Positions 1-64,000 of a stretch of 64,000 nucleotides of DNA are shown one piece after another (position 1 is the stretch's first letter; each line of letters starts with the position of its first letter). A program made the position numbers and the translations under genes. The notes below the pieces were generated by a model. The model had not been told where the DNA came from and made no database searches. It saw nothing but the letters and a program-made list of their open reading frames with translations. Source of the stretch: Coffea arabica (taxonomy: Eukaryota > Streptophyta > Magnoliopsida > Gentianales > Rubiaceae); contig NC_092320.1 in the NCBI RefSeq assembly GCF_036785885.1, positions 12,153,557 to 12,217,556 of the forward strand, written 5' to 3'.

Positions 1-901
1 TGATTGAATTTGTCATGTTTGTTTCTAAGGATACAACATGTAGATTGTAGACCATAGGCTTGGCAGAAGGCTTGGTATGAAATGTGAATGGTGTTATATG
101 CATCTTGTGCAGGAATTACATGTCTTTGTAATCTATATGAAAGAAGTTTGCTATCCAACAATACCTTTAAATCAAATAAGGAAGAGATGTAATGGAGCTG
201 GAAGCATTGATAAAGCTTCAGAATTTACATATCTGATTTGTTAAATTGAATATTTGTATGCTTTACATGGATCCATGAACCAAGGTTATTTTGGAATTAA
301 AAGTGGACATAACTTTTGTTACACCAAAAATATCTCTCACGCTTTATTTATAAACAGAAGCATAGGTTAGCAAGTGAAAGCAGACAGCTGCAAAATGATA
401 CAAAGTCATGGGGTTCAACAGTACAATATGAATAGATACCGATTTCCTTTTGGCTTGGCATTCAAGCCTTTTTGTGGACCTGAAAACTGATTCTGGTTTC
501 ATGCTTATCGTGTCCTAGGACTAACTCAATTTGAATCTATTTGAAGCCTGTTTAGATTCAAGTTAAGTTTAGAATGTAATTTGGGTTGTTATTTAGGATG
601 CTAATGATTGACTAATTAATTTATGTTTGACATGAGAACCTAAGTAAAATATAGAACAATGGAGTTCTGGATGGATCTTTTGGTAGAAACCTAATGCTAT
701 AGGATAATGAGCTAATACAATCCCCTTGAGAAGTGAGAATAAGTCTTTGTCCAAATCAAATAGGGACCATCTTATAACTCATAAATATGTACATATTTTG
801 TTTAGGATATGTTTTTCGTTCTGAGCTGTCAAATATCTGTAATTCAATGGAGCATCATGAGGATGGTTGCATGCTTTTCAAAAATTTTTGCTGCTTTACA
901 G
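1..901. other. Upstream part or intron 1 of the epimerase gene
   Basis: No exon could be supported here. The first recognisable epimerase exon begins at 902 after a TTTACAG acceptor and needs an upstream exon encoding the N-terminus. No reading frame ending in a GT donor with a plausible N-terminal sequence was found in 1-900. The start exon therefore probably lies before the window and this stretch is intron sequence. It is AT-rich and without obvious repeats. Confidence 0.5.
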
Positions 902-3900
902 GTGTATCTGTATGGGGGTCACGTGACATCTTGGAAGAATGACCATGGAGAGGAGTTGCTCTTTCTCAGTAGCAAGGTAATTTTACTGGGTTCATTCTTT
1001 GAACTTTGTCTATTAAAATGCTTCCTCCTATAAGAACCTGTTTATGGACAAGATGTGTATGCCGATCCTATATTTGGAGTTATTAGGTGGAAGTTGGCCT
1101 GCTTTCTATTATGGAGCACTCAGTTGAACTTAGTTATCAGGTTTTAATGACTTTGTTTTTGAGAATGTGGTTTGCTCGGTTCTCCCAATATGTAGCATGT
1201 CAAGGTTCTATTGAACTCTCATCCTTTTCTGTCCTAGTTAATCTCATTTAAAATCAGAGTGTTGTGATTTGCCACCAGGATTTTAGTAAGCTTACTCCAT
1301 AGTTTGCTTACTAGCTGGAAAAGTGACAAAAATTAATTTTTTTCATGTTCATTTTTATTGGTGGTTAAAAGTTCTTTCAGTTGGATTCTCTTCTTGAAAA
1401 ATCACCAATTGGAACTACATATGTGCTAAAAAAGTTATGTTGTCTACCCTGTGTGAAAGTAGTTGACAAGCTTGAATTGGTGATGATGAGGACACAATCT
1501 GTTTATCATCAGGGATTTTTATTTATATTTTTTTTGGCCATAATAAGTGGAGAATGAGGAGGTTGGCTAGATGCTTTGCCTGACATGAATAATGGTCCAG
1601 GAAGCACCTGTGCCTACTTCGTGCTATTCTATTTCTGGAGTGGATTATGGGTAATTAATTTTCACGAAAAAATTTTTGAATAAATTTCTTGCTTATAGAA
1701 TGACAACTTAAGAATTTGGTCAGTTGTTCAAGCATAAGGGCGAAAGATATTTGTATTAGGGCAAAAATACTGCTTCAGTCTGAAATATGCTTGCTTGAGG
1801 ACTGGAGATCAGGGAAATCACGTGGGCTGCTTCATGAAGAGTTTTGCTGGACTTTATGCAAGCATCACTAGTATGTTAACAGTCAAAAGCAAAAAGCTTC
1901 TAGATTTTTTGATGCTTTTGCGAAAATACATTTGGAGATTAAGGAGCTGGTCTTGTGCTTTGAGCAAGCACATAACTAACAGCCTAATTTGTTGTGGCTT
2001 TGTGATAGTGAGTGTTGGTTGAAAACTGGGTAGCAAAATGATTCTTGGGATCAAAAGTGTTAGGAATGAGTCTGGATGTGGTTCTACTGGTATAACAATA
2101 GTATTTTGTGCTTTACACTTAACGGTTGGTAACTGAAGAGAAGGGAAGGTCGTGAGCCTGTTAGTTTCTGTCATAAAAAGGCAGGCTGAGCTATTAAGAC
2201 AAGCTACAGCTTTGGAGAGGGACATGATTTAGCTGTGTATATAGGGGCTAGAGCTTTATAAACACTTGCAGTTACTTGTTAGGAATATCTTCGTGATCTA
2301 GTTGTCTGTGCACTAAGTTGTTGGACTTTCATGTGTGTTGAAAGATGTACTGTAATGAGACAAGTCAAACAAATCTCATTTGGTGACCCATGGTTTTGCT
2401 CATGTTGAGAGATGGTTGAAGATTTGAAAAGAGAGGTGCAAATGGAAAAAATCATTATTAAGCCAAAGTTTGTTAATGATTGTGATACTTGTTTTTTCTC
2501 CCCATATGCAGATGATGGTAGTGTAATGTTTGGTTTCTCTGCAGCTGTTCTGTTGGTTTGTTTGGTAGCTAGTCTTTTTGTGTATCTTTGGCCCCTAAGA
2601 AAGTCTTAGAGAGACATAGTATGCTCATCATGACAGGGATTCTCATCCATGCTTATGATGGGTAAGTAAGAAAATGTGCACCATGACATGTATTTGCATC
2701 AGGAAAATTCCTTGTTTTTGCATGTACTCGTCTGCTTTCAGAGTTAAACAGTGGTAGCATCCATCACTTTCAATGTTAAAAACAGCGGTAGCACAGATCA
2801 AATATACAAATTCACCAACTTTCCATAATGGTCTTCTTGACTCTCTCCAGATCCATTTTTGATGATTGAATCGTGGATTTCTTGTTATTTAAATCCCTTG
2901 TCAAGAGCTTGAGATTTGAAGTAATTATGCTGTTTTGCTGCAACATTTTGAGCAAATTGGACCCATTTAATTGTTATTGTGTTTCATTATATTTGACTTT
3001 CTTTACACATCGCCAGGCTATATTCAAACCTCCAAAGGCCATTCGTGGAGGCATTCCAATATGCTTCCCTCAAGTATGTAATTCTTAGACCATTTGTTTC
3101 CAGTTTTGTGTGGTTACTTTTAACCCCGGTTATAAGGAAAACTTGGTGTCAGCAGTTCTCGAATCTTGGCTCTCTGGAGCAGCATGGATTTGCTAGAAAC
3201 AGGTTTTGGACCATTGATACTGACCCCCCTCCTTTTCCAACTGGCACCCCTCCTAAGGCTTTCGTTGACTTGATTCTTAAGCCTACTGATGAAGACTTGA
3301 AGATTTGGTCTCACAGGTGCAGAGTTGGAAGTAACTTTTATTATTGGTTTCTATTGATATTGTCTATTGGATTAAGCTTACTATTATACTTTCTGCTGAT
3401 TCTGGTAAACATGTCTTTTTTTGCATTTTGTTTTACAGTTTTGAGTTTCGCTTGAGGATTAGTTTGTCACCTGCCGGTGACTTGATGTTGACATCCCGCA
3501 TCAGAAATACCAACTCTGATGGGAAGCCCTTCACCTTTACATTTGCATATCACACCTATTTCTCAGTTTCAGATATCAGGTGAACCATGAAGTTGGCTTA
3601 TATGTTTTCTTGATTACCTTGTCAACTGCATTTGGGATCTTCAGTTGTTTCTACTTTCTGAGTGGCGTGGTTCTGAGTTCTGCACTGTTCATGGAAATTT
3701 TGAATTGGCTTTTGAAGCTTTCCTTGTCAAGTGTTTACCCCAAAATTGGAAGAGTAACCGATTGATGCGACGTTCTGCTGTGAAAGCATGATGGATTCAC
3801 CCCTTGTTTCTCATTGCAGTGAAGTTCGTGTTGAAGGATTGGAGACTCTGGATTATCTTGATAATTTGCAGAATAAGGAGCGATTTACTGAACAAGGGGA

Positions 3901-4810
3901 TGCAATAACTTTTGAATCTGAAGTAAGTTTCAAGATATTTTTGCAGTTCTTTCCTGCATCTGCATTATTAAATACTCTTAAACTCCATTATACATGTTGA
4001 TTAGGTGGACAAGATCTACCTTGGAACACCTACAAAGATTGCAATCCTGGATCATGAAAAGAAAAGAACATTTGTCTTGCGTAAAGATGGACTTCCTGAT
4101 GCTGGTAAGATTGAAAGTTTTCATCTTCTTGTAGATTCTAATTTTGTGCATTGAAACCTAGCTAATTTTCTTGATTCTCTACTCACTGGAAAAGATTTAG
4201 TTTCTAAGGATCCAACCCCAAGTTAGCGTCAAATTGTTTTTGTTGCAAGTGATGTTCTGGACATTCCTTCTTTCTTCAGAGTCAATAACCCAAAATGCCT
4301 AGTACGTACAAGAAGAGTCCCCACACAGTTTATTGCTATAGTCATTTTCAATATATAGGCTTTCTATAAAACTGTTTTGCTGTTTTGGTTATAGCACCTG
4401 ACATTGCATCAGGGGCTGCATGCTACTGAAGTGTATTAGTGTTTTTTTTTTTTGGATGTTTTGCAGAGTTTGTGTTCTTATAAACTTTCAAGGTTGAGAA
4501 TTCTCGCATTACAACCCCCCACGCTAATCCGATGTTCTGGTCCTTTTCTGGGAAAGTAATTAGCTGTTGCATCTTTGTGGATTTTCTTTGTACAGTGGTG
4601 TGGAATCCTTGGGAGAAGAAAGCAAAGGCGATGGCTGATTTTGGGGACGAGGAATACAAGCATATGCTATGTGTGGAGGCGGCTGCTGTTGAAAAGCCAA
4701 TCACTTTAAGGCCTGGTGAGGAGTGGAGAGGAAGGCAAGAGCTTTCTGCTGTTCCTTCAAGTTACTGCAGTGGGCAGCTTGATCCTCGGAGAGTTCTTCA
4801 GGGCAGCTAA
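902..4810 (+). CDS. Glucose-6-phosphate 1-epimerase, plant type (partial, 5' end missing)
   Basis: Aldose-1-epimerase-superfamily enzyme expected to interconvert the alpha and beta anomers of glucose 6-phosphate. Seven exons fit GT-AG rules and keep phase: 902-976, 3017-3073, 3156-3316, 3439-3579, 3820-3922, 4005-4104 and 4596-4810 (TAA). They give 283 residues, so about 25-35 N-terminal residues are missing compared with the usual 305-320. Family signatures in order are VYLYGGHVTSWKN, IRGGIPICFPQF, EQHGFARNRFW, FAYHTYFSVSD with the catalytic His, VVWNPWEKKAKAMADFGD, and MLCVEAAAV with the catalytic Glu. Intron 1 within the window is about 2 kb. No frameshift or stop interrupts the exons, so the gene looks functional. 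Family assignment is firm; substrate preference is inferred from the family. Confidence 0.92.
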
Positions 4811-6652
4811 AAAATGGGTTGTGCTAATTCATATGATGTACAGGTATACACCAACGTTTTCATTCGGCTTTATTATTCATATCAAGTTGTTGGTCGAGGC
4901 ACAAATCTGCGCTTTGAGATGATATCATCGGAATCTTAATTTCCATTGACAATCACTGTTCCTTACCTCCAATAGAAAATCTGATTGTTGCAGGTGCTGA
5001 GTTGAAGTATACTGTTGGGAGTGCAATGGCTACCTCTGTCCCAGACTCTTTCCTGTGTTATCCTTGGTTAATTTTGTTTACCTTGGGTAGGAGGTTGGAG
5101 AAACTGTCTAATAATCTTTTGAGTATTTGGATACGAGACTGTTTGGATGCCAATCCTGTTATATATTTAGGAAAGGCAGCAAGTCGGGTCCTTGCGTAAT
5201 CAGGGGTGTCTGAACTCTTAACCTGATTATTTATGTTTTAACCGAACTCTTGAGTTGGGACCCGATTGGATGAAGCTATTATTATCATTCATGAATTTAG
5301 CTGCTTTTGAGTAGGGTTGTATCTATTTGCACGCTGAGGAACTTATCTCAAGCAGCGTAGAAATTTGACTGCATCAAATCGGGCCTTTAAATTGAGGTAT
5401 TGAAGAGGTGCAGAAAATAATATTAATGTGTATATTGTCAACCCATATTCAAATGTGACAAAAGACAAAGGGCGTGTCATCTCCATTGTCCAGTAAGAAT
5501 AGTTAAAAATTACAACAATCCTCGTTCTGCGCCTCAAGTTCGTGACCGACGTTTGCCTCTTCATCATCATGCTAAATGGCAAGAAAAGAAAGGGTTTAGA
5601 TGGAATAAATATTGGGCTCCTTTCATTTGGAAGAAAAGAAAGGAAATGGAATGATTTTATCAACTTGAAGTGTCTCGTGTTTCTTTCATTCATTCTCAAT
5701 TATTAATTGTGTGTTTTTATCCATCCTCTACGCTATAGAAAGTGTAAATTTTGGGACATTTATATGATTTTACTGTTAATTTTGCTAGACTTGAGGGTTT
5801 GCATGTTTGGAATGATTTGCTCCATATTTTCTCTTTTTTCCTTCCCCTTAAAGACTCCCAAACGAGCCAAAATACAATCCTAACCCTTCCTCTTCTTTTC
5901 TCGCCTAAACTCCAAGCGAGGCATAAATTTTCAATGCATGAATGGCAGTGCATTCTTAGTAGAAGCATATGTCCATGAAGCCTGGTCAGATTGCCATGTT
6001 TAGACTTTTAGATGAGAAATGCAGCGGTCCCTGTGCCTTAGGGAGCGCCATGCTCCTGCTGTCTGTCATGTAGACCTATTCTCCTCCTGGTGGCAATGCT
6101 AATCCAAATTGTAGTTTTCTTCCCTCCTCTCTCAATTCGGTGGACTAAGACAGTTGATTTTGTCTTCTGTTTTCTTGAAAATCATCTTTGTGTCAGAAAA
6201 ATCTAAAGCCTAAACTGCTATGAAATCAACTACCGTTGGGTCCGCTAAATCAATCCAAGCTGTACAGGTACAAATCAATGGTATAGTTTCATAAGTATTG
6301 TAAAAGTAAATACATGGTGAAATTTGAGACTCAAGGACAGATTGACGTGTGTGCGGGCCCATCTCAAGCTAAAATTGACAGATGGATTTAACCCAATTGT
6401 TCCACGACAAATAAAAACATGCAAAGTATTGAACTCTGTCTAATCTTTTTAATACTTTTTATAATATATATCAGTGAAAGTTTCAATTATTTGCGCATTG
6501 ATTGCTAGCAAATCCACATGGAGCGGCATATATATAATAACTAGTGCTGGAACATGCGGAGAGACGATAACTGTCAAACATGTGAATACGAGAAGTGCCC
6601 TTTATTTAGTATATATATATACTCCAGTAAGATTAGGTCGCCAAAACATTAA
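4811..6652. other. 3' UTR and intergenic, no gene seen
   Basis: The first few hundred bases should be epimerase 3' UTR. Open frames on both strands here are short, lack start context and resemble no family I know. From about 5.7 kb the sequence is AT-rich intergenic DNA with no recognisable repeat until the MITE at 6655. Confidence 0.5.
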
Positions 6653-6654
6653 TA

Positions 6655-6983
6655 CTCCCTCCGTCCCACTTTGATAGTCCTGTTTTCCTTTTTTGTCTGT
6701 CCCAAATTGCAGTCCACTTTCCAATTGAAGAATGTAGTTGTATTTTCATTTTCCTAAAATACCCTTATTCAATACAAGTTGTTGTTGCTATAAACCTACC
6801 CTATTTAATGAGAGTTGATTCTTTTTTTATCATCAATTCAAGTTCCCATAAAGTTGTACTCTATTTAATGTGAGGGTATTTTAGGAAAATAGCAATCTAA
6901 ATTTACTTTTCCAACAAAGTTAACTACTTTTTCTTAAACTGTGTGAAAAAAGAAACAGGACTATCAAAGTGGGACGGAGGGAG
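6655..6983. mobile_element. Stowaway-type MITE
   Basis: A 329-bp non-coding element flanked by TA on both sides (6653-6654 and 6984-6985), the Tc1/mariner-type target duplication. It starts with CTCCCTCCGTCCCAC, the classic Stowaway terminus, and ends with its reverse complement. The terminal inverted repeats match perfectly over about 31 bp and imperfectly beyond. The interior is AT-rich and has no ORF, so it must be moved in trans by a mariner-like transposase. It lies about 0.9 kb upstream of the peroxidase start codon. Confidence 0.95.
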
Positions 6984-7908
6984 TATAACTCTATCTATTC
7001 TCATACCCATATGTTATGTTTCTGTGCCTGCCCCTGATCATTTGATGGACAGGTGCCAGAATATCGTTGCCCTTCATTTCTCAAAATCTTTATTGTGTCG
7101 CCAAAAGGGATCCCAGTCATACGAACATGGTATTTCTCAATTTCACCCAAAAAAAAAAAAAATTTATACAATAATGGTGGTATCTCAGTTTCAGAGTTTT
7201 TATATAGGAAGTTATAATTAGCTGAAACTTGTATGGTAGTACCTTGAGCCTATCCATGTACTACTCCACCTCAATTATGAAAGCAAGAAGCAATTTTTGA
7301 TACTTGTTTATTAAAAAAAAAGGAGTTGTAAACGATTAATTGGTTGGCTATCTCCATCAGGAATACAAAAAACTTGTATGGTAGTTTTCCTACCCCACTT
7401 CACTTCTCTGGGCAGGAGTAGGAACAAGGAAGCAACAGGGAAAGCACATTCTTGATGGGACTTTCCATAGTCCATTATTTGATCCTGTTTTGTTCTCTTC
7501 CATGCTGCCTCCTGCTCGTGATTTATCCTTGTGTTGAAAATGGAGACACTCATGGTTCATGCACCGGCACGTAATCAAAGTCCAATCATTCCTCCTTTTC
7601 GCAAACATGCTTGTCAAACTTTTTCTACAGAAAAGATCAGCAAGTAGCGATAAATCCACCAATTCTTAAATGGCACCTCCTAATCACATCCTTAATCCCA
7701 GCAGACATGATCAATCAGGAAGTGGCCAGACTGTATCTGCCTCAATCTCTCCACGTTATTATTATTTTTATTATTATAAACAGCTGCTCCTCCCTGTTAT
7801 GATTGATTCCTGATTCATTATATATACACATCTTCTTCATCAACAACCAAATAACCAATGCTTGTTAATTAGAAATATATATTGATTTACTGGTGCAAAA
7901 CAAAAAGA
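6984..7908. other. Upstream region of the peroxidase gene
   Basis: No gene seen. AT-rich sequence between the MITE and the peroxidase start, with an A-run at about 7147-7160. Open frames here are short and unsupported. The promoter of the peroxidase should be in the last few hundred bases. Confidence 0.5.
7819..7828 (+). promoter_or_regulatory. Probable TATA box of the peroxidase gene
   Basis: TATATATACA lies about 80 bp before the peroxidase ATG at 7909, leaving a short 5' UTR of roughly 50 bases. Position and sequence fit a plant TATA box. This is inference from spacing only. Confidence 0.55.
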
Positions 7909-9490
7909 ATGCCTTGCAAAAGCTTGTCTGCTTTGCTTCTTTCTCTCTTTGTTATAATTATTACAACAGCTTCTGCTCAACTCACTGCCAACTTCTATCG
8001 CAGTACGTGCCCAAATGTGGAAACCCTTGTCCGCAATGCCGTCCAAACGAAGTTCAGCCAGACCTTTGTTACTGCTCCGGCAACTCTCAGACTCTATTTT
8101 CACGATTGCTTTGTCAGGGTACGTACGCGTAGATTCCATCCATAATTCATTAGCTGATCAATTTACTAGTTTCGACTTTTTTTTTTCTTCTCTCACTTTT
8201 TTGGCCCGCATCAATTATTACGCGCGGACGAGTGCTTTTTTCTGCAGGGCTGATGTTGATGCTTGCTTTTGTGATAAATTTTGGTTTGACGTCTGTCTGT
8301 GTACAGGGTTGCGATGCTTCGATTATGATTGCAAAGCCTGATAACAGCGCCGAAAAGGATCACCCCGACAATCTTTCGCTCGCCGGAGATGGATTTGACA
8401 CCGTTGTCAAAGCCAAAGCAGCTGTAGATAGCGATCCTCGGTGCAAAAACAGAGTTTCATGTGCTGACATACTGGCTTTGGCTACCCGTGAAGTCGTTTC
8501 CTTGGTATGATTATTCCTAAATTTGAAGCAGTAGGGCGCAAGCATCGCTTGATAACAAGCTTCTCATTGTTAATCAAAACGAGCAGAATTGTGATTTGTG
8601 AATGAATAATCTTGATTTTGTTTAATTATGCAGGCTGGGGGACCATTTTATCCGGTCGAATTGGGACGCCGTGATGGGAGAATATCTACCATTGCCAGTG
8701 TACAACATAGGCTTCCGTCGCCGAACTTTAATCTGGACCAGCTCAATGCCTTGTTTTCTAGTCATGGTCTAGACCAAACTGATATGATTGCTTTATCAGG
8801 TAACAAATAGAAGCCAGCATTACTATCATTGTTCTGATTCATATGTTTCCTGGAAATCTTGAAATAGATTGCTTGGTCTTCTTCTTCTGAAGCCACCAAT
8901 GATCCTTGAATTTTTTTTCCTTTTTTTTTTGGGGGAAATCCCCTGATAATTTGATTTCCAAATATTTTAATCCTCCTTGCAAGAATCAATTAACAAAATT
9001 TCGGCTTTGCTTCTCTAGTAGATTGACGTATTTTTTCTTCATAACATTCATGGTTAATTTATCAATTTCTTGATTTGTTGCAGGTGCACATACAATTGGA
9101 TTCTCCCACTGCAGAAGATTCTCCAAGCGCATATACAGTTTTACTCCTCAAACAAGAATTGACCCAACACTGAATCTGCAATACGCCATGCAGCTAAGGC
9201 AAATGTGCCCAACAAACGTCGACTCAAGAATTGCCATCGACATGGATCCGACCACCCCTAATACTTTTGACAATGCTTATTTCCAAAATCTTCAGCAAGG
9301 AAAGGGCTTGTTCACCTCTGATCAAGCATTGTTTACGGATAATCGGTCAAAGACCACCGTCAACCAATTTGCGTCCAACAAAGCTGCTTTCCAGAAAGCT
9401 TTTATCACAGCCATCACCAAGCTGGGCCGCGTTGGAGTCTTGACTGGGAATCAGGGCGAGATCAGACGTGACTGCACAAGGCCAAACTGA
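7909..9490 (+). CDS. Class III secretory peroxidase
   Basis: Heme peroxidase of the plant secretory pathway, oxidising phenolic substrates with H2O2 in the cell wall or vacuole. Four exons are the classic class III structure: 7909-8118, 8307-8504, 8634-8799 and 9084-9490 (TGA), giving 326 residues. Residues 1-23 form a signal peptide ending in ASA, so the mature protein starts QLTANFY. The distal site is [15 protein letters not shown] (His65) and the proximal heme ligand is in [11 protein letters not shown] (His194). Conserved disulfide cysteines are visible ([34 protein letters not shown]). The ATG at 7909 was chosen because it directly precedes the signal peptide; an in-frame TTG at 7882 is not a plant start. 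Substrate and tissue cannot be told from sequence. Confidence 0.96.
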
Positions 9491-11702
9491 TTAATCCAAC
9501 AGCTCCCACATTTCCATGGACAGAAATTAGTCTTTCAGTGTGAAGTATAGCTAATTCTTTATTTGTTTGTGAGGCTGTGAACCCTGTAAAACTCTTTCTT
9601 CGACAAGGATGTAAATTCCTTTTTGTGTGGTTTTCATTGCAATTTCAAGAATTTAAGAAATGTAAAGAGCAAAAATGAGTTTGGCTATAAGCAACAAGAA
9701 CAGGACAAACTTTCTTAGAATCAGAAGAGTTCTTGCAAGGAGATGAGCGGATACAAAGAAAAGAAATATGGGAGCTGTAAGTACTAGAGAGAGTAACAGA
9801 AAACAAAAGCAAGGGAGCATAATTTCCAGTGCAATCAAGTCTAAAAATGCAGAGAAGGGAAGAGGTCAAGTTTAAGTGTGAGTTGTGGATACAAGAGGTT
9901 TCTGTGCATAACTAGGAAACCAGGATTTTACACGTACGTGAGATTGCAGTAGTAATATAGTAGTAGCATGGCTGCCTGAAAAGTGATGCTTGGTAGCACT
10001 TAAGAACAGGAATTGTGTGATCTACTGGTCTTTCAATTCATCATATTAGTGTGATTGTGCATAGGTTTTTTTTTTTTTTCACTTTGTATGCTTTATACGG
10101 TTGTCTGCCCAGGTTTATCATACTTGCTACAGAGGGCTGTTTTTCCTTTTGCCTTTGAATTTCTTTCTTCTGTTGTTTTATTATATTAGGAAGGGGAGAA
10201 TGCATGGATTGCATAGTGAAGATCAAAAGGCTTGCCAGTGAAATTACTCGAGTGAAAAAAGACCCTTTTTTTTTTAATAAAAATAAAGATGTACGTTCTC
10301 TTTTTTAAAGAATATAATCTCATTGAAGTAAATTTATTTTGTTCTCCTTGCGTATAGTATAGAATTTGACTTGAAATGAAGTTATCAAGCAAATAATAGA
10401 CGATAAATCGCAATTTAGAAGCTCCAATTGAACGTAAAATACTCCTAGAAGTTACCAAGGCCTGTAAGTAACTATTTTTTCCAATTTCTACCATATTCTG
10501 CGATTTCTCCTCTTTAAAAGGGGCTAAACTTCCTCAGGAAGAAAGGGGGAAAAAGGAAACAGAACGCAAGTTTTACTGGCATTGAACATTCTAATCAGTG
10601 CTTGTCCAAAGATTCTACAGTGCTGTCAATTCAATCTAACCAGCTTGATAGTTTCAAAGAATCACAAGGAGAGCCAAACATGGAATGGAACCAGTGACAA
10701 CGCCATGTCCAGACTCAGGAAGTTTTCCTCTGTAGGAAACCAACACGAGGACGTGGCACCAGTGACCGGATCCTCACCATGGCTGCTGTGCTGGGGTGAA
10801 AAGGCTCATGTCCATGCCTGATGAGTTGACTATTTCCAGCAGTGATTCTTTAGAGGATTGGGTGAAGATTGGCTTGCCTGCCAAGGCAAATAGTGAAAGC
10901 AGAATGTGGTTGTTTGGATTTTACTTTTTAGCGAGCGATGAGCGAATTTGGAGAAGGAGGCATTTAAGTTGTCGCAAGGGAATTTGTTGACATACCCGTA
11001 TGTCAAGAAAGCGACTGCTAAAAAACATGCTGGCACTGAAAGGTGGTTACTATGATTTTGTTAAGGGGTCGTTTGAAATTTGGGCCTCAAATTTAACCTG
11101 TTTCCATCTATTTCCTACGCTGTCAGCGCTTCTAAGTTCATGTAATAGTAGCATACATCGAATAATTTTTCTAGCTTTGATCATGTCAATTGTCGTGAAC
11201 ACTTTGTCCTAATCATGAAAAGTCTTCGTTTTTTGCTGAAAAGGGGACTACCTGCAGAAAATTTACCTTTACCTAGCTTGTTTTTAGAGTATGGATGGGG
11301 TGAATCCGGACACTTTAAAAATCCGAATGTCTTTGGTGCATCAATGTCTTGTTCTATTGACTTTGACACTTTTCGGATGTTTGCATGTAGATGGAGGGAT
11401 GCGGATTCGGTATATTCTTATGAATGACTTAAGGTAGTGGTAGTAGCTAGTTTGACTGCTCGATAAAAGTGTCGTGTAATATGATGGCCACTTTTACAGG
11501 GAAAACGAGGCAAAATTGTTTTCTTACTCATCCAGGTTGCTACCTGATTTGAGTAAGAAATATGGCTGGCTTTCAATGATTTGAGTGTCAATGGTCTTTT
11601 TTATTGCGAGTATTTTGATCAGGTGAAGATGCAGTTTCAAGAGCTGTTCCTAGGATTCTAACTAAGTGTTAAACAAAATGTGACAGAACAATGAGCAAAA
11701 TA
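9491..11702. other. Peroxidase 3' UTR and intergenic region
   Basis: Apart from the coding-like segment at 10705-10990, nothing gene-like was found. The peroxidase 3' UTR should occupy the first 150 bases or so. Short poly-T runs occur at 10066-10079 and 10267-10276. Confidence 0.5.
10705..10990 (+). pseudogene. Small coding-like segment in two overlapping frames, function unknown
   Basis: An ATG at 10705 opens a 38-codon frame beginning MSRLRKFSSVGNQHED and ending at TGA 10819-10821. From about 10766 the next frame is open and contains LMSMPDELTISSSDSL followed by EDWVKIGLPAKANSESR. Both halves read like real protein, acidic and serine-rich then amphipathic, and one lost base near 10797 would join them. 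It could be a small gene with a frameshift, a truncated pseudogene, or a gene with an unseen intron. I do not recognise the family. A pair of random overlapping frames cannot be excluded. Confidence 0.3.
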
Positions 11703-13022
11703 TTATGTTCTGTTCAAACTCAGATCTTGGAAAAGCCAATGGGATCTTGTTGCATTAGTATTTTGGTTCGGTGTGGCACTGGAACTGCTTAAAGCAGGGC
11801 TGGGGTCATCAGAATCTTCCCTTTTCTCTGTTTTTACAATTGCAGCAGAACAGAGCTCTTTGCCACTACAATTCGAATCTGACCCCCCTAATTCTGGGCT
11901 GCATGGATTATTCCGGCTGTTCGATCTCTTTTTACTCTTGCTACACCCAATGCTGAGAGTCAGCTCCACATCTATTTCTTCATCTGATCCATCCATGCTT
12001 GCCTTATTACTCGTTGAAAGCCCGTACCTATTAGGCCTTTGTTGATCCTGTTCAGTGGGCTGAATGCTAGTTGAGGGACCTTCCTCAGCAACCCTTTCGA
12101 GGTTGAATAGTTTTGGCATTCTCAGGCTCTCCCCGCAACTGCTAGCACTCCTTTCTGCTGAACCATATGTCAATCCATGTACAGGGAGATTGGACCTGAT
12201 ATCTTGCATTTGTTTTTGGCAAATTAAAAATTGAGAACTGCTAGGATCCTTTCCTGCTAACGGACCTTGTTTATACGTCATCTCTTTCTTTAGCTCATAC
12301 ATCAACTTCATTTGGAGATTATACAGCCGGTGAAGCTCTATTACCTGCAAGTTTAGTTTTTTTTTTTAAGCTAAAATCAGTTCCAACTCTGTACCATCTC
12401 ATGAATTGTGCAGCATATCTCTAGGAACCCAAGATAATACTTGGAATTACTTAATCAAAGTCAATGCAAGCTCACCATGAACTTCTGAAAAAAATATTGC
12501 AAGGAAACGTGATTTTGTTCTCATACAATGTAGGGGGCAAAGAGTAGCTGGCTCTTGCATGTTTCAAATACTATATTGCTGATGAGATCTGAAACCAATA
12601 AAATATTGCAGAAAACAAGCACATCTTGAAGAGGTTGAATTCATCAAGATTCTTTTGGTTTTTATTAATCCCTTTAGCCGAAGGTATCAATTTTGGAAAA
12701 TGCGTAGCTGAAGTTATGGAGAGAATAAATTTGAAAACTCTGGTGTAGAAGATGATCAAGGGCTTAGCAAGGATGAGAAAAGCACCTGTCTTTGAAAGAT
12801 ATCTTCATGCAATAGCATTGTCTTCTTGATGGACTCTATCTTCTGTAAATCGAACATCTCATGATCCATAGAGTGCTTAAAATGATGCAGAGCACTTTCC
12901 TCTGATTGCCCCCTTGCACCAGTTTCTCGGGAGTATCCCCAGTCGCTGTTTTGATTTACAGCAAATGAGTTGTTTGAAGCAGTAGCTAATGGGTTTATTG
13001 CATATTGGAATTTGGTTGCCAT
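11703..13022 (-). CDS. Plant 'ELHRLY' protein with EAR-like C-terminus, unknown function
   Basis: Two coding exons, 13022-12786 and 12344-11703 (TAA), give 292 residues. Residues of about 65-95 hold the motif IKKTMLLHEDIFQRQ then VIELHRLYNLQMKLMYELK, split exactly by the intron. This N-terminal heptad-like segment is typical of plant DUF863-like and related proteins that begin K-T-M-L-x-H-E. The rest is serine-rich and disordered, with VELTLSIG (resembling an EAR repression motif) and LFQDLSLNRT at the very C-terminus. That suggests, but does not show, a nuclear regulatory role. A CAG acceptor sits immediately before the ATG (GG then ATG at 13024-13022), and a CAG/GTACGT donor occurs at 14062/14061. 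The 5' UTR is therefore probably interrupted by a roughly 1-kb intron (13025-14061). Exon structure is well supported; function is not. Confidence 0.82.
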
Positions 13023-14061
13023 CCCTGTAAATCATTTAGGTCATCAAAGAATCAGAGCAGTAAGTGTATAAGCTTCTAAAAAAAGGGAGGGTTTGAGGAT
13101 GACATGCTGATTGTAGAAATATGCTGATAATGAGAAATGCAAGTAGAGATGGAGTTGTTTCGTTGCATCTCTCTCTTTTGTAAGTTCTTTGTGGCCTCTT
13201 TCCTCTGCTCCCCCACAAAAAATGCCTTTTTGAAGATGGTAATACAACCATGGCTTTGAAGAGTCAGAATATTATTACTAAAGTAGGAGATATTTGAGAA
13301 TGCTCTTTGGGTCCAGTAATTGATGAGTATGATGAAATCCACTATATGAACGTGGAGACAAGGCCTAGAAACCTCCAACCACCAAACACCAAATGGAACG
13401 TATGATCATCATGCAAAATGGCACGCATTTGAAGAAGTCAAATTAGACTGCGACATTTTTTCTTCTCGGTTGGACATATGAATTTTGCTTATTCTGCAAG
13501 GGTCATACGCTATAGGCCCTTGAGAAACCCATACTTAATTCAAATTGCTTCCCCCCTACCAACCTCCAAGTGTTCATATTACATAACACCGGCTGCAAAG
13601 ATGCAGAGAAATGCTGGAGTTGAAGAGAATTGATGACCCTAATTAACTTCTCATGCTATACATTGGCTATCTTCCCCCGGATTCATATGTGCTGTGTACC
13701 ATATTTATGCTGGAGATGGGATCTCACCAAATTCTGATGAAGTAAATCATTCACAATTCACAAACAAAACTCTAGTAGTTGGTCTTATTAACACACATAT
13801 CCAAGACTAGCCATTCCTATTTATGCCTAAATCATTATCCACGGAGAAGAATGAAGATGGCGCAAAAGCATTCCAAGAACTAAATTTTGCATTCGAATTT
13901 GAGAATTCTGACACAACTATACGATTTGAAGCTTCCAGAAGAAGAAAGTCCAAAACTTGACATGGTTTGCACAGAATAAAGCTGCAAAATTTTCTTTTTC
14001 CTGAAACAATCCTGAGATCAGAAGTTTCCAAAGTACACATGCATTGGATAGAATAACGTAC

Positions 14062-14400
14062 CTGGGATAAAAAGGAAGCGGATCGCTCTATCAGTATAAG
14101 TGTCATTGAAGACATTCCACTCTCATGCCACTGCTTTTAAAGCGCAAAAACAAACTACGACCAATGAATCCAACCGCTTCAAATATTAGTGCGACCATCC
14201 AAATTGAGCACTGATCGAAACATCTGAAGACTCAACAACTCATTTCTTTAAAACATGATGGACGATGGAATCGAAGTGCCCTCTGGAGTAAACAGATGGT
14301 TATGAATCACCAACAGCAACAATCCCTTTATTATTCTGAGGCCAATGTCAAAGACCTTGCTTTTCTGTTCTCTTCTTCTCTTCCTCAGAGAAAAAACAAA
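14062..14400 (-). other. Probable 5' UTR exon of the ELHRLY gene
   Basis: On the minus strand a good donor (CAG followed by GTACGT) ends at 14062, and the matching acceptor is at 13025 just before the start codon. The outer limit is a guess. No coding frame is needed here. Confidence 0.4.
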
Positions 14401-14573
14401 GCAGTTTTCACTAATAAAATCCTAATCATGGGCTCTTAATAATTCACAATGACAGGCTGTAGGGTGTGTGTGCATGTGTTTGTGTTGAGAGATTGTGGGA
14501 GAGAAAGAGCTGTTGCTAGCATTACCATTTAACCATAAATTTATGCTTTCAATTGTAGTATTCTACTTTGTGT

Positions 14574-14601
14574 TGTGTGTGTGTGTGTGTGTGTGTGTGT
14601 T
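14574..14601. repeat. (TG)n microsatellite
   Basis: About 14 near-perfect TG repeats, just upstream of the ELHRLY gene. A useful length-polymorphic marker. Confidence 0.95.
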
Positions 14602-14641
14602 TGTGTTCGTGAGGATGTGTTAATATTTTATGTGTTTTTCC

Positions 14642-17600
14642 TTATTCTAAATATGTTGGAAGATCAAAAAGGGGAGGGCCCATAAAAGAATCAAAAAGGA
14701 TAAACAGTTTTCTCGTATATGCTAGGTTACCAACAACAAATGGCATTCCTTGGACGCATGCAAATGAAGTTACAGGCCCTGTGAACAAGATATTCCATGC
14801 AGGTCCTGCTGGATATGAGGATTTTTTGTGGAAGAGAGAAAAAGTTGGTGCTTCTTTTTCACATCCAGAATGGTTTGGAATCCATCTCTTTCTCCTTTTT
14901 CCTTTTTTCCCTTCTTTATTTTTACACTTCGAATCTTTTCTTATTGATCCCAATTTTATGGGAAAATCCTATATCATCATCCTCTTCGCTGTTGTATCCG
15001 TACCTGACAAATCATTGAATTTTTCGAGGTACGCACTTGAGTTTTATGTTATTTTTCCTTTTATTTTATTCCCCTCCTCCTTTGGCAATTGGCTAAAGAT
15101 TACATTAATTGCAGTTGATTAGCTACATAGGTGGTATCATTTGAAAATTTCCTTCGAGTGGCCATATCATATGCTGGACAGTTGGACAGTACAAAAAAAA
15201 CAACAACCGGGATCGGTCAGATTTGTGATCAAACAGGGATTTACTTAATCGAGCGGCGCCATAATTTAGCCCTGAAAAATGTTTGAATGAAGCCTTCGAA
15301 CGATAGGCATGAATTTTTCTTCTTTCTTTTCAAGTAAAGGAAAAGAAGAAAAAGAAACATGGATGAACGTAAAAAGTTGACCGCATTCAATGTCTGTGAT
15401 CGATCCTAAGATGCCTAATCAAAATGATATGATTACTTTATCATGGTAGATCCTTGAAATGTGCTGGTTTAAATGATAAAAGCAGAATTAGAGAAGCCCT
15501 GCCCTCAGGCTCAAGAGTTATATTAGCTTGACAAAGACAGGAGAGAATCAAGTTAATATTTAGAAAGGGAAAGGTTGGTGCACTGATCCTGATCCAACCC
15601 CTTGCGATACAATTAAAGAATACTACATCGAGATTGGAGATGAGGATAGATAAACTTTGCTTTGGATCGCTTCGCTTTCCTCCAAAAGCTGAAGGTCCAA
15701 ATCGTAGCTGTCCCAGATTATTTAGAAAGAAAAATAAAAACAATTCTTATCTACGAAATTCTGCACCACATACAACCAAATGATTCAACACCATGAAGCA
15801 ACTATCCTACTATAGATTTTTATTCTAAGGAAGCATGCAATGCATCTTCTGGCCTAACTTTCATATCTTCCTGTTTTGACATGGGACCATCGGCATTCCC
15901 CCTCTCACACGTATGCTCGCACGCACACACATTCTACCCTTCCAAAACCCCACCACTCTAGCCCTGGCCCGAAATTTTTTGGGGGGGGGGGGGGTGGTGG
16001 TTGGGGCATGAAGTGGGATTGGTAGGTCATAGGTTGTACATGTATACCAACAAACAATGTAGTTTCTTGATGTTGATATGCATAATGTGTCGAGGTAACA
16101 AACACTACGAGCACAAGATATGAAGAAATAATGTCAGGAATTACTAATTCCTAGATCAAGCAGGAACTTTAGCACACAACATAATACATGTCATACACTA
16201 CAATGAAGGAAGAGGCGCATTATGGAAGTGTACGACACATAATCTTGTGTTTGATAGGCATTGAAGATAGAAAAAGGACGATACTGGTATGAACCAAGAC
16301 TGTTTCTGAATTGGAAGATGAGAGCTCCAATTTTTTTACCTCTATTATGAGTATTATCGTGTGTGTGGGTGTGTGTATGTGTGTGGAGAAAGAAGTAATA
16401 TTCACGAACCTCTTCAATTCAAGCTTCAAAGGAGGTCTTTTCCAGCAAGCAACATTTGTACTTGTGTGTCCGTTCCCATTTGATGGTCAACCATTGTGCC
16501 AAGTCGATTGTTTCCAGGCCATCTCTGACGCCCTTCCCCGTTTCGGGATGATCTTTGGCTAGGCCTATAATGCCTTCCATTTCGATGTTTTTGAGTGTCG
16601 GGCTGTTGGCAAAGAAACCGACATAAAGGGATTCTTGTTCTTGAACCCGTTGGGGGAAGCTAAGAATTGAATTGAGAAACTCCAAAGAGTCGTAATTTAC
16701 CATCTCATGTCACAAAGTTACGCAAATTTGTTGAATTTCACACTCATTGGGCCGTATGTTACTGCCGTATAAATCAATAGGACAATAGGAAAGACTCCAG
16801 CCTCAGAAAAAACATCTCCCATATTTAGTTCTGATTTGCACCTTGCTTGTGCCATTACGTGTATTTTCCTTAATCATCTTCTTCAGAGTTAAACAGCTCC
16901 TAATGTCTACCCATTAGGCATTTCTTGAAGTAAGATAGCAAATAATCACTTTCTTGATTGTAATTTATGTGCGGGTCAAAACAATCCAACGTTATAGCAA
17001 CATTAAAGGGCAGAATCTACCGACCCGGACCCAAACTCACCGAGTTGCTTTAACCAATACAAAGTGTGCGTCATCCTCCTACTACGATATTGTTGTGATT
17101 CATAGGATTAATAGGTTACTTAAAAGAATTAATACACACAGAACAAGGCCCAAGAAAATATGGAGGCCTTGAGTCGATTCGGTTGAATCCCCACTCCGTT
17201 GACGTCTACTCTCAAGGTCAAAGCCATTAATGACAAGCAAAATAATAAATCTCTATGCAACCCACACACTCTCCAGAGCCAGAAATTGAAAACACTGCGC
17301 CATCTATTTCTTCGTCTACGGTTTTTGTGGTGGTTGTGTGTGTATGTGTGCGCGTGCGGGTTGGGGGTTTCTTGGGGGGAAGAGGGGGGGGGGGGGGATT
17401 GTTTTGAGGATTTGCAATGTGTACTTCTAGTTTGGACTCCTGGACACCAACCAAAACTGCCGAGATTCTCTTCCCTACGGACTTCTGTGCTAAAAGTGAC
17501 AAAAGCTGGAGGCCAATTAAGACCCAAGGACGGAGCTAAATGGTAACATATTAAAGCTGAGGTGAGTAATTTCGCAGCCTGAGTCGGCAACTTGCAACAA

Positions 17601-19983
17601 AATTGCCTTTTGAAGTCCTGTGCGCCTCATACCCTGCACCATATAGTCTCCTCTCGTGGATTCAGCACTTTACCCTGGAAATTTCACCGTTTAGTACTAT
17701 TACAGAGATACAAAAACAAGACTATACTCCACGTGAGTATATATCCTGGAGAAACTATCGCACACACAACTCCTCTGCCAGCACACACCCATTTGGAAAT
17801 CCAGGAAAACAGGCAGCAGAATCTATTGCAATCACACGACAAGAAAGTGGAACAGATGAATGACTCGTGACAATCAGGTCCAAGGGTAGATACTTTTGGG
17901 TGCTCATGCTTTCCAAGTCAGATAAGAAAAGAGTAACAGATGAGATAGAATATTCATATCCCTCTCTCTTAATTAACAAAATAATTTGGTGTAGGGCAAG
18001 GAAGGGGAGGAAATGTTGAAATTGCATGGGTAAGCAAAAGGGCAGCTTAAGCATATAAAATTGTTCAAAGAAATCATTCTGTGACATCAAAGTGATTTCC
18101 GATTAATGATGTAAAAAAAACCTGTTCCTGGAGATGAAAAAAGAAATTAAAGAAAACCAATCCATAACAGCATTTATCAAATAACTGTATCTTAATATAA
18201 GCTCCTGTTTGCAAAGAAGATGTCTTTCTTGGGGTTAGATGCATCCTAATTCGACAAAAGTTCATATATATCTGGACATAACAAGTCACTTGGTTAGAAA
18301 TTATCTCTGAGTCAAAAAGTTAGACATTTCGAACAGTAAAGCAAGCGTCTGCACACTTCCAGTACTTTTATGCATTCCTACACAGACTACATAACACCTT
18401 GCCACTGCAAGCTCCTCCAATTACTACTAGAGTGATAGAAGAATAAACATTACCAGAAAATAGTCCACACCATATGCTTTAGTAAGTGCAGGCAAGCAAA
18501 GTGGCAACTTTTATGCACAAAACAGCACTTGTTATTTTATGCTATAGCTGAAAAGAAAGATTAGCGAGAACAAAGAAGATAATTATGAGGACTGAGGTCA
18601 AAAGTACCTGAAAATTTATGAAATTAAAAAATGTGATGGCAAAAGAATTAAATAAGAAAATATTAACTTTTCTGCAAAGAGAGTAGCATTGAATAATGCA
18701 GTTGACTGTTCTCCATTCACGGTCATTTCATCATTTTAACAAACTTAAAGTTCCTGAGTGACCAATTCCTGAAAACAAAAGAGAAAAGATCAGAACCCTT
18801 CCTCAGATTGGGAAAAATACATCAAATACATAGCAAGTGTGAACATCATAAAGAAGGGATTACACAGGATTGAAACTTGAAATCTAACATTGAGTCTAGC
18901 TTTGGAGGATCATGACAAGGTAAGTTTATGACCTTCTATAAGATTGATTTTTTTATCTTCGAGTTGTCATTCTCCTTGTGAGAAAGATTATAAACATACC
19001 ACTATCTTCTCATAAATCTCTCCTTCTTTTAATTGATTCCTTTAATAACAAGAGTCTGGGAGATAATATTTTCCATAAGCACTGAAAAATAGGAAAGCAA
19101 GTATGTTCAAATTTTTAGTACAATAAGAATCTCAAGAAAACCTTCCGCTTGAAAAGTGAACAAAGAAAGTTATCAACTAACAAACCAAAAATGTTCAGCT
19201 TGAAAAACAAGCAAAACCACGGAAGAAGTGATTGAGCTAGTGCTGCCTAGTGCTTTACTCTATAGCCCCCAGCTTAATAACATTCAAGAAAGTTGCCCAA
19301 TGTTCATCATCTGACAATGTCTCCCGATTCTTAAGTACATAGCTCGAAGTTGCCTATGGAAATTGTTACTATAAAATTCACAACTTTTTATGAATGGGCA
19401 TCTCTTGTAACATGGTGTTTGTATTCAGCCTGTCCACAACTTCAATTCAAATTAAAATCACAGGAAACAACACTTATCTGGCAGATAAAGGATTCATCAG
19501 CCAAAATTTTTCCCATTTTCCATTTTGTATCATGACATTGTCACTTGTTATCCTGTTCTCATCTGCCGTGTCTTCTAGATTTGTTTCGATTAGGATTTAG
19601 AATATTGGATCCTGACACTATTTGGCAGATTTTATTTTCTGCACGTTTATTAAAAAAAGCCCAAAATAGGATTGCTTCAGTAATGCCAACAAAGCCGAAA
19701 AGCCAAATTCAGGTGTGTGCAATGTTTTTGAAACTACAAAGAAATAAAACTTGCAGGTCTCTCCAAGAGTAGTATTCTCTGTGTCATTATTCATCTTGCT
19801 TTCAACCTTTGCTATTTTCAAAATCTGTCGACATATATTACATGGAAAAGCTTCCCCACATGCATCAAGTAGTTGAAGAATGCACGATCAAAGAAGTGAT
19901 AAAAATATGTTTTCCAATGTGATTTCTTTAGCCAAACAAAAATATAGTAAAAAAAAATAAGAAACCTATAAACTTGTGAAGTT
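14642..19983. other. Long intergenic region, no confident gene
   Basis: About 5.3 kb with no recognisable gene family. It contains a poly-G run at about 15979-15991 and GT-rich stretches at 16361-16386 and 17333-17356. A G-tract lies at about 17388-17397, next to one doubtful ORF (16419-16703, minus). The part next to 19.9 kb may include the 3' UTR of the PORR gene. Other open frames are short or follow low-complexity sequence. Confidence 0.5.
16419..16703 (-). CDS. Small hypothetical ORF, 94 residues
   Basis: ATG-initiated frame (MVNYDSLEFLNSILSFPQ at the N-terminus, LETIDLAQWLTIKWERTH near the end). Composition is balanced, with hydrophobic and charged residues mixed as in a folded protein rather than low complexity. 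No intron or neighbouring exon was found and the family is not recognised. It may be a fragment of a decayed gene. It may equally be chance; evidence is composition only. Confidence 0.2.
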   Translation of the reverse strand: MVNYDSLEFLNSILSFPQRVQEQESLYVGFFANSPTLKNIEMEGIIGLAKDHPETGKGVRDGLETIDLAQWLTIKWERTHKYKCCLLEKTSFEA

Positions 19984-21354
19984 TCAGTCCTGGTATGCCG
20001 CATAAATCTCTTCAATCTCCATCTCTGAACTGTCCGCAGGTGAAGCATCCTCTAGATTACCCATGGTCTCCTCCTGTTCATGATCGAACAAGATACTGTC
20101 ATTCTCAGACTCACTCTCAAACAGGTCCTTATCATCTATATCATGTAAAACTTCAACAGTCCCAATTCTCTTCTTTTTCTTTCTGTAATCTATAAGTCTA
20201 TCGACTTTTTCCCTCCAAACAACCAAGGGATGCTTTTCTATCAATTCTGAACCTTCATAGGCCTCATTGAGAAAGACACTAAACCTCCTCCCCCTCTCCG
20301 AAACATAAAAGATACCAAAATGCTTCAGCAACAATCGCATCAACTTTTGAGGCATCACAAATTCTCTTCTAAAGTGTGTCAAATGATCAGTTACCACCCT
20401 CTTTTCAGTTGTAAAACTCAGTAGCTCATGCATTACTGCCACAGCCCTCTTATCAAATTCTTGTGAGCCAGCTTTCAGATCTCTAGCATCTGCATACGGA
20501 GACAAATATTCTCTCTTCTGAAAATTCCCAATTTGTGGATAATATCGTGACAAGACCTTTTTATAATTAGGAGGAAACTTCATAGGAAACGACAGCGAAA
20601 GCAGCCCTGGAACGTGATCGCCACCACTCAAACCCTCAACCATCCCTGACTTCTTCTCCAATTCTGTTATTGCCCAACTAGACTTCCACTCAACAAGTTC
20701 CAAATATTCCCCCTCATCATACGGTTTAAACGGCCGCACGACTCTAAAATTTTCAGGATATCTATGCACCCAACGGCTCCTAAAATCCACTGGCAACCCT
20801 ATATCCCTCCTAAAATGTGCAATCTTCTCCAATGGAAGTCGTTTATCTACTGACATCATCAACATCCTAGTAACATATTCAGCAGCCTTATCGCTATTCT
20901 CCTCAATAATTCTTCCCTCTTCCTCCACTAATTCCTCAGCCATTTTCGTCATCCCACACCACAAGACCCCTCTCTGATCCTTGTACAGCTCGAAAAGCTT
21001 AGGCGATTTCCGAAGAAAAGCTGATAGTTTATGGGGTTTAGGGAGGTTAATTTGCCTTCTGTACCTATCTAAACTTTTAATGGGCACGATTTGTTCAGGC
21101 TCTTGCTTTAAAATTTCAAAGAAAAATAGAATCTTGGACAGTACTTTGTGCTTTTCCAGAGCCACCTCAAGATCATGGACACGTTTTCTCTTGCTCCTCT
21201 CTTGAACCCTTTTGCTGGTAGTCATCAATCGCCATTGTAAGTAGCGAAATGCATTATCATTACTATTGAACGTAACCTCATTCACAAATGGCAGGCGTAA
21301 ATTCAATAAAAATTGTCTTAAAAGAGCTTTGCTTCTAACACCTCGGTGGGGCAT
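19984..21354 (-). CDS. PORR-domain organelle RNA-binding protein (WTF1-like)
   Basis: Single-exon gene for 456 residues. The family (plant organelle RNA recognition, once DUF860) binds group II introns in mitochondria or chloroplasts and helps splice them. The start is the ATG at 21354: the frame is open to 21450 but begins there with GTG. From this ATG the protein opens with a basic, acid-poor presequence (MPHRGVRSKALLRQFLLNLR) suited to organelle import, probably mitochondrial. The family hallmark follows at about residues 45-65 (SKRVQERSKRKRVHDLEVAL). The PORR body then runs to about residue 370, with typical blocks such as FLRKSPKLFELY, RVVRPFKPYDEGEYLELV and EFVMPQKLMRLLLKHFGIFYVSERG. 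The C-terminal 60 residues are acidic and low-complexity. The target intron is not predictable. Family assignment is firm, compartment inferred. Confidence 0.9.
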   Translation of the reverse strand: MPHRGVRSKALLRQFLLNLRLPFVNEVTFNSNDNAFRYLQWRLMTTSKRVQERSKRKRVHDLEVALEKHKVLSKILFFFEILKQEPEQIVPIKSLDRYRRQINLPKPHKLSAFLRKSPKLFELYKDQRGVLWCGMTKMAEELVEEEGRIIEENSDKAAEYVTRMLMMSVDKRLPLEKIAHFRRDIGLPVDFRSRWVHRYPENFRVVRPFKPYDEGEYLELVEWKSSWAITELEKKSGMVEGLSGGDHVPGLLSLSFPMKFPPNYKKVLSRYYPQIGNFQKREYLSPYADARDLKAGSQEFDKRAVAVMHELLSFTTEKRVVTDHLTHFRREFVMPQKLMRLLLKHFGIFYVSERGRRFSVFLNEAYEGSELIEKHPLVVWREKVDRLIDYRKKKKRIGTVEVLHDIDDKDLFESESENDSILFDHEQEETMGNLEDASPADSSEMEIEEIYAAYQD

Positions 21355-21450
21355 TACATCAAACAGAAAAGAGACAAACCAGACACGCAGATGAAGGAGC
21401 GGTCTTGCGGAAGAATGATGATGTTTGTGGAAGTCCAATGACTTCTTCAC

Positions 21451-22982
21451 TCAGAGGAAGTGCCCTTTTCTGCCTCTTTTTCTTTCAATCTTCTGGGAAC
21501 ACCATTATCCACTGCATTTCATGTCTTGTTTATCCACTGCCTTTCATGTCTTGTTTTGGGAAATTGGGATAACCTTTGAGTTAATTACCTAAATAAGTTG
21601 GAAATTTGGATCCGGTGCGGGCATGCTCCAATCCAGATAATGCAGTTCAACTTAAGATTAAAAAAATTTGGCACAAAGAAACGAGTTTCACTAAATAACA
21701 AATGTAAAATTGTACCTTAACAATGTGATTAATATTTAAAAGTTATTGGAACCAAGATATTAAATTAGTTAAAATTTTGTTAGATACGAAATTTCTAACA
21801 AAATTTTATGGGAGTATGAGTAAATGTTTAACAAATGCAATACATGTTCTTGGTACTTTGTCACAAATTAGGCGTTTTTTCACATATTAAAGTAGTATTA
21901 TTTGTGAAATGCAAGACAAAAATTGTTTAATACAAACATATGTACTACATGATGTATTCTTAGTTATGTATGCAAAAGTATCTGTTTGGAGGGTTTGATT
22001 ACCATGTTTAAGAATTTACTTCATTTAGGGGAAAGGAGGGTAAAGGGTGGAAAATTTCTAAAAAGGGAAAAAATTTGTGTTTGGATTGAAATTTTTTAAA
22101 GAAAAATTGCTACGTTTTCTGTGAACATATTTTTCAATCACCTTTTTAATTCACATATATCAAATCGTTATCGTAATTTTTTTATAAAAAATTTAGAAAA
22201 ATGCAATCCAAACAAAGCTTTCAAAAATTTGGAGGTGGCTGTCTTTTTCAAGTTGACATATGATTTTCTTGTGATAATGTTTATCTTGGACTATGAGAAA
22301 AACAAAAGAACATCCTACTATTAACTTTATAAACCTTGTTAATTTTTCTATTACATAGTACTAATTGTTCAAATTCGATACTTTAACCTGTTTGGATTCA
22401 CGAGTTTCTGAAAAATAAAAAAGGTATTGGTTTAGTAGAAAAGGCAATACCGCAGCAGCATATGAAATCTTATATATCAAGATGTGAAAGAGTGCATAAA
22501 GATGGGCACTAGACATTATAGTCATTTATTAATAAAATCGTCTTTCATTTAAAACAAAAAAGAGTAATTTGAATGCATTTGGATGTTAATTGTATTTATA
22601 AAACAAAATTAATTTTAAAAAGTATATAAGTATAAGAAAAGATAATAATTGTCATGTTAGATTGGGTCTGATTTAAATGTACTGACGAGCGCTTGAAAAA
22701 ATTCGATCGAAAAAAAAAAAAAAAAACCAGTTCTAAACTTGTAAATTGTAATTAATGTAGTTAATGAGGTACAAGTCAATAGGCGCCAAAATGTGTTACG
22801 GCTCGACTTTTCAATTCTTCAGGACTAACGGTGAACTTGGGCAGCTGGAGGAGCAAACAGTTGTTGTAGACCAATAGTCGCACCATATTAAAACTTCATA
22901 AATAGTCTAAGGATTAGATAGCAAATTTTCCAAGCCTGTAAAAATAGCAAAAACCATCGGCCCTCGCCCCAAAACGCCCTCT
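21451..22982. other. Intergenic region between PORR gene and RRP1
   Basis: AT-rich, with no coding frame of interest. The divergent promoters of the PORR gene (minus) and RRP1 (plus) must lie here. Poly-A run at about 22710-22725. No defined repeat ends were found. Confidence 0.5.
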
Positions 22983-23108
22983 TAGGGTTTCTCTAGCTTC
23001 GAATGCACGATCCCGGTCTGAAAACCGCGACCCAGGAAATGCAGAAAATCAAAGCCAAGGACAAAACGGGAACCACGTCTACTGCTTCCTCCACGACCTA
23101 AAACCCTA
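22983..23108 (+). promoter_or_regulatory. Two telo-box motifs in the RRP1 leader/promoter
   Basis: TAGGGTTT at 22983-22990 and AAACCCTA at 23101-23108, in opposite orientations, lie 120-240 bp before the RRP1 start codon. Telo-boxes are known cis-elements of plant ribosomal-protein and ribosome-biogenesis genes active in dividing cells, which fits the downstream gene. Function here is inferred from motif and context. Confidence 0.55.
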
Positions 23109-23225
23109 TAAACCCGCTGCATCCACGATTACAGCACAATTCGGAGCCACTCCAACTACCTCAACCCTTCTACCTCCCAATTCCCAGATCCATATCTTTC
23201 AAAACCCCACGGTCCAAATTCCACC

Positions 23226-24995
23226 ATGAAGAAAAAACCCAGAACCCCAAAGCCGAAACCCTTTTTAGCAACCCTCTCGGCCTTACCTGGGCCGTCCTTG
23301 ATTAAGCACTTAGCCTCTTGCAACGCCTCAATCAGATCCCAATCCCTCAAGCTAATTCAAGCTTGGCTGTCGGACTCTCAAACCGAACTTCCCGAGGATG
23401 ATATGAAAAGGCTGTGGAAGGGGCTTTTCTATTGCCTTTGGCATTCGGATAAAGCTCCTGCTCAAGGTTTACTCATCAACCGTTTGTCTTCCTTGCTAAT
23501 TACGCTTGACCCTTTGCTTTCTTTGCAGTATTTTGGCTGTTTTTTGGTAACTCTTCGTCGTGAATGGACCGGCATTGATCATTTGAGATTGGATAAGTTT
23601 TACTTGCTCATTAGGAGGTTTGTGAATGGGGTTTTTTCTTTGATGAGGAAATACAAGTGGGATTTGGAGTATTTGGGGAAATATGTTGAGGTGTTGGAGG
23701 AAAAGGGGTTTTTGGCCAACGATAAATTGTTGGGTAATGGGGTGAATTATCACGTTGTTTCTGTTTTTCTTGATGAGTTGATAGGATTTAAGGTTCCGCT
23801 GGCGAGAAAGGAAGTGGTGCAGTGTTTGTTTAAGCCGTTCTTTAGTGTCATGGGGAGGTCTTTGGATAAGGTTTTGGTGGGAAAAGTGAAGAGTTGTGTG
23901 TTTGATACTTTGTTGGACGGAGGAAGGGCGTTGTTGCAGCGAAAGAAAAACGGGGTTGATGAGAAAGATGGTGAAATTAGGGATATGTTGTTGGGGTTAA
24001 TCGCATTGAAGATGGGGTTTTCTGGGAGGCTTTATGAGGTGGGAGCATCTCCTGACTGTCTTCAGGGGAATAGGAAGGTGGTTCTTGGGTTGCATGAAGA
24101 ATTTTTGAAGCTGGAGGGGGAAATGCAAGCATCACAGATTGATTTTGCCATTCCAGAGTTTAATGAGGGTGATGACAATGATGGAGAAGAGGTGCCTCAG
24201 TTAATCCCGATAGATAATGGTGTCAGGGAAGTAGTTGCTGCATCACAGGATGAAGATGCTGATCCTGTTGTTGAAAAAGAAGGGAATATTAAGAAGAAGA
24301 AGAAGAAGAAGGGGAAGGAAGCAGGCGATAAAAAAGCTAAGAAGAAGAAAAAGGACAAGGATAGGGTTATGGACTATACCTATAGGATTGAAGAAAATGG
24401 TGTAGTTAATGCTAATTGTTCAGAAAACTGCAATGCAGGTAACGATTATGCCTTGGAAAATGCGAATGCAGTTTCTGCTAATGGTTATGAATCAACCACT
24501 GCTTTCAAGAATGATGAAAGTGTCTTGGAATTCAGCGACTCTGTGATTTCAAATCTTCAGCTCCAGTTTGAGAAGATTGCTGCTGAGCAAGGTTCTGATG
24601 ATGACTTAAAGTCTTCTGATGACTTGCCTCTAGTCGCAATGAAAAAGAAGAGAAAGAGAGCTAAAACTGCAGATAGTTGTTGCAATCCAGAGGTGGGCAC
24701 TGAAGGAGAGGATGGACTAGATGCCAGTGCAAAGAGTGCCAAGAAAGTGAGGTTTGCAATGAAGAATAACTTGATCTGGAAGCCACATAGTCCATTGCCG
24801 CCTCAAAGTTTAAGGATACCACCCTCTCTTACTCCAAGAGGTAGTGCACTCAAAAAGGGAGTACCTCCAGGTCCCATCAGAGAAATGCCTCCTGCAACCA
24901 AGAAGGTGAAGCAGAAGAAGAAGGGACGAAAGATATTAAGGACAATTTCTCCTGGCATGAAACGACTCAAGAAGGTCCGAGTTGTTTCTGTTTAA
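23226..24995 (+). CDS. RRP1: Ribosomal RNA processing protein 1 homolog (RRP1/Nop52)
   Basis: Single-exon gene for 589 residues. RRP1/Nop52 proteins act in the nucleolus on precursor rRNA for the large subunit. The N-terminal Nop52 domain spans about residues 20-230: LIKHLASCNASIRSQSL, WKGLFYCLWHSDKAPAQ, REWTGIDHLRLDKFYLLIRR and YHVVSVFLDELIGF match the family. A long acidic/basic linker follows, with lysine runs coded by an AAG repeat near 24290-24312, suited to nucleolar targeting. A conserved plant C-terminal block then appears (VRFAMKNNLIWKPHSPLPP, PPSLTPRGSALKKGVPPGPI) and the tail is highly basic. The ATG at 23226 lies in a favourable CCACC context and directly precedes a basic start. 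Telo-boxes upstream fit co-regulation with ribosome biogenesis. Confidence 0.93.
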   Translation: MKKKPRTPKPKPFLATLSALPGPSLIKHLASCNASIRSQSLKLIQAWLSDSQTELPEDDMKRLWKGLFYCLWHSDKAPAQGLLINRLSSLLITLDPLLSLQYFGCFLVTLRREWTGIDHLRLDKFYLLIRRFVNGVFSLMRKYKWDLEYLGKYVEVLEEKGFLANDKLLGNGVNYHVVSVFLDELIGFKVPLARKEVVQCLFKPFFSVMGRSLDKVLVGKVKSCVFDTLLDGGRALLQRKKNGVDEKDGEIRDMLLGLIALKMGFSGRLYEVGASPDCLQGNRKVVLGLHEEFLKLEGEMQASQIDFAIPEFNEGDDNDGEEVPQLIPIDNGVREVVAASQDEDADPVVEKEGNIKKKKKKKGKEAGDKKAKKKKKDKDRVMDYTYRIEENGVVNANCSENCNAGNDYALENANAVSANGYESTTAFKNDESVLEFSDSVISNLQLQFEKIAAEQGSDDDLKSSDDLPLVAMKKKRKRAKTADSCCNPEVGTEGEDGLDASAKSAKKVRFAMKNNLIWKPHSPLPPQSLRIPPSLTPRGSALKKGVPPGPIREMPPATKKVKQKKKGRKILRTISPGMKRLKKVRVVSV

Positions 24996-27900
24996 CAATC
25001 TCTGGAATCCTGTCATTGTAAGTTTAGTTGGTTAGTGCTTTTATCCTTCAAATGTGTGGGAATCTAGAATATTGTGTTTTGTAGCTGAGGTAGCTAAATT
25101 GGATGGATAAGAGTTCAAACGTTGTGATTTGTTTCTCATTTGTTTCTCGTTTGCATACAACAGTTGAACTGAAATCTATTACTTTGGACAGAAAAAGAAT
25201 TTCAACCATAATCGGCACAGTTTAATATCCTTTTAGCTGATTTTACCATTTCAGGTTGCTTCTCTGACCCTTATTTGGGGAATACTCTGTCGTTTAATTT
25301 GAATATCTTCTTGCTTTGTTTCTTAGGATGCCATTGTATACTTCTCTTTAGCTGGAGGTGAGTTTAGTCTTGTTGGATATTTTTCTTTTACCATAAAGAT
25401 TGTGTTTCAACTGACTTATGGTGTCTTATCAAATTTGTTTGTGCTAATTGTTGTCAACTTAGGGAAGAAAAGTTTTTCGTTTGCTTTATGGATTGAGATC
25501 ACTATATTACATTTTTGAGGAAAATGCTGCAGGATTTTCTTTGGATAGCTGCATTTTTTCTTCTCCTGCTGTATCTTGTTGTATCTGCGTAGTGTCTCTT
25601 CCATTCTTACATATTATCTTTCTTTCCTTTTTGTTTTGCTATATGATTGCCAACTCCTGAATCATAGGTAGGATGACGAGTACGATCGCATAGAGATGAT
25701 TTTCATGATTGATGTGATGGACATGCATTTTGTACACTTGATTGTGTATGTCACAATGTTGAATCTTTATTGATCAGAAAGAAGTAGAGATGATTGGATG
25801 CTATTGTTTGTGTTGTAAACTGGCTTGTCATGCTCTAATTTTGATTTAAGTCCTATCTTCAATGAATAAGAAATGCCTAGTTTTAATGTTCTCTCTCTCT
25901 CTAATATGATTGAATAGTTTGGAATTCACAGCTTGCTCATCCTAGTCTAATTTAAGAACATTAAGTAAAATTTTGTTTTTTAGCCCTGTAAACCATGGAT
26001 TTATTATTTGATGAACAGCATTGCTGATGGAAGCATGTTTCCAGGTTAAACTATATATTTGCTTTCTGCATGTCCTTTCTCAGCAATGGGAATCACTGTT
26101 TAGGTGGTAAAATGGGCTATTACATACTTAATTCGGGAGAGCATCCATGGCTCAGCTTCGAGGATAGAGAGCATAAGAAGATCAGTATGCATAAAAAGTA
26201 TATATAGATTCTATTGATGAAATACATGAAAAGATAGAATGCTTGAGATTTATGGCTTGCTATATTTGATGCATTTGGACTTGTTCAACTTCCAAATCAC
26301 TTCCAGATTTTAACAAAGAGATGAAGCATGACAATTCAAGGTTGGATCTCCATGACAAAAACAAGAAAGTTACTGGCCTTCCTGCGCCCCAAAAAAAAAG
26401 AAAAAAAAAACGAGCAGCCTGATGAAACTGAGGTGGTTCAGATGTGTGTAACAGAGAAAGAACATAAAAAGCATTTCTCATCTTTACTTGTTCATCCTAC
26501 GTACCAAAATTAGAAGGGATGGCGATTATGGGACCAAAAAATCCTGCTAGTGTTTAATCACCTTAGGAAAGCAACACGAAAAAAGGACAAGTAAATGCGG
26601 TATGGTGTTTGACTTAGAATTGAGTTGCTATGTGCCCTCCAAATATTATGTTGATTAAGATCAGCTACTGAGATTCCTTTCCAATAAATTGTGCCAAATC
26701 ATTTAGAAGTGGTTGAACACCTTTGGAAGGAAGCATTTTGGACATACCCATTTTGCCCCCACAGTGCGATCACAATTGAAGTTGCTAGAAGCTTAAATGG
26801 AGATGTAATGATTTATTTGATAGACTTTTTAAGATGAAGTTCGGGTCTAAATTAGCTCAAAATGTTGTGGATTGAGATGAGATTTAAGGAAAGCATTACA
26901 TGTTACCTCCATTTTCAACTTTTTTTTCTGTATCTTAGTGAATGAGTTTTCCCTTCTAAAGAATCGTGATGAATTTTTCTGCTGTTCCTTAGTTGTGTTA
27001 ATGCTGAGGCTTAGCTTGTCAAGTGATTATTTCTGTTTCTTGGTTGTGTTAAAATTCCTGCTCAGCTTTCCTTGGTAAGTGTACTCAGATGGTTAATTGT
27101 ATGGAACTTGATTGCTCAGAAGAGAAATATCGTGCATTCTGGTTCAGATCTGTTTAGTCGGTGCCTAGAAAGATCTGCTTAGGAAGACGAATACTGATAC
27201 TGACAAGTTTAATCCCTGTTGTCTTTTGTTTTTCTCCCTTTTTTTTAGTTCCTTCTGGAAGTATCAAAGTTTTGCAAATGCTTGTTGCAAAGCAAAGTTG
27301 GTGCTTGCATTTTTCTAATCTTATCTTCTCATTTCTCAAATCTAGATTGTTGCTAAATTTAACCCTTTTTAACTCCTGAAAAGTGCTTCTTCCAATGCTT
27401 GAGATGAATTTGCTCCAAAGTGCTGAAAGTTTGGTATACTGCTAAAGTCTTTTCTCGTTCAGCAGCTACAGCCTCTCAAGCTCTGAGCATTGCCTCATTA
27501 TGTGTTTGTTGTGCACGAAATTTGTAGAACACCGATGAAATGGGGTAATAAAAGTAGTAAAGGTAACGCGTATTCCTATCATTCCTTTGAAAACGGACTA
27601 TTGCATGTTGTTAGCGTTGAAAGTCATGGTTGGGCCATTATTACCTGCTTGATCCAACGGGTTTGGTGCTTGGGGATTCCTTTGCCATATAGAAATATGA
27701 TAATGGCGGCCGAGGACGACCTGGGCTGATTCATTTTGCATGGGCTTTCCTGTCACCACATTGTCCTTTTATTTCTCGTAATGCCAACTTGGACAAGCTT
27801 GCTTTTTGCGTTGCCAAACCTGCTGATGTTCTTCTTTGGGTTCGAACATTTGTCCTTTGGTTGTTACTAAGCTGCTGATTCTTTATTCTTCCTTTCCTTG

Positions 27901-30900
27901 TGTGTTGCCGCACTGTAACTTTTCTGGGTAAGAACCCCTTTTAAACTCGGATCTCCAATTGCACAGCACAGATACTTGATAGGGCTTGCAATGTTTATTT
28001 TTCCTTTCCAATCAAGAAAATAATATGGAACAATGAGCAACTCAGTCTTAGAAATCATCCCTATTGTTAGTATTTAAAACCACTTTGTGTGTGTGTGTGT
28101 GTGTGTTGGGGGGTGTTGGAGAGGAGAATGGAGCGTTTGAAGTTTAACTCCCTCTTCCCTCCAAAACCAAGGGGAAGAACAGAAATATCTGTGCAAAGCA
28201 GCTAATGATAAACCAAGATGCGTTTGGAGGAAGGGATTGAAATCTTAAAGGGGAAGAAAGGGTGATGGATGTGCTTGCTAGCTGATGGGTGTCTTCGAAT
28301 TGAGCAGCCGAACTTCTGATTGTTTTTAATGACTTTCCCTCGTTACTGGAAAAGGGAAAACGGTCAGGACAAGATATTTGTATCCAAAAGGTTACCATTC
28401 CATGGTTTTTAGAGAAAGCAATTTCTGATGCGGAAACAAGAAAAAGAAACAAAAAAGACCGATCAGTAGCATTTGTGAAGTATCAAGGCCTAATCCTTTT
28501 GGTTGTATAAAAGACCATTGGGCAATTGTTAACATGCAAGTACTTGATAAAGAAACTTTACATCACTGATGTACCATCAATAATAAAGTGCTGGTGTGTT
28601 GAATAATCTTTTGCCTTGGCTCTTCAAATGTTACTATGTCCTGCCCACTGCCCATAAGCTTGAGGACTTTGGAGAAACGTAAGAAACTGATTGATTACTC
28701 TCCTACATCTCGATCAACATAGGAGGAAAAATAAAAAATAAAAAATAAAAACCACTGGGGTAAAGTTAGGCTAACATAAAAAACTGCTAAAAACCAGGTC
28801 CCTTTCTCAAAGATGGATTCCCACCAGCCGATAAATTGCCAAATAACTTTAGAACAGGAAATTGGAACAACATGTCATGTCAAAAAGCTCATATTTGGCT
28901 TGCTAATCTTTTACGCCATGATGTTTTGCTATTTTAGATGCCACAAAGGGTTGTTACATTCCTTTCAATAAGCCACGAATGTGTGGAGGATAAAACCGCC
29001 TTGATTCTTGGTGGACGAAAAATGACAGGAAGATCTGCAGAAAGAACCACTTACTGATATGTTTGGTTTAAATTTCTATTTTGAGTTTATCAGCGAACTC
29101 TTCAACAGAAAAAAAAAAAAAAAAAAAGTTTCTTTTCATCTAAATTGCTGCATCCTGACATTTACCTGCTTACAACAATGTTGACCACTTTATTTTTTAA
29201 ACATAAAAAAGCAAACATGCAAAGACAAGATGTACTTGTTTGCTCTTCGTAAACTGATAAAGTGCTCCTAACAACTCTTTAACTTATTACATTCTCCAGG
29301 TTCCCGTTAGCAGCTGCAAATTAATTATCATCAGGGCATGATAATTGATGTCTTGGTGGCCACATAGATTAGAGTTAAAGGGAGAAAAACAAAAAGAAGG
29401 TCAGCTGTATCTGCTCACCAAAACCCTCTGGACTTGTCCTCTTCTTGCATGTAGCAGTTAACCTTATCATACTCGACTTATCATTAATAAAATCCTTAAT
29501 GCTCAATTTTCCCTTGAGCTGATGCCACCACGCCTTCAAGCCAACCTCTTAGTTAATTTCTGATCTTCCAAGTCTTAAATTCTAAACAACCTTCTACCAA
29601 ATTCACTTCTTCTTCTTCTTCTTGTTTTGCCCCTCATTGACAAAAGACTAATTATGAGTGACTTCAATCCCACATCCTAATTCTCTTCCTTCGGGGCTTT
29701 AGGAGTTCAACTAACTCTGGTTTTTTGATTCGTGGTGCCTCGGAATAGTGGCATCTGGTGCATCATGACGAGTACCTAAGAGCAAATTAATTACAATGCC
29801 GAAGCCACTAGGACAAAAAGGGGGGCCAGTCCTACCTGTTTCATCAACTCCCACTCTTGTGTTGGCATGCAGAATGATACACTATACTTGGCATTATCGT
29901 ATATTAATTGAGGTTTCAGAATTTACTAGCAGACGAATATTGTCTGAATCCTAGTGAAGAATCCTAGTCCAACAATATTTTATATATTATGTATGTATGT
30001 ATGAATGTGTAGGTTGTACTTTTAATTCATATTCATATACATATACTATTATGTATTTGAAGCATTCACTGTATTTCGGACCATTCATATTAAATTCAGG
30101 CTTCAGCCCTTTGGTGGTTGAAATATCCTCGTCACTTTTTCCATAAAAATAAGAAACAGCCCTGTCAACCTTGCCAAGGTGCCAGCTGTGGCTTCCCCAC
30201 ATGAACTTGTATTGAAGGTTATGTGTGCCTGTTTTCTCCAAATCAGACGGCGGCATATGTGCTGTTCAACATTTATGTCCATTAAAATGTTCACGCACTC
30301 TGCGAAACAATCGAGCGAGCGTTGGAGCGCAGTTTTACTTTGTGTAATATTTTTGTTTGGCTAAGAAAAATTCTATTCTAAATGATATACGGCTTGAGTG
30401 ATAAAAATAAACTAAAAGACGGCTTGCCTAGCTCTTTGATTTTAGAGGTTCTCGTGTTTGTGTCTATCGCTCAAAAATGTCATAATTTTCGGTTGTTTTT
30501 TTGTAGGTGGACTTTTTTAACTAATGAGCTATTGGGTTTTAACTTTGTTACAAGGTCCAAAAGCTGTAAATCCAGTGATTCATTAATTGTGGATGTTTTT
30601 TCCACTTTTTCTTCCGTGAAAAGATACATCACAATAATTGATCTTGTGATCGTCTGCACGAATCACTTTATAATATTCTTTCACCACCTTGTTTAGCTCA
30701 TTATAATGTACGGATATTAATTTGCAAAGATTCACTCAAGAGGGGAAGATAATTTTAAAGCTCATATTGGTGAAATAGTTGTTCAATTGAATAACCTATT
30801 AACATTATTGTCATGTATAGCACTCATCAAGACATTATCACCAAGCTTAAGATTAAGACGTTTACATTTTAGGTGTACAATAAGCCAATGGTTTCAACAA

Positions 30901-32796
30901 AATTGTAATAGCAAAAACTATATTTGCACCTCCTGATTTCCTTACTTTGCCACCTTAAACTTTTTCATATTTCCTTAGTTCTCTCCATTTCCTCATAGAG
31001 ATTTGATGATAACTAGTAGTATGTAGGAGTACCTAAATTCATCTTCCTCCGACATTGTAACTTGTGGACATTTGTGAAGGAGAGAGACGTAACCAAGGAG
31101 CACTATGACTTGATTGGTAGGTTGGTCTTGATTGACTCGATGATTAGCTAGGGAACGAGAGGGGTCAGCATAATTGCGCAATTAAAGAAGTTCCTGTTAC
31201 AAAAACCCCTCTAATTTATTATATTACTAGTTGACATTGATGGTCGGCAAAGGTTCCACCAAGAATGCTTTAGCTTTGATGGGCTGTTACTCTTACGAGC
31301 ATGGCTCGAAGCACCACTCGTGCTATGAAAACAGTGGAATGACGTCTCGTTGATAAATCTGTCACTGTCCTAATCCATTATCCACACCCGTCAGTTATGT
31401 CTTGCCGCTCTTTAGCACGCCTTGTTTAAATATCACAAAGGCTTCTAGCATTTTTGAATCAATTCCAAACTACCCACTTTGTTATGTTCTCCTCCCGTTG
31501 TTAATTCTTGATAAGTTGTAGTAGCAGCAGCATATTTTGCTTCTTGCTTGCCCTTTTTTTTTTTTTTTGGCCCGGCCCCTCCTTTGGTTGAAACTTGAAA
31601 GACAATTATTTATTTGAACATTGATCTCATCAAAGAGTTTGGTTTTCCTAGATATGCTTGCTACCTTAATTTGTACTGCTACTAAATTTTCAGTTCCTTA
31701 TGAAGGAAAACTGGGTTTTACTAGAATTCTCTTGTCATATTGTGATTCCTTAAAAAAGTGAAGTTATGCAGCAGTAAGTCGTAAAGTACAAGAATTACAT
31801 AATGCCAGGAGTGATTAGTTTGTCTCCCATGTTCATAAAATTAACAGCATATATATTTGTGAATTCTTTGTCATAGTACGTGGGGAATCCAGCAAGACAA
31901 GTAGTATTAGATTAGCTTGTTTTACCTAGATTAGATTAGCTTCACTGTATACTGTGTGTGGCCTTCAGAATAAAATGAGAATATTTTAGGAAAAGAGTAT
32001 TAGAAGGATGGAATCCAAGAACAAAAAATGTCTCGCTGCACATGGAACTAGAATCCTTTTACTCAACTAGAGGATAAAAATGTTCATATTTTACACCCAC
32101 AGAGCCAGCCAGGAGAGGGGTGAAAAAAATGCTAGCTGAAAACTACATAGCTAATTCCAAATATTCTCATATAAATAGTTCTTTTTTTTTTTTTTTTTTT
32201 TGAAAAAAAAAGGTCTTTCGCTGCCTTTGATGGGCAGAAATTGATAAAGAAAGAACTTCACGGGCTTTGAAGGAATATGCCCGTTTAAACTGGTAGATGC
32301 ATCCATCCCTCTTTCTCACGTTATCGCACATCCTGCCAAAGATGTTCTCTCAATTCAGGAGAACGTAGTTTTCAATTGAGTAACTTATAAGCAAGTCCAA
32401 ATTTATTAAATACAAGTCTGTTTTTTGTCCACAAGATGACCCTTGTGCTACAATGTTAGAAATTCAACATTTTTCCCAACATGCTCAAAGACTTTTGCCC
32501 TTCTTCCCGGCAGGAATCACTTGGCATGTTGGATGGCAAAATTTATGTTACATAATTCATGAGCTGGCAAATCCTGGAGTTTGATTGGTATTCGATCATC
32601 AAGGCATCACGTTCACAAAACTTTCCTATAATTTACTTCTGCATAAGCTGATTAATGTTTTCACTGTGAAAACAGCTCCCATATAATGAACGAGAAAAGG
32701 CTAGGAGGATGTTTGCGTCTATGTCCTTTGGTACTAAATGCAATTTTCCTATTTACATGTCAACTCCTACTAGCCATGTACTAACAGGGATTGTTT
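24996..32796. other. 7.8-kb gene-poor intergenic region
   Basis: RRP1 3' UTR at the left, then AT-rich DNA without any frame that resembles a known protein. Simple repeats include a (TG)n tract at 28086-28107, an AAAAAT-type repeat at about 28727-28751, an A-run at 29110-29127, TTC repeats at about 29605-29620, a TATG repeat near 29990-30003 and a T-run followed by an A-run at about 32186-32211. No complete transposon was delimited by eye. Confidence 0.5.
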
Positions 32797-35668
32797 CTAG
32801 GAACTCCCGGTTGAGATTGAGTCGTGTGGAGAAGTTGAGAAGGAACTATGGTCAGATTCACATTCCAGATCCTCAAACCCCCAAAATTCTTCTTGCTCCT
32901 CTTCTTCTTCTGGCATTTTCCAATTTTCTTCATTAATTCCCTCTTCCAACATTACCTCCAATATCTGCGAGTGCAGAAATCAAGAATTCAATCTTGGGAA
33001 GACCCAACTTCATGATTAAGATATATATAAGATAGTTATATAGTCTTATAGGTGATGAGCTTGAGTAAATAACCCATTACCTAAGATGGACAACTAACAG
33101 GAATTGGCAAACATGCAGACAAGCAAATTGAGCAGAAGGAGACAGATGCGTTATAGAGTTGTATCGAAATAAAAACAACATCGTAGAAAAATGTGGCTTC
33201 ATGAAGCTTTATTGAAGGACCCACTAATAAATCACCACTGATTGCTTTGGCTGTTTTTTCTGTCTCCGTGCAATGCTCACATGGGAAGGACCATTATTTA
33301 TTTATTTATTTATTTTTGGAAATTACAACATAAGGATTTTGATTTGGTAAGATACAACGTCAACTAAATGATCAGAATTTTATGATCAGAATTTATGAGA
33401 GAGAGCTGAATCAAAATGTTCATCGGGACCATCACCAACCGGGACTCAATCATAGTTTAAGTTTCTGTCTCAAGAAAATGAAAGTAAAAATCATCTCATC
33501 TCATATATGTTATTAATAAATATAGAAGACAACAGATGTCATCAAAACGTTAAAGTATTTTGATACCCAAATCTTGTGATGTGTAAATAGTCAAATTTCC
33601 ATTTGGTGGGTCAACCAGTAAGGCTCATACAGATTCCAGAATTCACTGTCTTTAGACAGGGTTTGATTGGACTAATCAGCACTACTGCCTATAAACATAT
33701 CTGTCATGCTCATGAAGGTAAGAAAATTCCTCAATACTCTGGTTAATTGTGGATAAAAATGGCAAAACATAGAAAGAAAATGATGTGCACCTTAAAAAAT
33801 GATCAAATTCATATGTTGGTGTAATTCCCATGAGCTCATATGTCTATGCACATAGGTGGCTAGCAGATTAAAGAATATGCAATCATGTAATGAATATGCA
33901 GTATTCTATCAGAAGTTCAGGACAGCAAAGTGGATTCAGCGAGCATGTCTAGCAGAACAAGACAAAACAGGCTTTTTAAATACTAAACTTCACATTTTCT
34001 GGAGCAAGTTGGATGGTTTAGGACAGAATTGCTTTATACTTTATCAAGAATCAAGCATGCATTTTTAAACAGGATTGATGAAAAGTTTAAATGCGTTGGA
34101 ATGGTTGCATGACTTGATCTGGTTTTTGGCTGAGAAATGATACAGTAATTGTGGTAATTGAATGGAAATAGTAATACCTCACTCATTGTGGGACGCCAAA
34201 TGGAAGAACCTCGAATGCAGAGGGATGCCGCAAAGGCAAGTCTGTCAAGTTGTTTAACATCATAAAACCCTCCAAGTCTTGGATCTACCACCTTTTCAAT
34301 CTCCCCTCGGCTGAGTATAGGTTTGGCCTAATTGAATTCACTACCAGGAATTAGAAAATTGACTTTTCCATCATATGTTAAACAGGAATCCTAAAATTGG
34401 CTGCCTTTGATTACCCAGCCGTGTAAGCTTTGATGAGAACCATCTATTGGTTTTTTGCCAGATAGAAGCTCCAGCAAAAAGACACCAAATGCAAACACAT
34501 CTGTCTTCTCATCGACAACGCCGTGCATGAAGTATTCAGGTGCTAAGTGCCTGTAAAATCGGTAAGAAATACAATTCAGCACAAGACCCAACTTGTAGCA
34601 GATTATGGAAGAAAGAAATAAAAAAAAAAATGTAGACAAGTAATCTACCCAAAAGTTCCTTCAATTGGAACAATTGAATGGTGAGTCCATTGTGATGGAA
34701 GCCATTTTGCAAGCCCGAAATCAGAAATCTATGAATCAAACAAATAGTAATGAATAAAAAATATCAGTCTTGGTAAAAGAGTATCAAGTGAATCCATGAG
34801 ACAATACAAGCAACTATGTAAACTTCTCCGGATAATTAGGCTATACGGTGGATACCTGTGGTTCAAAGTCTGTAGTCAATAAGATGTTTGAAGCCTTGAT
34901 GTCTCTGTGGATTATTCTTCTGGGACAGCTCTTGTGCAGATAATGTAGGCCTCTGGCAGTTCCAACAGCAATCTGATGCCTTGTTTTCCAGTCCATGGCA
35001 GGCAAGTTCTCATCTGATAAACGGTTAAACTATAAACTTAATGAAGTTTTGAAATGCAATGATATCGTCTAATAGACTTGTGGTGCTGAGCATACCATGA
35101 AGAACAGAAGCCACAGAGCCCTTAGATGAAAATTGGAAGATAAGGTAAAGTCCATTGTCAATACAACAACCAAGCAATGCAGTTACATTTGGATGGCAAA
35201 CATGTCCCAATGTTCCAATCTCTGTCAAAAATTCCTTCTCTTTCCTCTCATCATCGGACGCTTTGGTCAGCATTTTCACAGCAATTGCTTCCCCACCTTG
35301 CAATTCTCCTCTGTAAACCTCTGCATATCCTCCTTTTCCTACCATATTCTCTGATCACCCCCAAAAAAAAAATCATCATTGTTGTCCAAATGGAAAAATG
35401 GGATGCTAAGAAAAAGAAGATTGAGTGAAAAAAAATAAAAGACACCTGGGCTAAAACCATTGGTGGCAGCAAAGATTTCTGCATAGGAAAAGCATTTCCA
35501 AGAAGGTCTTTTAAGAGGTTCTGCTGGTGGAGGAGAAGCACTGTCTGTTTTGGATTTATTGTTACCTTCTTCTTGGGTAGAATCAGAGTGTTTTGGAAGT
35601 TCATCCTCAAGACTGTGTCTTTTGGGAGAAAACAGCCTCTTCAAGCTGGCAGTACGAATATACTTCAT
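32797..35668 (-). CDS. Receptor-like cytoplasmic kinase, class VI (RBK-like)
   Basis: Serine/threonine kinase without signal peptide or membrane segment. Seven exons keep phase: 35668-35446, 35350-35096, 35013-34856, 34728-34649, 34550-34415, 34327-34178 and 32964-32797 (TAG), giving 389 residues. The N-terminus [16 protein letters not shown] is typical of class VI RLCKs, whose Arabidopsis members RBK1/RBK2 bind Rop GTPases. Kinase motifs are [26 protein letters not shown] (glycine loop), AVKMLT (ATP-binding Lys), [13 protein letters not shown] (catalytic loop), [11 protein letters not shown] (DFG) and [22 protein letters not shown]. Catalytic residues are all present, so the kinase should be active. 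The last exon lies behind a 1.2-kb intron and encodes an acidic tail ([18 protein letters not shown], then Ser-rich). The start is the ATG at 35668; an in-frame TTG upstream was rejected. Rop binding is inferred from family. Confidence 0.92.
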
Positions 35669-36485
35669 CGCTGATGAATTGTAACTTTTCAATTGTACTT
35701 GTTCTGTACAAAATGGAAGCCAAGAAGTAGAAGACTACAATCTCACGAACCCGTCTGCTATTGTTGTTGGTATTGTAAGGTATAACGAGACATCGTTCAG
35801 AGAAAGAGTCAAAGGAAGTCCGTACTAATGCATTTGTTGTTCTGAACACACCTCACATACATTGCTCTTCTACAGTGCTTGTATATTCATGGTCTTTATT
35901 TGCTTTAGATAGGGATCACATGAGAGAGGAGGCCTCAGAAGCTTGGCTTTAATAATTGACGAGACCAATGGTGCTGTTAATCCAACATGAAAATGATTGG
36001 AGGAGCGGTTGGACAGGGTCATAGTAGCACATATGGGTCATGGCTCATGCCTGAATGCTCCCTCCATCGGGTTTTGATCCACCAAGATTTTTGCATTGGG
36101 GTTTACTAAAGTACTTGGCCATATGGTTTATATTTATGACAACATGCATCGAATAGTACATTAAATTCATTGGTTGGTTTGTTGGGGCTTACATTACCTG
36201 CTGATTTGGTAAGTTTGGGTTGGACTTTTTATGTTGTTGCAGGTCATTTAGGCTTTAGCAGGTAGGTCAAAGTGTTTTAGAATTATGCATCAGAAATTTA
36301 CCTCATTTACTTTCAAACTAGCAGTCATGTTCTCACGTTATTCACTGCAAAAGGATTAAAGAATGATGAAAAGGAATTACCACTTCCATGCGTGGTATTT
36401 TTTTTTTTACTATTCTGATTACAACTTCCATGCGTGGGAAACTTTCGAGATTAGCTTGCCCCAATCAACGTACAATTGGACTAAT
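35669..36485. other. Upstream region of the kinase gene up to the MULE
   Basis: No gene seen. It should hold the kinase promoter and 5' UTR on the minus strand. It ends at the target duplication of the Mutator-like element. Confidence 0.5.
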
Positions 36486-36494
36486 TTGTTTATA
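36486..36494. repeat. Left 9-bp target site duplication of the MULE
   Basis: TTGTTTATA directly before the left terminal repeat. It is identical to the nine bases after the right terminus at 42513-42521. Nine bases is the diagnostic length for Mutator-superfamily insertions. Confidence 0.95.
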
Positions 36495-36625
36495 GGGTAA
36501 AGTACATAAAACCCCCATGTGATTAAGGAAATTGACAAGAAACCTCCTCATTGTTTAGAAACTCCCACTTAACCCCCCTATGCTTTGGACTTGTTTGGAT
36601 TTTACCTGCTAACCGGCTGGGGAGC
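36495..36625 (+). repeat. Left terminal inverted repeat of the MULE
   Basis: 131 bp, matching the reverse complement of 42382-42512 except at two positions about 23 and 27 bases in. Transposase should bind here. By analogy with MuDR, the repeat may also carry the promoter of the GRF gene that starts about 250 bp inside. Confidence 0.95.
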
Positions 36626-36871
36626 TAGCAAGTGATATTTACGCGACTTAATGGTAATTTGTGCCTAGCAGAAACTCATTTCATTCCAATTTTGTCCTCC
36701 ATGTCTCTTCCAAGCTTGCACCCACCATAGTTGTAGATCTGCAAATGAAAAATTTCGACAGAGATGCAAAACGAAGACCCAAAAACGTAAAGAGCTCAGC
36801 GCAACTTTGGATGGATCAAGAAAAGCTTTGAAGGGGCTAAATCAGCTATCATTTCAAGGAAGAACCCAAAA

Positions 36872-37303
36872 ATGTCAAACTCCCAAAATTTTGGCGGTGG
36901 ATCGAGAGACCTAAGGTACCAAAATCGGCGTTGTTTCTGCAACAATAAAGCAAAGATTAAGGTAGTAGAATCTGAAAAACCATCAAAAGGTATGTTGTAT
37001 TATGTATGTGAAACTGGTGCTTGTTCATTTTGGGCATGGTGCAACCCAATTAGTAGAGAGGGAGGCACTAATGAATCATCCTGCCAAAGTCCATACGTGG
37101 AAGGGGTTTCATCAATTCGACCTGCAACCGCAGAAAGATTTATCATCTCTGGGCAAGGAATAGAAAGTAACAACTATAACATTATTATGGGATTACAATC
37201 GAAGATTCACAATGTCGAAGCAACGATGGGGCTGATGAAGATGATGATGATGCTGACTGTACTTGTGTCTCTTTTGTCACTGGTCGTTATATGTATGAGA
37301 TGA
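36872..37303 (+). CDS. GRF-type zinc-finger protein with C-terminal membrane segment, carried by the MULE
   Basis: ATG-initiated frame of 143 residues. A GRF-like zinc finger at about residues 20-58 has the ligands C-x-C (RCFCNNKAKIKV), then YYVC and GACSFWAWCNP. The middle is polar. The last 25 residues are hydrophobic (MMMLTVLVSLLSLVVICMR) and probably anchor the protein in a membrane. Plants carry many short proteins of this layout (like At4g04775), and their role is unknown. The ORF lies wholly inside the MULE, starts 246 bp from the left terminal repeat and converges on the transposase gene, the position held by mudrB in maize MuDR. It shows no sequence resemblance to mudrB that I can see. 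It could be an accessory transposition factor or a captured host gene. Confidence 0.75.
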   Translation: MSNSQNFGGGSRDLRYQNRRCFCNNKAKIKVVESEKPSKGMLYYVCETGACSFWAWCNPISREGGTNESSCQSPYVEGVSSIRPATAERFIISGQGIESNNYNIIMGLQSKIHNVEATMGLMKMMMMLTVLVSLLSLVVICMR

Positions 37304-38065
37304 ATTTTGGGCAAAAAATGTAATGTTTGGCTGTTTGGCCGTGCAATAGAATCTGGAGTTGGGAAATTGTAGTGAAGTTGTTTCAATTTGGAGTTGATTT
37401 TCATGTTTGAATTATAAATGAGCAACTGAAGCTGCTTTTGTTCAAGACATTGAAAAAGCCTGCTTCTGGTGTGGGACATATACAGAAAAACCTGAGATAC
37501 CCAATTAAATGCAATGAAGTTGTGTCCTTTAAGTCATCAGATGCAAAGATATAACCAGCAATATTGATCTCCATAAACACTTGTCAGATTTAGTCATCTG
37601 CAGCAAAGATATGGCCAGTGATATTGCCATCCATATTACCACAGCCAGACATGATAAACAAGCAAAGACGTGCCATCCATAAACACAAAAATCAACGCAC
37701 TACTACAACCATACCACAATGGTATCCTACCATAACATGGTCAAAAGGTTCACCAGCATAGCTATATAGTCACAAATGCAACAGTCGATCAAAACATAGC
37801 CAATTTATCTGAGTACAATACCACAATGGCATCAGTCAACCAAACGATAGCCATAGTCAACGAAATCATTCACACAAAAACCATAATACAACATCCACGA
37901 GAGCAACAGTCAATCAAAAAATAACCAAAAATCGGAGTACAATGAAAAATACTGCAACATCCATCCATACCATAATGGCATCAGTACATTCAACCAATAA
38001 AATGACATATTCTACTTGGCATAAGCAGTATTGTTAATCAACAAAATCAGGAAAACAAAATGAAT
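37304..38065. other. Spacer between the convergent MULE genes, with internal repeats
   Basis: A non-coding stretch inside the MULE. It contains imperfect direct repeats: 'GTCATC...GCAAAGATAT...CCAG' units at about 37529-37575 and 37593-37640, and 'CAGTC..TCAAAA..TA' units with 'GAGTACAAT' at about 37780-37850 and 37906-37960. The 3' ends of both transcripts should lie here. Confidence 0.55.
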
Positions 38066-41000
38066 TCATTTTCTTGGTCTCTTAGAGCCACTTTGTCGCA
38101 ACCTTGACATCCTTGAAGTTGCAGCAGGTTGTTTTCTCTTTGAGAATCTGCTTTGCTGGCTTTCTTGGTTGGTACCACCTATAGGCTGATTTGGCTCCTA
38201 CATGTACCTCGTCATGGTTAGTATATATGTAAGTATATTCCAGCATCCAAAAATGTTTGGCCAATACTCTCTAGTACCTGTGAAACTGTAGTAGCAGTAC
38301 TTGATACGCTTGCCTGAGCAGCAGAAGCTACGGATGTTGCATTTGAAGCTGTTTGACCAACTTTAGGTGCCTACAGTCCAAATCAAAATGAATTAGTATA
38401 TAAGTAGCAACAAAACACACTAAACCATATTACAGTAGAGTGTAAAATGTTATATTACTTTGTAAAGTTTAGACTTAGGGTCAATCGCTGATTTGCAAGT
38501 ACGTATGTTATGTCCAGTTTTCAAACATCTCCGACAGTAAACTGCAAGTCCTTTCCTACTTGCTTTCTGCTGATTTGTAGGCTCTTCTGGACCCTTCTTT
38601 CTCTGTTTTTTTGGCCTACCAGGCTGTTTTTTCACCAATGGTGGGTTCAGATATTGCATCTTGCTATCTACCCAGAACTGCTTCGAAGGAACGGGACCAA
38701 TTGTGAAGTTGTAGGCCCTTAAATATGCTTCCCTATGGTAACAAGCATCAACATATTCCTCGAATTTCAGCTTTCTGCTCTGAATGCAGGCAACCGCATG
38801 CACGCAAGGAATGCCACTAAGCTGAAAATGACCACAGGTACAAGTTTTCAACTCCAAATTGACAACATTTGTCCTTCCATAGCCATCAACTTCCAAATTT
38901 CCATTTCCTCCGTAAACCGCAACACAATTTCTTGCCTTTATCTTAAGTTTCTCCAACTTCTCATAAATGTTTGGACATAAAGTTCCACCATGTTTCAGCA
39001 TGCCCTCTCGTTTGGTTACCAACCTTTGCATTAATCTCCTCCGAATCCACTCCAACATTGTTATTATTGGCTCCCCTCTAGCTTTTAGAATGTAATTATT
39101 CCATGACTCACTCATGTTGTTAACGCAAGTGTCACTCCTACAAGCTGTACTAAAATGAGCTCTAGACCATAATTTTCGAGGCAACCGTTTGAACCATCCC
39201 GCAGCTGTTAGCTTGTCATCTTCCTGTGGGTCAGCCCTCTCAAGATTTGAAAGGGCAGTTTCATGCTCCGGCATGCTTGCTGCTGCAGCTACCTCCCAAA
39301 ACAGATCTCTAAGGTCTTGATCTTTGAATCTTAGTTTGAAGTTCTCGAACATATGTTTCAAACAGAATCTGTGCTCTGATTCAGGAAATAATTCTTCAAT
39401 TGCATGGACAAGACCCTTTTGCCTATCTGAGATGAAAGTGTAAGCCACTCCTTTGTTTCCTCTTCCAATTTGGCTGATTAATTCCCGCAAAAACCAACTC
39501 CAACTGTCGTAATTCTCAATCTCAACAACAGCAAAGGAAATAGGGAACATATTTTCATTGGCATCCCTACCCAAGGCTGTAAGCAGCTGACCTCCAAAGG
39601 GACTCTTGAGGAAGCAGCCATCTAGACCTATGATAGGTCTACATCCTTGTAGGAAACCATTTTTCAACGCACCTAAACCATAATATATCCTCTGAAATGT
39701 AGCCCTTTCCTCAATATTTCGCCTATCAATTTGCAATGAAATATGACTATCAGGATTGGAATTTTTTACAGTAGCTACATAATCCCAAAGTCTGTGGTAT
39801 TGCTCCATGTCATTGCCCCTGAGTGCCTCTAATGCCTTTTGCTTTGTCCTGGCAGCTTTTTTTTGACTAATGTCTAGCATGAACAATTTTCTTGTCTCAT
39901 TCATCATGCCAGGAATACTACACCCAGGATCATCTCTCACTTTGGCTTGAAATTTATGACTCAGATATGTTGAGGTGGCATGTCGATTGCTGTAATCCCT
40001 GCCACAATGGTGATCTCCCTTAAGAGTCTTGATCATAAATGTCTTTGATCTCTGGATTCTGCTTGCATGAATCCTCCAACTACACCCCCTTGCACATTTA
40101 GCTGTGATTCGAGACCCCTCATTTCTGATGTACTTGTGCTCATATCCCTCCCTAATACCCCATTCCACTAAAACCTCTCTAAACTTATGAAAGCTGCTAA
40201 ATTTCTGGCCAGCCTTTAGTTCAAAATGCTCTTTTCTAAACTCTTCATCCGCATTGAAGTAGCTGTAGACAGGGGTGCTTTCATCATCAGAACCTATTCC
40301 TCTGTCAAACAGGTTTTCATCATCATCTACTGCCTCATTCCAATCCTGTTCCTGCTGATTTTGTTGCTGTTGTTGATGTTCATCGAAATCAACTTCTGGG
40401 TTTTTGGTTGGTTGCTGATTCTCATGTTGTTTTTGGTGCTGTTCATCTAAATCAGCTTTGTTTGATGCTTTTGCTTGCTGATTTTCTTGTTGCTGCTCAG
40501 AAGGAATACCAACCGAATTTGCAGATCCAATATTTATAGACGCCTGTGTTGATCCTTGACCATGTAAACCTGCAAATATATCATCATCTTCAGACAGTTG
40601 TACTGCTTCTCTTAGCCAATCAGGAAAATCTGAGTAATCCAGTATGATTTCATCTTCTTCTCCGTCTTCATGAATTGGTCTTTCTTCATAACAATCAGTC
40701 TGCTCTGATGTTGGATCTCTCTCTGTCTGTGTTGTTTCTTCTGTTGATTTCCTTGTATGACACTGCCGAAACTCTGAGGAAGTATCACCTTCTTCTTTGT
40801 CTTTAAATAACCGTCTGACTGATTTCCTTGCGCTTAACTTTACTCTTTGTGACTTGACTTTTTTATCATTTCTTGCCTTCTTTCTCTTGGACTTGTCACC
40901 AGCATCATGTATCTTCTCTTTATGTGGTCCCATAACAGCTGGATCTGACTCCATTTGTGATGACTTTTCTTCGCAGACGTCCTTTGCTTTGTTGTTAATG

Positions 41001-41512
41001 TCTGGAATGTCATTATTGTCCTCACTCCCACTCCCAATTACTTCCTTGACCATGTCATCCTTGCCTTTAACAGTTGAGGACGAACTCATCTCAGCCTGCC
41101 AGGCATCATGATATGGAAGTGCAAGTATGCCATCACCAGTCACTCTCTTGTACAGTAATTTTCCTTCCGGGGACACAACTTCAATGGGATCAGACCCCCT
41201 CTCAGCATATATGTGCATTTCTTTAAGCCCCTCATAACATGTTGTCAATAATTCGATGTCCACATCATCATTGATGCTAACCACACCAAAATCAATGTCA
41301 TGAAAGGGAATAGAGTACCAGAAATTCATATTTGTAACGCCGCGCTCAATTGTTTGGTACATTTTTTGAAACTCAAATACGGATAATTCATCAGGGTCGA
41401 AATCACAAAATACCCTCACATGTTCACCAGTGTATCTAATTCTCGGCTCCCATTTGAAATATCCACCATAATGCAAGTGTATGTCTACGGTCTGCCACGA
41501 ATTATCTCCCAT
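38066..41512 (-). CDS. MURA-like transposase of the MULE
   Basis: DDE transposase that should excise and insert the element. Three exons: 41512-38459, 38370-38278 and 38197-38066 (TGA), giving 1,092 residues; without splicing the first exon stops three codons after the donor. Domains in order: a PB1-like N-terminal region (about 1-105); an acidic, Gln/Asn-rich linker; a MuDR-type zinc DNA-binding domain at about 440-510 (KCARGCSWRIHASR, GDHHC); and the MULE catalytic domain at about 620-810. The catalytic residues are IGLDGCFLKSPFGG, FISDRQKGL and NNMSESWNNY. A SWIM zinc finger (CTCGHF, then GIPCVHAVA, about 890-905) and a CCHC knuckle (CRRCLKTGHNIRTC, about 990-1005) follow. Exons 2 and 3 add a Ser/Thr/Ala tail and a basic end (SGSKRPRK) resembling a nuclear signal. 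No stop or frameshift was found. Splice joins were checked for phase but not by transcript. Confidence 0.93.
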
Positions 41513-41692
41513 TTTTATGCACCTAACCCAAAGTAACCGAGATTATTTCATGCAATATTTCATACACTCAGTTTCAAAAACATAAAAAATGAACAACAAC
41601 ACACTTATGTAGAAGGATGAAAAACATAATCAAGACCATAATCAAGACCAGTATGGACCAATGAAAATTCGATTACTCCACAAAAACTCATA

Positions 41693-41945
41693 AATAATTG
41701 CACCCAAACATTGTCAGAAAAGCTTCTGACTAAGCCAAATCTTGACATTTTGCGTATTGTTATAAAAAAACAAAAAAAATTCCCACAAACATTGTCGGAA
41801 GACTGTCGGAAAAGCTTTTGACCAAACCGAAACTGACATTTTGCAATATTTACCAAATTTCAAAAACAAATTCCCACAAACATTGTCGGAGACACTTCTA
41901 ACTAAGCCAAACATGGTAGTTCCTTTACCAAGTTTCAAAATATTC
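41693..41945. repeat. Subterminal tandem repeats of the MULE, three imperfect copies
   Basis: A unit of about 85 bp containing CAAACATTGTC(G/A)GAAAAGC, CTAAGCCAAA and TGACATTTTGC recurs at about 41700-41756, 41785-41850 and 41872-41915. It lies between the transposase start codon and the right terminal repeat. Subterminal repeats in DNA transposons often bind transposase or act in the promoter; here that is inference. Confidence 0.7.
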
Positions 41946-42164
41946 CCAACAATTTAGTACCAAAACACCTGCCATCAAACAAATCAACTCGTCTAATGCA
42001 TAAGGTTCGTATATGTATTTTACCTGGTTCAGATATGCTCAATACGTTGCGACTCTCGACCGATCTACACTTAAACGCCGATCCATCTGCACTGAAGCAC
42101 CGACCGATGTTCTTGGCTGTAGGTTTCCCGATCCGCAGCACACTAACACCTTCTTTTTGGAATT

Positions 42165-42288
42165 AGGTTTAGGGTTTCTGTCTCTAAACATGAAATGTGT
42201 CTCAAGCCCGACAGATCTTCACCATAACTCGCGCCGCTCAGCAATACAGTTACCTTCTTCTTCGTTATAGGTTTAGGGTTTCTCTCTC
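42165..42288 (-). promoter_or_regulatory. Paired telo-box-like motifs upstream of the transposase
   Basis: The plus strand has TAGGTTTAGGGTTTCT twice, at about 42166-42181 and 42268-42285. On the transposase strand these read AAACCCTAAACC, a telo-box core. Both sit between the right terminal repeat and the transposase ORF. Telo-boxes mark genes active in cycling cells, so the element may couple transposase expression to division. This is inference from motif only. Confidence 0.4.
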
Positions 42289-42381
42289 AGTTTCTTTCAT
42301 CCGCTCCAGATTGACTCATTGCATCTGTAACTTTTCACATATTATATATGAGGGTATTTTCGGTATTTCATATTATTACCG

Positions 42382-42512
42382 GCTCCCCAGCCGGTTAGCA
42401 GGTAAAATCCAAACAAGTCCAAAGCATAGGGGGGTTAAGTGGGAGTTTCTAAACAATGAGGAGGTTTCTTGTCAATTTCCTTAACCACAGGGGGGTTTTA
42501 TGTACTTTACCC
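42382..42512 (-). repeat. Right terminal inverted repeat of the MULE
   Basis: 131 bp, the reverse complement of 36495-36625 with two differences. It is expected to hold transposase-binding sites and perhaps the transposase promoter. Confidence 0.95.
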
Positions 42513-42521
42513 TTGTTTATA
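42513..42521. repeat. Right 9-bp target site duplication of the MULE
   Basis: TTGTTTATA, identical to 36486-36494. Confidence 0.95.
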
Positions 42522-42628
42522 GGCTAGCTGCTTTTGGTCCTGGGCTTCTAGCCAGTGAAAGTTTTCCCGACCCTTCGAATACATAGTCGTCTCATTGGGA
42601 GAAAATGGTACATCGTTCCCCTTTAACA

Positions 42629-42798
42629 TTGGATAGGGTATTATTTGAAATATTATTTGAAATAATTACTGTAGCACTTTTTATGATGTGATGTGATGTC
42701 TGTGAGATTAAAAAGTGATTAAAAATATAAAAAAAGTGAGTTAAAAAATGTGTTTACGATGCAAGCGAAATATTATTTGAGATAATAATGCTATCCAA
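42629..42798. mobile_element. Short MITE-like element with imperfect inverted ends
   Basis: Begins TTGGATAGGGTATTATTTGA and ends with a near reverse complement (TTGAGATAATAATGCTATCC then AA). The interior has GTAGCACTTTTTATGATGTG-type sequence that I recall as abundant in eudicot genomes. About 170 bp, no ORF. Target duplication not resolved, so the superfamily is uncertain. Confidence 0.55.
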
Positions 42799-44227
42799 AC
42801 ACTCCCTATATAGATATTGTAGTGAAGTAGAAGTGACAAATACGCTAGATACATGTTATATGTGTGTGATCTGCCGTGTGGTCGAAATTTATAATTTTTC
42901 AAATGAAAAAAATTTATCATGAAATTTTAAATGCACTTCGTGTTATCCAAATTTAAGTGAACTTACAAGGCAATTATTATTCGCCTTACGGAGAAAAAAG
43001 GTTGCTCTAGCATCAAAGTTTTGAGGGCTTCAAGCCTAGCCATGTGGTCCTTATTAGTCCCCTCTCGCTTCCATGTAATAAACACCTCAGTATAAAAGTT
43101 GGAATTAATTTTTATACGCTGTCAGTAGTCAGCGTAATGATTTTTTTACACCAGCAAGTTTAGATAAATGTCACAGTATTATTGCTCAAATTTTAAATTC
43201 ACCTTTTGTCCATAAATCATATATCTATATCTGTTAATATAAAAAAAATGACAGTATATATATCACATTAATCATATAAAATTTATTGCCAATCTTTAAT
43301 TATCTGAACCCCTTCAATGAGCATTTTAATCCAAAAGAATTTTTTTTTTAAAAAAAAAAAAAAGAAAGAAAGCTACATCTTTGACCTAATGCTCAACTAA
43401 TTATTCCAATTTGAATGGAACAACTTACTTAATTGTTGGAGCTCCGGTATAAAGTGTTACGATGAGAAGAATCTAAACTGTTTTTTTTTTTTTTGAAAAA
43501 AAAATTTATATGAAACATTTTTAATTTCGAGAGCTTCAAGCCCAGGGATATGTCATGTGTGGTCCTTGTACCTTATATTATATGGCCCCTTTCGCTTTTA
43601 TGAAATAAACGTAAATATTGAATGTGCAACTGTTGTGATACTTTGTACTGAAAATTCAATAATTGCAGCCCAGAAGAAGGGGAATAATAATAAAAAAAAA
43701 AAAAGGAATGAGAAAAGAAGTAATAAATCCTTCTTCAAATATAATGCTCGAGTGAGTCGTAACTCAAAATTCAATTTGTAACAATTTGACCCGCAATTTT
43801 TTTACAATAATGTTTCTATCTGACTTAATTAACACCAATATTAGATTTCATAAACTGTATGTTACACTTGATTATCACATCACAGTCAAAGAATTGCCAA
43901 TTTTTGAACAGGAACAAATGAATTAACAATGATCACCTCCACTAAATTAAGCTCTCCCCTTCAAGTTGGAATCACCTATTTGTGGATTGATAGATAAGGT
44001 CAAAGGTGTTGGCTTGTCTTTTTTTTTTTTTTTTTTGGAAAGTCAGAAATGCGATTAGAGAATAGAGAGCAGAGCACTCAAATATTTATTGGCATTTCTG
44101 CCTTTTAGCTTTTTGTACTGAAATACATAAATTCAATAATTCCTAGTTGATCATATGATGCCGACAAAAAATTCTATTGCAGATTCTTTTTGGTCAAGAT
44201 TCTTCGTGGAAGCAGATTCGATCAAGT
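42799..44227. other. Intergenic, repeat-rich, no gene seen
   Basis: AT-rich with several homopolymer runs (about 43340-43364, 43482-43504, 43691-43704, 44019-44036). No coding frame resembles a known protein. Likely old transposon debris, but no ends could be drawn. Confidence 0.5.
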
Positions 44228-44243
44228 GATTCTTGCTTAGCTG

Positions 44244-44394
44244 GAGGTCAGGGTTCTACCCCGCCTCCCTCAAATTTGTCACAATATGTGGTTGGTCTTA
44301 ATTGACCATCTCCCCTTATCCCTTTCCCCTAAATTAGGCTAGATTAGATTATAGAATATCTACCGTTGCCGACAAAAAAAAAAAAAAAAAAAAA
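44244..44394 (+). mobile_element. SINE with 16-bp target duplication
   Basis: A 151-bp insertion with an A-tail at about 44374-44394, flanked by GATTCTTGCTTAGCTG on both sides (44228-44243 and 44395-44410). The 5' part holds GGTCAGGGTTCTACCCCGCC, resembling a box B of a tRNA-derived promoter. Box A is not clear, so the copy may be 5'-truncated. No ORF; mobilised in trans by LINE machinery. Confidence 0.85.
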
Positions 44395-44410
44395 GATTCT
44401 TGCTTAGCTG

Positions 44411-45229
44411 TTTGGCCAAATTATCCTTTTTTAGCCGACAATAGGCCTAAAAAGAATCAGCAGAGATGGCTTGTTAGAGAACAAAATGTCTTTCTTGTTT
44501 ATCGTAAATTTAACTTTCTTTCTTAAGGTAGCATTAACGATTGACCACCCTCATTTAAGGGGCAACCTCAAAGTCTGTGTAATCAGTAGTATTGGTAGTA
44601 AATTTAATGTTTTCTCGTTTCTACTGGGGCAGGCACCGCATCCGAACTCGATCTCTAAGCTGAAACTTCCTTAATGTCGCTAGCAAATGAAACTTGCCAG
44701 GTTCTTATGTAAGCAGCCCAAGTCTTCATAGATGTGAAAGTTTTATGTTATCGGTTCTTGTGTTGTTTTCAAGAAATGAAGGAAGATGTGTCAATTTGGC
44801 ATTCGCATGCAATGCAGCTTGAAGAAAAAGAAAATTTCAGATACCAAAAAACCCACCCCCAAGAAGAAAAAGCAAAAAACTCAAGAAAGATCCAAGAAAA
44901 TTATTGGAGCAGCTGGGACCAATGATCCCAATAGGATCCCAATATGGTCATCCCTATTCCTAACTAAATATGGATAGTACTCGTAGGGTTTGGAGGACCT
45001 AGACTCCATGATTGGCGAACAGTGAAGCTTGGTACTTTAAATTTCATCGGAGGAAACCACTTAAAGTGACTGTCATGATTAAATAAAGTGGGAGGCAAGA
45101 ATTGAACTCGCCCCGCCAACCACCAAGACCTATGGTCCCTAACATTCCATCATCTGTTGGTTACAATGGATTCAGTGACTTTAAAATACTTGCAACAACA
45201 TGTACCATCCGCACTAAACACGCACACTT
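44411..45229. other. Intergenic between two SINEs, no gene seen
   Basis: Short open frames only. At about 45085-45110 the minus strand reads GGCGAGTTCAATTCTTGCC, which resembles another box B. A further decayed SINE may lie here, but no ends were found. Confidence 0.45.
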
Positions 45230-45242
45230 GCTCACCAAATTC

Positions 45243-45433
45243 TTTTTCTTTTTTTTTTTTTTTTTGTCGACACAGGGGTGTCCGGGTCAAGACCCGAAGG
45301 CGGTCCGACTAATCCCCTGCGGCCCGAGAGGAGAGGCCCCATCCCCCCGAACACGGTAATCCTGCACGAATCGAACCCCTGACAAGCGCTCCTAAGGAAG
45401 CGTACGCTGCCAGACGAGCTGCCCAGGAGGGGC
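45243..45433 (-). mobile_element. tRNA-derived SINE (minus orientation) with 13-bp target duplication
   Basis: A 191-bp insertion flanked by GCTCACCAAATTC at 45230-45242 and 45434-45446. Its tail shows as a T-run on the plus strand at about 45243-45266, so it lies on the minus strand. Read that way, the head carries GTCTGGCAGCGTACGC (box A-like) and GGGTTCGATTCGTGC (good box B), a tRNA-derived RNA polymerase III promoter. It is GC-rich against an AT-rich surround, consistent with recent arrival. Confidence 0.9.
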
Positions 45434-45446
45434 GCTCACCAAATTC

Positions 45447-46935
45447 GTCTCCTGGGATTCTCTACGCATTTCTATTACTGTGTATGGTACATTTATGAGT
45501 CAACAACCCGTCCCAACCCAAAAGATCTCTCCGCGGATTTCTTTCTGATTGTGTCATCGTGTGCAATTTCAATACCTTACTTGAACGCGTTTATTTTCAT
45601 ATCAAGTGTCTAATGCACGGTGGATCTATTCTGATAGTAATTACATCCAAAGTTGGCTATAATTTTATTTATAGACTATATATTATTCGAATTTTTTTCT
45701 TTTTCTCGAAGACTCTAGTGAATATTTCAAATCTCACGAGGAGAGAAGAAAAAAAAAAAAGTGAAAGGTTTGGTTTGAGAGCTGCCAACTCACTCTGTAT
45801 GCACTACTGGTTCAACAAACTGAAACGGGGCATCGGACCAAATCCAAAATTTATTTGTTTCATCCAACACTTAGTCCATGTTAACGTTATGGGCTATCTG
45901 GAAGCCCATCTAAGTAATGGGCGAGAATTTAACTTCAATTGGACATGTTACCTATTGGTGGCAAGGCCACGATCTGTTAGGGAAATGCAGGGCTCATTGT
46001 TCCAGTTGGGACTCGTGCACCAACGTGTAGTGAACAAAAATCCTGAGACTTGATTTTCTCACATCCTTTTAGACTTATAGGGTGTCGCCAAAAGGCCCAA
46101 GTTTGGAATGCGATCGGATGGTACAATAATTGGAAAATTTTTAATTATTTATTGAATATATTTATTTTTCTAATTAAGCTTTTTATCTCCGACATATCAA
46201 ATCACAATAAAGGAAAAATGCCATAGTGAGCAATATAAAAAAAAAAAATCCCAACTACTCTTCAACCACTACTCATTTTACGAACAATATTTAATTGAAA
46301 ATAAGTAAGCGGTAAAAAGGAGCACTATGCAACTTTTTTACCCAACGTGTATAATTAATTTGTTCCTTGAGGTTATAATGAATGTTAGGGTACATATCTC
46401 ATTTGTTCCTTGAGCTAATAACGACCGTAATTTTTTTTGATTATTTATTGAATATATTTATTTTTGAGTGTTGAATAAGTGTTAAATCTAATACATTTGA
46501 GTATATATTACATTCAGTGATAATTAAATAGTTTATCACTTGATTTTGAAAGCAAATTATGTTCAAAAATTTTAAATTTAGTGTCATTTAATTAATTCAA
46601 ATATTCAATTTTTGATTATTAAATGAATTGAATATACTAACCTCCGAATCCATTAAATTTGAAGTGTTGAATTAAATTATCAAATAGGGTCTAAATTTTA
46701 AATATATTTACCCTAAAAGGTGAATATTGGGATATTTCAATTTCTCAATTTTCAATACAGAAACAAGTAACAACAACCTATATATACCCTCCAAAAAATT
46801 CACGGTAGGGTACCTTTATAAGTTATAACCATTTGGACATTGACTCATTAAACCCACTTTAAACCTCGCTTCAGAATCCTCACCACTACTCCCCCCAGTC
46901 TCACTCTATTCATTTCTCCTCCTCTTCCCTCCACC
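45447..46935. other. Intergenic, upstream of SNRNP27
   Basis: Very AT-rich, no recognised gene. One 164-codon frame at 45559-46053 is not convincing. The last few hundred bases should include the SNRNP27 promoter. Confidence 0.5.
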
Positions 46936-47616
46936 ATGAGCGACCGCGGTCGTGACCACCGTGGCCGGGACCGGGACCGAGACCGAGAGCGTGACCGCGA
47001 TTTCCGCGACAGAGACCGTGACCGAGAACGGAAAAGAGAGCGGGAAGATCGCGACCGGGACCGTGAACGAAGCAAACGCGAGCGTTCTCGCTCCAGCTCG
47101 CGTACACCTGACCGCATTCGATCCCGCCACACTCGTTCTCGCACGCGCTCCCCAGCTGCTGAACGCCAACGCTCGCGTTCGTATTCTCCCGATCGCCACC
47201 ATCACCGCAGCCGCCGTCACCATCGCTCGCCTACTCCTGAAAGTCCTCCCCGGAAACGACGACGGGATGACGGCGAGAAGGAGAGGGAGAGGGATAGGGA
47301 GAGGGAGAAGGACCGACAGCGTGGCTCTTCAGTTGAGAAAAAGAAGGATAAGAAGGAGAGTGGTGGTGCTGGTGGTGACGGTAAAGGTGGAATTGATGGG
47401 GGGATAGATAATGATGATGGTGAGATGATGGATGTCGATGAAATTGAGATGATGAAGAAATTGGGGATTCCAGTAGGTTTTGATTCGACAAAAGGGAAGC
47501 CGGTGGCTGGGAACGACGTCGGGTCAGTCAGGAAGGTAACTAAACGTCAGCCACGGCAGTACATGAATCGCCGCGGTGGATTTAATCGGCCCTTGCCTGC
47601 AGAAGTCAACCGTTGA
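46936..47616 (+). CDS. SNRNP27: U4/U6.U5 tri-snRNP 27-kDa protein (SNRNP27)
   Basis: Spliceosome component of the tri-snRNP, acting in the nucleus in pre-mRNA splicing. Single exon, 226 residues, ATG in CCACC context. Residues 1-135 are an RS/RD/RE-rich domain of alternating Arg and Ser, Asp or Glu. An acidic hinge follows (about 155-170), then the diagnostic C-terminus: MMKKLGIPVGFDSTKGKPVA and RQYMNRRGGFNRPLPAEVNR, which marks this family and is absent from ordinary SR proteins. GC content is much higher than the flanks, as the repetitive Arg codons require. Long antisense frames over the gene are shadows of the repeat. Confidence 0.95.
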   Translation: MSDRGRDHRGRDRDRDRERDRDFRDRDRDRERKREREDRDRDRERSKRERSRSSSRTPDRIRSRHTRSRTRSPAAERQRSRSYSPDRHHHRSRRHHRSPTPESPPRKRRRDDGEKERERDREREKDRQRGSSVEKKKDKKESGGAGGDGKGGIDGGIDNDDGEMMDVDEIEMMKKLGIPVGFDSTKGKPVAGNDVGSVRKVTKRQPRQYMNRRGGFNRPLPAEVNR

Positions 47617-50600
47617 TTTGAATTTCTGAGGTTTGGATTTGCTCAATCTGTATGCGTTTGCTCAATTTAGTAAGATGGAACTTGAACAACTGTTTAAGTT
47701 ATATGATTAGGGTTTGCTAATTATTTTACTTATTAGCGGGATCAAATTAGGAAGATCGAGCTAGTAGTTGTCTTAGATCGTGTTACCATTTTATTGGTTG
47801 TCAGTTTTGGTACTGAATTATTTGATGAGTGGTGTTGCATTGTGGAGCTAAGACGGTTTTAATTTAATTGGCTAACCGAGAACAATAGCAATTCCGCTAC
47901 TAGGCTTAATTTAACATTGGTCAGTGCACGACGAGAGCTGAAATGTATACAAGCATGGATGTTATTTCTTTTAGGGGGTTTATTAGACTCAAATTTTGGC
48001 TACATAGACATGTCTGATTGTAGTATTGAAACTTCGATCAGAGCTTAGGAAAGACCAGATTGATGGTGACTTGGATATTTATTTCTACCATTTGAGTATT
48101 TGCTTTCTAGGTGTACTTGTTTACAGTTTTGCTGATTAGGGTCTTCAGTGTGGATTTGTGATAAGCAAAATAAAAAATGTAGAAAATTATTTGGGAATTC
48201 TATAGGCAGTTATCTATCTCAAATTTGACAAGGAATGCTGGTCTAATATACTGAATGAATTAGTAAATGGACGGGGGTGTTTTGAATTAGAATGTGTTTG
48301 AGCTGAATTAACTTAAGACTGTTATTCTTACTATATTTTTTCTTTATAAAGAAATTATCTTTTTGAGCCTCGGCTTCAAACTATACTGTCTCTCTTTCTT
48401 GCACAAACACATCACACCTTTTGAGGAGTTTGGAATATCCATAGTTTGGTTGTTATTGTAGGTAATTTTGTGATGTAGTTATGTGTTAGATGGTGTGGCA
48501 ACCAAAGAAATGTAGTACAAAGGAGTGAGATGTGTCAATGGGTCTGTGCATTGTTGAGAGGGGAGACCAAGGGGCCAAAAAAAGGATGGCAGGAAGATGG
48601 AGGGTGTAGCTGGTGAGGCAGGTGATGCAAGGAGAGAACAGAGGTGGTGATCTGACAGCCAGGAGGAGAGAAGGGAGGAAGCATAGAGGCGGAGTAGGGT
48701 GGAATGGGAAGGGGAGATAGCATATAGTTGGGTTGGGTAATTCAAACATGGAGGGTAGTGTTGCCATCTAGGCAGAATTGCTTTGGCCTTGGTAACTCTA
48801 GATCCTTTTGTTCAGGCTTCATATTTCATTTGGCATAACCCTTATTGTTTACTTTTATCCTTTTGTTGCTTGTTTCATACTTGCCCACAGGGCTGTCTGT
48901 TAACAAAAGCTCTCATAATCTTGTAGTCATTGACCGTTGGGGTAGTAGATGTTTATAGCAAGCTAGCTTCTGATTTGTCAATTACCTCACCGGTGGTCTT
49001 AAATTTTTTATGTTCTTGGCTGAGCCCTTTGATGTAGATATATGACTTGGTACTTGATTTGTGCAAGTCATTTGGTGAGGTTAAACAGGATGCTGTGAAT
49101 GCTAGACAATGTCTTTCCGTGAATCCCAGCCTGTAAACACACATAAGTGCTCAGTTACATAGTCAAGAATAGTGCAACTGTTTTCAATGTTCACAAAGAT
49201 TCTTCTGTTTTATGTCTTTGGTTTGGGCAACTGGGTGTCGTATATTGGCATATGCTGCTCTAGACTATAAAACTTATTTACTTGGAATTCTAAAAGATTT
49301 TTTTTTTTTTTTTAAATATAGCACCATGTTATTTACTGCTATTGATGCTAAATTTTGTCTGAAAAAATATCTTTAGGCTTTTAACCTACAGCCAGTTGTA
49401 CCTCCTGCACAATGATTCTGGAATTCGGCCGATTGCTCCTGACTGGGCTTACCTTGTGTGAAGTGATGTAAGATCTTTGACGTTATATTTCCCTTCACTT
49501 AAAGTAGAGCTGGATTCAATTGATGATGTACTCTTCCTGATTTATTGATATTGTGGGTTGATAATGTTGACAAGCCTTTTACAGATTCAACGGATCTTGG
49601 TGAACTTGTAGTTTGCTGCTACAAATGTACATGTAAATTATGGTCTTGCATAATTGGCTTTCTGAAGATTGTATGTCTAGTTATTAAATTTTTGAAAAGG
49701 TAAGGAAAACTGTGCTCTGCATGGCACCCATGATGTTAAAAACGAGACTGGTGCTGATAGTTTCTTGGTTTTTTCCAGTGCTGTGGAACATCGGTATGCT
49801 TTCTTCCCCAAGATTTAATAGGCCTGGTCTAGGCTTCGGAAGTTTTCTGTTGGCGTCCCTTGGCTGCCCCTTCTTGCTCTAGAACCTGAGGCCAAGCTAT
49901 ATAATTGAATCCTGTTTGGAAACATAATAATACTGATTTAGCAGGTCAAAGGAAAATATTGGGAAGCAATCATTTGTGGCTTCTATTGCTGTCTGGAGTT
50001 GATTAGGTTATTGAGCATTCAGATTTTTCTGTTTATTTAGTATGGGAATCATGTTGTTTGCAGATAGAGCATATTGGTTTCACTTCATTCTGGCTTTTAA
50101 GGTTTAGTTTTGACAACTTAATGGGTGAAACAATTAGTTAAAATGCGAAAGTGGCAAACTAAAATCCTTTTGAACTTACAGCGAAGATGAAGTTGGAATT
50201 GGTCCTGCAATTGGGATTTTAGAGGTCAGATTGGTTGCTTTCAACCAATTTTGGTTTCTCTAAAATTTACCTTACTTAAATAGGAAAATGCCGACTTCTC
50301 CGAGAGTGATACTCTGCATGTATGGTAAAAGTTCGTAATTTAAAAGAGCTGCTATATCAAGTCTTAAACATATGTAATGGCACAGTTACTGTGAATAATG
50401 TTCAAAAAATATATATAAAAAAAAAAACAAAGAATAGTGCAAGTCAAACTTGTTATTCCACTGTTCATCTCTAACAATATGGAGCACAGGTATGCGGGAA
50501 AATTCAACATGATCTTTTGGTCATTGTTGGTCCTTTATGGAGTATTTGTTTAGAGCATGATAGCTGATCTGTTCTTGAGATAGACGCATAGGCATGCCCA

Positions 50601-50847
50601 ACTGGACCAACTCCTTCTACAATCTTATAAGCATATTAATTCTAGTACGGGTGGCAATTGGTAGTATTAGGAGTTGGTTGTGTGGTCTGTAACCGGTGAT
50701 TTGCCGACGAAGTGCATATTAAAATCGTCCACTCTCTGTTTGGCATCAGCATGTGGTGGTGGCTAATCAGTTTTCTCAGGGTTGTTCGAAGGACATGAAC
50801 GCGTCCCAACTGATTCTCAAGCAGCATTATATGTAAGCAACAAGGCA
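47617..50847. other. SNRNP27 3' UTR and intergenic, no gene seen
   Basis: About 3.2 kb without a recognised coding frame. T-run at about 49300-49314. A minus-strand open stretch at 48479-48767 is pyrimidine-biased and unconvincing. Confidence 0.5.
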
Positions 50848-50855
50848 ACTTGCAT

Positions 50856-51063
50856 AACCAACTCGTATTAGTTGAGTTGGCCGTTAGGTCAAAGAATTTA
50901 AACCTCTGCACTTGCAGAAAATGCATTCTTTGGTCTAGAGATGCGAATCACTCTCCCTAATTCCCCTCGGTTCAGTTGGATCCTCCCTTGGATTAGAGTA
51001 GGAGTGCAGAAGTTACCTATTCACCAAAAAAAAAAAAAAAAAGAAAGAAAGAAAGAAAAGGGT
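50856..51063 (+). mobile_element. SINE-like element with short target duplication
   Basis: Flanked by ACTTGCAT (50848-50855 and 51064-51071). The head holds TAGTTGAGTTGGCC (box A-like) and GAATTTAAACCTCTGC (degenerate box B). The tail is A-rich and runs into GAAA repeats at about 51026-51060. The duplication is short (8 bp), so the exact ends are less sure than for the other two SINEs. Confidence 0.65.
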
Positions 51064-51071
51064 ACTTGCAT

Positions 51072-51447
51072 CTTTACCACCCAAAAAAAAAAAAAAGAAA
51101 GAATATGCAAGTTGCATCTTCAGCGGGAGCCGCTTCAAAAGTAAATGTAAGGTTCCTTTCCATAAGGATCTTTACATAATTAAAAACAAAATTAACGAGG
51201 ATACGACATGGCGTGCTGTAATGTTTAAACAACTCGCCGATTACTGGTAATTTCTTAAGGCATCACTTGAGAGCATAATATTCCAACATTTATTCTCCAG
51301 GGAAAGAAGGGCAAATCAGAAAAACAGGCTGGTTGAAGGCATCTCGAAGACAATTGTAAACGCTTAATTAATTTTAATTCCAGCCTTCCTTGCCCATAAA
51401 AAAGAAGGAAGCGTCAATAGAGAAAAGCTGAGAGAAGGTGGGGGGAG
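51072..51447. other. 3' flank of the Rubisco small-subunit gene
   Basis: Contains an A-rich run and the expected minus-strand 3' UTR and polyadenylation region of the RBCS gene. No gene seen. Confidence 0.5.
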
Positions 51448-52531
51448 TTAGGAGGTAGGTTTCTGAATCACAAAAGCCATGCATTGCACCTGCTTTACAT
51501 TGTCAAATGCCAAGCAACGAATATAAGCATTTGGATATGCTTTTTTGCATTCTTGGATTTCATTAAGAACTTGAGAGGAGTCAGTGCAGCCAAACATGGG
51601 CAACTTCCACATTGTCCAATGCCTCCCATCGTAGTAACCTGGCATCTTGCTGTTTTCCCTATGCACAAAACCGTCCTTTGGGAAGGCAGAGGAAAAGGTA
51701 TTAGATAGCTACGTAATTGAACTATCTAAATCATGTTGCAGTAGAATAAACAGAGCGACTCGAGACAGATTCAATGAACCAAAAATGCGTGCACTAATTG
51801 CATTTGCATCACTTATTTATGAAAAAGATTATAGCTATTTGTAGTACGAATCTTTGCCTTAATATATTCGAAAGGCATTTTTTTTTCTCTTACTTTTTGG
51901 CCTGTTTAAGCTAAGAGAATCTAGTGTAAGCTAAGAGCATCTTCATTATTTTTTTCATACAAAGTAACAAATTTGGCTAAACCACTTGCAGTACCACCAA
52001 GTTGTTGCTAAAATTGTGAGAAATGAGTGCTTTTGGCAAGGCCCATGTACTACTCGATCTCTTTCTTCTGAATGTAAACAAAAACCAAAGTCGAGGTTTT
52101 TATCTGATATTTATGTCTGAATCAAAGACAAAATCAAGTTTCTTTAACCTACCGCATCAAATTCAAGGCATGGGATCCATCCATTTTTTAGCATATAATC
52201 AATCTCCCGTGCGATTGAGTCATCCGAGAGAGGTGGAAGGTATGATAGGGTCTCGAATTTCTTGTTGTTAATTGGATTCCATGTCTGTCAAAAAGTCACG
52301 TTACGGAGTCCGATCAAACCATCTAAGGGTCGTATTACAAGTAGAACACGATGTAAAACAAAAACAAAATCGGAAGGAAACCTTCATGCAGTGAATTCTG
52401 GATGCATTTGAGATAGTTTTGCGACTCCATGCAGCTGAATCCTTGACAGCAGAAAGCTTGGAACAGTTTGGTTTCAGGCCAATATAGCTTGATCCCACAA
52501 CAGGAACTGCTGAAAGACTTGATGTAGACAT
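51448..52531 (-). CDS. RBCS: Rubisco small subunit, divergent T-type
   Basis: Nuclear-encoded small subunit of ribulose-bisphosphate carboxylase, imported into plastids to join eight large subunits. Three exons, 52531-52382, 52284-52153 and 51675-51448 (TAG), encode 169 residues. Introns fall at the classic RBCS places: after the second mature residue, and just before the GFVHREN block. Residues 1-48 are a Ser-rich transit peptide. The mature part starts [20 protein letters not shown], where ordinary leaf forms start MQVWPP. Also unusual are [33 protein letters not shown] (apparently one residue shorter than usual at the exon junction) and [20 protein letters not shown]. The invariant core [19 protein letters not shown] is intact. 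This pattern resembles RbcS-T, known from trichomes and non-green tissue, not the mesophyll form. Type assignment is from memory of the family. Confidence 0.93.
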
Positions 52532-52624
52532 TTTTTTTATGAAGTACTTGGTGAAGATGGGATGTTGAGGACAATGGAGAAAATTTTACGAAAAAGTGAG
52601 TTATTAATAGCGATGGTACCCTGT

Positions 52625-52633
52625 CTTATAATA
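52625..52633 (-). promoter_or_regulatory. Possible TATA box of the RBCS gene
   Basis: On the minus strand TATTATAAG lies about 95 bases before the ATG, a workable distance. I saw no CACGTG G-box or GATAAG I-box in the nearest few hundred bases, elements usual in leaf-type rbcS promoters. Motif scanning by eye may miss variants. Confidence 0.35.
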
Positions 52634-53552
52634 GTAAACTCGAAGAGTTGTTGATGACACTGCGCTGCAATTGCTGTTAGTTGTTAGGGAAAGGACAAGA
52701 GGAGAGGGGGTAAGAATTTGATGGGCTGAGGTATGATCAGTTAAGGGAAGAAGATGTAGATTGTAGGTTTTAGACCGAGTTTCGTTATGCAATTTTGCTT
52801 TGGTCTCATCACCAAGCTGCCATACTTTTGGAATTTTTTATGGTCTCCCTAACGCCTTCCATTGGCAAATCTAGAATGATGTTGAATCCAATAGTAAATT
52901 CAGCACGATCACTTGTGAAATTCTGGTAAATGATTAAGATGTAGTGGGCATTGAATGTGAGGTGCCGTTCAATGTACTGGGCATTCTCTATTGTTTTGTC
53001 TTCATCAATGTGTATTCATGAAAAGGAACAAGAAAACGAAGATGTGTACAGTTTTTGCTTATTAACGTATATTAACTTCAGTCACTTCAATGGATTGCAT
53101 CCAGCATAAGTTTCGGATTGTTGCATTAAGGATTCATACTAGCTATAGGTCTCTAGATTGATTCGATTCGATAGGTGTTTTTTGTTTTCCTTCCTATCTA
53201 GAAGCCTAAAAGCACAAGAAAAATGGAAAAGGAAAGTGATGATAGTTTGGTTATTTCGGAGTTTAAGTTATTGTGAGCAGATATATGAATCTCACAGGTC
53301 TTATTACCTTATTAAGCTCTTTAATTAACTCTGATTAATATGACATTTTATGTTAACACGAGGGACTTCTCGAGTTGAAAGAACAAGAAGAAGCAAAACC
53401 TCGTTAAGCTTATTAAATGCGGCCACATAAATTAGCTCTCTTTTATTTTTCTTTTTTTTTAGGAGATAAATTAGTTTTCTTGACTCAAATATCCATAAAT
53501 GGTAACACAATTCGAGTATGCACCCCATCCTTGTCTTATCACAATTAAGTAT
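52634..53552. other. Upstream region of RBCS up to the transposon cluster
   Basis: No gene seen. AT-rich. It should contain distal RBCS regulatory DNA. Confidence 0.45.
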
Positions 53553-54004
53553 GGGCCTGTTTGGAACTGGACCTGTTTGGAAGTGGGTTTTTGGCCAAGT
53601 TTTTTAGCTACAAGTCTTTTAACAATTTTAGCTACAGGAATCCAGAAAAACTTATCAAATTTTTTAACCTATACATTTCAAAATATTTAATACACAAAAA
53701 ACTTCTATCTTTCTTCTTCTTTCTCCCCCACCCCATCCACCATACCTTCATTGCCGGCCACCACCTCTGCCGCCGTTTCCGGCGTCGGCCACCTATTCGG
53801 CTATTCTGGCATCGGCGTTCCCAATTTTTTTTTTCCTTCCTTTCTCCCTCCCTCTCTCCTTCCCTCCCTTCCCTGGCCAAACTTCCCCGACCTATGCAAC
53901 AGCAGCGATTACTTTCCTCCTGCTCTGATTTTTCTTTGTCCCTCCAGTCACGCCAACGCTACGGCTGACGGGGAAACAGGGGAACAGAGGGGGTGGGGGT
54001 GGCG

Positions 54005-54535
54005 GGAAACGGGAAACGGGAAGGGGAACAGGGGAGGGGGAAAAGAGAGAGGGGACGGCTGAGGGGAGGGGGTGGTGTGCTGGGGGAGGGGCTGGGAGGC
54101 AGCGGGGGCCGGGCTGGCGGGGGGAGGGGGTGGCGTGCTGGGGGAGGGGCTGGGGGGCAGCGGGGGCCGGGCTGGAGGGGGAAAGGGAAGGCACGGGGCA
54201 GCGGGTGCCAGGCTTGCAGAGGGGAGGAGGAAGGGGCAGAGGGGTTGGCGGGGGGAGGAGGCAGCAGGGGACGGGCTGGCCGGGGGAGGGGGAGGCGGGG
54301 GGCAGCAAGGGCCGGGATTGCAGAGGGGAGGGGGAAGGGGCAGAGGGGCTGGCGGGGGAAATGCAGAGCAGAGGAGAAGGGGAAAGGGAGGAGAGGGGTG
54401 GCGGGAGGGGGAAGGAAGAAGAAGAAGAAGAAGAAGAAAAAGAAAGAGAGGAAAGAAAAGAAAAAGGGGAAAAAAAAAAGAAAGAGAAAGAAAAAAAAAG
54501 AAAAAGAAAAAAAAATTCACCTCACAAAAACTTTT
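54005..54535. repeat. G/A-rich tandem and low-complexity tract (unit A)
   Basis: Over 500 bases of almost pure purine on the plus strand. G-rich repeats of GGGGGAGGGGCTGG type (54060-54380) are followed by GAA/AAG-rich sequence. It supports many long false ORFs on both strands. The G runs could form quadruplex or triplex DNA. Confidence 0.8.
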
Positions 54536-54779
54536 ATAAAATTTTTTATCTTACAAAAAAATTTTTCACCTTACAAAAACTTCTACAAAATTTTTTCAAA
54601 AACTTCTACAGTGCAATACAGTAAAGTTTTAAACAAACTCCCAAAGAACTCAGGGCCTGTTTGGAACCTGAGTTTTTTGGGAGTTTGTCTAAAACTTTAC
54701 TGTAGCGTACTGTAGAAGTTTTTGAAAAATTTTTGTAAAAATTTTTGTAAGGTGAAAAATTTTATAGAAATTTTTGTAA

Positions 54780-55165
54780 GGTTTTTTTTTCCTGTTCTTT
54801 TTTTTTTTTCTTTTTCTCTTTCTCTTTCTTTTTCTTTTTCTTTTTCTTTCTTTCCTTTTTCTTTTTTTTTTTTCTTCTTCTTCTTCTTCTTCCCCGTTAC
54901 CTCCGCCGCCCCCTGCAAAAGCTCCCCCGTCGCTCCCCTCTGCCCGCAACCCCCTCCCCCACCCCTGCAAAAGCTCCCCCTCTCTGTCCCTCTGCCCGCC
55001 ACCCCTCTGCCCGCAACCCCCCTCCCCCACCCCTACAAAAGCTCCTCCCCCACCCCTGCAAAAGCTCCCCCTCTCTGTCCCTCTGCAAAAGCTCCTCCCC
55101 TCTTTGTCTCTCTGTCCCTCTGCCCGCAACCCCCCTCCCCCACCCCCTGCAAAAGCCCCCCCACT
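54780..55165. repeat. Pyrimidine tract and C-rich minisatellite (unit B)
   Basis: T/C-rich sequence, then several copies of a unit built on CCCACCCCTGCAAAAGCTCC with CTCTCTGTCCCTCTGCCCGC between copies (about 54910-55160). It lies in the inverted relation expected of units A and B. Confidence 0.75.
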
Positions 55166-55867
55166 CCAATACTGACAACGAACTTTCTGCCACTGCACCC
55201 TCCAAATCCGCCATTGCGTCCACCACAACCCCAACTGCCCCGGCTTCGACTGCGCCGACTTAGCCATGACCCTTTCTTTTAGACAGCTCACCACCCATTT
55301 CATGACCGTAGCCGGGCATGTCACCGCATCTCCACCGTCCGCGACTGCGCATGGGTTTGGAATGAGTGACTTTTCTAGCAAGTGTAGCGCGCCGAGCTTG
55401 TCTTCGTCGGATCCAGAGCTGAAACGAAGCTCCGCAACGTGAAAAGTTTCTTCCAACTTGGTAGCGGATAGTTGCGGCGGTGGCAGAGAATCATGCGCTT
55501 TTCTTGGTGGGGTGGGCTCCGAAATCTTCGGCTTTTCTTGAGTTTGCTGATACGGGTGTATAAAATGGTGAGAGATGGGGGAGTTAGTCAGCGGGAACCT
55601 CCATTGGGTGAAGCTCTGGGAGGTGTATGAGGAAGATGAGGATGATTCCGAATCGGGTTTGGTCGGTGCATGTGGTGGATGAGAGGAAGACGATGGAGGA
55701 GGGAGAGGAGGAGGAGGAGGTGGTGGTAGTGGTGATGTTGGTTTTGGCGGTGGCTGATCAGAGATGGCTGGGAAAGGGAGTGCTGGAGAAATGGTGGTGG
55801 TCGGACTGAGCACTGTTTGAGTACAGTTGCGAAAAAACCCGCAAGAAAAAAGTGGACGTGGGTGCAA
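55158..55867 (-). pseudogene. Captured fragment of an ARM-repeat protein gene inside unit B
   Basis: On the minus strand the frame from 55867 has no ATG at its start and reads HPRPLFSCGFFRNCTQTV, a Pro/Ser-rich stretch, then KLEETFHVAELRFSSGSDED and KLGALHLLEKSLIPNP. After about 55262 the protein-like frame shifts, and VEAGAVGVVVDAMADLEGAV (from 55250 down) looks like the next armadillo-type helical repeat. It then runs into the minisatellite. So it is a 5' gene piece with a lost start, a deletion or frameshift and no 3' end. It resembles plant ARM-repeat proteins, some of them U-box ligases; the exact parent is not known. Such fragments inside non-autonomous elements are the mark of Pack-type gene capture. 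Confidence 0.6.
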
Positions 55868-57233
55868 TTTTTAGCTTGGGGTGTTGAGATTTCATTACCG
55901 GCGCCGGAAGCGGTGGTGGAGGTTGTGCCGGTTGGGTGGGGGAGAAAAAAGAAGAAAAATTGAAGGGAAAGTTTTTTGTGTATTATTTTAAAATGTGTAG
56001 GTAAAAAACTTTGATAAGTTTTTTGGGGTTCCTGTAGCAAAAGTTGTTAAAAAACTAGTAGCTAAAAAACTTGGCCAAAAACTTCACTTCCAAACAAGCC
56101 CTCAGGTTCCAAACAGGCCCTGAATTTTTTGGGAGTTTATCTAAAACTTTACTGTAGTGTACTGTAAAAGTTTTTGAAAATTTTTTGTAGAAGTTTTCGT
56201 AAGGTGAAAAACTTTTTTATAGAAGTTTTTGTAATGCGAAAAATTTTATAGAAGTTTTTGTAAGGAGAAAATTTTTTTTCCCTTTTCTTTTTCTCTTTCT
56301 CTTTCTTTTTCTTTTTCTTTCTTTCCTTTTTCTTTTCTTTCCTCTCTTCTTCTTTTTCTTCTTCCTTCCCTCTTCCCCGTTACCTCTGCCTCCCACCTCC
56401 AGCACCTCCGCCAGCACCACCTCTCTCTTTTTTTTTTCTTTTCTTCTCTCCCCCCTCCCACTCCCTTCCCCGTTCCTCTCCCCTCTGCCCGCCACCCCTT
56501 TGGGCCGCCACCCCTTATGCCCACCATCCCTTTCCTCCCCTCTCCCCCGCCACCTTCTCTGTCCCTTCCCCCTCTGCCCTGCCACGCCCTTCCCTCGCCA
56601 CCCCCTCTGCCCCTTCCCTCTCCCCTGTTCCCCTTCCCGCTTCTCACCTTCCCTCCGCCCCTTTCTTTTCTTCACATTTTCCCTCTCCCTCTCCTCCCGT
56701 CTCCTCTCCTTGCTCTTGTCGGCAGTTGAAGCAGCGAAATGAAATTTTTTTTTTGGACAATTTTCCTTCTCCCCTTCCTCTCCTTCCCCCGCCACCCTCA
56801 CCCTCCCCCTCTCCCGTGTGATCTAGTCTAATGACCAGATCGGCTAGAGGGAGAGGGGAAAGGGAAGGGTGGTGGGGGAGGAGTGGGGGAGACGCAGAGA
56901 GAAAAAAAAAAGATAGAGGGGAGGATGGCGGGGGAGGAAGAAGGGGAGAGGGAAAAAGGGCAAAAAAAAAAAAGAAGACTGGCACCGGAAGAGGTGATTG
57001 ACGCCGGAACCGGCGGTGGAGGTGGTGGCCGACGACGAAGGTGGTGGTGGGTTGGGGTGGGAGAGGAAGAAGAAGAAAAGAAGGGGAAGGGAAATTTTTT
57101 TTTTTTTTGTGTTTTGAATATTTTAAATGTGTAGGTAAAAATTTTGATAAGTTTTTTAGATTCCTGTAGCAAAAGTTGTTAAAAAACTAGTAGGTAAAAA
57201 ATTTGTCCAAAAATCTGGCTTCCAAACAGGCCC

Positions 57234-58640
57234 TATGTTCGATCACGCGCTCAAATGATGCATGGTATTAAAACTCTGAAAACCTAAGGTCCATTATACA
57301 ATCCTGTAATGGAACTCAAATGGACCTTAGATTTCACCATCAATGGTTAGATAATTAACATGTCAATGAGCTTTAACAAGCACGAAGCTGTGGCCAAATC
57401 AAGCACAGGGGGCATAGCTTTATTTGCTTATTTCCTCTTCAAATGAGTAAACAAATCAAAGATGTACGTATGCCCTGTACAAGAAAGAAAAAAGGTTAAC
57501 ACAAAAGAAGCAAATCATACACTGTATTGGTACTCAAATGTAACAGGGGACATTGCACAATGCAAATTGATTATTGAGTCAACTTAATTTTGGTGCCTTG
57601 TGGTGCTTAGCAGTGACTGCATATTCGTGCATTCATCCACAGCTTCTTGCGTGAACTAATAGCCCACGAAAAATACCATCGACCTGTATGTAAACTGAAA
57701 TTTGGGAGTCAGACCTGTATGTCTAATCCGTATTGGCCAAATAATACCATCCATGCAGATGTCAGAATATATAGCATAATTAAAATTTTAAAGCGCAATG
57801 ATTTCTAAAGAATAATAGGACATAACTCAATTATCAATCGACCCTTATTTTGTAGTCGAGGGTCAGTATACTTATGCACTCACTTTTCCTCCCAGATAGT
57901 TTAGAAGGAAAAAAAAAAAAAAACATTTAAGAAGCTGTGGCAAGAAATGTTCTGATTATATGTGCCTCTGTACTTGGAATACGAGAACAGTTGCCTAGTC
58001 AATAAGGCCACGTTCTTCATGTGATGAATTCGAGTCATCATCCACATCCTACATATTAATCTCTAATCCTCAACTGCCACATAATTATGCTCTATTTCGT
58101 TGTTAAAGGATGAAGTAATCCCTTGTGGCGTCTATTTTTGTGAACAAATGTGTATTCATTCTAGCTGGTGGTGGGAAAATTGGGCCAGTCGGTTGGGGTT
58201 TATATTGTAATATTATTTTTCAGGCATGATTATTTGTAAATTTTCAAATCTGATGCATCTGCTGTGATATATTAAGGCATTTTCCATCATTGGTACAAAT
58301 CTCATGAATGAAATTATGCATGCATGCATACATACATACATATATGTTTGTATGTATGTATAAAAGATTAAGGGTAATTTATTAAGGGTTAATCTTGTAT
58401 TTATGTGCTGACATTGTATATACTAGTGATAAATTTAAATGCACGCCACCTAATTCCATCCAATTGTATAATTCATAAACCTTTTAGTATATAAGATATT
58501 ATAATTTTGGTGTAAGCATAGATTTTGTTAATTGATACAACTAATTTTACGATTTCATCAAATTTACACGAGTTTTCGCTGAAAATTATAAGAAATTACG
58601 GTAACTAAGCAGCATAATTGGACAAAAACGACTACAGCCC
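57234..58640. other. Intergenic, no gene seen
   Basis: AT-rich DNA with simple repeats (A-run at about 57909-57923; TGCA/TACA/TATG tetranucleotides at about 58318-58361). Confidence 0.5.
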
Positions 58641-58745
58641 GATGAAATGGTTAAAATAATCTTTCAACAACCCAAGACGCAACATCCAGCGACTTACTCC
58701 GACATGAAACGCTTAAAATAATCCTCCAACAACCCAAAACCCAAA
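58641..58745. repeat. Imperfect tandem duplication of about 55 bp
   Basis: Two adjacent copies sharing TTAAAATAATC, CAACAACCCAA and a leading CCGA(C)ATGAAA. A related TTTCAACAACCCAAACCCC stretch recurs at 63822-63840, beyond the hydrolase gene. Origin unknown. Confidence 0.6.
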
Positions 58746-58781
58746 ATCAAACGAGTTTGATTTGATTAATTTGTTTGCTGC

Positions 58782-58828
58782 GATCTATAACCTTTTTGTA
58801 TTAGTATTAGTATTAGTATTATATATTG
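58782..58828 (+). repeat. 47-bp direct repeat, copy 1
   Basis: Identical to 59010-59056. It begins GATCTATAACC, contains (TATTAG)n and ends in TATATATTG. It is 228 bp upstream of copy 2. Confidence 0.95.
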
Positions 58829-59009
58829 TTTGCTGCCGTCCAGCACCGCGTTGATTAAGACGTGCTTCGCTTCCAAGTTCGACGAAATATCAAATACAGA
58901 TAGATTCAGGACTCTCACCCTGACACAAAAAAAGACGAATGACCGGTAGATAAGGCATAGTAATTTACTGGAGTAATTGTAGAACAAAGTAACTTTAAAC
59001 AAATTCTGT

Positions 59010-59056
59010 GATCTATAACCTTTTTGTATTAGTATTAGTATTAGTATTATATATTG
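59010..59056 (+). repeat. 47-bp direct repeat, copy 2, probable core promoter of the hydrolase gene
   Basis: Exact copy of 58782-58828. Its TATTATATATTG end is about 130 bp before the ATG at 59186, so it may supply the TATA box. Duplication of the segment would give the gene two potential core promoters. This is inference. Confidence 0.7.
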
Positions 59057-59185
59057 CTAATTCGTACATCAACTATTCATCGAGCTGTTGTTCTATAAAT
59101 AAGGAAGCTAGCGGCAATGAGCCTTTGCGTGTGCACTTAATTCGTATCAGAAATAGCGCAAAACAAGCGATCAGTCGTCTCCGGT

Positions 59186-62100
59186 ATGGCTAGCTCACTC
59201 ATCAAGGAACAAAATGATCAGGCAATTCTCATCTTGGTTTTCTTTCTTTTTCTTTTGTGCTGATCAAATTTTATTTCCGACAAGTGTTATCAAAGTTGTA
59301 CTTATATAGAAACTGCCATACAGTTGAAAGTTCTAACGCGATAACATCATCATATATACACATGCGAAGCATGCAGCAAAAAAAAAAATTTTTTTTTTTT
59401 GATTTCTTAAATTTTAGGTATAACATAACATAATATATAGGAAGAGTTTTAACATAGCTAACACAACAATTCTTCTGCTTCGGGCTCTTTGAACCAGGTG
59501 CTTTTCGAGGATAAGAAAGGGGAGCTAAAGGTCATTTTAAACAGACCAAAGCAACTAAACTGCCTTACTTATGAAATGGTAGGAGCTGATGATCAAGCTT
59601 CGGTTTTGTTTTTTAATTCTATCTCCAAGATAGATTAAAATGCTGGCACATCCTCTGGCTCTTGCATCAGTGATTTTTAATTTGTCGATTGGTTTCAGTT
59701 CTGCCAGATGTTGAAGAAACTCGGAGACTATGAGGAAGATCCAAATGCAAGACTCGTGATTCTCAAGGTATATATATAGTCCAATGTGATTCCTATGGAA
59801 TTTTGTATTGTCTGTAGCTTAATTATAATATACACTGCCAATGCTTTCTCACTTTCTTTCTCTTATTGCGTTTAATACTGTAGGGAAATGGAAGAGCATT
59901 TTGCGCAGGCGGCGATGTTAAATCTGTACTAAGTTTCATGACAACTGGTAAGTACCCAATACAACTATCATAAGATAAATGTAAAAAGAATAGGAGACAT
60001 GCGTGAAAAGAAATCATTGCCTGGAAAATAAAATGTAAATCTATACCATATGATTCTATCATGAGTAGCTTTTAAGGGTTTCTTTCGACTAGGACTGAGT
60101 TTATTTAATGAAATTTCTCTTGGGTTTCCTCATATCAACTCAAAGGTTAAAAGTTTTCCTTTTTTTTTTTTTTTTTCTTTTGGGGCATTACAAACCTAAT
60201 CTGGTGTGGAAGGTGCATATAGATTTTAGATACAAGTCTTACTAATACTAATCCAAAGATTAACCCATAATTCTTCCATGCATTTGAATTTGAAGATGAT
60301 GTGTAAATCCAAGTTTGATATTTATGCACATTCATATCAACGTTGATTAAGGAATGCTGTGTTGTATATGTCTTGTGATTTAGGGCATTGGAGCTTTGGT
60401 GCTAGCTTCTATAGGAAGCAGCTTAACTTAGACTACAAAATTGGGACGTATAAGAAACCAGTGGTGAGATACTTTCCTACTCATTATCCTGTGCTGTTTC
60501 ACTTTCTATTTTTTTTTTTCCCTATAAACTTTGGATATTTATTCAAAACACGGGCATCAATTCTAGGTGTCCATCATAGACGGAATCGTAATGGGAGGAG
60601 GAGCTGGTCTATCCTTGAATTCGACCTTTCGGATTGTCACCGAAAATACTGTAATTTTACCCTTACCTCTTCAATCTTTTGCGAATCATTCATCTATACA
60701 TTCTCAATTATGCAATTGCAGTAAGGAGGCTCTAATTTATAAGGAAATTTGGTTGGAACATTGAGGTAGATAGAAAATTGATTCTACTTTTTACACATGA
60801 GATTCGATCACAAAATGACAAGATAACCTGAAAATCAAGAGATGCCCAAAACGATAATCTTTTCTTCTCCAAAATCAGCTGCATGTCAAGCAAATATATA
60901 TATAAATTTCTGCAAAGTGCAATATATATAAATTTCTTTCTTTTGATATGAAACTCTCAGGTGTTTGCCATGCCAGAGGCTGCGATTGGACTCTTTCCAG
61001 ATTGTAGCGCATCTCATTTCTTGTCTAGGCTTCCAGGGTTTCTTGGTAAATTCCACACGTTACAATCATTTTGCATCATATCGACTAATCAAAACCTTTA
61101 GCAGCAGGCTTATGTAATCTCGAATTTCTCTTCTTGTGAAAATATAATAGGAGAATACTTAGGTTTGACGGGCAGCAGGTTGGATGGGGCGGAGATGGTT
61201 AAATGCGGCCTAGCAACTCATTTTGTTCTTTCAAAGGTGCACACATCACATCATTTTCTTTTCAGCTGTAAATTAATGCTTCCTTCTTTTAAGCTCAAGA
61301 CAGAAGCACTTCTAACTGCTTGCATCAATAGCATTAAGAAAATGCCAAAATGGTTTTCTTCTTGGCCCATCGATTTGAGATTAACTTGAAACTGTTGGCG
61401 AAATTGTTATGCATTCAATGCAAGTCAACCAGCCTAAAGTACCAATCAAATTTGCGAAAAGGTCAACTTGTAGAGGACCACTTGGACTGGCTATTGAATT
61501 TTTTTTTTCTTTGGTTTTCTTTCTACGCTAACATAAACTCTCTCTTAAGACAATCAAGAAGATTGGAGCTTATCCAAAAGAGAAAAAAAAACTCTTAACT
61601 TTTTACCCAAATTTTCGTCATGGGTTACCATAACCTGAGTGGTTGGTTCAACATTAGAGGAAAGCTCCTAGAGTTTATCCTGTTGCAAGATTCATGATTT
61701 GAATCTTGTGCCTTATAATTAGGGATAGAAGGGTGTGAAGAAAAGTTGGAGAGTTTTTTTTTTTTTTTTTTTTTTAAAGTTGGTTCGGCATGATAAATGC
61801 TATCAAAGATTTTTTCTAAAGGAATTTGACCATCAAAAGTTTCTGACCTTCATATTCCACCAGTTTGTAATGTAAGAGTTTTTTTTTTTTTCGGCCACCT
61901 CCAAGTAAGTAACAAAAATAAGCTTATCATTTATAGACACAATCAAGTAAATCATATCAATCTTGCTAGCTTTGCTGCGTATATTCTAAACTAAAATTAC
62001 ATCGGGATTAAAATTTCCTTCAGGATCTTGCTTCAATGGAGAATGCTCTTGATTCGTTGGCAGCATCTGGGTCGGTGGATTTGTCATCCATTTCTAAGAC

Positions 62101-63464
62101 TATCCATCAATTTGTTCGCGGACCACATCTTAAGAAAGACAGTGTATACAAGAGGTAACATATTGCTCCTTTTGAGCACACTAACATAAGAAATTATGTG
62201 CTCTCCACTCTGGTAATATCTACGTCTCTTTCCGTCTTTGGTAGAAAAGTTGCAGTAGAAGTACTATTTAATATTTATATATCAACGAGAAATTACTGAC
62301 TTTAAGGGCATTTTACCATACCTTTCTCATGGTTTTTTATATGCTTTATTAATCATGACTTGTGAATTTCACTTGAATAATCTAGTGCATTTCTACATTT
62401 GACAATACTAAATTTTGTATTCTTGCAAGTCCATCTACATTTTTCTTTCGAAATCAATTAAGCTAATTTCTGCTTAGGTTGGATGCCATCAATGAATGCT
62501 TCTCCAAGGATACTGCCGAAGAAATATTGTCATCGTTGGTGAGTCCATTAGAAGAAGATAAGATCGTATTTCGTTCTTGTACATCGGACCAAAACTTTTA
62601 GTCAAATTACTTAACATGCGCTTGTACATGGAATTTCTTTTTGGCAGGAGGAATTAGCTGCTAAAAATGAAGAAAAATGGATCGTCCATGCGATTAAATC
62701 CATGACATCAGTTTCTCCAACAAGTCTCAAAATTTTCCTAAGGCTGGTAAAATCTTATTATAACTAGCTCATGTTTTCATGTCGAATGATACAATTATCG
62801 TTACAAGAGCCCACTACATTCTTCTAATGTATTCGTATATAGTAAAAGAAGTAGATGTTAGCTTCTAATATATGCAACTTACTTGAGCTTTTGGAATTGA
62901 TGAATAGATCCGAGAAGGACGTACGCAGAACCTAAAAGAGTGTCTTGTTCGTGAATTTAGGGCTTCCTGTCATATTTTGCGAAGAACAGTCAACAACGAT
63001 TTCTACGAGGTTGGCACAGGGTGATTAATTAGATCATTTATTTTTAGGACTAATTAATATGACAAATCTTCTTATGTTTAACACGCAGGGTGGGAGAGCT
63101 CTCCTCGTTGAGAAAGGCAGACAACCCCAGGTACAGCCGTATTATACGTGCATATAATTCATCTTAAGTATTTCCTAATTATTGTCTGAAGTAAGGAATT
63201 CGACCATTCCCTAAGTCTCTTCTTATCATTGATGTAGCTTTATCGGGTTCAAACAATTGATTAATTTCTTCTTTTTTTTTCTTCATTACTTAGATTTCAT
63301 GTTTGTGTTTCTTCATTGAACAGTGGATGCCTTCTAAACTAGACCTAGTCAGCGATGAAATGGTGGGAAAATATTTCTGCGAGGTTGATAACGATGATGA
63401 TTGGGAGCCTTTACATCTACCTCCAAGACCTGCTCCGGCATACTTTGCACCGTCTAGACTCTAA
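59186..63464 (+). CDS. CHY1: 3-hydroxyisobutyryl-CoA hydrolase, CHY1-like, peroxisomal
   Basis: Crotonase-fold hydrolase of valine catabolism. Fourteen exons in phase give 386 residues: 59186-59221, 59498-59578, 59699-59767, 59884-59947, 60384-60463, 60567-60650, 60961-61045, 61151-61236, 62024-62154, 62478-62538, 62648-62746, 62908-63009, 63089-63130 and 63324-63464 (TAA). Motifs are VILNRPKQLNCLTYEM, GNGRAFCAGGDVKS (oxyanion hole, residues 63-76), VSIIDGIVMGGGAGLS (111-126) and MPEAAIGLFPDCSASHFLSR with Glu144 and Asp152 spaced like the catalytic pair. The C-terminus SRL is a canonical PTS1, placing it in peroxisomes as for Arabidopsis CHY1. Intron 1 needs a GC donor (CAG then GCAATT); all other introns are GT-AG. 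The ATG at 59186 gives the short MASSLIKEQ start usual in this family. Confidence 0.94.
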
Positions 63465-64000
63465 AGTGCGGCATACATTTACAGAATGCAAGTCCAAGTT
63501 TTTGCTTGTAAAAGTGGAATAATTACTACAATAAAGCGGGCAAGGGTATTAATGTTTTGAGGATGTTGTCCTGCGATGCAAGAAATTTCTTGGTTATATA
63601 TATCGATCTTTGAGCCACAGCGTTGCATAATTCGCCGATCCGGAAACTAACTGTTTAATAAGCTGAATTTGCCAAAGATAGTACTGTTCTCCTTCCCTGA
63701 GAAGGAGCCAAGTCAAACAACATTATGCTTATCAACATCTTTGCAGCAGAAAAAACCGAATAAAGAATTACTCCCGGATCATAAAAATATGCTAATTAGA
63801 AATATAACAATATTATTATGTTTCAACAACCCAAACCCCAACATCCTTTCATCGGAGACTTTTTTAAGATTCAGGGCTGCTACAGGAGAAAAACATGGTC
63901 GGTGATGCAAATAATAGAATTGTTTGGAAAAAAAAAAAAGAAAGTTTAGACAATTGTGTAATGTGTTGTTGATGCTTACGTTACCTATTAATTTAATTAG
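63465..64000. other. 3' UTR of the hydrolase and intergenic end of window
   Basis: No further gene seen. Short frames only, and an A-run at about 63930-63940. Confidence 0.5.

Follow-up and report, generated by a model that had tools for sequence, protein, structure and literature searches.

A GRF-type zinc-ribbon gene convergent with the transposase gene in Mutator-like elements of Coffea arabica

The window analysed here, a 64-kb stretch of Coffea arabica DNA, contains a complete Mutator-like element (MULE) that spans 36495-42512 (6018 bp). The element, which starts with GGGTAAAG and ends with CTTTACCC, is bounded by terminal inverted repeats (TIRs) of 131 bp that are 98.5% identical to each other (36495-36625, plus strand, on the left; 42382-42512, minus strand, on the right), and a perfect 9-bp target-site duplication (TSD), TTGTTTATA, is present on both flanks (36486-36494 and 42513-42521). 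Long TIRs and a TSD of 8-11 bp are the criterion by which MULEs are recognised in PMC6446971; the window element displays both features together with a MULE-type transposase, and is an autonomous-looking MULE. The main open reading frame (ORF) of the transposase occupies 38450-41512 of the minus strand and encodes 1020 aa, and a three-exon model with GT-AG sites, ending at 38066, gives a predicted protein of 1092 aa. Exon 1 (38459-41512) carries DBD_Tnp_Mut, MULE and SWIM domains, and exons 2 (38278-38370) and 3 (38066-38197), on the same strand, are predicted from GT-AG sites and an open frame. With Transposase_mut these are the Pfam domains of the transposase, the scores of which (PF10551, 65.6 bits; PF03108, 49; PF00872, 38.2; PF04434, 33.1) all exceed their cut-offs; a PB1-like domain, the label used in the initial annotation, gave no Pfam match in the protein at E<=1 and is thus unconfirmed. 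For residues 1-120, a single-sequence structure model reached a mean pLDDT of 35.9 and could not be used. The 5' region of the transposase gene contains two copies of a 91-bp tandem repeat (41712-41890) beside two telo-box-like TAGGGTTT words at 42170 and 42274, which are perhaps promoter or transposase-binding elements. The second gene of the element, at 36872-37303 on the plus strand, encodes a GRF-type protein and is read from the left TIR, while the transposase gene is read from the right TIR. Thus, the two genes form a convergent pair inside a single element, as the initial annotation had proposed. A protein search of the window revealed no second copy of either gene.

The element lies approximately 0.8 kb upstream of the likely start of a protein-kinase gene on the minus strand (approximately 34000-35700; one exon was scanned, with a Pfam kinase match), which is probably receptor-like. 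Mutator elements favour the 5' ends of genes. Ordinary host genes encoding PORR-domain (19984-21450), Nop52-domain (23226-24995) and SNRNP27-domain (46936-47616) proteins are also present in the window, and a low-complexity stretch at 53900-56800 displays overlapping long ORFs on both strands that are probably spurious.

The GRF ORF extends from an ATG at 36872 to a TGA at 37303 and encodes 143 aa. A frame of at least this length occurred in 25 of 2000 dinucleotide shuffles; by itself the length is only modestly unlikely, and is weak evidence. The domain call is firmer. Residues 21-58 match Zn_ribbon_GRF (PF06839) with 25.1 bits (E=1.9e-5), which places the window protein strictly just below the curated cut-off of 25.9, and all four relatives tested score above it (L033, 32.6 bits; L036, 30.6; L039, 32.7; L041, 29.8). 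The matched stretch contains four cysteines, C21, C23, C46 and C51, that we read as putative zinc ligands; the same four occur in the five family representatives, and they are partly missing in copies L029, L032 and L040. The conserved zinc core (residues 14-59, LRY..CxC..C..C..WCNP; 36911-37048, plus strand) is 57-80% identical among the five representatives, which share the LRY motif, the four cysteines and the motifs KP(S/T)KG.LY(Y/F).CE and C.F(F/W).WC(N/H)P, followed by a variable linker and then a hydrophobic C-terminal 19-mer. The signature of the GRF family is Gly-Arg-(Phe/Tyr). In the window protein the Arg is replaced by Met (KGMLYY); of the window copy and the 29 copies fetched, only L033-L035 and L040 have the Arg. 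As Met or Leu occupies this position in four of the five families, the single-strand DNA binding of classical GRF domains may have been lost.

The C-terminal 19-mer of the window protein (residues 124-142; 37241-37297, plus strand) is a predicted transmembrane segment with a mean hydropathy of 2.63, a value reached by 5 of 5000 residue shuffles. Equivalent tails, ending 1-5 residues from the C terminus and with mean hydropathies of 2.58-2.90, are present in all five representatives, in agreement with the hydrophobic anchor noted at the outset. The single-sequence structure model of the GRF protein is poor (mean pLDDT 48.1); its strands at the zinc core are of low confidence, and residues 115-142 form a helix in which the block pLDDT from residue 121 is 71-87. 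We have good confidence that the protein is anchored in a membrane through its predicted C-terminal tail.

The genome from which the window derives (1.198 Gb in 131 contigs) was searched with both proteins, and the matches lie mostly on contigs C1-C22, several of which resemble homoeologous pairs. The GRF protein returned 151 matches from the best 150 of 518 candidates. No in-frame stop interrupts 27 of the 33 rows that rank highest (identity of 87-100%, the window copy among them; counted by eye). Flanking sequence was fetched for 20 of the 22 best rows, the window copy and C2:39992367 being left out. Transposase sequence, intact or broken, accompanies 19 of these 20 sister copies, the exception being L022, and is convergent with the GRF gene in every one. 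Two TIR matches were found in 17 of the 20, one being an odd compound copy, L027. When the element ends were allowed to shift by up to two bases, the TSDs of the 18 two-TIR copies (window included) agreed at 9/9 positions in 13, at 8/9 in 3 and at 7/9 in 1; L027 has no TSD, and the 9/9 TSD of L030 is a run of A. The GRF frame is cut short in L021, L025 and L030, and its start codon is altered in L018, L029 and L032. The sister copies therefore represent separate insertions, with the GRF gene inside the element. Two local clusters were also observed. Within approximately 1.34 Mb at C2:39.6-41.0 Mb there are ten GRF copies from the element family to which the window copy belongs, three with identical match scores, which suggests local duplication, and five partial GRF matches of equal score are located on one strand at C9:8.63-9.05 Mb.

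Plants contain many short GRF proteins. It could therefore be argued that the association arises secondarily from the host genes nearby, MULEs having inserted close to resident GRF genes. We regard this explanation as the most remote of those considered. In the window element and in 17 of the 20 sister copies fetched, the GRF gene is enclosed by the two TIRs, in most cases with matching TSDs beyond them; GRF proteins at four dispersed sites are 100% identical; and the orientation is nearly always convergent, whereas insertion near host genes should generate all orientations. The location of the gene between the TIRs led us to reject this possibility. A second argument is that a single MULE captured a fragment of a host GRF gene by chance, in the manner of a Pack-MULE, and has carried it passively since. 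MULEs are indeed known to capture host genes (PMC6446971, PMC9168764), and the sub-threshold domain match of the window copy could be seen as pointing in the same direction. The initial annotation had specified that absence of the GRF ORF from sister elements, or neutral evolution, would indicate such a capture; the convergent transposase in 19 of the 20 fetched copies is the first result that speaks against it.

The second is provided by the pattern of substitution. Relative to the window, the dN/dS of the GRF gene is below 1 in all 14 copies compared (0.14-0.58), L013-L015 being left out because their protein is identical and L021, L025 and L030 because their frames are cut. The pooled pN/pS across all pairs of 15 family members is 0.40, and bootstrap intervals exclude 1 in six of eight copies, those of L031 and L032 extending above it. 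By region, dN/dS is 0.20 in the zinc region, 0.375 in the linker and 0.33 in the tail. Five between-family pairs with dS >1.3 have ratios of 0.27-0.45, L039-L041 has 0.11 and two pairs were not computable; within other families the ratio is 0.41 (L033-L034) and 0.48 (L033-L035). The young pair L036-L037 gave 2.1 on 8 changes. For the transposase, two diverged intact copies have dN/dS of 0.31-0.34 over the whole protein and 0.13-0.15 in the core, compared with 0.23-0.27 for the GRF gene of the same copies, indicating that in these two copies the transposase core is under the stronger constraint; in copies with stops the transposase ratio is 0.40 (L032) and 0.91 (L019). In six comparisons the nucleotide identity of the GRF coding sequence (93.5-98.4%) is slightly above that of the transposase core (92.3-97.6%) in each case, and the intergenic stretch is 70.9-96.7% identical. 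It should be emphasized that these comparisons share the window sequence and are not independent. The GRF protein sequence is under purifying selection, and neither of the refuting outcomes named in the initial annotation was obtained. The pattern of conservation suggests that it is the transposon, and not the host plant, that benefits from the protein. With dN/dS below 1 and an identity above that of the flanking DNA, passive carriage of a captured fragment is very improbable, and in view of both the sister elements and the evidence for selection we reject it.

A further observation that a capture by one element does not accommodate is that the same gene occurs, in the same orientation, beside the transposases of several divergent MULE families. 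A search with the window transposase (68 rows from the best 45 of 3608 candidates scored) identified 44 merged loci, and at 43 of these a convergent GRF match, drawn from 72 of the 151 GRF rows, lies within 6 kb. At the exception, C3:68607903, the transposase matches that of the window at 100%, with no GRF gene or left end among the listed matches. A search with the transposase of L041 (90 rows, the best 90 of 3260 candidates scored) was compared with 149 Pfam GRF rows and 34 rows from the window-GRF search. A convergent GRF match lies within 15 kb in 65 of the 90 rows, none is in another orientation and 25 rows have none listed; 20 of the 90 rows are already counted among the 44 loci above, and 4 of the 65 pairs derive from one tandem array on C6 that shares a single GRF gene. 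Of the 16 transposases most similar to that of L041, 8 have no GRF gene among the listed matches. At C6:14109976-14130894 six MULE transposase fragments follow one another at a spacing of exactly 3915 bp. They have equal scores and stops of the same kinds, and duplication is a likelier origin for this tandem array than transposition.

The GRF gene of L036 is partnered by a different transposase, which has MULE and SWIM matches and is approximately 20% identical to that of the window. In several copies of the L036 family, such as C17:1025076 and C11:23572295, a FAR1 DNA-binding domain is located just upstream in the same 733-aa open frame, L036 itself being absent from the listed FAR1 matches. 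When 69 further GRF rows, some of which are of the L041 type and paired with L041-type transposases, were compared with L036-type transposases within 20 kb, 36 were convergent, 2 divergent and 1 on the same strand, with 30 unpaired; approximately 0.25 pairs are expected by chance, and both divergent cases also have a convergent partner (C11:56247964 and C2:44795541). Ten of the 151 GRF rows entered neither the 72-row nor the 69-row comparison. From the side of the L036-type transposase, and with four GRF rows of the Pfam search added, 39 of 107 rows are convergent, 1 is divergent, 1 is on the same strand and 66 have no partner. L036 also contains, at 4251-4883 in the GRF-forward orientation, a 210-aa ORF that is located on the GRF strand near the FAR1-type transposase and has no Pfam match at E<=0.1. 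A 205-aa version is present in L037 and L038, and a third gene of this MULE family is possible.

A comparison of Pfam matches alone, in which none of the element sequences analysed above served as a query, used 149 GRF rows (from the best 150 of 763 candidates) and 150 MULE rows of 2147 candidates. Within 20 kb, 32 of the GRF rows are convergent with a MULE domain, 3 are on the same strand, none is divergent and 114 are unpaired; random placement, with every large contig taken as 50 Mb, yields 0.7 pairs on average and at most 6. Of the 32 pairs, 22 belong to a further group in which a partial GRF match is separated from the MULE domain by 13-16.5 kb, and we infer that the two domains are likely parts of one element. 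At three loci (C16:40868144, C15:48975434 and C8:47033774) FAR1 and MULE domains are followed approximately 2 kb downstream, on the same strand, by a GRF match, and these are possibly host FAR1-related genes that have gained or kept a GRF exon. As only the best candidates were scored in each search, an unpaired row does not establish that the GRF gene is absent; MULEs that lack it may nevertheless exist. Copies within a family are not independent, and what gives the association its weight is how many divergent families display it, MuDR-type as well as FAR1-type MULEs being among them.

Pairing across MULE families, together with dN/dS below 1, indicates that the GRF ORF is most likely a selected accessory gene of MULEs rather than a chance capture. 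The view that such genes travel with MULEs, and are accessory rather than host genes, is thus upheld by the 43 of 44 convergent loci and by the additional families. That the gene has accessory status is very probable; the association with transposases and the signal of selection, both in one genome, are the basis on which an accessory function is proposed. The explanation that best fits the data as a whole, and that we consider likely, is that the second MULE gene encodes a small zinc-ribbon helper of element spread that is tail-anchored in a membrane. The zinc ribbon of such a protein would face the cytosol or nucleoplasm and would bind nucleic acid or a protein partner, and the protein would promote spread independently of the end sequences of its own element. 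Given the membrane tail, the endoplasmic reticulum and the nuclear envelope are the likeliest places for it to act.

Between the L036 family and the others the zinc cores are 59-63% identical, and the whole GRF protein is approximately 37% identical over 131 aa, which exceeds the approximately 20% identity of the transposases. Retention of the GRF protein, and of its core above all, while transposases diverge suggests a host partner common to the families, a nucleic-acid structure of a general kind or gene exchange between MULE lineages. It is a poor fit to a reader of the element's own DNA, for which faster divergence would be expected. This bears on the possibility that the protein is, like VANC, a sequence-specific anti-silencing factor that binds short repeats in the non-coding DNA of the element and removes methylation. 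The GRF gene is the second gene of a MULE, and the 91-bp tandem repeat in the 5' region of the transposase recalls the targets of VANC, which are often tandem repeats (PMC5735166). VANA, however, is much more conserved than VANC (PMC5735166), the reverse of the relationship seen here; VANDALs are non-TIR MULEs (PMC13317346), whereas the window element has TIRs; and a membrane tail is poorly suited to a chromatin protein. We consider a VANC-like role improbable.

For the tail-anchored helper, we tentatively favour, as a first choice, a role at membranes in which it would protect the transcripts or intermediates of the element against silencing by the host. The second choice, which we consider rather unlikely, is that the protein resembles MURB in helping excised DNA to reinsert. 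It would then be needed for reinsertion rather than excision and would have transposition intermediates as its substrate, perhaps by binding single-stranded DNA at the nuclear envelope. The convergent two-gene layout is that of MuDR, MURB is described as crucial for insertion (PMC9168764), and the best of seven weak matches in a sequence search of the PDB is to NEIL3 (chain 7jl5, E=0.057). This proposal, however, leaves the membrane tail unexplained and sits uneasily with the loss of the signature Arg from four of the five families. In addition, polymorphic rice elements lack the extra ORF, from which the authors of the Abermu study conclude that it may be unimportant for transposition (PMC9168764).

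In its broadest form, a proposal to which we give slightly less than even odds, small tail-anchored GRF proteins would be a module that plant MULEs in general use in trans, either exchanged between MuDR-type and FAR1-type lineages or retained in both, and would act at a host membrane on a common step, either silencing or reinsertion. If this proves correct, many short plant GRF proteins would be transposon genes or their domesticated descendants, and plant genes annotated as 'GRF-type domain' would be re-labelled as transposon genes, which matters for annotation. A domain-defined helper common to very different MULE transposases would also point to a shared and testable host step. In the text surveyed, few MULE helper genes are described, namely mudrB, vanB/vanC and the ORFR of Abermu elements (PMC6446971, PMC9168764).

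No paper linking GRF proteins to MULEs was found in the part of the open-access full-text literature surveyed, and nothing on GRF was found in the accessible portion of a grapevine MULE paper (PMC2528002). In the available text of a comparative study GRF-type zinc fingers are listed beside (retro)transposon domains among enriched domains (PMC10359422). Searches of other collections did not identify relatives. Viral contigs gave 7 pattern matches to the GRF protein and 2 to the transposase, and a genome-contig collection gave 7 to the transposase, none of which was confirmed; a plasmid search with the transposase gave one Sulfolobus IS256-family match (28.1% identity) that was not counted as a relative. 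A degenerate DNA pattern for a plant-type motif, NPGRRF(F/Y)GC, returned 0 matches and then 4 bacterial loci, which were rejected as chance after translation.

The suggestion that no system of this kind has been described requires qualification, as extra MULE genes, namely mudrB and vanB/vanC (PMC6446971) and especially the Abermu ORFR, are on record; what stands is that a GRF domain is named for none of them in the text available. The GRF zinc fingers (PF06839) of NEIL3 and APE2 share the Cys-rich zinc ribbon and Pfam model with the window protein. In these DNA-repair enzymes, however, GRF is an extra domain, whereas the MULE protein is small and stands alone, has a predicted membrane tail and in most cases lacks the signature Arg. 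In MuDR, mudrA and mudrB are convergent from the two TIRs. Like the window element, MuDR thus combines two convergent genes, reported as oppositely transcribed (PMC9168764), with a transposase of the Mutator superfamily. The likeness of MURB to the GRF protein described here is one of gene layout; mudrB is still said to encode a protein of unknown function (PMC6446971), or a helper (PMC9168764), and the accessible text of these papers names no GRF domain for it. The Arabidopsis VANDAL/Hiun elements (VANA, VANB and VANC) are likewise MULEs with extra genes, one of which is proven to act in trans. In contrast to the window element, with its TIRs and a GRF protein more alike across families than the transposase, VANDALs are non-TIR (PMC13317346), and VANC, which counteracts silencing through sequence-specific DNA binding, is less conserved than the transposase (PMC5735166). 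The nearest described gene is the ORFR of the Abermu MULEs of grasses, which, like the window element, have a 9-bp TSD, GGG...CCC ends and an extra ORF on the strand opposite the transposase (PMC9168764); the Abermu TIRs are 138-145 bp long and the Ka/Ks of ORFR is 0.39-0.56 in three comparisons (PMC9168764). ORFR is described as evolving rapidly, with no detectable similarity between distant hosts (PMC9168764), whereas in the elements studied here the GRF core can be identified from one MULE family to another. The comparison is by description only, as the text of PMC9168764 available to us names no domain for ORFR and does not contain the term 'GRF'. Should ORFR prove to be a GRF protein, the Abermu and GRF-MULE systems would merge.
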